Positions 1 to 64,000 of a stretch of DNA of 64,000 nucleotides are shown here, piece by piece. The first letter of the stretch is position 1. Each line of letters opens with the position of its first letter. Under the pieces are notes generated by a model. It was given only the letters and a program-made list of their open reading frames with translations, was not told the DNA's origin and searched no databases. Source of the DNA: Phallus indusiatus (Eukaryota; Basidiomycota; Agaricomycetes; Phallales; Phallaceae); NCBI GenBank assembly GCA_027605045.1, contig JAQFWX010000007.1, positions 1,969,710 to 2,033,709 of the forward strand, in the 5' to 3' direction. The translations under genes and the position numbers were made by a program.

Positions 1-517
1 ACAAGTATTTACATGCAGTATTTATACCTTTCAAGAAACGTAGCATTGGTAAGACGATTATTCATCGTTCACCAAGATGACAAATAGAAAGAAACAAAAA
101 GAACAAAAGGGAACAAAAAGAAATATGGAATAGGGGGGGTGCGAGAGAGGAATGAGTAATACAAGTACAACAAAAGAATGATATCACAAATCAATAGGAG
201 AAATGATGAAACCCAAACAAAAGAACAAAAGAAAAACCAACAAAGGAACAAAACCGGCCTAAGACACAGCCTTTGTCAGAACTGGCACCTGACTCTTCTC
301 ACGCTGCCTCTTTATCCTGAATCGCATCGTTACCATCCTAATCTTCTTACTGATCAGTCATCCATAGATAGGATCGTCTTCGTCATGAATATGATACATT
401 CATGAATCCTAAGGCTATGCTTAGTATCCTCGGATCGCGCACCAGATCAGCATGGAGCTCAGCATAGGCCAAGGGAGAGATCTTAGTTATATCATATGGT
501 GTTTTGATCGATAGATA
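1..517. other. No gene seen (left edge)
   Basis: A purine-rich stretch followed by low-complexity text. Short open frames exist on both strands, but none has a recognisable domain or a plausible gene context. It lies downstream of the minus-strand ORF ending at 518 and may contain its 3' untranslated region. Confidence 0.4.
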
Positions 518-1123
518 CTATTCTAATCTTCTTCGTTGACTAGGTCTTGGTATAATTTGCATAGGTCCCATGCGATTTCGATTAGTACATAGTCGAGGGG
601 CATCGGGGACAGGTTCTTCAGGTTCTTCATATTCTGGCAATGGAGTTGTATGCTGGTGGGGAGGGGGTTCTACAAAAACATCCCAGGGAGCGTCTAGAAA
701 GAGAACATAATTGTGGAATAAGGCAGGTCGATAGAAAATAAGACGCCAAATGAGAATCCCAGGGCGATGTGATACGAGGGCCCCAATCAGAGTATACGAT
801 GCTTGCATAATTGGTATATGAATGTTTTCGTCTACTTTGACTTCATCAGGTAATTGTAGATCGTCGTAAAAATACCGAAACTCGAGTGCTGGATTGGCGT
901 ATCGTGGCCAGGGATTATCTTCTTCCACTTCTACTTCGTCGCTCTCCAATTGGTATTCACGAACCATAGTCTGAAAGTTATCATGCCGTCTATATGGAGG
1001 TGGAGAATTAAACTCAGGATAAAAGGGAAATGGAATGATGGAAAGTGTGTGATAGCCAATAGGTTGGATAGACATAATGGTGAAAAAAAGACAAAGTTGA
1101 AAAGAATTTAAGCTCCGAAACAA
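518..1123 (-). CDS. Unrecognised protein, minus strand
   Basis: An open frame of up to 201 codons. The more likely start is the internal Met at about 1075 (MSIQPIGYH), because the preceding residues look like read-through of an untranslated leader. The product is rich in Pro, Tyr and acidic residues, has a central hydrophobic stretch (LIWRLIFYRPALF) and ends in a basic Arg-rich tail. I recognise no domain. It lies about 290 bp downstream of another minus-strand ORF with similar Pro/Tyr/acidic composition. Both lie downstream of the 5' end of a palindrome-rich LTR fragment in the same orientation, so they could be internal ORFs of that element or an unrelated pair of lineage-specific genes. 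No intron was assigned. Confidence 0.45.
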   Translation of the reverse strand: MFRSLNSFQLCLFFTIMSIQPIGYHTLSIIPFPFYPEFNSPPPYRRHDNFQTMVREYQLESDEVEVEEDNPWPRYANPALEFRYFYDDLQLPDEVKVDENIHIPIMQASYTLIGALVSHRPGILIWRLIFYRPALFHNYVLFLDAPWDVFVEPPPHQHTTPLPEYEEPEEPVPDAPRLCTNRNRMGPMQIIPRPSQRRRLE

Positions 1124-1414
1124 GAAGGATGGTTTTTAGATGAGTGGATAGGTGCGAAACTTCTCTTGTATTATCCCTTTTATTCTCTATTGTTCTCCTG
1201 ATTCTGATCGGGTTCGTTCCAGGAGGCCAGAACAGACACGTCGAAGTGTGCGAAGGGTTTGCTGATATCGGGGAGGTCATATGGTCATTTCGGAGGAAGT
1301 AGGGGATTGAGGGGGTGAAGGATCATGAAATAGAGGGTTTAGAGGTTCTTTAGGAATGGGATTGGGTGATCGATAAAATCCTAAGGCAGGTTGATGATTA
1401 CATGCTATTAGGAT

Positions 1415-1903
1415 TCATCGGCTGGGAACATCCAGGACCATAATCATGTAATCCAATCCAACTTGTGCTGTTAGCCAAACACAATATGAATCTTGTAGAG
1501 CTGATTCTGGAGTTGAATAAACATGAGTGACTGTGAACCATCTTAATTCTTTCTCGATGTAAACTTCCTTTCCAAAAGCCAAAAAGGGGTGTATGATATC
1601 TGAACTTCTACACTTAGCGATAGTTCGAGGAACCTTGTGTGAGTAGACTGGGAGTAATGTCTTTGGGTCGATCTCGAGAATAGGAGTGGGTGAATAATAT
1701 GTGAATAAAGTCGTCTCGATATCCAGATCGTGAGTGCGAGGACTATCGTGAGAATAACGAAAGATTGGGGGTGAAACATCTTCTTCTGGGGAAGGTTCTT
1801 GAAAAATAGGAGTAGGAGAAGGGTGTTTGAAAGAAATGGAGGAAGAGAGTCGAAGATTGAACATTTTATTGTTTTGTTGATTTGGGTAAACTGGGGGTGT
1901 CAA
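1415..1903 (-). CDS. Unrecognised protein, minus strand
   Basis: An open frame of 162 codons. The Met at about 1865 (MFNLRLSSS) is an alternative start 13 codons into the longest frame. The N-terminal half is Pro/Ser/Asp-rich and looks disordered. The C-terminal half is more compact and hydrophobic, ending near VLDVPSR. No family is recognised. It is transcribed in the same direction as the ORF at 518-1123 and begins about 90 bp past the last recognisable base of an LTR fragment (about 1990-2132), which may supply its promoter. An alternative is that both are internal ORFs of an LTR element running off the left edge. Confidence 0.45.
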   Translation of the reverse strand: MTPPVYPNQQNNKMFNLRLSSSISFKHPSPTPIFQEPSPEEDVSPPIFRYSHDSPRTHDLDIETTLFTYYSPTPILEIDPKTLLPVYSHKVPRTIAKCRSSDIIHPFLAFGKEVYIEKELRWFTVTHVYSTPESALQDSYCVWLTAQVGLDYMIMVLDVPSR

Positions 1904-1989
1904 ATGAGCTGGAAGTGAGTAGTTCAGGAAGAGTAGATTTAGAAGTCCGCTTTAGGAAGAACCATCCCTATTACCAAATAAGGAAGATT

Positions 1990-2132
1990 TTGGTGCGCGA
2001 CAACACGCAACTTGTTTTACTCCACAAAAAAAAAATACAGCACCTTGATCTGTTACTTGTGGCGTGAAACTACAGCGTGATATAAACTGTGTACCGCAAG
2101 CAGTACACTATAAAAAGTAACGAAACGTTACA
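1990..2132 (-). mobile_element. 5' part of a palindrome-rich LTR (minus orientation)
   Basis: Read on the minus strand this begins TGTAACG and matches the first ~140 bp of the solo LTR at 14890-15209 with many substitutions. The shared features are two hairpins (GTAACG/CGTTAC and GTGTAC/GTACAC) and the text ATCACGCTGTAG. Its terminal base (2132) directly abuts internal sequence of a CACTA-like MITE, so it inserted into that MITE. The other LTR end and the target duplication partner are not visible. Confidence 0.7.
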
Positions 2133-2561
2133 AATACATGGATTTCTGGAAAATCTTGAGAAAACTCTAATGTCACATATTGTGACCTCAAGTTTTAATT
2201 ACACAGAAAGTCAATATTTCCCACTCCTTCAAAATTATGATAAGAAATTGTATTGATAAGTAATTATATTAACTTCATTATGTAATTTTCAGCTATGGTT
2301 AATGATAATATATGTTTTATTTTATATACTGTTTGATTGAATAGAAAAAGTTATTGATAGTGTTATATAAGTCAAAATTCTTACATAATTTAACTAAGAT
2401 AAAAATAGTAACATACTGATAATTTTTCAAGTCAGAATCCCTTGATCTGAGTATTAGTTATAATATTATATTACAACTTAGTGAATTGTCATATGCCTAT
2501 GCCTCGAACCATAATTTTCTTAAGATCCTTTTTTTGGCTAAACCCTACAATGTCTCCAGTG
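2133..2561. repeat. Truncated CACTA-like MITE
   Basis: AT-rich sequence closely matching (as reverse complement) the first ~430 bp of the complete element at 22263-23098. The right terminus (...CCAGTG) is intact and is followed by AGGCGCCC of a Gypsy LTR, so it had inserted into that LTR. The left part is replaced by the palindrome-rich LTR fragment ending at 2132. Confidence 0.75.
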
Positions 2562-2772
2562 AGGCGCCCAAGCCGAACCTAAGCGATGTGATGTCACGGG
2601 CATCACGCCGGGTACGAGTGCGCGACGCGCGCGAGTAGAGAAAGTGAAATAGAGACAGAACAAGGAAACGGAGAGTGAAAGTAAAATATGGAAATGATAA
2701 ATAAAATAGAAACGGAATGATGCCGATGATAATAAATAAGAAATTGAGAGACGGCGGTAGCATACCCTGACA
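2562..2772 (-). mobile_element. LTR-A fragment
   Basis: A partial long terminal repeat of the chromovirus family (LTR-A), reading in + coordinates from the shared AGGCGCCCAAGCC text to the terminal CCCTGACA. It is diverged from the LTR at 2959-3355. It was split by the CACTA-like MITE at 2133-2561, and its other part is missing here. Confidence 0.75.
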
Positions 2773-2958
2773 ATTATGTACTTATCCGAATTAGTACTTT
2801 CTTTGTACTTGACCCTGCATTACTTTGTAGTATTTAAACTCGCTGTAAATACCATACAAAGTCGTCTTGAAATCGAACTTTGATTCGATTCATTTGTATT
2901 CAAACCTCCTTCAATTACAACTCGTCTCTTTATCTCGAAACCTCGTTTTCTCGATCCC
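2773..2958. other. Spacer between LTR copies, nothing recognised
   Basis: 186 bp of AT-rich sequence between an LTR-A fragment and the left LTR of the chromovirus. I see no ORF or repeat in it. Confidence 0.4.
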
Positions 2959-3355
2959 TGTTAGGGCTACTCAGCTCAGACTAGAGGGAGGGGATCCTAA
3001 GTAATATATTGGAAGATAACTATACTACTCACCTAGAGGGAGGGGATCCTAAGAGAACAAGCTTAGGGACCCTCACTCTAGGTACAGCTACTATATACAT
3101 AAAACGACGACACGGTGTGCGGCCCTGACACAGCTAAGTGCCAGGCGCCCAAGCCGAGCCTAAGCGACGTGATGTCACGGGCATCACGCCGTGTACGAGC
3201 GCACAACGCGCGCGAGTAGAGAAGGTGAAATATGGACGGAGAGAATAAACGGATGGTAGAGGTAATGCACGGGAAATATAAATAAGATAGAAACAGATAT
3301 ATACCGATGATAATAAATAAGGAAAAATGAGGGGACGCGGTAGCGTACCCTGACA
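2959..3355 (-). repeat. 3' LTR of chromovirus A
   Basis: 397 bp with TGTTAGGG...CCCTGACA ends in + coordinates. It is near-identical to the split LTR at 13676-14642, with a few mostly C-to-T or G-to-A differences. It contains two copies of a CTAGAGGGAGGGGATCC block and the AGAACAAGCTT motif proposed as the RNA 5' end. Confidence 0.9.
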
Positions 3356-3369
3356 CCACCCCCCCTTCA
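3356..3369 (-). promoter_or_regulatory. Polypurine tract of chromovirus A
   Basis: On the minus strand AAGGGGGGGTGG lies immediately before the 3' LTR. This is the expected position and composition for the plus-strand primer of reverse transcription. It overlaps the end of the pol frame. Confidence 0.8.
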
Positions 3370-4018
3370 ACGAGGCGGCGTCCCGACGCCTGTAGCTTCG
3401 ACTAATGATGCTTGCAACTTGGAGAAATCGAACCGAGGGCGACGATGGAAAAGGAGACCATTTATCGAGCGCGGCGCACTCGGGTGCTCACGGTGGAACT
3501 GCCTAATGAGATCTGGGGCTGCAATATTCGACTCGGGTTCCCATTGATCATGCTCGGGACCATAGCCTTCCCAACACACCTTATATTCGAGTCGTCTCCG
3601 GAATACACGACTGTCCAAAATCCATTCCACGACGTAGTGCTCACCGTCATCTCTGATCTCTGGAGGTGGGGGAGCCTTGACGTGACGACCCGGGATTGTA
3701 TCTTCAACCTTTGGACGCAACTTCCCGACGTGGAATACTGGATGAAGCCTTGACATCAACAGTGGTAAACGCAGCTTATATGCGTGCGACCCGACCTTGC
3801 TGACTATCGGAAAAGGCCCTAAGTACCGATGCGATAACTTGGCAGAGGGCCTGGTGGTATGAATGTCGCTCGAATCGAGGTATACCTTGTCACCAACCTT
3901 GTATTCAGGTGCCGGGATGTGTTTCCGATTGTAGTACTTGGCCATCTCGTCCTTCGACTTGGCTATGGCGGCCTTGGCTTCCTCTATCGTCGACTCCATG
4001 CGCGTCTTGAACTCGTGG

Positions 4019-4377
4019 TGTCACGGTACGCTAGCGCCTCTTCCGCCTCTTCCGATTATTCGATTTCTTCAATTTCTTTCGGTTTCATTTCGTGTTACGA
4101 TTTCCTTCATTTCCCATACTTTGCCGTTTCCATTAGTTCCATTATTTTCTCAATTTCTCGATTTCTTCGATTTCCTTCGATTTCTGTTTGTATCTCCTCG
4201 GATCCCATGGAGATCAGTTGGGCGCTTCGTATCCTGTACTTATATGCGTTTTCCCTAGAGGGGGATACCTAAGCTTGTTCTCTTAGGTTTTCCCTCCTCT
4301 AGGTGAGTAGTTAGTCGCTGCCCCTCAATAGATCTTAGGTTTTCCCTCCTCTAGGTGTGCCCTGAGTCGCCCTAACA
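4019..4377 (+). mobile_element. Solo LTR-B inside integrase
   Basis: 359 bp with TGTCACGG...CCTAACA ends, the same family as the LTR at 21712-22063 but in the opposite orientation. It splits the pol codons for SVN and EF. The flanks GTGG and GTTG resemble a 4-bp target duplication with one mismatch. It contains a TATA-like TTATATG and the AAGCTTGTTCT motif downstream. Confidence 0.88.
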
Positions 4378-5572
4378 GTTGACAGATTTGATCTTTGAGT
4401 CGGCAACCAGCGGTTCGAATCCCATACGAGGATGTCATCCAGTGTCGAGCTCAAACGGTGTCACGCGCGTTGCTGAGTGTACGTGGTTGTTATATGCGAA
4501 CTCAGCCAAGGGCAGTATCTGGTCCCAGTCGTCCTGTCGCTCAGAGGTGAAAAGTCGAAGGTATTGTTCGACTTCTGTGTTGACACGTTCTGTCTGACCA
4601 TCGGTTTGAGGATGATATGCCGTAGAGGGTGCAAGCCGTATGCCAAGGAGCCTAGAAAGCTCCTGTGTGAAGCGGGACGCGAACTGGGGGCCCCTGTCAG
4701 AGATCACCTTCATGGGGAGACCATGGAGCTTCCAGACATGTTGAAGGTACAGACGGGCTAGACCTGTCGCGTCAAGTGTCGTAAATGTCGGCACGAAATG
4801 AACCCGTTTGGTGAGAGAGTCGACGACAGAGAGGATCACGTCGAAACCGTTGGATTCTGGTAGCTCCACGATGAAGTCGACTGAGATGTGTTCCCAAGGT
4901 CGACTTGGCACTTCTGTGGGTCGGAGAAGGCCATAGGGAGCATGACGAGACGGTTTCGTACGTAGACACATGTCGCAGGCCTCGACATAGCGTTGTACAT
5001 ACCTAGAGACACCTGGCCACCAGAAGGTGCGCGAAACGAGCTCGAGAGTCTTGAAACGACCCGGGTGACCACCGAGTTTGGTGTCGTGGTGTCTGGAAAG
5101 GATTTTCCAATGCAGCTCGTCGACGTTTGGCACGTAAACCTTGCCACGATAATAGAGGAGGTCCTGGTCTTCAAACCATTCCGACGAGTGAGCTGAACGA
5201 CCACCCAGTGCACGAAGTGTTGCAACGGCTTTGGAAACACTATCTTCGACCTTGCCTTCCCGATTGGCCTTGCGAATCTGGCGTAAAAGGTCCTCCTCCT
5301 CCCCTTTAAGGCGGAATGTTTGCAGAGCATTGATTGCAAACATTTCGGGTCGGATTAGGGTGACGCCACGATTGTCGTCCTTTCCCAAGCCATGATCTGG
5401 GCGACGGGATAGGCCATCAGGTTTACCCATCGACTTACCCGGTATATGCTGTAGGGTGAAGTCGAATCGCGAGAGATATACTGACCATCTAGCTTGACGA
5501 CGATTGAGGTTACGCGTGGACATGAAATACTCGAGATTCTTGTGATCAGTCCGTATGTCGATAGGGTGAGAT

Positions 5573-8500
5573 TAAGGATGGCCACGGGTATATACCCGCG
5601 GGTTCGGGTACCCGTTCATGGGTACCTGCGTCACTCATAACCCGTACCCGGATCCGCGGGTTTTTTACTTACGGGTAACAGGTACCCGTGGCAGGTACCC
5701 AGGTATTACCCGTTTTTCTACTTATACCCGGGTACCCGCAGGTTTCGCCCGCAGGTACCCAGGTTTCACCCGTTTTTTTACAGAACCTGTGTACCCGCAG
5801 GTTTCACCTGCAGGTACCCGGGTATGGAACTTTATTTTTTTACCAAAATTAACTAGTAACTACTACTATGTATCTACGACTATAGGTGTAGCCTTTACAG
5901 TTTCAGAAGAAGTATTTTTACCCCTACGCCAACCGGCCACCAATGTTTCCTTGAACATATCCTCACTCCCTAACTCTGGGAAAGATAACCATGAATTTAA
6001 AAGAACCGTCCGACGAATGTTATGATCGGTGAGATTGCAGCGAAGCGGCGAGACAATCCGTCCACTGAGCGAAAAAGCCCGTTCGACATCAGTAGAAGTT
6101 GCTGTAATAATATCAGGAGTTTGTATGAAGTGTCAAAGGAGAATGTACTTACCAGGTGCACCAAGATAATCTAATGCCATTTGCGCCAGAGCTGCTGGTA
6201 AGACTCCACTCTGACTTTGCGCATGCCAATACATTATTGGGTCATGGCAGTCAATGGTTCCGGTGGACAAATAAAGCTCGAGAGGATCCGGCCCTTGCAA
6301 GGTCATGTGGTTTGTGTCCCAAGCTTCAATTTCATCATATGTGCGCTGGGAAAAAAGATCATAAAACAGTAATATAACAATTGACATAAAACTTACCCGG
6401 GGTTTGGATGCACTCTCTTGCACCATTTTTGGGAGATACTTCTCGTTCCATATCTTGCGTACAATGTCTATTGCCGTTTGTATCCATTCCTCCGGCCATT
6501 CCTTCTGTTTGAAATATTGTGTCTTGTAGCGCGGATGGAGAACTTTCATTTGAAGATTCAGAATATAGCGTATGAATATGAGATTAGACGTAGTTACTTA
6601 CTCATTGCTGTACGGTAAATCTCACTCTGGTCAGATAGGCCGTAATACTTGTCTAGGACGTGAGTCCCACGCTTTGCAGCATGACGGACGGCATGATGCA
6701 AATCTTCATTGTCGATGATCCTGTCTAAATGTTCGCGAAGATAGTCGATTGTTGGGATGACTTGATAAATCAGCGCAACGTCTGAATGACTCATCTTCTG
6801 TGTCGCGACTTTGAAAGCCTGTAAAGATAAAATGTCAGTAAAGAAGATGGACAAGAAAGATCCATACCTTCAAGAGCGGTTGTAATTGTTCAATGATACT
6901 CCATTCATGAGCACGCAGATGGAATTTCTCCAGTTTGAGATGCTCATATCGAGCGGAAGTGCAGAGCTTGGTGACGGCCGGGCGATTGTGCAAATGTCGT
7001 TCCATGGCCTCAACGTGCGTGTTCCACCTAGTAGGAACTGCTTTGATAGGGGCCAAAGGTGTTATACCTTCAGCTTTCGAGCATTCAGCAAGCGCTGTGC
7101 GTTTGGTATCGGACCGAGCGAGTGAGGTAGCAAACCCAGTAACCTGATGTATTTAGTACTCAAAAAATGATAAGATGAGACATACAAACATACCTTCTTT
7201 AATGTAAACATGGCCTCTTTACGCTCCATGTTTGAAAGCGGCCCCAAAATGGACTCCACATCTTCCTCTATCTCATTGACAACGTCCTCCATCTGCTCAT
7301 CGCGGAAGATGTCAACATCATCCACATCCTCCGTTTCCTCATCCAGACCATCCTCGCCATCTTTTTCTTCATCAATCTCCATAATATCGAGTTCTTCTTC
7401 GTCTGGGTTGAGCTCTTCCAGCTGATTGACATCCTCATCGGACAGGGACTTGCCGGGTAAGAACCCACGAAGAACAGCCTTCTGTACGATTAGTTATCTG
7501 TTAAAGCAATAAAGAAACGTGCTTGCCTTTTCTGTGAGACTGAGGATGTGGTTTGTGCAGCGAACGCGCGACTTCTGACCACCCCAGCTTAGGATCTGTT
7601 TCCCAAGCTCAGTAGTCATAGTGTCGTTGTTTGACGCATTGTCTCCAGTCAGCGCAAGCAACTGTAGTAATATGAGTCCACCATTTGCATAATAATCAAT
7701 CCACGCACCTTATCCGTAAGCCCAAATCTTCCTAAAATCTTCAAAACCTGGTCCGCAAGGTTTTTCCCTGTATGGGAATGTGACGCTCTAGGTGAAAAAG
7801 GTGTAAGTTGTTATTGTAAGTGAATATGAGAAAGAAAAAGGCGTACCGAACAAAGTCAAGAATCATGTGTCGCATATCACCAGTTCTGTTATCAATCCAG
7901 TGGACCGTAAGAGCCAAAAAGGACATGGCTTTTCGCGAGGTCCACGCGTCCAGGGCTATGTGGATTGAATGGGTGTGTTTCTGAGCGTGAGTAAGAATAA
8001 ATGACAAGCTGAAAACAAGGAGAAAACATACTTGAAATAGTTCAACAACCTTCGCCATGGTGAGCTTGAACAACGTCTGAATGTCGCGGACTACCGATTG
8101 TCGCGATGGGACTTCCAGAGTTGGGTGTAGCATTTTGAATACCTCGATTACTTCAGCGTCTTCAATTATCGAGTATGGGCGGTTGCATTTGATGATCCAT
8201 TTCACAATGGCGAAACGGAAACCTTCACGCGTATATGTCGATCCTTTGGCAAAGTGTGCCATGATTTGGTTTGCTTTCGTGATCTCGGGGTCGCAGTCTT
8301 TGACGTGGCGGTTCAAGTTACCCGTTGACACGTCGTTGCAGTGTCGGGTGATTACTTTCGAGGGATTTCTGGAAGAAAGGGAAGGAAAGAAGGTAAGCCT
8401 GGGAATTTAATGAAGTAATTGTTGATTGGCTAACTTACTTTTTGCACGTGAAAGCGTAAACTAAATTACCGCGGGACTTCGTACGACTACCTTTGCTGTC

Positions 8501-9185
8501 TAGGTGAAACACTGCTGGCTTGAAATGATTATATACAGCGGATGTGAATTTGCGCCGCTTCCGGTCTATTCAAAGTGAGCAATGACAAATTGACTGTATA
8601 ATTGATATTACTTACGAAGAATTTTGGTATCCTCAGAAGCGTCAGTTGGTATTCCGTCATCATCTTCATCATTTCTGGAAGTATTAGTTACTGCTGCATC
8701 TTCGAGTTCATCGTCGTCCAATGTTGGATTGGGAGTCCCAGGCAGACTGGTATCGGAAATTACAGCGGCTGCGGGGGATGAAGATAGAATAGAATCTTCT
8801 CTTTCTGTATTTGACTTTTTAGACTTCTTTGAAGAGCGACCAGATTGAGTCTCTTTTGAGGCTGTTTTACCCTTCGAGGGTTGTTTGCGTTTCATGGTAG
8901 ATTTTTTTCATGGACCATTATGGGCTTCATATTTATAATAAAAATGCGGGGCGCGTCCGTCACGCCATGTAGTATTAAAGGAAAAAAAAAAGTAGTACCA
9001 GTTAAAAATTGATATTGCTAAAACGAGAAAAACCCGCAGGTATTAGAAAATCTCAGACAGTCATACCCGGATCCGCGGGTAAATTGGGCCACGGGTACCT
9101 GCCAACGGGTACCCGAAACCCGCGGGTCCAAACCCGGGTACCCGAACGGGTAACCCGTTTTTACCGAAACCCGTGGCCATCCTTA
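5573..9185 (-). mobile_element. Autonomous hAT DNA transposon
   Basis: 3613 bp, bounded by terminal inverted repeats starting TAAGGATGGCCACGGGT and flanked by a perfect 8-bp target duplication GGTGAGAT (5565-5572 and 9186-9193). An 8-bp duplication is diagnostic of the hAT superfamily. It carries a multi-exon transposase on the minus strand. Both subterminal regions (5580-5830 and 9030-9180) are dense in GGGTACCC and CCGCGGGT words, as expected of transposase-binding arrays. It is inserted in the RNase H part of chromovirus A pol. Confidence 0.95.
5866..8895 (-). CDS. hAT transposase (multi-exon)
   Basis: Starts at the ATG at 8895 with a Lys/Ser-rich, probably nuclear-targeting segment. A BED-type zinc finger follows (about 8560-8290; FTCK ... 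TRHC ... LNRHVKDC). The catalytic core includes ALDAWTSRKAMSFLAL (about 7950), an acidic Asp/Glu-rich insertion (about 7400-7200), and the conserved PTRWNTHVEAMERHL (about 7030). After a GTAAGT/TTACAG intron (about 6152-6102) comes the hAT C-terminal dimerisation motif (STDVERAFSLSGRIVSP), ending at the TAG at 5866-5868. I saw no obvious stop in the exons I traced, so it may be intact, but I could not verify every junction. The product would excise and reinsert this element and any derivative with matching ends. Confidence 0.85.
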
Positions 9186-9388
9186 GGTGAGATGCGCCTT
9201 CGAGAAAGTGTCACCATTCCTCCAAAGATCGTATGATAGCGAGCATCTCCTTGTCGTGAATCTCGTAGTTGCGTTCGACAGGGCTAAGGGCTTTCGAGAA
9301 GAACGCAACTGGGTGCCATTTACCGTCCTCGTTCGACAACTGTGAGAGAACCGCACCTGTTGCAAAGTCAGAGCTGTCTGCTTCAACC

Positions 9389-9950
9389 TAAGGCTCTCAA
9401 CGGGTTAGAGGTCGCACAGGTTTAACCCGCAGGTACCTGTATCCGTACCCGCAGGTCACGGGTACCTGTCACACAGGTACCCGGCGCCTAATTGACCCGG
9501 GTCGGGTACAGGTAGCCATTTTCGAAACCACGGGTACCCGTGCTAACCCGCCCTATAAGACATAGTGACAGGTGGGTGATTTTCGAGTGGTGTTTGTCGT
9601 GATTTTTTATTTATTTTTGCTCTAGAGAGCTCAAATCTTACTTAAAATGGAAATAAAAAAATATGCCAACAATATTTTTTAATTCTCTACAAGATAAGTT
9701 GGGCGCTTAAATAAGCGCCCATCTCGCTTAATAACTTAATCTAGTAACATCTAGTCACACGTGACATTACCTGCAGGTAACACACAGGTACCTGCAGATT
9801 ACCTGTTGTCACAGGTTGACCTGCCTACCCGCAGGTTGTCACGTGACCCGCGGGTTGAAACCCGGGTCAGGTCGAGGATACCCAAATTTTTGACACTGAC
9901 CCGCGGGTACGGGTACCCGTACCCGCGGATCCAACCCGTTGAGAGCCTTA
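9389..9950. mobile_element. 562-bp hAT-type MITE, copy 1
   Basis: Terminal inverted repeats TAAGGCTCTCAACGGGTT, with a perfect 8-bp target duplication CTTCAACC (9381-9388 and 9951-9958). There is no transposase ORF. It is rich in GGGTACCC, CCGCGGGT and CAGGTACCTG words. It is inserted in chromovirus A pol between the reverse transcriptase and RNase H. It is a near-identical inverted copy of the element at 13968-14529, and both are exactly 562 bp. Confidence 0.95.
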
Positions 9951-11861
9951 CTTCAACCCGGTAAGGATTAGCGGGGTTGGGAATGAGAAGAATGGGGGCA
10001 GAGGTGATCGACGACTTCAGAGTATCGAAAGCATGCTGACAAGTGTCGGACCAGACGAAGGGTGTATCTTTCTTGGTTAACCCAAACATGGGATTGGCAA
10101 CACGCGCGAAATCCTTGATAAACCGACGGTAGAAGTTGGCGAAGCCCAAGAAGGACTGAACCTCAGTGACGTTCTTCGGGACAGGCCAGTCTCTGACACC
10201 CGAGACTTTTGCGGGATCCATCTCTACGGTGTTCTCGGAAATGACGACACCTAGGTACTCGATTTTAGTCCGACAGAACTCGCACTTCTCCGCCTTGAGA
10301 TACAGCTTGTGCTCGCGGAGACGTTCGAGAACACGTCGTGTTACCTGGTCATGTTGTTCCCGATCCCGAGTATAGATGAGAATGTCGTCGATGTAGACGG
10401 CAACGACACCTTCCGAGATCATGTCTTCAAAGATCTCGTTCATCATCGTCTGGAAGGTGGCAGGGCTATTTGTGAGACCAAAGAACATCACCAGAGGCTC
10501 GAAAAGACCGCGGTTGGTGCGGAAAGCAGCCTTCCACTCGTCCCCTTCCTTTATCCGCACGTTGTTGTAACCCCAGCGCACGTCCAGCTTGGTGAAGTAT
10601 TGGGCACCTTGCAATCTGTTGATGAGCTCTGAGATCAGGGGCAGCGGGTAGCGGTTCTTAATCGTCATAGCATTCAATGCCCGATAGTCCTGGATGAGAC
10701 GAAGGGAGCCATCTTTCTTCTTAATGAAGAATACTGGGGACGCCATGGGAGACTTGGAGGGTCGGATTCGTCCAGACGCAAGGTTTTCTTCTAGAAACAC
10801 GTCTAACTCAGCCTGTTCGTTGGGCGACAACGGGTAGATCTTGCACGACTTGGGCTCAGAACCTGGCACAAGCTCTATCGGGTGATCCCACTTCTTCGAC
10901 TGCGGCAATGAGTCGAACGACTCCTTCGAGAAAATGTTGGCAAAGTCGTGGAACATCTCTGGGACAATATCTCGAAAACTTTTTGGGGCCGGTGCGTCCG
11001 AGTTGTTGGCATGGGCCTGGGCCAGTCGCTGGGAGATGGTCTTGGTGGCATATATGCGGTGTGCATCGGGCTTGTCGGGCAGCACTGTTATCGCGAATAG
11101 TCGATCACCTTCTTCAATCTCAGACTCAACGTCGACTAGGTCTGGAATGTCAGGATCGTCGGTCTCAGTGTCGTCAAGTTCAGGCAGAGGTGCGCGTCGG
11201 ATCTGCTGGAACGCGCGCTTAGAGAGTTTACCCGCTGGCCAGCGTGGAGCGCAGGATCGACAACTAGGACTGCAGCGCATGAACTCTACTTGACCAGTTG
11301 TGTAATCTATGACGGGATTGTGGGCCTTGAACCACGGCAGCCCAAACAAGACGGGATACTTGAGCGAGGTAACGGCGAACAAGGTGCGTTCAGAGTGATC
11401 CCGGAATCGAACAACCAGGTCGACGACGTGGGTGATAGAGCCAGCATGGTTGGGCGTACCATCGACATTAAACACGGGAATGGGCTTAGCAAGACATACG
11501 GAGGGAAGTTGATGTTTTTCGACAAAGTTGCGATCGAGAAACATACCGCTAGCCCCAGTGTCCAACATGGCCTTGCTGTGCAGCAGGGCTCCAGTGTCAA
11601 CACTTTGCAGTTCTACCGGGATCTCCAGCTTCTGCGTACCAGCAGTGGCAGCGAGTCGGTATTCGCTTGGCAGTGCACGACGCTGAGAAGGCGACAGCAT
11701 ACATGGAATGGAAACAGAGCGTGTAGCAGGTGGAGGCGATTCTTTGGGTTTATCAGGGGATGCAGCAGGGGTAGTTAGATTCGAATCAGGAATGTCATTT
11801 TGTTCGCGATCTATGTACAAAATGCCGAATCTATTAGATGTCGGCAACGAGGGTGCATCTG

Positions 11862-13512
11862 TCACTTGTCGCCATTTTGAAAATCCTCTACCTCTGTTGC
11901 AGCTACAGTCTCACCCTGGGTCAGAGCAGAGTCGCCACGTGCCTGGGCTTCTAACGCGTCTTTCTGGGCCAACAGGTGTGCGATATTGTCGTCCAATTCA
12001 TCAGGCTGAAGATACCGAATGTCGTATGCACGAGGGCATTCGCGAGCCCAATGGCCTGCTGCTCCACAACGATGACACCTGGTCGATTCTGGGCCTACAC
12101 GTCGACGTGCAGCGTCAACGTCCATCGGATCGTGCCTAACCTGGGGTGCAGGAGCAGAAACCGCAGGTCTAGGGGGCGGTGCGGGCATGATCTGGGGTAT
12201 AGGCCTGGGAGGTGGGTAGGCAGGAGCCTGGTAGGAAGGGGCAGGGGGCCTCCTCTGGATCTGAGGAATCTGGTACGACGTGAAAGGGGTGGAACAGGGT
12301 CGATTGAAGGGGATAGTCGCGGGATTTGTCTGAGCTGTTCCAGAGCCCACGAGTCGACGGCGAGCAGTGGTGAATGCCTCGTTGGAACACCTGTCCATGT
12401 CAAACATGCGTGCTTGCCTGATCCAGCCCTCGTAATCGTGAAGCGCGGGTCGGTCCTTCATCGTCGCTACCAGAGAGGCAATTGCCGGGTCCAAACCATT
12501 ACGAAAGTATGTGTTAATGGCGAGCCCTTCCGTAAAGCCAGCATGCTCAATGAGCACACGGAAGGCGTCTACATACTCTTCTACAGTCCTGTTGCCTTGG
12601 ATGTAGCGGTTGGAGTAGAGGGTGTTGATGGCATCCTCTTGCTCGGATTGTGGAAAGAAATCCGCCTTGAATCTTTCCCGAAAGGCGTTCCAGTCGGCGA
12701 AGGGCTTCTCTCCTCTTTGATACTTTTTCAGCATAGATTTGCTGAAGGTAAGGGCGCGGCCTTTGTCAGGGTACGCTACCGCCGTCTCTCATTTTCTTAT
12801 TTATTATCATCGGCATCATTTCTTTTCTATTTTATTTATCATTTCCATATTTTACTTTCGCTCTCCGTTTTCTTGTTCTGTCTCTATTCCACTTTCTCTA
12901 CTCGCGCGCTCGTACCCGGCGTGATGCCCGTGACATCACGTCGCTTAGGTTCGGCTTGGGCGCCTGGCACTTAGCTGTGTCAGGGCCGCACGCCGCGTCG
13001 TCGTTTTATGTATATAGTCGTTGTACCTAGAGTGAGGGTCCCTAAGCTTGTTCTCTTAGGATCCCCTCCCTCTAGCCTGAGCTGAGTAGCCCTAACAGCC
13101 TTCATTCATGTACAACATCGCCCAGCCGATCTTGAGTTCATCAGTCTCGAAGTCGCGACTGCATATACTCATGTAGAACTCGATGGTGTTCCAGAAGGCA
13201 CGACCCTTGGAGCGATCTCCGTTGAACGAAGGAGGTACAGCAGGTCGGGTATTTCAGGAAGAGCGCGAACTGGCTTGATGCTCATGAGCCGGTGGTTGTC
13301 CAGACGAGGACGTGTTGCCCACAGGGGGGTTTTGGGTTGGAGCAGCTCTAGCCGCGTCTCGGATGCTCTGTAGCACCTCAATCATCTGTGAGGCCTGGGA
13401 TTCCTGTCTGGCCATGCGGGCATCCATTTCCGCGAATTGCCGCATAATAATAGTCGCCACATCGTTGAGGGTGACGAGTGGGGGTGCAGAGGGTGGAGGA
13501 GAAGAGTCCATG
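11862..13512 (-). pseudogene. gag: gag of chromovirus A (interrupted)
   Basis: Starts at about 13512 (MDSSPPPSAPP), close downstream of the primer site. It contains the gag capsid region, including FWNTIEFYMS and later DWNAFRERFKADFFP. It ends with a zinc knuckle CHRCGAAGHWARECP (CX2CX4HX4C) that would package the RNA. The frame is broken by an in-frame TGA near 13255 (SSRSS*NTRPAV, looking like CGA to TGA) and by a solo LTR-A at 12764-13097. Codons continue in phase on both sides of each lesion (MNEG and RALTFS flank the LTR). It ends at the TGA at about 11862, overlapping the -1 pol frame. Confidence 0.9.
12764..13097 (+). mobile_element. Solo LTR-A inside gag
   Basis: 334 bp, TGTCAGGG...CCTAACA, with a perfect 5-bp target duplication GCCTT (12759-12763 and 13098-13102). 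It lies in the opposite orientation to the host element. It lacks one of the two tandem blocks found in the full LTR-A copies, which accounts for its shorter length. It formed by LTR-LTR recombination of a second element of the same family. Confidence 0.93.
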
Positions 13513-13662
13513 AGAGAGAGAAAGGAAAATGGGGTTTTTAAGATGGAGCAGAGGGGTCGGTTATAGACGGGACTCGAAGGAAAAATACGACACTGCGGTA
13601 GTCGGTGTCGAGCGCGATTTTTCAATAACGAGTGTCGATAAAAACGGCCAGTCTGCGAGTAG

Positions 13663-13673
13663 AAGCTTGTTCT
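13663..13673 (-). promoter_or_regulatory. Self-priming-type primer binding site
   Basis: On the minus strand AGAACAAGCTT starts two bases inside the 5' LTR edge. It is the exact reverse complement of AAGCTTGTTCT inside the LTR (13781 down to 13771). That motif lies about 27 nt downstream of a TATA-like GTATATAG (13815-13808), where transcription would start. This matches the Tf1/sushi mode, in which the RNA's own 5' end primes reverse transcription. Confidence 0.75.
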
Positions 13674-13675
13674 AC

Positions 13676-14642
13676 TGTTAGGGCTACTCAGCTCACACTA
13701 GAGGGAGGGGATCCTAAGTAATATATTGGAAGATAACTATACTACTCACCTAGAGGGAGGGGATCCTAAGAGAACAAGCTTAGGGACCCTCACTCTAGGT
13801 ACAGCTACTATATACATAAAACGACGATGCGGCGTGCGGCCCTGACACAGCTAAGTGCCAGGCGCTCAAGCCGAGCCTAAGCGACGTGATGTCACGGGCA
13901 TCACGCCGTGTACGAGCGCGCAACGCGCGCGAGTAGAGAAGGTGAAATATGGACGGAGAGAATAAACTAAGGCTCTCAACGGGTTGGATCCGCGGGTACG
14001 GGTACCCGTACCCGCGGGTCAGTGTCAAAAATTTGGGTATCCTCGACCTGACCCGGGTTTTGACCCGCGGGTCACGTGACAACCTGCGGGTAGGCAGGTC
14101 AACCTGTGACAACAGGTAATCTGCAGGTACCTGTGTGTTACCTGCAGGTAATGTCACGTGTGACTAGATGTTACTAGATTAAGTTATTAAGCGAGATGGG
14201 CGCTTATTTAAGCGCCCAACTTATCTTGTAGAGAATTAAAAAATATTGTTGACATATTTTTTTATTTCCATTTTAAGTAAGATTTGAGCTCTCTAGAGCC
14301 AAAATAAAAAAAAAATCACGACAAACACCACTTGAAAATCACCCACTTGTCACTATGTCTTATAGGGCGGGTTAGCACGGGTACCCGTGGTTTCGAAAAT
14401 GGCTACCTGTACCCGACCCGGGTCAATTAGGCGCCGGGTACCTGTGTGACGGGTACCCGTGACCTGCGGGTACGGATACAGGTACCTGCGGGTTAAACCT
14501 GTGCGACCTCTAACCCGTTGAGAGCCTTAGAATAAACGGATGGTAGAGGTAATGCACGGGAAATATAAATAAGATAGAAACAGATATATACCGATGATAA
14601 TAAATAAGGAAAAATGAGGGGATGCAGTAGCGTACCCTGACA
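13676..14642 (-). repeat. 5' LTR of chromovirus A, split by a MITE
   Basis: The LTR text runs 13676-13967, is interrupted by a 562-bp MITE, and resumes at 14530 to finish CCCTGACA at 14642. It contains the promoter-like GTATATAG and the proposed transcription start. Confidence 0.9.
13968..14529. mobile_element. 562-bp hAT-type MITE, copy 2
   Basis: Same terminal repeats as the copy at 9389-9950, in reverse orientation, with a perfect 8-bp target duplication GAATAAAC (13960-13967 and 14530-14537). It is inserted in the 5' LTR of chromovirus A. Only a few substitutions distinguish the two copies, which suggests recent mobilisation. Confidence 0.95.
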
Positions 14643-14889
14643 GAATGTACATATAGCTTCCTCGCTCTATCTACATTGCTCTATCCACGTCCGATCTATC
14701 TACAATGGCTCTATCTACAATGGCTCTATCCATGTCCGATCCATCTCAAATCGCTCCATCTTGTACAAAATGTCAGGGAGCATGCAGGGAAATTATTGAT
14801 GATAGATCGCGAAGGATCCATCACACATCTGAAAAAGGAGGAGATTCTGTTCGTAAGAAATTGTTGTATGACAAGCATGATAATCACAC
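14643..14889 (+). other. Short possible ORF fragment
   Basis: Contains an open frame from about 14705 with a CTKCQGAC cysteine cluster and a basic tail, running into the solo LTR at 14890. The upstream part has repeated CTATCTACAATGG words. It may be the broken 5' exon of a transposon or host gene. No family is recognised. Confidence 0.25.
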
Positions 14890-15209
14890 TGTAACGCTTC
14901 GTTACTTTTTATAGTGTACTGCGTACGGTACACAAGTTTTATCACGCTGTAGTCCTCACACCAATATAACAGACCAAGGGTGCTGTATTATGATGGTGTA
15001 AAAACAAAATGCGCGTGCTGAATCAGCACGCGCGTAACTACTACTAATGTACAGTTATTACATAATGGCTCGCCGCGTCACGGCGAGCCAGAGGCGTTAA
15101 GCGCCTCTATTATTAGAAGTACTAATAGTAATTACTGCAGAGGGCGAAGCCCTCTGCATATGCCCAAGTGGCATATACTCAATCCACCGCATACGGTGGA
15201 TCCGTTACA
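14890..15209 (+). mobile_element. Solo LTR, palindrome-rich family
   Basis: 320 bp, starting TGTAACG and ending CCGTTACA, with a perfect 5-bp target duplication CACAC (14885-14889 and 15210-15214). It is tiled with hairpins: GTAACG/CGTTAC, GTGTAC/GTACAC, CGCGTGCTGA/TCAGCACGCG, GGCTCGCCG/CGGCGAGCC, AGAGGCG/CGCCTCT, GCAGAGGGC/GCCCTCTGC, ATATGCC/GGCATAT and ATCCACCG/CGGTGGAT. It has no similarity to LTR-A or LTR-B. It shares terminal bases and architecture with the complete element at 18963-20941. Confidence 0.88.
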
Positions 15210-15226
15210 CACACCTAGCCTAACCA

Positions 15227-17826
15227 TTAAAGCCTCATGTCAACTTCAGCATCTGAGTTTTTCAAATAGAGTTGTGCTTTGTTCCACGACTCTTGACACT
15301 CAGACGCCCGTTGCTGATAATAATGGCTGATTCGAAAGCAGTACACTCGTTTTCCATTTTCATTTGTGGCTGCCATTGAACTCCACGCATGAGCCAATCG
15401 GATGTACCCACGATGTATTCGGTCAAAGTCTGCCTCTCGAAGAAAGATTTCTTCTTGCCACCGTTCTGCTGCTGCTCGTGTTTTGAACCATCTGACCCGA
15501 GATACTGAATCATACTTGAAATCAATTACAAAGGTATTAGAAATACACAAACTTACCTTCATTGTTCCACTCTTCAAACCCATTTTTAGCTTGAACACTG
15601 TGCTGCCAGATCCATGGCTCTCGCAACCTGCTTTCACCAAGATGAAGCACTTTTGTAGGGTCTTTCATCCACAGATCAGTACTTTTGTCAAGTGGTAAAT
15701 ATACCTTAGCAATCTCTGGTTTACGTTCGAAAGCACCAAGGTTGAGCAAGGCTTGGCGAGCAATGTTGTACACCTCTGCGGACTGGATTTTTTTGCGATG
15801 AATTCGCTGAAGAAGGGCGGACGCTCGGGTAGTTGATCCTGTGCCAAACGCATGCTTTTTTTTCTGACTTTGAGCTGTCACCTCAGTGTGAATATCATTG
15901 CGCAGAGACTCTAAGGCATCATTCGCTTGTCCGCATCGAAGTTGGGTCTCAATATCTTCTGCTGATGCCAGTCCGAATTCCTGACGCTGACGAGATGAGA
16001 AGTCAGAAGGTAATCCAATTGTAATGTTCTCAGGATCGTCATAGTTTGATATATCCAGTTCAGCGTCTTCGGCGATCAACGGAAAACGGACGGTAAGTTC
16101 CTTCACCCAACGCTGAATATTAACCGTAAGTTTGAGATGCTGGGTCTTAAGGTCTTGGTACTCCCGACTGTCGATGTTATCTGGTACCAGATTTCTCCTA
16201 ATTCGCAGATCATATCTATTAAAATGTAAATAGCTTATGTAACGGAGAAACTTTCATACACATACTGTGCAACTTGCAGCTGAATGCCTGTTTGGATAAA
16301 AGAAACGAGAGTTTGTCGGCTAAGATGGGGGAAGTTCGCATTTGATTGTACATCAACTTGAAGCTCTTCGTTCAGCAACTGTCAAGCAATCTGTGCTTGA
16401 GAGGGATCTCCACGACTTTAAGTTCAGAATACAGAAATATAAAACAATGAAAACTCACATTTGGAACGCTGGCTCTTGTATACGCTTTCCCACTCTCCAG
16501 TAAGGTTTTGATATGGGAAAACGTCCTTCGTGCGTAGTTCAGCAATTGTATTGGGTGCTAAACACTCCGACGCTCCCTGAAATGCTAATACAGCAGTCAT
16601 GAATTCATCCACTGCTTCGATGTAATGATTGTATGTACTTTGGACTGTTAAAAAATAATAAGTCAAGTAAACATATTAAAAGAAGTGTTCAGAACTACCG
16701 ATGCGCTGGTTTTTCCGGATGTTCCAGTCCATGTGATTATCTTCAATGACTTCGTGTCGATGGCCTGCATTCATCTCACGAAGACTACTACTCTGTTGAT
16801 TATCTTCTGCCCATATAGCTTCAATACCTTCTCCGTAGACTCTGCCAAATCCAGGTAGGTGATTGCACGACCACCGGATTTGACATTCTTCGACATGCCC
16901 CACAATATGCTTTTTGGGGATGGCATGATGAAGTCTATGAATTATGGGCAATAAATGATGGAAATGCTTGTCAAACCTTTCGGTAATTTTCTTCGAATAT
17001 TGGCATACAATGTCATATGTGTGAGCTACTTGATCGGGCACCGGCACCCAGCTTAAAGCTCCAGCTAATGCATAGTCAGCATTGGCATATCTATACTCGG
17101 CGATTAATCAAATTTTAGCAAGGAGAATACTGATTTAGAACTTACCGTTCCCCCTTTTGGAGGTCATTCTGTCCTCCAGGTCGAAAACAGTCGTGACGAC
17201 AAACCACCGCCATTACACCTGTAACGTCCATATGTTTAAACTTCAGTATATTTTGTAGGCTTACGGCCTTAAGATTTGAGCATTCGCTCTTCTATTGTCA
17301 ATGTGTTCATAAGTTGGTTCAGAGTCTGAGAAAGATCTCAAAGCTACCTCATCCGCATTGGTGACAGACTTAAGATAATTCTTGAAATCTTCTCCGCGTG
17401 GATAAAACCCACAGCCTTCAAATAAAGAGACATCTTCTTGATCTCGTTTGGTTTTGGACTTCAGCTGATTTCGAAAGTTGGCGTCCTGGTGTAAAAATAG
17501 ACGATGAATGAAACTGCAAAGTCTTCATTGAGATATGGCTGACGAAACACAGCTGAAAAACGTACGCTCTATCCGCTGACGTGTCTTTCCAATTGTCGGG
17601 CATATTGAATCCGGGCTCAGGGCATGCCACACAGGGCATGGCAATCAATCCAGGTTGTCGCCCCGTCCTAAGATGTTCATCTATCCCAAATGCCTGGCCG
17701 CTGTTAAATAATGCGGTTACATAGCGGTAGAATCGGGTAGTGTTTGACAACTGAGAGATGTAGCTCTAGATAATGTTTAGATGTTAGTACATGTAGTACA
17801 CCTAATACGTCTGATTAAAATATACC
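15227..17826 (-). pseudogene. KDZ-family transposase, N-terminally truncated
   Basis: A multi-exon transposase of the Kyakuja-Dileera-Zisupton type, found in fungal DNA transposons. Reading right to left it has a cysteine segment (CVACPEPGFNMPDNW, about 17640-17590) and QDANFR (about 17490), which carries the first catalytic Asp. Then come VVCRHDCFRPGGQNDLQKGER (about 17210-17140), THTYDIVCQY-like text with the second Asp (about 17010), and GEGIEAIWAEDN (about 16820) with the catalytic Glu. The C-terminal helical part (16106-15227) contains FKTRAAAERWQEE. The 5' part, with any CxC-type cysteine domain, is cut off by the solo LTR at 17827. No terminal inverted repeats were identified. Confidence 0.8.
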
Positions 17827-18221
17827 TGTTAGGGCTACTCAGCTCACACTAGAGGGAGGGGATCCTAAGAGAATATATTGGGGGAGAACTAACTACTCAC
17901 CTAGAGGGAGGGGATCCTAAGAGAACAAGCTTAGGGACCCTCACTCTAGGGACTGCGACTATATACATGAAAAACGATAGCGCGGCGTGCGGCCCTGACA
18001 CAGCTAAGTGCCAGACGCCCAAACCGAACATAAGCGACGTGACGCCGTAGGCGTCACGCCGGGTCTGACGCGCGCGCGCGAGTAGAGAAAGTGGAATAGA
18101 GACAGAGGGAGCAAACGGAGGGTGGAGATAATATATGGGAAATATAATTAAAGTAGAGGGAAATATATACCGATGATAATAAATGAGGAAAAATGAGGGG
18201 ACGCGGTAGCGTACCCTGACA
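17827..18221 (-). mobile_element. Solo LTR-A
   Basis: 395 bp, TGTTAGGG...CCCTGACA in + coordinates, more diverged from chromovirus A than its own two LTRs are from each other. The flanks (ATACC and GTATC) do not match, so it may derive from recombination between different insertions rather than a simple solo-LTR event. It truncates the KDZ transposase. Confidence 0.88.
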
Positions 18222-18957
18222 GTATCCCCATCTAACATCGAGCTTCGTTGTCAAGTACCGATATCCGGGAACGGTAATAGATACTGTAATGTATTTTAGT
18301 CGCTGAATATAACACCAATAACTGTCACCATTGGTTGACGACAATCAGGACTTGGCCTCAACCTATAAGAGGTTGTGCCACGACAGTCTTCTTCAGGATT
18401 TGTCCTGACATTCGTCACGAGCGTCGAGTTCGTCAAGGACGTTTCTGATGTGTGCGTTCCGAGCTTTGAGAGCCGCGAGCTGTATCTCGTATTGAATGAT
18501 ATCAAGCTCGACGATAATGAAGAAAACTTCAAGATGTAGCTCTCGGCAACGACGGATGGCTTCCGTCGCTGCAAGTCTCGAGGGAAGGTCTCGATGTTCA
18601 ATGATGAATAGAATAGAGAAGGAGAGTTGTTATAGAGATATCGAACTACGTTCGATATTAAGTCTGAAGAACTATCTACGTGTATGCTAGGGTTTATATA
18701 CACGTCAGATAAATAATTCTAGCTCAGTTCGAAATAGATTCCGAACTTGAGAAATGTAAACAAGTCGTGAGATTCGTAAGTAATATCAATATATGCAGGG
18801 TATGATGTCTCATGTGATGAACATGAGGTGTGCGGGGATGAGAGCTGTGCATACATGGACCTACGTTCGTCATCTATGATCTCATAACCAGAACGTGCGT
18901 GGAATATTCTAGAAAGGCCTTTCCACGGATGTTCCAGGAGTTAAGAGAGACGGGTAC
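18222..18957. other. Unidentified repeat-like DNA with an open frame lacking a start
   Basis: The minus strand carries an open frame (about 18620-18395) with a helical, charged composition (for example LAALKARNAHIRNVLDEL), but it has an upstream stop and no ATG. A TATA-like TATATACACG lies at about 18695. It is probably the remnant of another transposon into which the hairpin-tiled element inserted; the same ancestral sequence resumes at 20947. Confidence 0.35.
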
Positions 18958-18962
18958 GTCTC

Positions 18963-19264
18963 TGTAACGGATTTGGGATATAGGAATGGGCCCCCCTGGG
19001 GCCCATTAATGGCCTAGTGCCCATGCAGTGCCTTTGGCACTGCAGCAGTAGTACTTGCGCGTCACAGCGTGACGCTTAAGCGCCCGTCACACCCTTACAG
19101 CGGTGTGACCAGTAGTTACATTAGTTAATCTTAATTTTACCACTACTACTGCATGTAATTCCCTATTAGCCTTATTGAGCAATAGACAGGAATTCTGTGC
19201 ACTTGTGGGAAAATAAGAAAAACCCTTTATCAGACCCCCCTGTGGTCTGATAAAAACTGTTACA
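18963..19264 (+). repeat. 5' LTR of the hairpin-tiled element
   Basis: 302 bp. The hairpins are ATGGGCCCC/GGGGCCCAT (18986-19006), GCAGTGCC/GGCACTGC (19025-19043), GCGTCAC/GTGACGC (19059-19075), GTCACACC/GGTGTGAC (19086-19109) and TTTATCAGACC/GGTCTGATAAA (19226-19254). No promoter element is evident. Confidence 0.92.
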
Positions 19265-19292
19265 TCTTTTTGCACAGCTCCATCCACAGATA

Positions 19293-20327
19293 GTGGAGCT
19301 ATTGCTGAACTCTATGTCTGCATCCATCCATCCCTCTGCTTCTGATAAGCAGAGTAAAAAAGTCCTAGGCTATGTCCTAGATACTTTTCAGAGACTGAAA
19401 AGTACCCATTCTGAGTCATCAATGATCAGAAGGTCTGCCAGATTGGCAGATGAACTTCAAGAGCTGGATGCTCTTCTGTCCTCTGCAGGTGACTGCAGAT
19501 TAAAAATTGATAACCCTGTTTTACCCAGGGTAATCTACCTGAGCCCAGGTGCCTATGACCTGGCTCTGGCACTCTTTAAGACATTGAGTGCTTCATTTTA
19601 CCAGAGGTGGAGGATAACCCCTCCTCCTCATGTCTCCCAGCCTGCCCCTGCAGGCAGGGAAGGTCCCCAGGCTAGTTCAGCCTGTAGTTCCATCACTACT
19701 AGTGATGTAAAAGCTGGAAAAAGGGTTCTCAGACTCCTCCCAGCTCCCCAGGCAGCTCCAGAGGTACCCACTCCTCCTGCCTGTCCCCCTGCTCCTCCTA
19801 AGAGCAGAAAACCTTCTGGAGTCGCTCCAGATGATCTTCCCAAGCCTATAAGGGAAGGAAAACATGCTGAGAAGCATCCCAGCTCCTCAGCAACATCCTC
19901 TGAGACCAGGAGGGCATGTGCTCCTCCTACCTCAGTTCCTGTCCTTTCTGACAGGAAGGACACACCTGGGTTCGTCCCAGGTGATCTTTCCATCACTAAA
20001 AGTGATGATAAACTTGCTGTGGTGCTTTTTTGCCCCCCAGCAAAGTCCCCAAAGGCTGTGGAGGCATGTGCTCCTCCTGCCTCTGCTCCACCTGTCCTTA
20101 AGGACAGGAAACCATCACAGGGTAGTAGTTCTGCTACCTTACCAAAGAAAAGACCATTTGACAGTGTCAATGGACCCTCCCTTTTCTTTGGAACACTGCC
20201 CCAGGCCCCCATCTCCTCCTCAGTGAGGTGGGGCAGTGATTTCCCAAGGAAAAGAGTCAGATTTTCTGACTCTGATACATCTGCTAGTCATAGCAGATTC
20301 TCCAGGGATCTTTTTAAGGTTCCCTGA
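19293..20327 (+). CDS. Pro/Ser/Lys-rich ORF of the hairpin-tiled element
   Basis: 344 codons, ATG to TGA, beginning 28 bp after the 5' LTR. The first ~110 residues look structured (a helical region with RSARLADELQELDALL, then VIYLSPGAYDLALALFKTL). Residues of about 115-290 are Pro/Ala/Ser-rich and probably disordered. The C-terminus is basic and Ser-rich (FPRKRVRFSDSD). I recognise no gag, protease or polymerase motif. The DNA of the whole ORF is tiled with more than 25 short inverted repeats, so codon choice is constrained by base pairing. It may be a gag-like RNA-binding protein packaging its own structured RNA, but that is inference. The nucleotide pattern alone may also have produced an open frame. 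Confidence 0.65.
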   Translation: MELLLNSMSASIHPSASDKQSKKVLGYVLDTFQRLKSTHSESSMIRRSARLADELQELDALLSSAGDCRLKIDNPVLPRVIYLSPGAYDLALALFKTLSASFYQRWRITPPPHVSQPAPAGREGPQASSACSSITTSDVKAGKRVLRLLPAPQAAPEVPTPPACPPAPPKSRKPSGVAPDDLPKPIREGKHAEKHPSSSATSSETRRACAPPTSVPVLSDRKDTPGFVPGDLSITKSDDKLAVVLFCPPAKSPKAVEACAPPASAPPVLKDRKPSQGSSSATLPKKRPFDSVNGPSLFFGTLPQAPISSSVRWGSDFPRKRVRFSDSDTSASHSRFSRDLFKVP

Positions 20328-20639
20328 CCACTTACAGGATGGATAATTCTGTCAGTCTGCTGCCATGCTCCCAGTGATTTATCTCAGTCATTTTTGGGCT
20401 ACAGCGGACTTATTATTGGACTTAAATGGTCCAGTACATTCCCTCATCATCACCTGATGAGTTTTATTTATTTTTATTTTGTCCTTCCTTTCCCATTTCC
20501 ATTCCTTATTCCCCCCTCCCTATTTGCGCTTTTGCGCGTCACGCGTCACGCGTGACTGTCACGTTACGCGCCGCGTGACAATCCCTTTTCTCCTGCCTTT
20601 TCTTCAGTTTGACTTGGTTCCCAAGTCAGCCGGGGAAGA

Positions 20640-20941
20640 TGTAACGGATTTGGGATATAGGAATGGGCCCCCCTGGGGCCCATTAATGGCCTAGTGCCCA
20701 TGCAGTGCCTTTGGCACTGCAGCAGTAGTACTTGCGCGTCACAGCGTGACGCTTAAGCGCCCGTCACACCCTTACAGCGGTGTGACCAGTAGTTACATTA
20801 GTTAATCTTAATTTTACCACTACTACTGCATGTAATTCCCTATTAGCCTTATTGAGCAATAGACAGGAATTCTGTGCACTTGTGGGAAAATAAGAAAAAC
20901 CCTTTATCAGACCCCCCTGTGGTCTGATAAAAACTGTTACA
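20640..20941 (+). repeat. 3' LTR of the hairpin-tiled element
   Basis: 302 bp, showing no difference by eye from the 5' LTR. It is preceded by GGGGAAGA, a candidate polypurine tract. The hairpins upstream of it are GTCACGCG/CGCGTGAC, TGTCACG/CGTGACA and TGACTTGG/CCAAGTCA. Confidence 0.92.
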
Positions 20942-21090
20942 GTCTCTATTCGAGTTGGGAGGTTGATTAGGATGACTGAACGCGAAGGTCTTATCATGAG
21001 TGACGTAAGTGAGATAAGATTACGGAGATAAACGGTAAATGATCGGATATGGATTACGTAACGTTACCGGAAGTGATGTCATGAATCGGA

Positions 21091-21567
21091 TCATGACACG
21101 TCTTCGGCTTCGGTTACCGGGAAGAATTCAGAGTGAAATTTTTGTCGGAAGTCTTCCCAGGTCTCATAAGGAGCCAATCCCCGGTTGTACTGGGCTTGAA
21201 CAAGTTCGGCAAAGGCGCCAGCACGCCCACTATTCATGTAGGATAGTACCCAGATGACTTTGGTACTAAGATTCGGGAAATCGCCACCGCATACACTCAT
21301 GTAGAGTTCGACCGAATTCCAGAAGGTACGGCCGTTTTTGCGATCTCCATCATAGGCAAGGGGTACAGCAGGGTGAGTGTTTCGAGACGATCTTGTCTTG
21401 TTTTGAGGATTTGGAACCGAGGCTCCAGGATTAGGGGTGTTCGGATTAGCGGGATCGGCAGTAGAAGCCTGGGGGGGAAGAAGTTGGTTGAGATGAGTTA
21501 CAAGCTCTTCCATTCTTTGTTCAATCGCAGTGAGGCGAACGATGGGATCACTCTCAGGCTGTTCCAT
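21091..21567 (-). pseudogene. gag: gag of chromovirus B, 3'-truncated
   Basis: 158 codons from the ATG at 21567 (MEQPESDPIVRL). It has a predicted coiled segment (LTAIEQRMEELVTHLNQLL), a Pro/Asn-rich linker and the start of the capsid domain (TFWNSVELYMS and DFRQKFHSEFFP). It is clearly homologous to gag of chromovirus A (FWNTIEFYMS, FKADFFP) but a different family member. It ends before the zinc knuckle because the element is truncated. Confidence 0.85.
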
Positions 21568-21711
21568 GACGAAAGGAATCGAAGAACGAAGGGCGGAGGG
21601 GTCATTTTATGGGCGAAAAACGTCGGGAACATCTGAGACACTGCTGACGAAGAGTTTCTGAAGGAAGACGACAATAGAAACGACCAGTCCGAAGGTAGAA
21701 GCTTGTTCTAC

Positions 21712-22063
21712 TGTTAGGGCGACTCAGGGCACACACCTAGAGGAGGGAAAACCTAAGATCTATTGCGGGGCAGCAACTAACTACTCACCTAGAGGAGGGA
21801 AAACCTAAGAGAACAAGCTTAGGTATCCCCCTCTAGGGAAAACGCATATAAGTATAGAGTATGAGGCGCCCGACTGATCCCCATGGGATCCGAGGAGATA
21901 GAAACAGAAATCGGAGTAAATCGAAGAAATCGAGAAATCAAGAAAACAACAAAAATAGTGGAAACGGTAAGATACGGAAAATGAAGGAAATCGAAGTGCG
22001 AAATGAAACCGAAAGAAATCGAAAAGATCGAATAATCAAGCGAGGCGCTAGCGTACCGTAACA
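21712..22063 (-). repeat. LTR-B (5' LTR of the truncated element)
   Basis: 352 bp, TGTTAGGG...CCGTAACA in + coordinates, the same family as the solo LTR at 4019-4377 in opposite orientation. Confidence 0.88.
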
Positions 22064-22160
22064 GTGATCTCTATAAGGTTCGTTCGTTCGAGTTCGAAAA
22101 AGAATGTGAAATTGAAATAAATCGTTAATTCGATGTCACGAGAAAATCGGCTCGTGACAC

Positions 22161-22208
22161 GATGATAATAAATAGGAAAATGAGAGACAGTGGTAGCGTA
22201 CCCTGACA
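22161..22208 (-). repeat. Terminal 48 bp of an LTR-A copy
   Basis: Matches the GATGATAATAAATA...CCCTGACA end of LTR-A. It lies against an LTR-A fragment that starts at about 22209, so two partial LTRs are stacked here. Confidence 0.65.
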
Positions 22209-23239
22209 GCGATGTGATGTCACGGGCATCATGCCGGGTATGAGTGCACAACGCGTGCGAGTCACTGGAGACATTGTAGGGTTTGACCAAAAAAAGGATC
22301 CTAATAAAATTATAGTTCGAGGTATAGGCATATGACAATTCACTAACTTGTAATATCATATTATAACTAACACTCAGATTAAGAGATTCTGAGTTGAAAA
22401 ATTGTGAGTATGTTGCTATTTTTATCTTAGTTAAATCATGTAAGAATTTTTACTTATATAACACTATCAATAACTTTTTCTATTCAATCAAATAGTATAC
22501 AAAGTAAAACATATATTATTATTAACCATAGTGGAAAATTATATAATGAAGTTGATATAATTACTTATCAATACAATTTTTTATCATAATTTTGAGGGAG
22601 TGGGAAATACTGAGTTTCTATGTAATTTTAACTTGAAGTCACAGTATGTGACATTAGAGTTTTCTCAAGATTTTCCAGAAATCCCTGTATTATTAAGGTT
22701 TTCCCAGGAAAACTCTGATATTACACAATGTAATCTCATGCTTAAAATTAAGCTTTTTCCATGCATCTAAATTATAATAGAAATATATTTTCACAATAAA
22801 TATAAAAAAGATTTTTAAAACATTCTTCAATATAGATGATGATCATGTAAGTTTCATTCTATTTATTATTTTACTGAATGGATAACATTAATCATAGACT
22901 TATATGATAAAAAATTATTACATAATTTAGCCAATATAATTATAGCAGTATACTGACAATTTTGCAAGCCGGAATCCCTTGACCTGAGTATTAGTTATAA
23001 TATGATTTTGCAATTTGATAAATTGTTAATAGCCTATGCCTCGAACTAAAATTTTCTTAGGATCCTTTTTTTGGCTAAACCCTACAATGTCCCCAGTGAG
23101 TAGAGAAATGGGAATAGAGACAGAAATAATAAATGGAAGATAAAGATGAAATATGGGAATGATATATATAATAGAGATGAAGTAATACCGATGATAATAA
23201 ATAAGGAAAAATGAGGGGCGGCGGTAGCATACCCTGACA
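22209..23239 (-). mobile_element. LTR-A fragment interrupted by a CACTA-like MITE
   Basis: LTR-A text runs 22209-22262 and resumes at 23099-23239, ending CCCTGACA. The MITE at 22263-23098 sits between them with a 3-bp duplication. The 5' part of this LTR is missing. Confidence 0.8.
22263..23098. mobile_element. CACTA-like MITE (836 bp)
   Basis: Begins CACTGGAGACATTG and ends CAATGTCCCCAGTG, flanked by the 3-bp target duplication AGT (22260-22262 and 23099-23101). CACT[A/G] ends with a 3-bp duplication point to the CACTA (CMC/EnSpm) superfamily. The inner sequence is AT-rich, partly inverted-repeat (the terminal ~140 bp of both ends match) and has no ORF, so it is non-autonomous. A truncated second copy is at 2133-2561. 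Confidence 0.85.
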
Positions 23240-23907
23240 GTATGGGTTATTGGGTATTGGAGGTTTATGGGTTATGGGTCTAATTTTACTATCCACCAAC
23301 TCGGGAGATCAAATTTCCTATGGAGTATTAGAGGTTATGGCCTTATGGAGGCATGTATTATTAGAGGTTCGACTGTAGACTGTTATACGACCCCTTCGGG
23401 TACAGTCTAATATGACTGTATCTGTGGGAAGATCAGGTGCCAGCAACTAGGCCCGAAAAACGCCTGCATATCCGAGACTGAGTTGAAATTTATCACGTTA
23501 TCACGGCACATCCCGAAATCTATTTATATCCGAAACTTTCCATAAAAGTCGACAATTTTTTGGCATAACGGCCCTAAGCTACTCGCTTAGGAAAACACCA
23601 GAATCAGGGTTAACGAGATCCCGCAAGCTCTCGTATATATTTCTTCATGTTTCATGCTTATTTGTGAGCAGTTGCACAAACCTTTTCATTTTATTTTACC
23701 ATCTCGCATTCACCTTTAATGTAACTTTTTGGTCGTCACAGATTCACAGTGTGATACCAGGCGTGTAAGCCTCGTGGTAAGTTCTACGATCCGAAAATGT
23801 GTAGGTCGGCTTTATAAATACCAATGGTCCCCGCCTGCGGCATCTCCCCTCATTTCCCCCTCAACGATCCCCTTTGTTCTTTCTGCTTTCTGCTCTTTCC
23901 CTGAACA
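23240..23907. other. Intergenic; promoter of helicase 1
   Basis: No gene seen. A 7-bp-arm hairpin AGACTGT/ACAGTCT lies at about 23365-23415. A TATA-box-like TTTATAAATA (about 23811-23820) lies about 90 bp before the helicase start codon and is its likely core promoter. Confidence 0.45.
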
Positions 23908-26900
23908 ATGTCAAAAGCACCGGCGCCCTCTCCACTATGTCCAAATATCATGTCTAAAGGTGTTTGCGCCCAAAAGGATTGCAAACATTGCACCAAGCAC
24001 CGGGTTTGCCGCGTTTGTGCTGTGGTGTGTTCTTCAGACGTCGACTTTGAATCGCACACGAGCGGCAAAAAACATTTGAAACGCGTCAAGGAGCGGGAAA
24101 ATAACAATACAGGACAGTTGGTTTGCGATATCTGTAATATTGTATTCTCGTCATTGCACTCATATACGGAGCACATGCGTGGAAGACCGCACCTACGACG
24201 GGCGCTACGGCCTGAAAACATTAATCCATCAGGACAAGAGCAACAACAAAATCAAAATGAAGGCGATGGCTCTGGGTTCTTTCGCTGTACGATCTGCGAT
24301 AAAACCTTACCAAAGCGAAAGCACACCAAGTCGAGACACCTATCGTCCTATTTGCATCGAAAAAAGGTACGGCTTCTGGCGTTGCAGAATGAGGATGTCG
24401 ACGAGAGCGACAAACGTGGTATCCAAGTGAATGGAGAGCTCGACTTCGGTTTCATCGATGTCATCGCGTCGATAAAGAAACAAAATTCGAACGTAGACAT
24501 CGTGTCAACGAATGAAGAAAGCATTACAATTATGGATATAAGGCTGTCTTCTGCTAAGGCTGCTGTCAAAAGACTTTCCGCGTATGTTCTATCACTCATG
24601 CCTTCAGTCTGACTGTGCTAACACTGAACTGAAAGATTTTCTCTTCAACATGAAGGACTACCTCGATCTTTGACTAAGAAATCCTCGGAACGCATCGTTG
24701 TGACCTTTAATGGTCGGGGCCTTGCAGGCCGATACCGTGACTCTATGGAGATCGTACTGCGAACATCAACCGAACAATTTGTTATAGTCAAATCCATTCA
24801 AGCTGTTGTGGGCAACAAGGACGACTGGGAAATTTTAAAACCATCCGCTCCATATCAACCCATCGAACACACGAAACGCGAGCTCGAGGAAAAAGTGATA
24901 CCTGGTGTTAAACCAGATTTCATCAAAAATCCCGAACGGACGATTAGTCTACCCAGATTCTCCATACCCCGAACCTTGGAGAAAGTTCTTAGCTCAGACG
25001 ACAAAAATATGGTTACCCGGACGCTTCGAGAAAGCTGGCTGCCCAGGTCTTTCAATACTAAAACACATGCTCAGACGTTCAAAATCCTTCTTCATGCCGA
25101 GGAAATTCAAATGAGGTTAGGAGTTTATGCTTGTAGAGAACTCGTGCTAATTTTTTTCCCTTCTCATGCAGCCTAGATATACAACGTTATGATTTAGAAA
25201 ACATTGAGATGAACCCTGTGTCAATCTTTTATCGGTAAGTGGAAACAAGTCTGTTTGAACATATACTGAATCCCCTTTGTGCCGCTTTTATCTATCCTAA
25301 AAGCCTTCCGGTCCCCGGCTTGGCAGAGAAGCGGCCCAGCGTCATTGTCGGTGATAAGATTCTTGTACAGCCAACAAATGAAGGCAACACTGATCGTTGG
25401 TTCGAGGGATATGTTCATCAAGTTCATTTGGACAGTGTAGATCTACGGTTCCACAAGTCATTCAAGTTCTTCCGAGGGCAACACTACAATGTTCGCTTCA
25501 AATTGAATAGGTTACCGATACGCCGGATGCAGCAAGCTCTAGCCGTGCCGTTCCAATTAGATCATGTCCTTTTCCCTTCCCCTATCGACATTGAAGATCG
25601 AGTTCCTGTTATGGACGCTCAATTGAGAAAAATTCGTCTTGTTAACAGAAACATCGATTCAAATACCCATCAGCTGCGAGCGGTTGGGTCAATTTTGAGC
25701 ATGCCCGCAGGAAGCGTTCCATTTATTGTTTTCGGCCCGTACGTAACTCTTTTCTCTTCTTTCAAGTGCACCTGATTGAACAAAAGTCATCTTCAGACCG
25801 GGAACCGGGAAAACCGTGACAATCGTGGAAGCGATGTGTCAGATTCTTTTTGCCAACCCGCATGCACGCATTTTAGCATGCGCGCCGAGCAACTCAGCGG
25901 CTGATTTGTTGACGGATCGCTTGAAAAACAGCCTGAACCCTTCTCAGCTATTCCGCCTAAATGCGGTTACACGGTTCGGGGAATCGGTATCTAAGACTTT
26001 ACGACCTTATTGTCGTATAAATCCAACGGGGAATTTTTACATACCGACTTTAGACGAAATGAAAAGTTACAAAATGATTGTCTCGACGTGTATGTCCGCC
26101 ATGCATGTGTCGGGGCTTGGACAAGGATATTTCAGCCATATATTTATCGACGAGGCTGGACAAGCTCCGGAGCCGGAGGCAATGATTCCTATCAAAATGC
26201 TTGCGGATGAAAAGGTATCGTTTTATCTCTTTCGGGTAACAATTATCATGTTAATGTCTTGTTAGACAAATGTTATTCTCTCAGGGGATCCAAAACAACT
26301 TGGACCCATCATTAGGTCCTCGGTTGCCGCTTCATTGGGTCTGGCGACAAGTTTCTTGGACAGATTAATGTCTGGTGAAGTATACGAGCCAGAGGTTAGA
26401 TACGGTATCAGGTAATTCTCAATGCTCAGCAATTATCTCAAACAACTCTCCTCTCATGGCTGCATAGTTTCGTGAAGTTGATTAAGAATTGGCGAAGCCA
26501 CCCCGTCATACTCAAATATCCCAACGAGCAGTTCTATAAAGATGAATTGGAGGCTCATGGCGATCCAATTGTGACGCACAGCTTGTTACGATCTGATGAA
26601 CTGGTTTCATCTGATTTTCCTATCGTCTTCCACGGTATTGTCGGTCAAGATATGCGAGAAGCCAGATCTCCCTCGTTTTTCAATCCCTACGAGGCCTCGG
26701 TTGTACGCGGGTACGTGGATCGCTTGCGTAAAGATAAGCGTTTTAGACTTCAGGACGGGCAAATTGGAGTTATCGCACCGTACCACGCTCAAGTATTGAA
26801 GATACGAGCTTTGCTGAAAAAAAGTAATTACCCTGGAGTCAAAGTTGGAAGTGTTGAGGAGTTTCAGGGCCAAGTAAGCACTCTGATTAATAAAATCATA

Positions 26901-27407
26901 ACCTTGAACTTGAACTTGAAATTTCTAGGAACGACGAGTCATCATTTTATCTACTGTGCGAAGCAGCATGGAGCATGTTGAATTTGATATCAGACATACC
27001 CTCGGTTTCGTTGCTAATCCACGTCGATTCAACGGTACGTGTTAAATTCTCTTCTAACAATTTGATCCATGGTTTTAATGCTCCGATTATTAGTTGCGGT
27101 GACTCGAGCACAAGCTCTTCTGATCGTGGTCGGAGACCCAGCTGTTCTCTCGCTTGATCCGCTCTGGAGAGGATTCATGAATTACGTCTATCAGGGCGGA
27201 GGATGGCGTGGTGTAGAGCCAGATTGGGACACGACTGAGCCGATCACAAGCGACGACTACGGCCCATCGCGTCGAGAAACAGCGCGAAATGAACTAGAAG
27301 ACATGATTGAGAGGACCAAATCGTTGATCCTTAACAATAACGATTTACCACAGGGTCGTGAAGAATTTTACGATAACATTGATCGGCCCTGGAAAGATGT
27401 CGAATGA
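23908..27407 (+). CDS. MOV10/SDE3-like RNA helicase 1
   Basis: A superfamily 1B helicase of the MOV10/SDE3/Armitage group, which in plants and animals acts in RNA silencing and transposon control. Nine exons by splice motifs and comparison with its tandem paralogue: 23908-24581, 24636-25115, 25172-25234, 25304-25738, 25797-26214, 26266-26411, 26468-26873, 26929-27034 and 27094-27407. The N-terminus has a CCCH-like cysteine cluster ([10 protein letters not shown]...) and three matrin/U1-type zinc fingers. Helicase motifs are GPPGTGKT (Walker A, split by intron 4), FIDEAGQ (Walker B), [32 protein letters not shown] and TRAQALL. The splice phases tested all agree, so the gene looks intact. In the first finger the spacing is C-X8-C-X4-C with no His at the usual +4 position, unlike the paralogue. 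It lies beside the transposon nest and 2.4 kb upstream of its paralogue. Confidence 0.88.
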
Positions 27408-27486
27408 TTTTCAATCCTTTGTTAGAATCAGGAATACGGACACTTTAGATTAGATGGTAGATTATATAACGAGCTGTACAGCAGAA

Positions 27487-27534
27487 CCTGAAGCGCCGGT
27501 CATAAGACGTATCTTATGACCGGTGCTCTTCAGG
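27487..27534. repeat. 48-nt hairpin after helicase 1
   Basis: CCGGTCATAAGA/TCTTATGACCGG (12-bp perfect arms, 4-nt loop) enclosed by CCTGAAG/CTTCAGG. It begins 80 nt after the helicase stop codon and would form a stable stem in its 3' untranslated RNA. Half of it recurs at 29501-29525. Confidence 0.7.
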
Positions 27535-29190
27535 TATGTTTATGTAGCTATTCTTAACTAGAGGCGTGACCCACGCCAATTCCCTTGCATGAACTCAAAC
27601 TGAGTCTGATTTTGGCGCATGTATAATTGTATAAATTTTATTTTTACCTTTTTTTTTGTGGGTAGTATAACAGGGAGAAACAAATTATTCATACAGGAAC
27701 ACACCATAAATTTTATTTTCACTGTCAAAATCACTGTTCAACAGATAGGTAGTTCCACTGCAGATCTGAGTGCAAGATGGTAGGGTTATCTGCTCCAAGA
27801 CTTCACTGTCACAACCACTGGGATCACCCGTTGAGTTATGCGAGGACCTTCTAAGCATCAGTAAACCCAACGAGTCAGTAGAAAAAACCGATGCAAGCAA
27901 CAGATTCTGCATAGTAGGCGCAGCTGTGAGAACGGGCTCGGAAGTCAAAAACAACGGCCGGTGACATGGTCAACATTAACGAAGGAGGCTTGTAAACAAC
28001 CTAAACTGCCTTCAGCACGTCACCTTGAAACTTTGGAATGCCACAGTACTTGTCATCCCTAGACATGGAGTCAGGAAATCAAGCTATGGGGACGAAACAA
28101 ATATACCTTATGAGAAAAATGTCTTCAAAACAACGGTGGTAAAGTTCATAGGTCGATAAAAGATGTTGTTACCTCTGACAAATGGAACAGCTGGAAGGAG
28201 GTTGGATAGACAAAACGAAGTGAATATTATTGACTGTAAGTCATACAAAATTAAGTGCAGGCTGGCAATAGCTAAGAGAAGTGTTAGGATACCAATCCAT
28301 ATCGCCAGTGGCGACGACAATTCGGGAAGTTTGGTACTCAAGCCTCGTCAGATGCACCGTCACTGCTAGGGGCAGGAGCCGACTCAATTGTTTCACTACC
28401 ATGGCGCGGTTTTACGCGTTTCTTACACCATGACTAGGTATAACTAGTACCACCTTATTCCATGGAGCCGCCTTGAATTAGGTTGTTCGCAAGCCGCGTT
28501 TGTCAAGGCTAACTCATTCAAAACGTCTACGCCGTCCGCTGTTGTCCTGGACATCTGCACACGTTCCAAAAGTGCAGCCCGTGCAGGATCTGTTGCACGC
28601 ATATTCCTTTAGTATCACGACCGTTATGAACTTGCGGAAGATTTTAAACCCCTTTTGAGCCCACATGTTATCTGTTGGAGCTTCTCTTCGGTACATTACA
28701 TGTCCTTTACAGGGCCCACAACTGCAAACTGTGGTCACCGATCATTACCCCACCAAACCTCACAGTCGATCCTCCGTCCCAACTATGCTCCTCCACGAGC
28801 TCCTCCACGAGAAAGAGTCGTTAAACTAGGCAGCGCAAACGGGAATTCAGAGCCGTTCCTGCCTCTAGGCTCTTCTATAAAGAGCGAAGTTAAGAGTTGA
28901 GTTAAAGTTGTCTAGGACGGGGCATGGAAACACGCTTACCCTATGCTTCGAGCTAGCCATCCCTACTGAGCTTGATTGGCCGCAAAGGAACGTTCTGTCA
29001 ATCTGACGCGTTCAGGTGCCCAAGATGAGAGGACAGGAAGGAAGTTTTGAGGGAGACTCGATGAGAAACAGCAGAGGATGAGGTCAACAGACGATTCTGC
29101 CACAACTGTGCTTCCTGCTCAGCTGGACGCGTGTGCCGTGTGCGGCATTGTGCTATCTCTAGAATTGATCACAAATGTAAGAATATTAAT

Positions 29191-29400
29191 CTCTCTCCTA
29201 GTAGTCGGTAGACGACTATATTACCTGAAAGAATATTAATCTACAGGTAATGTAATTAATAGTATGTTCCAGCTATCTAATGTGACAAACTTACCTCTCT
29301 CCTAGTAGTCGGTAGACGACTAGGAGAGAGGTGACGCGCTTCGTACTACCGTAGTGCGTGGTAATGGGCGTGACGGCGTCAGCGTCGTACATTCCAACAA
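29191..29400. repeat. Hairpin-rich repeat block
   Basis: A 27-bp sequence (TAGTAGTCGGTAGACGACTA core) occurs at 29191-29218 and again within a long hairpin at 29294-29331 (arms CCTCTCTCCTAGT/ACTAGGAGAGAGG). Between them is ATTACCTG/CAGGTAAT. Further on are small palindromes such as ACTACCGTAGT. It resembles the hairpin-tiled style, but no TGTAAC end is seen. Confidence 0.55.
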
Positions 29401-29768
29401 CAAATACACACATCAATCCATCCACAACAATAAATAGCAGATAGAAGCAAAAATGTCATCGGGGCCCTAGCATTTCATGCAAGGGAGCAAGGGAATATAT
29501 ACGTCTTCTGACCGGTGCTCTTCAGTTCAAAATCCTTCACATTATCCAGAACAAGATAAAAAATATGAAAATTAGACGCAAACCCTTTGTATTATACGTA
29601 TTTCACTAGAAAATTAATTGATCTCATGAATGCACTCATTTCTGGTTTTGTGTGTACAATTGGCCTTTCAATAAGGTTCACAGAAGATGACCGTATTCGG
29701 TCATTCTCTATAGCGGAGTTTCGTTGTCGAAGGCCAGTCATCCTTCTTTCTTTCCCGCTGCTATCAAC

Positions 29769-32700
29769 ATGGCTGCTATTGCTGTGGCCGCCATGTCGAC
29801 AGCATCCAGGCCTGAAAGAACGTTCGGACAGATATGCCCCAATTTTCAGTCCTCAGGCGTTTGCTTAACTGAAGGTTGCCGCTATCGACACAATGTCCAG
29901 TTCTGCGCCATCTGTCGCGTTATCTGTACAAACGATTACACTTACAACGCTCATTTAAAGGGAAAGAGGCACGAGCGAAGCATACAACGCATCCAAAATG
30001 GTGACCAGACGTATTGCAAGCTCTGCGATGTCGTCGTACCGCTTGTTTCGCAGCTGCCACTGCACGTTCGTGGCAAACGCCACAGACAACTCTTGAGCGA
30101 GAATCCCGAGTGGCGAGCTAGCGACCCCACATCAGCCACTGCACCTTCTGATTTCATTCACTGCGAGACCTGTAATATATCTTTTCCATCTCAGCTTCAG
30201 GCGAGGCATCAGACCAGTTTTGTCCACAAAAAAAGGAGAGATTTTTCACTATTCAGGCGGCGTTTGAAGAGGCCGACAAGGACAAACATGGCGTCGAAGT
30301 CGATGGAGATTTGGATTTTGGATTTATTGAAACTGATAAGGCCGATCTTATTCACAAACTGAAGTTGGATATTGTACTCAAGGCTCGAGAGCGAGTGGTG
30401 GTATTGGAAGTGCGTTTGTCTTCCACCAAATCACGAATAAGGAAAAACTCAAAGTGCGTTCGGTTTATGAATGAAAAAATATTGTCTCTCGGTCTAAAAT
30501 ATACTCAATCAGCTTTTATCTTGAATATTTCGATACTCCTTGTTCCCTAACAATGGGTGCTCCGGAGAAAATAAATGTTTATTTTCATCCCGAAGGCCTT
30601 CCGGGACGCTTCAACGATCGCATAGAAATTATCTTCCAAGACCGCATGCTGCGAAATCAATTCGCGATCACCAGAACGATCAAGGCAGTTGTCGGAAATT
30701 CTGCCGATCTTGACTTCTTAAAACCAATTGCACCTTACAAGCCACCCGAGCGGGCTAACCTAGCGAAAGCCGAAGACGTCACGGTTGTTCGTGGTGTTCG
30801 CCCTCCTCAAATTGCTGAGATCGAATGGGCGATTGTGCTTCCTCGGTCATTACCCCCGGAAGCTCTGAAGACATTAATCAACTCAAAGAACCGTGGTCGC
30901 GTTGTAGATGCACTCAAAAGGGATTGGTTGCCTCCGCCCCCTTAGGTTGGATACGTATACTCGACACTTCCGGGTGCTTCTTCATGTGGAAGAACTTCAA
31001 ATGGAGTATGTATTCAACTTATATGGGCTTCGTTATGTAGCTACTTAGCCAACTGTTTTTTTCTCAGGAAAGATATTCAATACTATCGCAAATCAGCTGT
31101 TACGATGGATCCAGCTCCTCCAAACTATTATACGTCAGAATGACCTAATCTTGTCGTTCGCTTTAAGATTTAACTTTTTATTTTACTATTTTAGGCTCTC
31201 TGTTCCGGGACTTGCAGAGAAGAGACCAAGTATCATTGTTGGAGACAAAATTCTCGTTCAAAAAGTTGAAGATGCCGGAACGAGCAGGTATCTCGAAGGC
31301 TACGTACACCGAATTCGCCAAACAAACGTGGACTTACGATTCAACACCTCCTTTAAATCTCTCAAAGGCCAGAAATTCAATGTTCATTTCAGTGTTAACC
31401 GGACTCCACTCAAGAGAATGCATCAAGCTATCGCAACAGCCTTTTCGTCGGATAGAGTATTTTTCCCGACTCGGGCTCATACGACGAATCAAAAACGGGT
31501 TACGGAAGCACAAACCCGTTTGATCCGGACGGTTGATCGGACTATACAATCCAATCCCCCTCAATTACGTGCGGTTGCCACGATCCTCTTTACGCCCCCC
31601 GGCAGTGTCCCTTTTATCATCTTTGGACCGTAAGATCCTTTCTTCTCACGTCAATAAAAATCCTCTCACTGTTTTATTTCTCAGTCCTGGGACAGGGAAA
31701 ACAGTCACCGTCGTAGAATCTATTCGACAATTACTGTTAAAAGACTCACTGAACGCTCGCATACTGGCTTGTGCTCCAAGCAACTCCGCTGCCGACCTCC
31801 TGGCGGAGCGTTTAATCAGCAACATGAGCCCAACCCAATTGTTCAGATTAAACGCTCCGTCAAGGTCAAAGGACGCTATGCCCAAGATCTTGCTCCCATA
31901 TGCCTTGGTAAACGCCCAAGATACTTTCTCGATTCCACCTTTACCCGAGCTCGAAAGCTATAGGGTTATTGTTTGTACTTGTATCTCTGCATCTGTTACG
32001 TATGGTATTGGTATGACTCGCGGACATTTTACGCATATCTTTGTCGATGAGGCTGGGCAAGCTCAGGAACCTGAGATTATGATTCCTATTAAGACTATGG
32101 CTGATAATGAGGTACTTTTTTTGTTCTCTTCGTAAACTGTCACATTGATGGCTTCATATGCTAGACCAATATAATCCTATCTGGAGATCCAAAACAATTA
32201 GGCCCCATAGTTCGTTCATCCCTCGCTTCCCAATTCGGTTTGAAAACGAGTTACCTTGATCGTCTTATGTCGCGAGAGATTTATGATCCTCAATTGGGAG
32301 AAGGCATTTGGAAAGTCACCCCGTTCTGTTACATCATATCACACTAGCTCATATTTCAATTTCAGTTTCGTCAAATTAATCAAGAACTGGAGAAGTCACG
32401 TAGCAATTCTCCGGTACCCCAATGAACAGTTCTACAGAAACGATCTCGTGCCACACGGCGACGAAGTAGTAACTCACAGTTTATTACGCTCAAGCGAAGT
32501 AGTAAAACAAGGTTTCCCGGTTGTTTTCCACGGGATTGTGGGTAAGGATCTTCAAGAGGCGAGTTCGCCTTCGTTCTTCAACCCGGACGAAGCTTCTGTC
32601 GTGAAAGCCTATGTCGAAAGATTGCGTACAGATCAACGGCTCCGTCTCAAAGATAGTATGATTGGTGTTATAACTCCATATCATGCTCAAGTTATGAAAA

Positions 32701-33308
32701 TCCGGGCTTTGTTGAAGAAGAGCGGTTATGGTGAAATTAAAGTTGGAACCGTGGAAGAGTTTCAAGGACAGGTTGTGTTTCTTTCTATCGTATTTTGGCG
32801 CAACGGCTTAGATATTGTAATTTCGCAGGAACGCCGGGTCATTGTTGTCTCAGCTGTGCGAAGTAGCATACAACACATTGAATTTGATCTCAAACACACC
32901 CTTGGATTCGTTGCGAATCCACGGCGTTTCAATGGTATTTTTTTTTCATCTCTCGAAACGAGGGTGTTTATTTTTGCATTACCCTTTTTTTCAGTGACAG
33001 TCACTCGGGCCCAGGCTCTTCTCATAATAGTAGGAGATCCCTACGTTTTATCCCTGGACCCCTTGTGGAGGGGATTTATGAACTACGTCTATCTGGAAGG
33101 TGGATGGAAAGGCGCCAAACCTGACTGGGACACGAAGGCTCCTGTTACTTCTGAAGACTACGCTCCGGCTCTTCGAGAGGCAGCTGAAAAAGATATAGAC
33201 GCCTGGATGGAGCGTACAAGAACGATGATACTCGAGAATAGCGAAAGACTGCAGGATATGGATGATGACGATGCCCATGTGGACCGTCCATGGAGGGAAG
33301 CGGAATAA
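29769..33308 (+). CDS. MOV10/SDE3-like RNA helicase 2 (frame broken)
   Basis: Tandem paralogue of the helicase at 23908, with the same nine-exon layout: 29769-30453, 30513-31005, 31068-31133, 31195-31629, 31685-32111, 32165 to about 32320, 32366-32771, 32829-32934 and 32995-33308. The first finger is a proper C-X8-C-X4-C-X3-H. Three C2H2/matrin fingers follow, then [40 protein letters not shown] and TRAQALL. Homology requires a frame change in a 7-A run near 30226, another in a C run near 30938, and the donor after exon 6 (about 32311) reads GAAAGT where GTAAGT is expected. Either these are assembly indels or the copy is a young pseudogene. The core motifs downstream are otherwise well kept. 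I chose the ATG at 29769 because the longer upstream frame starts at TTG. Confidence 0.75.
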
Positions 33309-33449
33309 GAAAAACAGGCCCAAGATGGCCGTATAAGTTTTTCTTATTCCATTTTCAAACATGTTGGTGGTTCTCGTTTTTGAATTCTCATATATGAAAT
33401 GGATAGGTATAAAATATTAAAAAAGGAAAAAAAAAGCTAAAGATACATT

Positions 33450-35057
33450 TTAAGAGAATAGTTTGTTTACGGATGTATTACCCTCTTGGTTCTTCTTCAA
33501 AACCTTTTATATGAAGGTCAGCGTTTTGTTTATTAAATAGTATTTGAAATATAACCAACCTTGGCAACTGCAAACTCAAAATCTTCCTGAGTGACATGTT
33601 GACGTCGTTCGCGCAAAGCATACATTCCTGAATCATAGGGTTAGAATATGGCTTTGGGTCAAAACGCTGAAAATTAGTCTTACCAGCTTCAGTACAGATA
33701 CCTCGTACTTCGGCTCCGGAACACTGGCCCATCTTTTCGGCGAGTGCTCGCAAGTTAATACCACGTTGTAGAGACATCTGCTCAGGGTTGAGTATATCAA
33801 CAAAAGGGGCTTGGCACAAAGAACCAGATTTGATGTTCACTTGCCTTACGAGAGTGAATTCGGAGAATGCTCACACGGGCTTCTGGGCCCGGTGGTGGGA
33901 ACTCGATTTTACGGTCAATACGGCCGGGTCGGAGTAAAGCAGCATCCAGAATGTCTGGAAGACTTGGATGTTAGTCACCAATTCTTTACTACTACGTGAA
34001 CTCAGTGAAGTGTTACCTATTCGATTTGTTGCCATGATAACCTAAAAACGCAATTCCTGAGTAAAGTTTATAACGAGACATTGATTCAAACGCGTACCTT
34101 GATGTTCTTCGTAGACTCAAACCCATCTAGCTGGTTCAACAGTTCCAACATTGTCCGTTGTACTTCGGAGTCGCTGCTTCCACTTCCACCATCACCACGC
34201 GAACTTCCGATACTATCGATTTCATCCATGAAGATAATACTGGGAGCGTGTTCACGAGCCATGACGAAAAGCTCTCGGACCATACGACTCCCCTCGCCAA
34301 TGTACTTCTGAACCAACTCACTTCCACTAACACGTATGAAGCAGCAATCAGTATGATGGGCGACGGCTCTAGCAAGCAGTGTTTTTCCAGTTCCTGGTGG
34401 TCCGTACAACAAGACACCTTTGGGTTGGGCTATACCCAACGCTTCGAAGAGTTCTGGGTGTTTGACAGGCAGCTCAATGACTTCTTTGATTTCTTTGATT
34501 TGCTTGTCTAGACCACCGACCATTTCATATGTACTGTCTGGGACTTTTTCGACCATCATGAGTGAAACAAGAGGGTCGACTTTGTTTGGCAGGATTTTGT
34601 GGAGAGTATACGAGTCTGACCGGAGGGCGACGCGCAACGAAGGTGTTAGTAGAGAGGCATCAATTTCAGTTGAGTCAAAGTCCACGACTGGTTAATTATT
34701 TGAGTGACACATAAGACGAACTATGATCACGAGAACGTACTGTATTTGCCTTCTGGTTGTACCTTAACGAGAACCTTGTTCTTTCCCATAACTTTGACTA
34801 CTTCTCCAACATAGCTACCGGGTTCATGAAGTAGCTGTAACTCTTCACGTAAAAGTCGAACTAAAAAGGCTATTAGCATCTATGTTTTCGTAGAATTAGA
34901 CTCGCCACACACCCCGAGCATTCAAAGCGTTTCTCTGAGCTTCCAACCGCCGTAAATTTTGTGTTTTGTGGTTGATGGTGAGTTCAGCTGCTTCTATCTT
35001 AGCTTGGTAGTAAGCCTTAATCCCTTCTTGGTTGTTCAAAGGCGCTGATACAGTCAT
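33450..35057 (-). CDS. RPT6: 26S proteasome regulatory ATPase Rpt6 (PSMC5/Sug1)
   Basis: An AAA+ subunit of the 19S proteasome base ring that unfolds ubiquitinated substrates. Eight exons: 35057-34913, 34860-34741, 34687-34098, 34041-34017, 33954-33845, 33777-33684, 33627-33560 and 33503-33450. The N-terminal coiled coil leads into the diagnostic Rpt6 text [19 protein letters not shown]. Walker A GPPGTGKT, Walker B IIFMDEID, the MATNRI region, and the arginine-finger region [14 protein letters not shown] follow. The C-terminus reads SVNKLFS. The length fits the ~400-residue family. The fifth intron begins GCAAGT, a GC-AG intron; the others begin GT. It is convergent with the downstream end of helicase 2 (142 bp apart). 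The start codon was chosen because the next upstream frame is not open. Confidence 0.95.
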
Positions 35058-35523
35058 TGTCGAGCTCGTCGAGGCTGAGGGTTTTTGGACAGTGAGTGAC
35101 GCGTCGTTGTAGTTACGTAAGCAGTTTTACTCAGGGAATCGTGTCACAACTGTGTGTCACATATCGTGTGACACTAAGTCGATCGCCGTTTTGGTTGCAC
35201 GCCGCAGTCGTTCAGGAATAGAGTGATCTTCTGGAAGGTAAAAGGGTACGTTTCTCTTCGAAAATTTATTCTCTTCCATGTTTTATTAAATCGTAATGAT
35301 TTTAGCATTATTCCTCTCATAAACGACGAAACTTGTGCATTAGCGTGTTCTCATAATCACCCGAATATCATTCGCCAAATAGAAGCACGGACGTTTAGCC
35401 TCGCATAAAGATATCCGATCTCCCCCAACAAAACTAGGTACGGCGTGCGTGGACTGTCTTTCTCCTCGTCTGCTTTATCCCCGTCTCTTCGAGAGTTCTA
35501 GATATTCCCCCCGATATATCCAG

Positions 35524-37279
35524 ATGAACGGACCACCAGTCTACACGCCACCACCCCCGCCCCCACCTCCACCTCCACCACCCCTCAAACCCAGCAAAGA
35601 CCTTTCTATTTTTCCATCACCAGGGGTCCGGATGAGATTCTTCCCAATTGTCTCTATCTAGGAGGGTCAGTAATTACATCTACGTCTGGTTGCTATTGAC
35701 ATACTGCTTTCATTTTCGTTTGATCATCAAAGGTTATCGGCAGCGTTGGATTCCGAAATGATGAGTGTGCTGGGCATTACACATATCCTGTCTGTATGTC
35801 CGGAGTGCACGTGGGACGTCCCGTGAGCATCTTCTCATGATACCTCCCCGGGCCATATTGAAATTATATACTTAGAACACACATGTCCATTCACGTCGAC
35901 GATACCCCAGATGAAAATATTCTTATTCGATTGCCAGAGGCCTGCGATTTCATTCAACGCGCTATAGATTCTGGTGGAAAGATCTTCGTTCATTGTATGA
36001 TGGGTGTTTCACGTAGTGTCACCGTTGTTTGCGCTTATTGTAAGGCATCGTGTCGTCCTATTCATCTGTATCTAAATTACATTTTAATGTACTCTTATAT
36101 CAGTGATGAAGTCGCAAGGAATATCTGCTAAGGACGCCATGGCATATATCAAATCGAGTGAGTGTTCCTTTAAACTGGCGATCTGACACTTATCTATCCA
36201 TTTTGATAAGAGCGTCCGGTGGCTCGCCCGAACTACGGCTTTATCGAACAACTAGATGTATGGCAAGCGTGCGAGTATGCTCCCACCATCGTTCATCCCG
36301 CATAGTACGTTCTTAACCATCGAAATCAACTCTGTTTCTTTGTTTGACGATGGGAAGTGTCGCATGGAAAAGGAAACATGACGATGAACACGGTCTCTTA
36401 TTATCAAATGTATCAGAACCTACCCGTCTCGCGGATAAACTCTACATCATTGAGTCAGATCATCTACATTGTCCCCATCTGCCCATTCCTCTCGCTTAAA
36501 CGTGTTTTTTCTTCTCCTAGGGATTTACCTTCAAACGCACAGTCACTAGCATCTTTCTTGCGACGCAATAACATTACTCACCTTCTCACGCTTACTCCTT
36601 ATCAACCCATATCAATGTCTGAGTCAACGCCAGTAGTTGACCGCTGTCATCTGAACCTTTCAGACGGATTATCTGAAGACCTGGTCTTGCATCTTCCCGA
36701 AGCTATCACTTTTATAGATAATGGAATGAAGGACATCTTGCAGCGGCAACAGGAGCAAGGCGATGGGGCTGTTTTAGTTCATTCATTCGATCTCACGAGA
36801 ATATGCATCACGATTTGTGCCTATTGTAAGTCATCCCGGTTTTTTATTTATCCGCCAATAGCTTATTCATCCCTGTTTTATAGGGATGTCTTCGCGTAAA
36901 TTAGACGTTCCTAGCGCTTTTCGGCTACTTGATGTCGGTAAGATCTCTTATTCCGATTTCCCAGATAATTGCCAGAACCTCGGACAATGTTTTTTTTATA
37001 GGTTTACCTTTATATAGCCCAACAGCTGAATTCACAGCTTTAATGGCTTTGTATGAGGCTTGCAACGGTGAACCCACTCCCGATCATCCCGAAATACTAG
37101 CATTCAGACAACGGAAGAAGGAAGAAGAAGAAAACAGGAAGTTCAGAGGCTTCCGACAAAATATGGACGCTCCATGGATAATGTGGCAACCTCCTATGAC
37201 CAGTAGTACTAGTGGATTATCTGCTAAGGAAAAGGAAGCTTCAAGTTCAAAAAGCAGTCAAGGTATTCTACGATTTTGA
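35524..37279 (+). CDS. Two-domain dual-specificity phosphatase-like protein
   Basis: A cysteine-based protein phosphatase of the atypical dual-specificity type. It starts with a poly-Pro N-terminus. The first domain has EILPNCLYLGG, LSALDSEMM, ITHILSV and the active-site loop HCMMGVSRS (about 35991-36017), fitting HCX5RS. A second domain follows, with NNITHLLTLTPYQPI, LHLPEAITFID and, at the loop position, HSFDLTRI. Its catalytic Cys is Ser, so it is probably a dead, structural or regulatory domain. The C-terminal tail is acidic, then Ser-rich. About seven introns. The join between the poly-Pro exon and domain 1 (near 35625, GGGG run) and the join before domain 2 (about 36480-36518) are uncertain. 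Substrate unknown. Confidence 0.75.
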
Positions 37280-37829
37280 TTCCTACGACTAGTTTATACG
37301 CAGTTTTTTACCCATTCTTGATTATCGTTCTGTCCTTGAGCTTCATGTAATTTTCGATATATTATTCTGTGTACGGCATACATTGTACATGTATTATACA
37401 TTATACATACGCTCTGATACCGGCGAATAAGCCACATGTACCGAAGCCCACGCCCTGATCCCCGCAGTTGCTTTATTGTAACAGCCTGAGAGTCTAAACT
37501 AGTGGGAGGAATTCAAGGGGTTCTTCATGCACCTTGAAGCTTGAAGCTTGAAGACTTTGTCTTTGATACTCTCGTAGGCATAGGGCAACGCCCCCAGGGA
37601 CTTACAATTAACACACACTCGTAGGCTGCATGCTGCAGTGTCTCACTTAATATATAAATTGGGTTTATTTCATTCCAGCGTTGTTTGACGCGCTATTGGA
37701 GTAATAATACTTAACTCTTCAAAACATGTCAACATTTATGTAATATACACATATGCATAGCATTTTGAGTAGTACGGGGGTGCTGGATCAGCCTGGGCTA
37801 GCCGTTTTTTGTTTTACTGTCATTGATAT
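37280..37829. other. Intergenic, no gene seen
   Basis: AT-rich sequence downstream of the phosphatase gene, with no recognisable coding or repeat structure apart from a GAAGCTT-type direct repeat at about 37540-37555. Confidence 0.4.
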
Positions 37830-38870
37830 CACTTATTTAATCATTACTACTATTATCGATATCCGTAATCTGGGTTTCATTTCTATTTCTGATGCATGTT
37901 CCCCGCGGTGTATAAACCTTATAAGCGGGTATTCGGCTTTAATTTTTTTCATATCCTCCAGCACGGTCAACACTTTTCTGCACAGGGGTCGTTCTGGACA
38001 ATCTTGGTCACAAGTCTGCAAAAGAAACAAGATTAAGAAACGACGCACGTCCACATCTACTTCAAAGCAATAGTTATCCCATCCACAATGAAGGTCTTTC
38101 TTCAATAGGATAATATTTTGGATGGAGTCAATTTTTGACGGACCCGGGCCCACATGAGAGTTGATAGCGGGGTCCGTGATTATGATCTTTCGTTCATCAA
38201 CACTGAAGACGATTCAGATATACCCTTACTATAATTTTGGAGTGGTGGACACTTTGTCATGACAGGGTGATCCGTTGGGAAGTACTTCTCATAAAGGTCC
38301 TTTCACATGCTTCAGAATGCACTGAGTAAAATGGTCCCGAAAGAGTGCATCTAATGGACGTATATTGAGGTCGTCACCGATGTGATCCAATTTGAGTTTT
38401 TTCCCGCAATATCATCGTAGTCCCGTACAAATGGCAAAATGGTGTAATCGTCCTAGATAGTTTTGGTCTCAAGTCCGCAAAAGCAACGAGATTAAAGAAT
38501 TGCGCACGTCAACATCTACTCCAAAGCAATAATCATCCCATGCCTGATGCAGGTCCTTCTTCAATAAGATAATATTTTGGATAGAATCAATTTTTGCGGG
38601 ACCGCCCACATCAGAGTTGATAGCTACTAGTATCGCTGGATCCGTGATTTGTTCAAAACATTTTGTCCTTCCACCGCAACAAAATCAAGAAGATGGTGTA
38701 TAAGGCAATATCGATATCATAGGCAATATTGAACAAACCTCTTGTTGGTGAGCTCGCGGGAAAATATGAGCTGCCTCAACGCGCTCGTAACGACCGTGAT
38801 GGCGGGATCCCGTTCTCTAGTGCGATTGCGACAATACGATCTCTAACGATTAAGATGCACTCAATAAGTA
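37830..38870 (-). pseudogene. Two decayed HNH-type protein copies
   Basis: Minus-strand relatives of the protein encoded at 39681-40826. One copy (about 38870-38230) keeps HNH-core text (RYERVEAAHIFPREL, out of frame with its upstream part), PAKIDSIQNIILLKKDLH, and RPLDALFRDHF, with stops between. The second (about 38210-37830) directly follows it and keeps PSKIDSIQNIILLKKDLH. Both keep a very short intron-like GTGCG...GCAG segment after the conserved VDVD. They are inactive tandem fragments. Confidence 0.65.
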
Positions 38871-39231
38871 AGCAAAGGTAGATGGAGATTAGTACCGACT
38901 CTTGGCTCTGTCATTCGCACAAAGGCCCGGGGATAGCATGGACGTGGGGGTAGATCTTGAAGATTCACTTAAGGGCATTGAATTGTATGTTTCTCAGAGT
39001 GTTTTATCTAGGAAATAAACCTACCTGGTGTTAGCAATAATACATAATGCCCTTCCAAAACCACTTCGGTACTGTCGTCTGGAACTCTGTCGCCGATCTA
39101 ACACAGAATTTGAAAGCCCATTGATCGTCAGCGGAAATTATAACCCCTAAAATGACATTCAGCTCCTACCAAGTTATCAGTCCGTGTCCGAAAGCTAGCA
39201 ATCAATTTCAAGTAAACGGACCTGCAAATGT
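38871..39231. other. Intergenic, no gene seen
   Basis: Presumably includes the degraded 5' part of the HNH-type pseudogene. No recognisable motif. Confidence 0.3.
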
Positions 39232-39368
39232 CGCAAAAATCGACAGTGCCTTATAAACGAGTTAAGGCGCTAACTTCACATTTTATCACATTTATCGGTT
39301 AATAAAGAACTGTAAATCGACACTTAATAGCGCCTTGACTCGTATATAAGGCACTTGACATTTTTGCG
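39232..39368. repeat. 137-bp foldback element
   Basis: Inverted repeats of about 42 bp (CGCAAAAATCGACAGTGCC at the left, GGCACTTGACATTTTTGCG at the right, continuing inward through AAGGCGCTA/TAGCGCCTT). The spacer is about 50 bp and there is no coding capacity. It has MITE or foldback character; the target duplication is not clear. Confidence 0.65.
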
Positions 39369-39680
39369 CGTGTAGAATCAACAGAAAATCGACTTTCCAT
39401 CTGAACAGTGCGAAGATTAGTGAACAGGTTGGAGTTCTGAATTTTAATGAATTCGGATCTGAGTGAAATAGCATACAAATGAGGGGTTTATATGGATTTT
39501 AGATGCACATATATCGGAGAAATAATTAGTCATAGAAACGAGTCATGGAACGAGTCAAAGAAATAGTTTGGATAGGAAGGGTACCCTTAAAGGGATCTGC
39601 CGGACCAATAGGGGGTCAAACTAGTCTGCATTCTCCATCCGGTGTTACAAACACAGAAACGAGCAATAGGCGTATACACT

Positions 39681-40826
39681 ATGTCGGAAAATAAATACAG
39701 AAATGTATTTGTTTATGATTGGGAAGGAAATATCATCTCTGGTCAGTTTATCTCAAGTAATTTTACTAAATATCGTGACTGGCTTCAGGTTTCTGGCAGT
39801 ACAATTTGATAGATTGGAAGGAATTTTCCTGAATTCTTATGAGTTTCCCCTCGACAGAGAAACAGTGGTCTTTCTTCTACCTAACGGACGATGGAATAGA
39901 TGCCGAGGTTCTTGAAGACGATGACGAGATTGTCCCGCCAGGGGAGTATGTGCTACTCACAACAGGTATGTTATTGTCTATTAGGGTGATGTGTATGCTA
40001 AAAGTCGGATTCAAAGATCTTTCGGCACGTCCGCGCATTCTATCCTTGGAAGAGACCGAGTCAAAAGTTTGCATCGGTTTGCACTTCGAGTCGTCATTTC
40101 ATCACTGAAATAATTAGCAGACATCTTTCTATCGTGATCGTACTAGAGAACGTGATCCATACTGTCTCATCACAAAAATTTGCCACCATGCCGGATGTTT
40201 TGAACGCTTTGAGGTTGTTCATATCTTTCCACGGGCGCATCAGAAGGAGGTTTGTTGAGATGTGGCTCCACAATCCTTCTCGTTAACGAATTTGCTGTAG
40301 TGGATGGAGAAACAGTTCTCTAGCAAAATTACGGATCCTGCTCCTGATAGCCACGTGGGAGGTCCATCGAAAATTGATTCAATACAAAATACCATCCTTC
40401 TGAAGGCAGATCTTCACCCTGGCTGGGACGACTATTCTTTCGGCATTGATCCAGATGTACGCAACTTGAATTTATTTTTTCCTGCCCGCAGAGCTTCATC
40501 AAGCCCCTTTACAGAGAAATTACCTCGTTGTTCCATTTGTGCCTGGGTATGAGGATATCGCGGGAAAGACGCTTAGTCTAGACCATATTCAAGATCCAGA
40601 TTTACGTCCGCTCGATGATCTTTTGCGCGATCACTTCCTTCAGGGAGTTTATAGTAAAATGAAAGGAGCTGGGGAACCCAGTTGGGACTATGAAGCCATG
40701 TTTTCGCCTGGGTGTTTCGACCTTTCGCAAATGGACACGGGGGGAACACTAGAGGGTCGTGATCGGCTAGAGCTTGCTTTGGCTGATCGTCTTCATACAA
40801 CGATGGTTGAACAAGAGCTAAATTAG
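39681..40826 (+). CDS. HNH-nuclease-fold protein (basidiomycete family)
   Basis: Belongs to an expanded basidiomycete family with an HNH endonuclease-like domain and unknown cellular role. The first exon starts MSENKYRNVFVYDWEG. Later exons give EVLEDDDEIVPPGEYVLL, then the HNH core RDPYCLITKICHHAGC and EVVHIFPRAHQKE (40150-40245). After an intron (about 40246-40294) come PSKIDSIQNTILLKADLHP and the C-terminal RPLDDLLRDHFLQGVYSKM, ending at 40826. A frame problem lies near 39825-39840 and another beside a T run near 40475-40490, so either the exon model is incomplete or there are indels. Two decayed relatives lie just upstream on the other strand. Confidence 0.65.
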
Positions 40827-41160
40827 ATTGAACAGCTTGATGTAATTACACACTATTAATAGTTTTACTGTCTGTGCGATGCAATAGTTGTGCAATAGTT
40901 AACCTTGAAGTGCTGAAACACGTCTAGATATTATGGATATCTAAGGAATTCGGCAACTGAGGATCTAGTAAGTAGTAAATTTAAATAATAAAGAACGAAA
41001 GGAAAGAGGTTCTTAACAAGTAGTAAATGTAGGTACTACTAGGCGGAGAAAAAACAATTGATCAAAGATCGTGACGCGTGACGCCTCGAGTCACAGCGGA
41101 CTCAGTTTCCGGAAACAGTCTACAACTTATCATCATCCACCTTCCTTCTCCACTCTCAAC
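40827..41160. other. Intergenic; calcineurin 5' region
   Basis: No gene seen. CT-rich text at about 41135-41158 precedes the calcineurin start codon, a common fungal pre-start pattern. Confidence 0.4.
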
Positions 41161-43770
<2,610 letters not shown>

Positions 43771-44074
43771 GATGAGACTTTACGTTTTTTTACTTCGAAC
43801 AATCGTAGTATAATAGTCGTCTTCTTTTTTCCTTCTCGTATACCATTTTTTGAGACTTGTATTCGATATTCCGTAAGCATGTTATTAACTACAAAAAATT
43901 GACAATAAGGTAATTTATATATGAGAATTATGATGACATGTCATGTCATGTGGCACTACTGGCTGAGGCCCGGCGTGTCGAAAGTGCGCCATCAATGAAG
44001 TCAACAGAATTTTGAATTGCTACGCTTTAGATTGTGTATACATGTTGAATTGGTATATAATTAGCGAACGGATG
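43771..44074. other. Convergent intergenic region
   Basis: About 300 bp between the 3' ends of calcineurin A and the minus-strand nuclease/phosphatase gene. It holds AT-rich 3' untranslated sequence with no other feature seen. Confidence 0.4.
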
Positions 44075-45439
44075 TTAAATACTGATATCAGAAAAGACTG
44101 GGCGATGATCGCTGTGATACATGCCGTCGTCATATAACGTTTGACCAGCTTTGTATGTCTTTACTTCCCTATGAAACGTAGGCAAACGAAATCAAGCTCG
44201 AGAAGAACAGGAAGCTTACCATTTACCGGTTGACGATCCCATAATGAAGTCTATTCGAGCGAAACTAGAAGAGTCGTGTACGGAAGAGAATCCAGTATAG
44301 GTAGCTGAACAATCATCAGATAAAAAATAACATAATATAGGGAGATACTACGAACCATAGTTTCCAGAAATACGTTGCCTCGGCACTTTACTTAAAACAT
44401 CCAGCATGGTGAACGGACCGCCAGAAACGGGATACTTTTCTTTGAATTCCGAGCTGATTTCTTCGGGCGGTCTGGCACCTGTGATAATACTATATCCAGC
44501 AGAATCGCGCCCAAATGCGGGCGAGTTGAAATCGCCGAGGAGAACTACCTCTGAAGAATGATTGGCTGATTCAAAATGAGCGCGTTGGAGTATGAGTGAA
44601 GCTGCCAATTGACGTTGTTTGTCAGATTGATCATCTTTGGGAAGAAACATCAACGGTTATGACAGAAGAAATCTTCATGAGGGACAGCAAACCAACCCCA
44701 ATGAGTTGACATTACAGTTATTTTACCGCCGGAGACTGTGATAAGGCGAGCGACAGTGCAAATTCGAACGGATCCGGCGCCAGGATACTTTGAACCGCGA
44801 CTGAACGGTTGATGGGACAGCCAGAATGTGTCCCAGTCATCGAGGCTGAACTTGGATTTTTTGAAGAAGATGGGGCTTTAAGAAAGGATAAGTTAGTGAA
44901 AGTTTCTGTGAAAGATACACGAGTCGCACGCATACCTGTATTCTCCTCTGTTATTACCATCATCTCTACCTACTCCGACCCAGTGCCATTCATCGGTGCC
45001 CAAAAGCTGGTGAAGATCCTTAACTTGTCGATCAAGAGCTATACATTACCATTGATTAGCAATGAGATACATGGACAATAATCTTGAAAACAGACCTTCC
45101 TGAAACCCTAAGTTAATTGGGTAGTTGAGACTTGGTGTCTAATCGATCTTAGCCGCATAGCGCACCAATCAAGTCGACATTATTAAACAAGATCTCATTA
45201 GCAACTGCTATTCTTCGATCGCTCCAGGGTCTTTCATACGTTCCATCATAAAATTTTGTTCTCTGACGCAGCGGATCAGGGAGGTTGTTGATAGTATCTT
45301 GTATCGATCGTCCATCTGGCTTGGAGTCATAACGTAAGTTCCAAGACATAAATCTAAAGGTTTCTGAATGTTCTGTAAATAAGAGCTCAAAAAATGGGCA
45401 TAATTTATACGAAAATTGACACTTGCGAATGACAACCAT
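44075..45439 (-). CDS. Endonuclease/exonuclease/phosphatase-fold protein
   Basis: A metal-dependent phosphodiesterase or phosphatase of the DNase I-like superfamily. The exact substrate is not predictable from motifs. Reading right to left: start at 45439 (MVVI), then RFMSWNLRYDS (metal-binding Asn), RPWSDRRIAVANEILF, and DEWHWVGVGRDDG with GEYTGIFYKK. LLGDFNSPAFG (catalytic Asp/Asn, about 44535) and the terminal SDHRPVFSDI (catalytic Asp-His) follow, ending at the TAA at 44075. There are several short introns. The first intron fits best if the donor is GCAAGT (GC-AG), which keeps the frame. No signal peptide is seen. Confidence 0.82.
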
Positions 45440-45575
45440 GGTGTCTCTGTCTATCTTTGAAGTTCGTGGGCGGGACAACCAGTTCGGAGCGGCCCGTAGG
45501 AATGTGACGTGATGCAGGTCACATTGTTTGTCACGCTTAGGGTTTGGCGGCTGGCCACACCGTAAAACTCACCAA

Positions 45576-46727
45576 ATGACCTTAAACGTACCGGTTCCGC
45601 AAGTGCATCGACGCACAAATAGTGACGAAGACGAAGATTCTGACAATGACCCGGATTATGTGCCTAAAGATAACCATCATGATGGATCAGGTTAGGTCTG
45701 TGTTTCTTATGACATAGGCTCCGGTATTAGCTAACATTGTTTTTTTTGCTTTTAATCTCATCATTCGGATTCAATGGAAATACAGAATCTTCAGACTCAG
45801 AAGAATCGGGTGTAGATACAACGTCGTCTCCAAGAAAGAAGAAACAAAAACTGGATACTGGACCATTCCCCGCACCGCACGCCGCACCTGAAACAGAAGC
45901 GAGCGAAGAAAAAGAACGGGCTCAAAAGGAAAAGTAAGTGAGCTAATGTTTCGTTTTCTAATATTTCTCATCATCTCCCTATAGAACGCGCCAGCAATTG
46001 TGGGAAGAATTCCAGGCATCCCTTGCATCCCCTGATGCGTCGTCCGCACAGCGCAAGTTTTCGCTACCAGCGCTAGTGAAAATTGTTAAGAAGTACAGGT
46101 TTGCCGGAGAGGATGTAATGTAAGTGGTTTTTTATGGCGTTTTCCCTCTTGCTCTAACTTGTGCTGCGCTTGACCTACAGTAAAATTGAGGAAGTACCAG
46201 AAGATTCACCAGATGCCAAAAAGTGGCCGCGATGGGATCATTCAACGTCAATATCAGAATCCGTCGCAACCCCCCTTGCCGTTTCCAGCTCATCACCCAC
46301 GGTTGCGCCGCAGCTTGTTAAGAATGGATTAACTCATGAAGATGAAAGCATCAAAGCGACAATATCTGATAAGCCAGCACCAGCACCCCGTATCGTCAGG
46401 AAAACTCGGAAGTCTCTTGACGCAATGTTTGCTTCAGCTACTGCCTCGGTTACAGCATCTGCGTTATCGAAGTTCAATTCTAGCGCAGACGCAGTCGCCC
46501 TCTCGAGGCTTGCGGAAGTAAAAGGCCAAAAGCTGACCACAATTGGTAAATCGGCAATGGACTGGACTGAACACCTTCAGTCCATAGACGAAAGTTCGAG
46601 AGATGAGATGGAAAAGAACCGAAAGACTGGTGGTTCGTATTTATCAAAAGTAGAATTTCTTCAAAGAGTTGAAGAGAGGGTTGAGAATGCTGCCGAAGAA
46701 GGACGCTCAAAAAGAAGAAGGGCTTAA
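45576..46727 (+). CDS. SWC5: BCNT-domain protein, SWR1-complex subunit Swc5-like
   Basis: Homologue of yeast Swc5 and animal CFDP1/BCNT, which help the SWR1 remodeller exchange H2A for H2A.Z. Four exons: 45576-45690, 45786-45933, 45985-46119 and 46181-46727, with phases consistent. The N-terminus is strongly acidic (DEDEDSDNDPDYVP), as expected for histone binding, followed by a Lys-rich nuclear signal (SPRKKKQKL). The C-terminal BCNT domain has MDWTEHLQSID and YLSKVEFLQRVEERVE near the end. The length (about 310 residues) fits the family. Confidence 0.88.
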
Positions 46728-47099
46728 TGTTGTGTATAAACTTATATGGCTTTTGTATTCGTATGCCTCGTATAATGTCTGATTATTCTAACCACAGCTC
46801 CTTTTTTTTATAAACCATCATACATGTCAGTTGCTTCGGCGATATTCTGGTGTTTATATTTCTCACTGACACGATATTCTCGTAGCTATACATTCTTGGG
46901 TAAAATTGAAAGTTGAAAATACAAGGGTATCAACCTGGGCGGGAACTCCGGTCGGTACTCAGCGTCGTTGCGTTTCAGGTGTATGAGAAAATATCTTCCT
47001 TCCCAACTTGTACTGAAAGCACACAATATCCCGAACGCATCCTACATGGCGTACGCGAAATTGTGCATGCATCCCATATTAGTAGACTCGTCACTCGGT
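46728..47099. other. Intergenic, no gene seen
   Basis: AT-rich sequence downstream of the Swc5-like gene, before the first segmental-duplication unit. Confidence 0.35.
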
Positions 47100-47119
47100 T
47101 GGTCAACCTGTGGTCGAAG

Positions 47120-47760
47120 GTCCGCTCGTTGACATGCGGCCTTTCTTGAAGCACAATCCATTGAGATTTTTCATGGCTTATTTTAGACAAAAAACGTCCT
47201 ATTGTATTCTATCGATATATCGGGAACATCGGCCAGATTCACAAACAATTCAGCGGGTCCCACGAACATCTCTGGGAGATATCACGCTTGTACCCGACGT
47301 TCGAATTCAGGACATTTATTTCTCTCATGAAAAAAAATTCTTCATTAAACTTCAGGTAAATCGATATTTTTTTTTACCAAAAAGATAATACTTGACCTGT
47401 GTCAAATTTCTCAGCATGCAAGGTGTTCACCAAGGCGTCAGTCCTGATTGATGAGAGAATTAGATTCACATATGTCAAAGCAATAACCAAACCACGAGTT
47501 TTATTTTGCATCAAGTAGAAGACGAGAATTTTACTGCAAGATGCTAACTTGGCCTAGTTCATTACTCTGTTGGTTTCTGCGGACGCAGATTCGGCGTTTT
47601 ACGCTGGAAGTTTGAGCAGAGTTCATTACCGGGCCGGTTGTTGAAGGAATGAACAGCTTGTCAGATGCGACCATTCCTTAGAGATATTTGGCACAATCGA
47701 TGTTGACAGTTTCCTTGTTGCTTTTCGACATATTTGCGACGACATCGTCTAACAGCCTTT
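47120..47760 (+). pseudogene. Degenerate ORF, left copy
   Basis: Coding-like text with frame changes and stops. It has RLYPTFEFRTFISLMKK, an intron-like GTAAAT...CTCAG (about 47355-47414), and a terminal VDSFLVAFRHICDDIV followed by a stop at about 47750. The paralogous remnant at 51600-52240 keeps DSLLVAFRRNCDDIV. The family is not recognised. Confidence 0.45.
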
Positions 47761-49459
47761 TTCCGATTTAAAAGAGCACCGCATCACCTGATGTGTTTCT
47801 ATGTTATTTATAACTCCCAGCGAAGGGTGTACAGACAAGAATGGAAGGATGGTCACCCATTGTTGACCAGTTAATTGACAGATCATGTGTGTGGATGCCT
47901 TTCTTGGAAACAAGGCTTACTCGAATACAAAGTATTCTCACTGAAGCTCTGGATCACGAGTTCACACGTTACAAACGCGGCCGATTTCAATTTTCTCTCG
48001 GCGCCGAGCCACCTTAGAAGGTCAATATTTTCCGATTAACATTCTACTCAGTCTCAGTGCCACCATTATGTAGTAAGCGTTTTATGTGTTATAAACTGAT
48101 TAAAATATAATCTGAGCCAAGTTCCTTACACATCAAACTAAAACTGTCAACCGCCAGCGCCGTAGAGCCTCACATTGTGTCATCGAAGTTATTCCGAATT
48201 GGGAATCTTAATTATGAGTTTTCGTCGCTGTCTGGGGGGGCATGCCAACCCTAAACATTGTCTACGCCATCCGAACGGAGCATCCGCTCGCTTTGTTCTG
48301 GCTGACTCTGTCAACAACCAAGGCACGTCGGCAAGCCCCAGTCTAAACTTCTGCACTCATCATAGAAATATTATCAACGAGGGTCCAAAAAGGTAATATG
48401 CGGGTAATATTCTTTTATTCGTGGTGTTATCTTCTGATGGTCGGAGGGTGGCTGCATCATTTGAACGATCACTCGGAAAGCTGCTATGTACTTTCTATGT
48501 CCGAGTCTATGTCATTTTCCCATTGAAATATAGTTCGTTGTTTGTCGTGTGCCGTATGTAAAGATTATGGACGAGAGCCTTGCAGAAGGTTAGATTCCTA
48601 AAAGGCTTATAAAGCTATATCAGCAACGATAAGTAACTGGGAGTTCAATTCATTGTATTGTTTCTTAAGAGTAGTGGTATCGTATCTTTCTCAGATAACA
48701 GTCTATCGGAAATTTGAAGTCGTTTGCTGAACTGTACTTGCGGAAAACTTGTGCAGATTCATTCCTTCCAAAAAAGCAGCTTTCAACGCCAACCATCACA
48801 TCTGAGCACAATAAAGGCTTACGATTGTAACATCAAGTTTCAGCTGACCCCTCTCCCGATATTGTGAGCCATGGCCGTAGCGTACTGCGTAAGCACTGAG
48901 TACTGAGATTTGAACGTTTGAACGTTGAACCAGAGCTGACAGACACGTTGACCAATGACCGCGTGACGCCGCACGCGTGATGACACGGGTTTTTGACTCC
49001 ATCAGCGGCGCTTCACGAGCTATGGCGGAGCATCTCAGCGTGCTCACTCATTCATGTCTTAATATCGTCCAAACCTGTACCAAAAGAACAACCTTTTTCT
49101 TCATGTTGAAGCTTCTTTTTTCCAATGCTAACGTGATCAAATACAATGGCCGGAAAAATACGTGCATTCTTATTCGTGGAAACGCACCGACCTCCGAGTC
49201 TGCTTACTGACGAGGTATTATCTCATTCAATCTGACTATATCTTCCGATCGGGGTGGTGTAATACTGTGCTCTCAGCCTCGGGTCTAATCACAAGCTAAA
49301 TGAATCAGAACATGCAAATCGTTCATTGAGCTCGACTTTCGGATAACAACCTTTCCCTAGCGCCCTTCGCGAGTCACTCTCCCTAAACCCAAATTCTATA
49401 TATTTTGATGGCTTTTTTCTTGATTAATCCGAATATCTTAAGCTACGCCTCATATATCT

Positions 49460-50918
49460 ATGCCTGGCCTTATAAACACGAACGTTATTGCCAGAACTAT
49501 CTCGCCATCAAGTGCGGAATACTTGAACTTGATCATCAAACAAGCCCCAGACTCGTATATCATAGATTTATGTTCAGGTCGTTTCTTAAAGCATCAGTTG
49601 CATTTTGATTAATTGTTGACTTGACTCAATTTTCAGTTTCTGTTACCGTTCTCTTATTATGGGATATGATGATCACCTATGACCAAGAAATCGAGCTTAT
49701 TTGGAGGTTAGTGTCGTTATCACATTTACAACATCACTTCCTCATTTCATATACTTACGTCGATATTACCATCTGTTTATTTAATTCTTACATCTAGATC
49801 ACGAAGAAATATTGTGAATTATCTCTTCTTTGTTATTCGGTATCTAGCCTTGGGCTTATCGGTGTAAATGGATATTCATTTCTCTTTGCGTAATCTCTCA
49901 ACTGACTGGTTTCTCCTTCTAGAATGATGGTTATAGTAAACCTAGGCCGGTTTCCAAAACAAAATCTCTGTCGCACCATCTATGAATATGTTTTCTGCAT
50001 ATGTAGTGTCGTATTGTTAAGCACTGGGGATATGCTGCTTGTTTATCGGAGTACGTCTATGACTAATAATCTGCTTCTTTGATATACCATCTTTACTTCT
50101 ATGGATCTAGTCTTTGCGTTCTACGAAAGAAATCGTAAAGTTCTGGTTGGTCTGATCACTCTCTGGTTGTTGAACATTGCTGCGCTTCTGGTTCTCTCTA
50201 TTCTATACTCCATGGAAGTGCATATCGTTCATATCCCCACAGTCATCAAACAGGGTATCACTGGAGAATGCATTGTCTCAGACCTCCCTGCGTTTGTGCG
50301 TGACATTTGGTAATATTTCCAAATCAACTTAAGTATGTCTATGAACCTTCTGATTTTTCTTTTGATGTTCTAGGGTATCTGAGTTGGTTTTCCACGGTAT
50401 TCTCTACATCTTGGTTATAGCAAGGTACCGTGTGTTTCAATAGACATCTCAGCCAGAAAACTGAAAAACATTACCGGAGGTCCATCTATTTATTGACGAC
50501 CGTTTCATGGAAAACATCGGCTATATCCCGTGTTTATTACATTTTTATTCGAGATGGATTTTGTGTATTTGCCCATCTTTTAGGTGAGTTTATCGATTTG
50601 AAAAAAAAATAAAATAAACGCGAAATCATGACGAATTTCTTCTACAGTAGTCTTTATCATTTCGGCCCTTCGACTCAATATAGCTCCTGATACAGTGATA
50701 ACTCAGTGCGTAAGCTTGCAAGCCTCCATTTTCTCCGATGATAATAACAAAAAGCACTTTCCTTACAGAGGAGGCATTTTAATCATTGGGATGACAGTAA
50801 GATTTAACAAAACACTTGCCTATAATTGAACGCGATTCTTACGACGGCATTATATAAAGGGAAGTCGCCTAGTTCTCAACCTGAGAAGTCTGAACAACCC
50901 CTCTTGCGATCACTATAA
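49460..50918 (+). CDS. DUF6533-type membrane protein, left paralogue (truncated)
   Basis: An integral membrane protein of an expanded agaric family of unknown function. It starts at ATG 49460 (MPGLINTNVIARTISP), which aligns with the paralogue at 57625. The DUF6533 signature LLLWDMMITYDQEIELIW is followed by several hydrophobic segments (NYLFFVIRYLALGL; FAFYERNRKVLVGLITLWLLN). About seven exons with short introns. In the last exon a TAA at 50916-50918 replaces the Tyr codon found in the paralogue, and a frameshift follows, so the C-terminal tail is lost. It may still yield a shortened membrane protein or be a recent pseudogene. Confidence 0.65.
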
Positions 50919-51599
50919 TTATTGGATAGGGAAAAAAATCCTGTTTGATACTATAGGTGTTGTTGAACCAGGCTCCGACGAATCGGGTATGAACTCGTTC
51001 GAGTTGACACCATTGAGTCCTACATCGGCTACGAATATGGATTAAAAGCACAGTTAGCACGCTGACGGGCATAACTAGACAGTGTTTCCTAGTTAGTGTA
51101 TGCTGTATAATCTGGGTTCGGGGTTTAGGTTTAGTAAGAAGGGGCGTTAATCAAGCGTTCAAACATCGACACGGAAATATATACAACACGACTAATTACG
51201 CACCATTGACAGAGCTGGCAGAATCATGATGCTAAGACAATCCAGCCAACTTCAGTTTGAGGTTGTCAGAACGCAGCCACTGTGAGAAAAGCAACGACTT
51301 CGTCGTTTTTATGTTTCTAATCATTCAACCATAATATGGCTTAAGTACGTAGTGAAATAACCTTATCGTCAACATGCAGGTGAATTGATGTCAACGTTGG
51401 TGCTACATACGGAATACCCTTCTTTCATTTCACGTGTACTAAAACAGGAGCATAACTACAAATAAAAATCACGCTTCGTGAAAATATAAGAAACGTTTGT
51501 CAAATATCACCCAATCATAATCTTGAATTCATAATGTACTGGCGAAATCTCCAGTGAAACATTCTTCCATTCAGCGCTAGTAGGCTGTAGTCGAACGTT

Positions 51600-52240
51600 C
51601 GCTCGTTGACATGTTACCTTTATTAAAGCACGATACTGAGATTTATTTTAGCCAGAAAAAACGTGTTATCGTATTCTATTGACATAACGGGAACATCGGC
51701 CAATTTCACAGGCAATCCAGCAGGTTCCATGAACATCTCTGGGTGCCATCGCGCTTGTATCCGATGTTCAAATTCAGGACATTTGTTTCTCACATAAAAG
51801 AATTATTTTCTAATTAAATCTCAGGTAAATCGACATTTCTCTTTAACAAAAAAAATAACAAATTCTGACCTGTGTCGAATTTCTCAGCAATGTGTTCACC
51901 AAGGCGCCAGTCCTGAGGCCTGATTGATGAGAAGTCTTCCGAAGATTACGTTCGCACATGTCAGAACAATAACCAAACCACTAGTTATGTTCTGCATCAA
52001 GTAGAAGGCAAGAATTTTTGGCAAGGTGCAAACTCAGTATAGTTCATTCAATACTTTGCTGGTTCCTGTGGAAGCAGATTCGGCGTTTTACGCTGAAGTT
52101 GAGCAAATTTCATTGCCGGGCCGGTGATCGTGAAGGAAATGAACAGCTTGCCAATTGCGACCTTCTGGAGGTGCTTGTCACACCCGATGTTGACAGTTTG
52201 CTTGTTGCTTTTCGACGCAATTGTGACGACATCGTCTAAC
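51600..52240 (+). pseudogene. Degenerate ORF, right copy
   Basis: Copy of the remnant at 47120-47760. It keeps RVIVFYWHNGNIGQF and ends DSLLVAFRRNCDDIV before a stop at 52239, with stops in between. The function is unknown. Confidence 0.45.
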
Positions 52241-53051
52241 GGCCTTTCTCTGGTTAGAAGGACACTGCGTTACATGTCAATGTATTTATAACGAAATTGC
52301 ATACACGAATGAAAGTTGATCACTTATTTTTCCTGGTTTGGTTGACAGATTATGCGTGCTTATGCCCTCCTTGGAAACAAAGCTTTCCCGGAAACTAATT
52401 CATAGAAGTTCTGCTCCACTAGTTCACACGTCAGAAAGCGGCAAGTTTCTTTTTCTGGGCGGTTGACTGAGGGTTCATTTAGAGTTCATTTTGTCATCGA
52501 AGTTATTCCGCCCGAATTGGAATAATTCATTTAAGAATTCTCATCGCTGTCTGGGGGACATGGTCAGTTCTAGATCTTGTCAGCGCCATCTGATCAATTT
52601 GAATTAAAAGAAGTCCGAACGGAGCATCTGCTCGCTTTGTTCCGGGCAACTCTGTCAACAACCAAGGCACGTCGGCAAGCCTCAGACTAAACTTCTGCAC
52701 TTGTCTTAGAAATATTATTAACGAGGAGTCCAAAAATGTATTACGTGGTATTTTTTAATTGTGGTGTTATCTTCTAACGAACGGAGGGTGACTGCATCAT
52801 TTGAACGATCACTCGGAGAGCTGCCACACACGACAATGTATCGAAAACAGAACACATTGCTCGAGCATGAATATAGACCTGTGCCTCGTTTCAAGGAACG
52901 CGTACATTGAAGGATGCCCGTCACATGTTAGAACTAGCTTGAGGCAAGTTTACACCGTGGTCTTTCATGGTCAATAATACATATGTTTGAAAGCAGCATC
53001 TAGAACTACTCAACGACTGCTCAATGCCAAGGAGATCATCTTCAAAACGAC

Positions 53052-53400
53052 ATGAAATCCACCTTTCTTTTTACTGCACTTCTGACTCTCTCTCTGGGCG
53101 TCGAACATATTTCAGCTCAAGTATTGAACCTTATTCAAAGGAACATACCAATTTGTTAGTGTAATTACCGACGCCAACAGAATCCGTCTTGCGCTGACAG
53201 ACCAAGGTTTGAACAACCAAATTATCATAACCCTCTCTTTCTTGAACAGAACAATCAGGTGGTATTCACCTGTCTTCGTGATATTGATTCTAAGCCAATG
53301 TTAACTTATGACATCTAGTGGAGCGTCGTGCCTTCTCAAACCGGCTTTTAATATCGTTGCCACAAGCGCAACCAGCGGAAACAATTTTCAAGTAGAACTA
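53052..53400 (+). pseudogene. Decayed copy of the small secreted-protein gene
   Basis: Begins MKSTFLFTALLTLSLGVE with a signal-peptide-like start, parallel to the gene at 55903. It then loses the frame within ~35 codons (stop after IQRNIPIC), though TDANRIRLALTDQG-like text persists in another frame. It is inactive. Confidence 0.65.
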
Positions 53401-55902
53401 TGAATCGAACCGTTATATGGAAAGCAGCAGGTAGCAATGACGTTGGATTTACGTGAGATTCTTCCTCTTCTTCTGTATATCGATGTACAAGGGAATTCCC
53501 CGCTACTTTTAAGGTTCCTTGTTACGTCTTCAGGCAGAAAGATACGGAGGGTCACAGCTGCAACTGATGGTGGGAGTCTTGTCAGCCAGAATAATACCAA
53601 CAGAATTTCCGCTTTGTCCCTGTCAGAGTTTCTCGAACGAACCAACCTACAACTATGCCTTACACAGAAGTGCCAACTTTTATATATAAGTGTTTACGTT
53701 AAAGATGTTTAATTTTGTTATTGACTATTGTTTTTAACTAGTACAATATCTTTGGAACTGAGAGCGCCTGAGGCTTGGATAATCGTGTGTTTCCTCACTG
53801 GAGGTATGAAATATCAGGTTGATAGAGACCATAACTGAGGTACTTGAGATCGACGCTTCAAAGCTTCAACATGCTTTAAGGAAATAATTGAACGTCGAAG
53901 TGACGAGGTCCTGAGACCTGAGATTGACTTTGAGCTGCAAACGCAGCTGTCTGAGTCAGTCTGACCGACGCGTCGCAGGCGAAATAAATCGTGCGAATTA
54001 AAAGCATTATGAGTAAGTGCGTCATTTAGTCGTCCTATTAGTAACACAATCATTAAAGGGAGTCCAAAAGGCCGCAACCTTGAATGCGGTGATGAGAACT
54101 TGGAGAAGACTCAAAGAGGTTCAATGAGTTACGATCCTGAGAGCGTCGGCAGCACCTAGGCAGCGGCAGGCCTAAGCGCTAAACGACTTCAGTCTTACGA
54201 GTCAAAATCGCTTGCGAGGCAGGCCGCAGCACACGAATATTGTCAGTATCATGGTGCTTGAAAATGAAGTTCTATTCTAAGATCTCTGAATTTATGGGAA
54301 ATGCCGAAAAATACGAGAAAGATGTTTTTTGTTCCTTTTTTTGCCGAATCTCATCCTGACTATTAAAATTAGTATCAACGAGCCAAATTTGTCCTAATAG
54401 TTCTACGTCCATCGGGTACTTGAGAGTCGTTTATGCCCCAATTGAAACAAAGCTTTCGCGAAGTCTGCCTTGTCTTCCGAATGAGAAGAAACGTTTTCTC
54501 GATAACTCCACTGCCGGCAGTCTCAAGTGTCAAAATGCATCCTTTCCCTCAGCACATATCGATCAGGTGCTCTCCAGACTTTTCTACATCCTTGACTGCA
54601 TCAAACTTTCTCCGCACAGCTCACCCAAACTTCTCATGAACCAAGATTTCAATCTGTTTACATATTGTCGTCATATTCGAAATGGGGGCATTATTTCTTC
54701 AAATACACTTGCCACTTGGTTCCAAACAGAAGTTTTCAAGTAGATGACTATAAGACTCGGAAAGGACACCACGCCTTGTTTGTTTATCAAGATGACCTAT
54801 CTCGATTATTTATCCGTCTGACATGGGGAGCATAGAATTACACTATTCTCCACACGTTGAGTAGTCCCCTTTTTGCTTCAACTGTTCCATAAAATGACGT
54901 GTCTAGGTTCTTAACAGACCACCAAGTGTGGGGTGTGACTTCTTCTGTTGATAAACTTCGTCCGATGACGTATGTACAGCACGAAACTCTCGGACGAATT
55001 CAAAATCAGGCATAGAAGTTAGAACAAGAGGTTATTGACACTTGAATAGAATTTAAAGGAGACAATTTCTGATAACGTCTCTGTTAACAGCCACTGGATC
55101 TGGGTCAGAAGATTCGAAACTGAAAAAAGTTTGATACGGCTTCCCGAGATGTCCTGACTACGCGCCTGCAGCCTATGAACATGGGCAAGTACTGGAGTTT
55201 ATGTAAAGTGGAATTTAGCTATGCTAATGTGCTGAGCGTGTCTTGGTTACAAGAATTTTAATTCTTCAACGTAAAACGTTCAGATAGCGGATGGGCGACT
55301 CCGCGTCGAATTGAGATTTCTATGGGAATATCGTTATTCACATACACCATGTTGTCTATTTTCGGGTTTACTCCGCTAAAATGTCTAACTGCTGAAAAAG
55401 GTAAAGCCGATAAGTCGATACAAGGTTCTGGGACTGTCCGGGGACTTAGGTACGTTCTTCCCTGTCAACGGCAGACGTAAAGACCAATGTTTGATCATTT
55501 TGAGTTGAAAGTTTTCCGAAGGCCACATTCTTTGCTTCGTCAAGCTTGCGCTTCGATGACCTATGACCATGTTGATACCACGGCTCATCATTTCATTCCC
55601 GTATGGACGTGTAAGTCACTGACAAGCGGCTGTATAGTAGGAAGTATGCTGTTACGCATTAAAGACTTATAATCGGAGTAAGGAGCCGTCAGATGTCATA
55701 ACCTGACTAGGTAAACATGTAATGCCATTTTGAGGAATTTCCAAGCTCTCGCTTGCATTCATGTAACGAAAGTAACGAACCATTGTACCTTTATGCTCAT
55801 TGGTCGAAGAAGAATCTTAGTGTTCTCGAAAGCTATATAATGAGCACATTTCAGTGGACGTTTTTCTTCAGACGATCATCAGCTCTGACCTACAAAGCAA
55901 AC
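53401..55902. other. No gene supported
   Basis: Contains only short open frames (for example 54420-54743) without recognisable domains, start context or repeat identity. Confidence 0.35.
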
Positions 55903-56541
55903 ATGAAATTCACCTCTATCCTCTCTACCGCAGTTGTAGCCCTCTCTCTGGGTGTCGAGTACATCTCAGCCCAGACCCCCGTTACTACAGGTACTTACCA
56001 GTTCGTCAGTATGGTCACTGACGTCAACGGAAACCGTTTCGCGTTGACGGACCAGGGAATATCAAACGCCTCCGTTGTGATAACCCCGCTTACCTTAGGA
56101 CAACTGAACCAAACTGTAGATACACCTACCTTACTCCGTGTTTGTCTCATAAATTAACAGCATATTCATAGTGGTCGGTTCAAAGCACTCCGATCACTGG
56201 CGGCTTTATTATCGCTTCAAACAGTTCTAGCCTCTTCATTAGCCCTGCGAATGGTGTTCCTGGAATTTTGGTCAGTTCGGCAACCTCATTCGTATGGCTC
56301 AGCAATTCCAACAACGTTTTTGGCTTTACGTGAGACAATTATGTTCTCTTGAGAATTGAAAAACTATGCTGATTTCGTTCCTACCTTCAAGATTCATTGA
56401 CTCAATCAATGGGACTACCAACTGGGCGCTGAGGAGCCTTCCCGTAGCTTCAACTCACTGAATGCTGTGAATAGCTCTTCTGCTACTTGTAATGGCGGTC
56501 CTAATCCTCTGAATCTCTGGGTCCCTATCAGAATTTCTTAA
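55903..56541 (+). CDS. Small secreted protein
   Basis: Starts at ATG 55903 with a clear signal peptide (hydrophobic AVVALSLGVEYISA, cleavage before QTPV). Exons: 55903-56115, 56172-56329 and 56392 onward, with consistent phases at GTAGAT/CATAG and GTGAGA/TCAAG. The mature part is rich in Ser, Thr, Asn and Gly, with short beta-like segments (TYQFVSMV, GFIIASNSSSLFIS, SFVWLSNSN). The frame meets TGA at 56459-56461. A neighbouring frame stays open to 56541 and reads coding-like text (SATCNGGPNPLNLWVP), so a one-base shift near 56440 is possible. The family is unrecognised; secretion is inferred from the signal peptide only. Confidence 0.65.
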
Positions 56542-57624
56542 GCAGATTAACCGTGAGTTTACTGCCCTTTTCGTAGAAATCCTGTTTTGAAAGTGTGAAG
56601 TCACTAGGCTGCCACCACAAGTTGTAGTGAGCTAAAGTGCCACTAATCCAATCCAGTTTAAAGTTTTGAAATATCGTTTTGAAATATCTTCTATGTCGTC
56701 TTTCTTGAAATATAGTTTGTTGTTTATCGTGTGCCGTATGCAAAGTTTTACAAACGACAATACCTTCGTTTGAATCCATCGGAAACTTATCAGGTAAAGG
56801 GAAATTCAAGCCAGGGTGTCGCTCTTTCACCATAGTGGCATCGTACCTTTCCTAGATACCCATCATATCCGAGCCTCCAGTTAACAGTCTATCAGCGGTT
56901 TGAAGGTGTTCGCTTGCTGAAAAATTGACCAAATTCATGTTTTAGAAAAATGACCAATTATCGGATTCTAGTACAATAAAGGTTTTTCGGTATTTAGCCA
57001 AGTCAATAAATGGGAGCACGAGTGACGGGTCATACCTGAGTTTCAACTGACGCCTCTCTCTCGATATTGTGAGCCATGGCCACAGCGTACACGCTTGAGA
57101 TTTTTTGCACGGAGATTTGAACGAGCCAGGGTGCGTGACGCGTGATGACACGGGTTTTTGACTCCGTCAGCGCTTCACCAGCTATGGCGCGAACAGCCGG
57201 AGCATCTCAGCGTGCCCACTCATTCACATGTCTGAATATCGTCCAAATTTGTACCAAAAGAACCATCTTTTTGTTCTTTCTACCAATTTCAACGTGATCA
57301 ATCTCAACGGCTGGAAAATTCCGTGTCTTCCTATTCGTGGAAACGCACCAGCCTCCGCTTGCTGGCGAGGGATCATCACATTCAAATTGTATCTGCCAGT
57401 CGGAGTGGCGTAGTGCTGTGCTTTTAGCCTCGGATCTAACGATGAGCTAAATGAAGCAGAACGTGCCGCGGCAATCGTTCGTTGAGCTCGACTTTCGGAC
57501 ACCAATCTTTCCCTAGCGCCCTTCAAGTTCGCGAGTCATTCTTCCTCTAACCCCGAATTCTATATATTTTGATGACTTTTTTCTTTTGCGAATTAGAATA
57601 CCTTAGACTACTCCTCTTATACTC

Positions 57625-59200
57625 ATGTCTGAACTCACAAACGTGAGCGTAATTCCCACAACTTCGTTGCTGTTTGCAAGTGCGGAGTACTCCGAGATCA
57701 TCGAAAAGGCCCCAGAATCGTATTTCATAAATTTATGCCAAGGTCGTCTTTTCCAAGTTTAATCTTGATTTGTCATTGAATTAACTCAAATTTTAGTTTC
57801 TGCTACTGCCCTTTTGTTATGGGATATGATAATCACCTATAACCAAGAAATCGAGCTTATTTGGAGGTTAGCGTCATTATCACATTTACAAAGCCACTTC
57901 CTCATCTCATACTTACGTCGACATTACCATTCGTTGATTATTTTTTACTCAGATCACGAAGAAGTATTGTGAATTATCTCTTTTTTATGATTCGGTATCT
58001 ATCCTTGACCTTGTCGGTGTGAATAGATGTTCATTCCTCTTTGCGTAATCTCTCAATTGACCGGTTTTCTCCTAGATTGTTAGTCGTAGCAAGCCAAGGC
58101 CGGTTTCCAAAGAAGAATCTCTGTCACGTCATCTATGTATCCTTTTTCAGCATGGGAAGCGTCGTATTGACAAGCACTCTGGATGTGCTACTTGTTTATC
58201 GGAGTACGTCTATAACTAATCAGAAGCAGTCTGCCTCTCTTTACCTTGATGGATCTAGTCTTTGCGTTTTACGAAAGAAATCGGAAAGTTCTAGTCGGTT
58301 TAATCACTCTCTGGTTGTTGAACACCGCTGCATTCCTGATTCTCGCCATTTTCTATTCCAAGGAAGTGCGTGTCACACAGACCCCCACAGTCATTAAACA
58401 AGGTGTCACTGGAGAATGCACTACCCTATACATTCCTGCGTTTTCGCGTAACATCTGGTAATATTTCCAAATCACAATATGCCTATGAACGACTTTCCGA
58501 TTGTTTATTCTTAGGGTATCTGAGTTGGTTTTCCACGGTATTCTTTTAACCTTGGTTATAGCAAGGTACTATGTGTTTCAACAGACCTCTCAGCTAGCAA
58601 ACTGAAAACGTTACCGAAGGTCCATCAATTTATTGAAGACCGCTTGTTGGAAAACATCTGCTATACCCTGTGTTTATTACATTTTTATTCAAGATGGATT
58701 TTGTGTATTTGTCCATCTTTTCAGTGAGTTTATCTACTTGGAAAAAAAAACGAAAAATCATGACGAGTTTCTTCTACAGTAGTCTTTATCGTTTCGGCCC
58801 TCCGACTCAATATAGTTTCTGATATAGCGATAACTCAGTGCGTACGCTTGCAAGCACCACCATCTTCTCCAATGGTACTAACGACAAGCACTTTGCTCAT
58901 AGAGTAGGTATTGTACTCTTTGGCATAACAGTAAGATTTAACAAAAACACTGGCCCATAATTGAACACAATTCTGACGATGGCATTATATAAAGGGAAGT
59001 CGCCTAGTTCTCAACCTGAGAAATCTGAAAAACGCCTCAAATTATTGCGATGCAAGTCACTATACTTATTGGATAGGGAAAAAATCTTGTTTGATACTAT
59101 AAGTGAAACTCTTGTTGAAGAACCAGAATTAGACGAATCGGGTATGGACTCGTTCGAGTTGACGCCATTGAGTCCTACATCGGCTTTGGATATGGACTAA
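57625..59200 (+). CDS. DUF6533-type membrane protein, right paralogue
   Basis: Starts MSELTNVSVIPTTSLLF. The DUF6533 signature LLLWDMIITYNQEIELIW lies across an intron, followed by NYLFFMIRYLSLTL, FAFYERNRKVLVGLITLWLL and TVIKQGVTGEC. Six to seven predicted membrane helices by eye. It ends in a cytoplasmic-type tail (ELDESGMDSFELTPLSP) with a stop at 59198-59200. It is the fuller of two paralogues in the segmental duplication; the left copy lost this tail. Function unknown in the family. One junction near 58060-58140 has unclear phase. Confidence 0.7.
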
Positions 59201-59880
59201 AAGCACAGTTCAGTTATCACGCTGGCTGGTAAACAAACATAACATATACCTGGAATACAAAAATTTAATGGATATAGCTGTATGTTTCATAATAAAACAA
59301 TTATACCAAACCGTGTTTCCTGGTTAGTGTAGACTTAGATAGTTGTATTAACTTGGGTCCGGGGTTTAGGGTTAGTAGGAAGGGGTGTTAATCAAATATC
59401 ATAGCCCCAGGCCTCTCTGCAAAAAAATGGCTGTCGACAGACACAGTAACACATATGCAACCCCCAAAAAATCAATAAGTAATTGTCGTGTATTATACTG
59501 TTAATTACTGGCAGAGTCGTGACGTCAAGGCCAAATTCAGTTTGAGGTTCTCCGAACGGAGCCACTGTGAGAAAAGCAACGACTTCGTCGTGTCGTTTTT
59601 TTCTAATCATTCAACCGGAATATGGCTTAAGTGCGTAGTAAAATAATCTGGTCAACATGCAGGTAAACTGATGTCAAGGTTAGTACTACATAGTACATAC
59701 AACCCGTAATACCTCCTTTCACGTGTGCTAAAACAGGAGCGTGTCTACAAACAAAAATAACGCTTCGTGAAAATAAGAAACGTTTGTCAAATCTCACCCA
59801 ATCATAATCTTGATTTCATAATGTACTGGCGAAATCTCCAACGAAGCATTCTCCCATTCAGCGCCACTACAGACAATCGG

Positions 59881-61610
59881 GTTGAATTTGGAATCTGACA
59901 CAGTAATTTTCCAAGCCAGTCAACAACCTACCTATATCGGGATTCACTGAGAAATTTTTTGTCTCAGCTATCCGCTGTATTTGCGAATCTGTCAATGAAA
60001 ACAACCGAGTCCTTCCATCTTTTCCTACCGCATTCGCGATTTAATCTTAAAAATGTCAATTATCAATTGTGAATCCATAGTAATGAAAGCCTGTATTAAA
60101 CGTCAGAAAGACAAGAGTTTTCGAAGTTCGTGAGTTCGTCGGAACGCCCCGTCACGGATTCACGGTCAACCGACTCGGACTGCAATGTTTTTGGCAATTA
60201 CGGTGGTACAAGTAACAAACCCAAGAGACGGGTTGGTATTTATCGTTTTAAGGAAGCACGTTGGCCAGTAGTGAAAAAGATGGTGAACAGAATGATGGCT
60301 ATAGGAGAAATATGATACGCCTTGGAACACCGCATTGCGGAGGTGCGTCGACGAATTTTCCATAGCTACGGTTTCGATCAACACATGATATTTGTCACAA
60401 GGTAAAGAACCGGAATGAAGTTTATATGGTAACATACGTAAAAATTATATTCCGAATTCGGTTTCGTCGGCATATTTGCTCCTCATGACTTTAAACGCTA
60501 GGCTTCACGATCCCGTGTTATGTAAATATTGCGGAGGCTATTCCTGAAGGGGGTTTCGGTTGCGTGCACAGGAGTTGGAAATTAACATCGATTGAGAAAG
60601 AGAAGGGAAACTTCGGCCCAAAATTTGGAATCAATTTGCTCAGGGGCATCGATCATCTTTTAATTAGAGGGAGTTCAAAAGACTGCATCGTGAATTAGGA
60701 AAAGTGACATGTCCAGTAGACGTAAAGTCTCGTCGAGTAATATGACACAGCTGGACTGTATTAAGATTTCATAAAACATCTCAGTAAGGTTTAATTTTGA
60801 TGAACGTTCGTGACTCGCCTTTTGCAGGAAAACTGATCTTTCGCGAATTGGCAATAAAGACTCGTCATGGTTCCTCCTTGCGATACTCTCCTCGATGACA
60901 GACCTAAACACGTCAAACGGTCATCATGCATGACGATCGTGGTTTACTCCACATGAGCAGTAAGACAATTGGCCAAGACACCTGAGTAGGGTTCAGACCG
61001 TGGGATAGCCTAATTTCCACTTGACCTCAGATCACTATGTCTCACTAAAGTCAGAAGACACGTTCCAAAGTGCAGGTAAGCCATGGAAATTCAATCAATT
61101 TACATCAATTCCTTTCGCTTGAATAAACTGATGACAAGAACGTTTTAGCGGGATCCACGTCAGCTAAAGTTTCGTCGCACGATGATCCAGATTCCACGAT
61201 TAACCCGTCAACTTCACGTGACCGATTGAAACGTAAGCATTAAATTCGAAGTTGAGCGTATTTTCACCAATCGCCATCGTCTTCGGAACTACTTCTGGAC
61301 TCGGGATAGAATAACAATCAAATTTGATAGTTGGGGAAGCGGCTCGTTGCCAACTCGCTGCAACCTCATGCACATGATTTAGTAATAGATTACATAACAT
61401 AAAACCATTTCGATAACCCGGTGGATTGGCTCGCTGACTTCTTTTCCCACGTGTGCGTCATTGGTTATTTCCTTTTTTGTGAAAGCAGAGCGATCGATGG
61501 TCATGCTTGTTGCGTCTACAAGACCAGAGCCTGGAAATTCTAAATTTCTTGCCATCATCATCCTTTTACTTCTACTACCCCCATCCCCGTTTCTCATCTT
61601 ATCATCCTCA
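59881..61610. other. No gene supported
   Basis: Short open frames only (for example 60130-60315, basic and Ser-rich). No domain, repeat or RNA gene recognised. Confidence 0.35.
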
Positions 61611-63954
61611 TGTCCTCATTCCATCCTTCCGTTCGCTGTCCGACACTAAACACAACTTTCGTCGGTATCCACATTCCGTCTCCTCTCCTGAATACCCAGT
61701 TCACCAATTCAGAGGCATAAAATACGCTAATGTTCCAGGCCGTTTCAGACGGTCGCAGCTATGTACATCTTACCCAAAAACAACAGACGCGAAAAGACAT
61801 GGGTATGTTCTATCTGCGTTGCATGTTTTTATTTATTTTGAGACTGAGACAATGATATCTATTCAGGCCAATCTGCCCTCAACAAAAACGTCAAGGCTTT
61901 GACGACTTGTTTGGTTTCGTACGAGAAGACCCTCCACGCTTGGTCGTACAAGACGAGTTTGAGTGTTTGAATCTCATCATAACTTGCCCGGACGTCTCGA
62001 GACATACGCGTCCTTTGCCCGTAATGGTGTGGATTCATGGGTATGGATTATCCACTTTTGAGTTGTGACTGGCGTGTAAGAATTGACAACGACCTCCAGA
62101 GGCTCCAACATTCGTGGCGCGGGAAGCTCTGTTATATGCGATCCTGGAAAACTCGTTAAAGCATCTTTGGAATTCGAGCAGCCCGTTATAATTGTGAACG
62201 TAAAGTATGTATCACAATTATCTTGACTGAGAATGTCTCACTTATCCGTCAATTACCTTAGCTATCGCCTTGGTCTTCTCGGTTTCGCAGCTTCTGTGGC
62301 TTTAGAAGAGTCAAACCGCTTGTTAGGCGAGGAAGGCGTTGGAAATTATGGTAGCCTTTCAACAAGAATGGAAAGAAAATTTCTCGATCCCTAAAATCAT
62401 CTTCTCTCTTCTCTTTTTTTTCTTCTTCCTTTTTCCTTCTTCCGCCATATGCAGGTCTATACGATCAGCTCAACGCTTTGGCATGGATTCGGAGACACAT
62501 ATCTTCCTTTGGTGGCGACCCTGGAAACGTCACCTTGTTCGGAGAATCAGCAGGAGCAATTGACATTCATGCACTACTGCTTTCACGCATCAACCATCTC
62601 AACCAGGGGGGAATCGCTTCTCGCGCTATATTGCAGAGTGGTACCGTCCTCCCTACCGCAGTCCGCTCAATTGAAGCACAGGGATCATTATTAAGCCGTG
62701 TCATGGGTCGTCTCAGAATATCCGACGTCAATCACCTAAGGAATATTCCAGTAGATTTACTAGTCGCGCAAACGCCAGGCGTTGTGAACCCTACAGATGA
62801 TGGAATATTCTTCCGCGACGGGTGGCGCAATGACGTGGGCTCCATTCCCGGAAACTTCATTCCTCTTCCAGAAAAAATCGACAGTCTCATGATTGGAGAC
62901 TGCGCTTTCGAATCTGCACTATATCTTGGAGCGGGTTCGGTTGGAGGCGGTGGAGGTGGCACCGGAATCAGAACGTGGACTAGTCTGGGAATCGTCCGGC
63001 GCGTAAAAGCTCTCATCCGGAACGTCTATAAAGCCGATAAATTTTTGCGCACGTATGGGATTAATTATGGACCCGGCGCTGACGACGAGGAGTCACAAGA
63101 TGCGGTTTTGAATTTGGTGAACGACGTGTTTTTCGCGTGGCCGATTGATAAGTTGGCTAAAGGGACCAGTGCCGGACGCCGAGAGCGTGACGGGATACCT
63201 GTTTATCGATACGTCTTTGATCAAGAAAGTCCGTATACGTTTACTGCGCATCATGCGGTTGATTTGCTATACCTTTTCGACAACATTTCGATGACACCCG
63301 AGAAGCCGAAAAAGTAGCATCAGCAGGCGTAGGACCTCTTCACACACCACTTCATCGACGCTCGTACTAAGCCCTTCTTCGTCCGAGTCAGACTGGGATG
63401 ACGAAAATGGGTTCCGCACTTTTGATGAAGACGAAGATGAAGATGACGCGATTGAAGCTGAAAGCACGTTCCAGCCATATCCAGACTCATACGAATCGGA
63501 CTCTGAAGACGATTCCGAGGACTCGTATTATCAAATCTCGGATTTCCAGTATAACGCTTCGCGTATACGACAAGCAGTTCAGTCACGATGGATTGCATTC
63601 GCTCAAGGGCCATCAGCTGTCAGTACCAACAACAACTTGAACATCTCTACCCCTGCTCCGGGTCGTCCATGGCCGAGTAATAGTCTCCTCGTGTTAGGAC
63701 CCGAAGGTGAAGTCGGAACACGTTCCATGGACGATGAACTTCCACGAAGGAGAAGACTTGACGAATGGAGTCGTGCTCTTGAAAGTGTTCCGCCCGAATT
63801 GGCGTTTCGTGTTGGAGTTGAGCTGAGCGTCGGGCCAAAGGTGTTCCTCCTACTGCCGTTGGCGCTCAACCCTTCCAGCAATTGTCAGGATATGATTATA
63901 TCGCATTACAACTTTTCCTTATTTATTCTCCCTATTTTAAACACGAAAAATTAG
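61611..63954 (+). CDS. Carboxylesterase type B (frame uncertain)
   Basis: An alpha/beta-hydrolase of the carboxylesterase/lipase family, which cleaves carboxylic esters. Starts at about 61611 (MSSFHPSVR). Successive exons give FRGIKYANVPGRFRRSQ, RPLPVMVWIHG (oxyanion region), SNIRGAGSSVICDP, YRLGLLGFAAS, QLNALAWIRRHISSFGGDP and the nucleophile elbow LFGESAGA (about 62540). The HHAVDLLYLFDN motif (63249-63284) carries the catalytic His. The C-terminal part (63390-63890) is acidic then WIAFAQGP...PWPSN. Homology needs single-base frame changes near 61687 (CC run), 63290 (TTT run) and 63370, so either indel errors or decay. No clear signal peptide. Confidence 0.75.
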
Positions 63955-64000
63955 GGTATACAAAAAAAATCTTACTATCATCCCATCTCATCATTTTTAC

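Follow-up and report, generated by a model that had tools for sequence, protein, structure and literature searches.

The stretch of DNA analysed here (the window, 64 kb) holds at 18963-20941 a short element bounded by LTRs, which a preliminary description had presented as a near-continuous series of short inverted repeats. Its features are listed below in window coordinates, together with the solo LTR of a larger family.

14890-15209, minus strand: solo LTR of a 9.2-kb Ty3/gypsy family, 7 hairpins; target-site duplication CACAC by reading
18958-18962, unstranded: left target-site duplication GTCTC, read from the sequence
18963-19264, plus strand: 5' LTR, 302 nt, TGTAACGGAT...CTGTTACA, with 5 perfect hairpins, from sequence reading and repeat comparison
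18985-19007, plus strand: LTR hairpin AATGGGCCCC-cct-GGGGCCCATT; loop AGG at 1 of 40 places where the arms are intact
19024-19044, plus strand: LTR hairpin TGCAGTGCC-ttt-GGCACTGCA; loop AAA at 5 of 43 places where the arms are intact
19259-19271, plus strand: LTR-end/internal junction GTTACATCTTTTT, common to the 9.2-kb autonomous family
19271-19277, plus strand: TGCACAG, complement of CTGTGCA in the LTR (19195-19201); candidate Tf1-like self-primer, suggestive only
19314-20327, plus strand: ORF of 337 aa, function unassigned; 26 perfect hairpins in 19293-20327
20632-20639, plus strand: purine-rich GGGGAAGA directly 5' of the 3' LTR, polypurine-tract-like, with a putative role as such
20640-20941, plus strand: 3' LTR, with a 300-nt block identical to the 5' LTR
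20942-20946, unstranded: right target-site duplication GTCTC, read from the sequence

The two near-identical LTRs with TG...CA ends (302 nt by reading, with a 300-nt block at 100% identity) and the target-site duplication are those of an LTR retrotransposon, and a polymerase of its own is absent, the one long plus-strand ORF having no Pfam match. The element is thus a non-autonomous LTR retrotransposon, and a young one; the identical LTRs, the GTCTC on both sides and the lack of a polymerase had all been reported in the preliminary description and were found again. The reading frame is open from a GTG at 19293 to the stop at 20327, its earliest in-frame ATG lying at 19314. No Pfam family matched the ORF at E<=0.1, and of 8000 scored protein candidates (those sharing most words) none was a homolog at E<=1e-3. 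All copy and family comparisons were made within one genome, where at least 40 LTR matches were scored among 80 candidates (96-100% identity), the internal part was present in three of the 20 LTR regions first examined, and at least five copies bear the ORF, the window one included, with the frame open in four others, these counts from genome searches being lower bounds. Two types of short element were distinguished (window 19263-20639 and L031:810-2186), with LTRs 96-98% alike, near-identical 3' untranslated parts, internal parts at about 66% nucleotide identity and ORFs at 52% amino acid identity (dN/dS 0.61 over 279 codons). Since LTRs and 3' untranslated parts are shared but the ORFs have diverged, the comparison suggests that ORFs may have been swapped by recombination.

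Stems were counted as perfect inverted repeats with arms of at least 6 nt and loops of at most 12 nt. One LTR plus the internal part (1677 nt) contains 36 of them, against 4.78+-2.18 (maximum 10) in 100 dinucleotide shuffles, so that the near-continuous series of the preliminary description stands far above its controls. A single LTR accounts for 5 (0.79 in dinucleotide shuffles, maximum 3) and the ORF for 26 (3.75, maximum 8), in keeping with the more than 25 that had been claimed for it; the ORF also exceeds 100 codon shuffles keeping protein and codon usage (4.0+-2.1, maximum 10). The hairpins named earlier as examples were recovered where their loops do not exceed 12 nt, and ACTGCCCCA/TGGGGCAGT, with a longer loop, is visible in the sequence. 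A transcript had been expected to form a string of stem-loops; over its first 800 nt, the ORF has a folding energy of -341.5 kcal/mol, against -245.5+-6.4 in 20 shuffles (z -15). With arms of at least 7 nt, the enrichment ends at loops of about 20 nt for the long families; for the short element it reaches about 30 nt.

Across the 64-kb window, the background is a median of 5 stems per 1677 nt, and the other peaks, with 20 stems near 13601 and 16 near 8801, both overlap other repeats. Two 566-nt copies, 98% alike, lie in opposite orientation at 9388-9953 and 13965-14530; because of their ends (TAAGGCTCTCAACGGG) and the 8-bp duplications apparent by eye (CTTCAACC; GAATAAAC) they are considered hAT-like, and they are hairpin-dense (9 stems, 1.6-1.7 in shuffles) without carrying an RT. 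An LTR-like stretch at 17828-18222, parts of which recur in the window, has only 3 stems (shuffle 0.7), and an AT-rich one at 22501-23000 (24% GC), part of inverted repeats, has 8. The diverged direct repeats at 47681-52735 and 49596-59869, about 4.3-4.5 kb and 8.1-8.3 kb apart and 80-91% alike, are probably duplicated genes.

Hairpin-tiled autonomous families

The solo LTR at 14890-15209 led to a 9.2-kb element at three loci (L055, L056 and L057), with Pfam matches to gag, zinc knuckle, protease, RT, RNase H, integrase (an rve match at E 7e-06, below the Pfam curated cut-off), SH3_Tf2-1 and Chromo. RT, RNase H and integrase stand in Tf1-like order and are accompanied by a chromodomain and a Tf2-1-like SH3, so that on its domains this family, called A below, would be classed as Tf1-like chromodomain Ty3/gypsy. 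The nearest proteins to its RT reach 63% identity (best 120 of 642 matches), and the species-named relatives among the matches listed, from Phanerochaete, Trametes and Mycena, are Agaricomycete proteins; judged by these relatives of the retroelement, the host is probably a fungus. In L055, two further ORFs lie 3' of the integrase (7466-8311 and 8478-9092), neither above the Pfam cut-off, one being coiled-coil-like below it and the other without any Pfam match.

This family is tiled end to end, at 17.4 stems/kb: L055 (9.7 kb), L056 and L057 hold 169, 174 and 173 stems, counts which take in some flank and, in L056, also an inserted solo LTR. A sister family, whose RT protein is 80% identical, shows 12.4 and 8.9 stems/kb at the two loci counted, where arms of at least 8 nt number only 2 and 3, against 72 in L055. 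In four of the six junction loci examined, the LTRs of this sister family carry 6-7 stems (against about 1), the remaining two loci having a family-A-like LTR with 5 stems and a 156-nt piece with 2. L079, considered as a possible intermediate (72% aa), turned out to be a 99.9% nucleotide copy of the sister family. The eight other RT loci reach 1.7-5.2 stems/kb against 1.8-3.0 in shuffles (z -0.4 to 2.7); they are distant comparators, since their RT identity to the 9.2-kb family is 31-34% in the six that align. The density exceeds the codon-shuffle expectation in all six coding stretches tested, among them gag-pol of family A (70 stems vs 12.1, maximum 23), its integrase (23 vs 3.3), the ORFs 7466-8311 (24 vs 3.9) and 8478-9092 (11 vs 2.4), and the sister RT (19 vs 3.7). 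Tiling as a trait of the short element only is therefore ruled out. The preliminary description, which knew of no standard retroelement class with this property, missed that it belongs to a group; the tiling itself holds, and the element is no isolated class, since larger, pol-bearing elements share the trait.

The window element and the 9.2-kb family have in common the LTR start TGTAACGGAT, the LTR end GTTACA and the junction GTTACATCTTTTT, whose 14-nt form with a leading C has 97 sites in the genome and none in the reversed control, the window element having T there. Because LTR ends and LTR/internal junction are shared, the window element is presumably mobilised in trans by the 9.2-kb family. 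A 7-nt complement that might act as a self-primer was found in the window element and in family A, none in the sister family being convincing. In the long element, LTRs are 89% and internal parts 98% alike, and modular recombination is apparent from such comparisons in both short and long elements.

Loops, stems and pairing in related copies

The genome has 121 places with the hairpin TGCAGAGGGC-NNN-GCCCTCTGCA, which belongs to the 9.2-kb family, and a hand count of the loops at 100 of them gave TTC 81 times, GAA 13 (two of these being the LTRs of one element), TTT 3, and AAA, GAC and GTC once each. In the window family, the loop of TGCAGTGCC-NNN-GGCACTGCA is TTT at 38 and AAA at 5 of 43 places, and that of ATGGGCCCC-NNN-GGGGCCCAT is CCT at 38, CTT at one and AGG at one of 40, copies with broken arms going uncounted since the patterns demand perfect arms. 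Reverse-complementing the common loops gives exactly GAA, AGG and, in the window family, AAA; within the 9.2-kb family, AAA is the reverse complement of the minor TTT, and GAC of GTC. All three LTR hairpins tested have reverse-complement loops in different copies, but the one coding hairpin tested (8-nt arms) shows no flip, with GAT in 40 of 40 places. Small deletions were also seen in two of the hairpins, in 1-2 of 39 LTRs. In one element, C153, the loop is GAA in the 5' LTR but TTC in the 3' LTR, and because the two differ in orientation some flips may have been made in the chromosome rather than by RT. Moreover, a loop flip needs a pre-existing hairpin, so that flips show strand switching and not the origin of the hairpin.

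As regards the stems, 9 of 27 hairpin centres coincide between the window ORF and the other ORF type, where 2.2 are expected and 0 of 2000 shifts reach 9. Doubly changed, still-paired pairs between these types number 17 and 21, depending on which ORF-type copy defines the stems, against 2-15 and 5-12 with slid partners, an example being TCTGCAG/CTGCAGA vs CCTGCTG/CAGCAGG. RT copies at 91.7% identity have 17 of 23 centres in common and a compensated pair (ACGACCCA/TGGGTCGT to ACAACCCA/TGGGTTGT). The RTs of family A and of its sister (71% identity) have only 4 of 29 centres in common, a number that 102 of 2000 shifts attain (1.4 expected), and several places hold overlapping alternative hairpins. 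The conservation of pairing that the preliminary description had proposed to look for is thus present between the two ORF types, with compensations enriched, but fails as a stem-by-stem rule between the autonomous families, where density persists while individual stems turn over.

Copies about 98% identical were compared at a handful of loci chosen by availability, each difference being scored from both copies. The arms had 45 differences; a neutral simulation gave 61+-6.6 and was as low only once in 200. In the loops there were 75, against 45 simulated. Selection could also account for the low arm change, which came mostly from one of four comparisons (7 vs 17.1), another being not low (21 vs 19.5). 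Arm protection was not seen in the 39 short-element LTRs, where arms, loops and remaining sites have 0.10, 0.29 and 0.10 shared variants per site and 0.18, 0.29 and 0.08 singletons. Clean creation of a hairpin was not seen between close copies, whose differences are mostly single transitions and include two doubly changed, still-paired cells (one site, both directions). Changes were not concentrated in one arm between family A and the sister RT (0.98 vs 0.83+-0.24, 20 stems), and between the two ORF types they were more balanced than in the control (0.60 and 0.31 vs about 0.8).

Pairing in the stems is almost entirely Watson-Crick, and G-U pairs are few. Stems with one mismatch in the 9.2-kb element comprise, at medium stringency, G.T 3, A.C 20 and other 21 (shuffles 0.8, 2.2, 5.5); at the strictest setting 2, 11 and 6 (0.2, 0.6, 0.8); and at the loosest 14, 31 and 44 (4.0, 6.0, 19.1), while two copies of the short element gave 6, 4 and 16 at the loosest (2.4, 2.2, 8.7). 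Of the local RNA pairs in the 9.2-kb family, 4.0% (plus strand) and 8.4% (minus strand) are G-U; the corresponding shares are 4.0% and 6.5% in the window element and 7.1% and 11.5% in the sister, against 11-13% in controls (other LTR loci and window background). Both strands fold in excess, with plus/minus z values of -8.7/-8.0 in the 9.2-kb family and -9.6/-6.8 in the window element, the plus strand of the former being slightly more stable (dMFE -46.1 vs -41.7). Among pairs broken between close copies, G.T cells number 23 and A.C cells 14, counted in both directions.

The arms are lopsided in composition, C-G pairs having C in the 5' arm 382 times and G there 269 times in L055, with the same bias in the window element (85 vs 61), its relative (67 vs 38) and the sister (202 vs 163), and weakly in the background (156 vs 136). 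Intrastrand switching predicts a base-pair asymmetry (5' G/T) that the arms do not show; the weak trend present runs the other way and is shared by the background.

Origin of the hairpins

We lean, with a confidence that stays just short of even, to the reading that a group of Tf1-like chromodomain Ty3/gypsy elements became chains of perfect hairpins, in LTRs and genes alike, by template switching made mostly by reverse transcriptase. On DNA, the growing strand would switch between the arms of an inverted repeat and copy the opposite arm; such copying would homogenise arms and flip spacers, so that hairpins would be made and kept perfect. Most of the switching would take place as the group's own reverse transcriptase makes cDNA, the polymerase-less window element being copied by this enzyme too, and purifying selection on proteins would leave mainly silent versions in the coding parts. 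In yeast, template switching between the arms of inverted repeats is reported to bring about arm homogenisation and spacer inversion (PMC8604942), and it has been argued that template switching can create and maintain hairpins (PMC8794818).

The reading rests on the stem density beyond codon shuffles, the low counts at the eight distant RT loci, the short loops, the rarity of G-U pairs, the ends and junction common to short and long elements, the reverse-complement loops, the nearly mismatch-free arms and the turnover of stems. On the last three of these grounds the palindrome-forming replication error is the best supported of the roles suggested in the preliminary description, whereas packaging and Dicer evasion, as RNA-level roles, find little support in the G-U pairing. 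We infer that DNA-level switching, both perfecting and creating inverted repeats with protein selection as a filter, is the best-supported mechanism. The group's own RT would be the agent, since the likely helpers and their passenger are tiled and the other sampled RT loci are not, and in view of the modular recombination. A bolder version, possible and less probable, is that this RT lineage writes palindromes by habitual fold-back or arm-to-arm switching, its own gag, pol, accessory genes and LTRs and a polymerase-less passenger having been re-encoded as end-to-end perfect hairpins, a heritable mutational signature acting in trans. The preferred reading is weakened by the RT-less but hairpin-dense hAT-like pair of the window, by the balanced arm changes, by the missing base-pair asymmetry, by the coding hairpin that shows no flip, by the opposite loops of C153 and by the failure to catch a hairpin cleanly being created.

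Selection on RNA, whereby the genomic RNA is kept folded for packaging, stability or shielding from small-RNA silencing, as in viruses with structured genomes, would account for the strong folding excess and for the centres and double compensations common to the two ORF types. The overall deficit of arm changes (45 vs 61+-6.6), the slightly stabler plus strand, the short element's G.T 6 to A.C 4 and, weakly, the G.T surplus among broken close-copy pairs point the same way. Nevertheless, such selection should favour G-U pairs on the RNA strand, where they are rare and rarer than on the minus strand, and G.T mismatches are not favoured over A.C in the 9.2-kb element (3 vs 20; 14 vs 31). Moreover, most stems are not conserved between the two autonomous families, and in the 39 short-element LTRs the arms are at least as variable as the other sites. 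Plus-strand RNA selection as sole cause is therefore disfavoured by mismatch types and G-U shares; it fits worse than template switching on DNA, and we consider it unlikely.

A little less likely still is selection on DNA, with hairpins in the cDNA or cruciforms serving integration, protection of single-stranded cDNA or protein binding. Watson-Crick pairing that works on both strands and short loops would suit it, and in three families a hairpin at roughly comparable LTR positions combines a TGCAG/CTGCA base with a tip that differs yet still pairs; but no motif common to the many hairpins is seen by eye, positions turn over strongly between families, LTR arms show no sign of protection, and a need for more than 160 sites per element is hard to explain. 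Much the same low probability is given to host-wide template switching at inverted repeats in chromosomal replication, merely more visible in these elements, with which the opposite loops in the two LTRs of one element and the dense hAT-like pair agree, although the eight other RT loci lie near shuffle level and the window has a median of 5 stems per 1677 nt under the same host replication. Chance or base composition as the cause of the tiling is ruled out by the dinucleotide and codon shuffles, with nothing found in its favour, and its probability is practically nil.

If RT is the agent, as the preferred reading of template switching would have it, the group would possess a polymerase with a distinctive mutational signature which could be tested in vitro, and hairpin density could reveal the helper of a non-autonomous element. 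In addition, genes apparently encoding a working RT and yet holding dozens of perfect hairpins illustrate the reach of synonymous freedom. The many inverted repeats, in scores of copies with some loops flipped, form a natural record of template switching; RT as the agent would also bear on whether long perfect stems come from selection or from copying errors.

Comparison with known systems

No description of hairpin-tiled LTR retrotransposons was found in the titles and abstract openings of the papers listed, and no DNA of relatives from other species matched in viral and genome contig collections. The 9.2-kb family has the same domain set as Tf1-like chromoviruses and differs from them by the hairpin tiling of the whole element and the two extra ORFs after the integrase. 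TRIM, LARD and TR-GAG are small non-autonomous LTR elements, which the window element resembles in its LTRs, target duplication, lack of polymerase and presumed mobilisation in trans, and from which it differs by its tiled hairpins and a Pfam-less ORF open in five copies. Because this ORF is kept open, the element is not a gene-free TRIM, and the Gag domain that defines a TR-GAG was not found among Pfam families at E<=0.1, a divergent Gag being possible.

RNA viruses with genome-scale ordered RNA structure show a folding excess along the whole genome, and a whole-length excess is also found in these elements, which differ in having few G-U pairs, a similar excess on both strands and perfect short palindromes. 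For the mitochondria of Nematomorpha, genes are reported to contain perfect inverted repeats that come and go between species, imperfect ones not being in excess, and template switching was suggested (PMC6649704); those palindromes are mitochondrial and reach 284 bp, whereas here they are short and number more than 160 per 9.2-kb mobile element. The yeast arm switching (PMC8604942) is alike in arm homogenisation and spacer inversion, TTC/GAA flips included, but there it consists of scattered events in host genes, with 10 spacer inversions, and here it would extend over a whole element.
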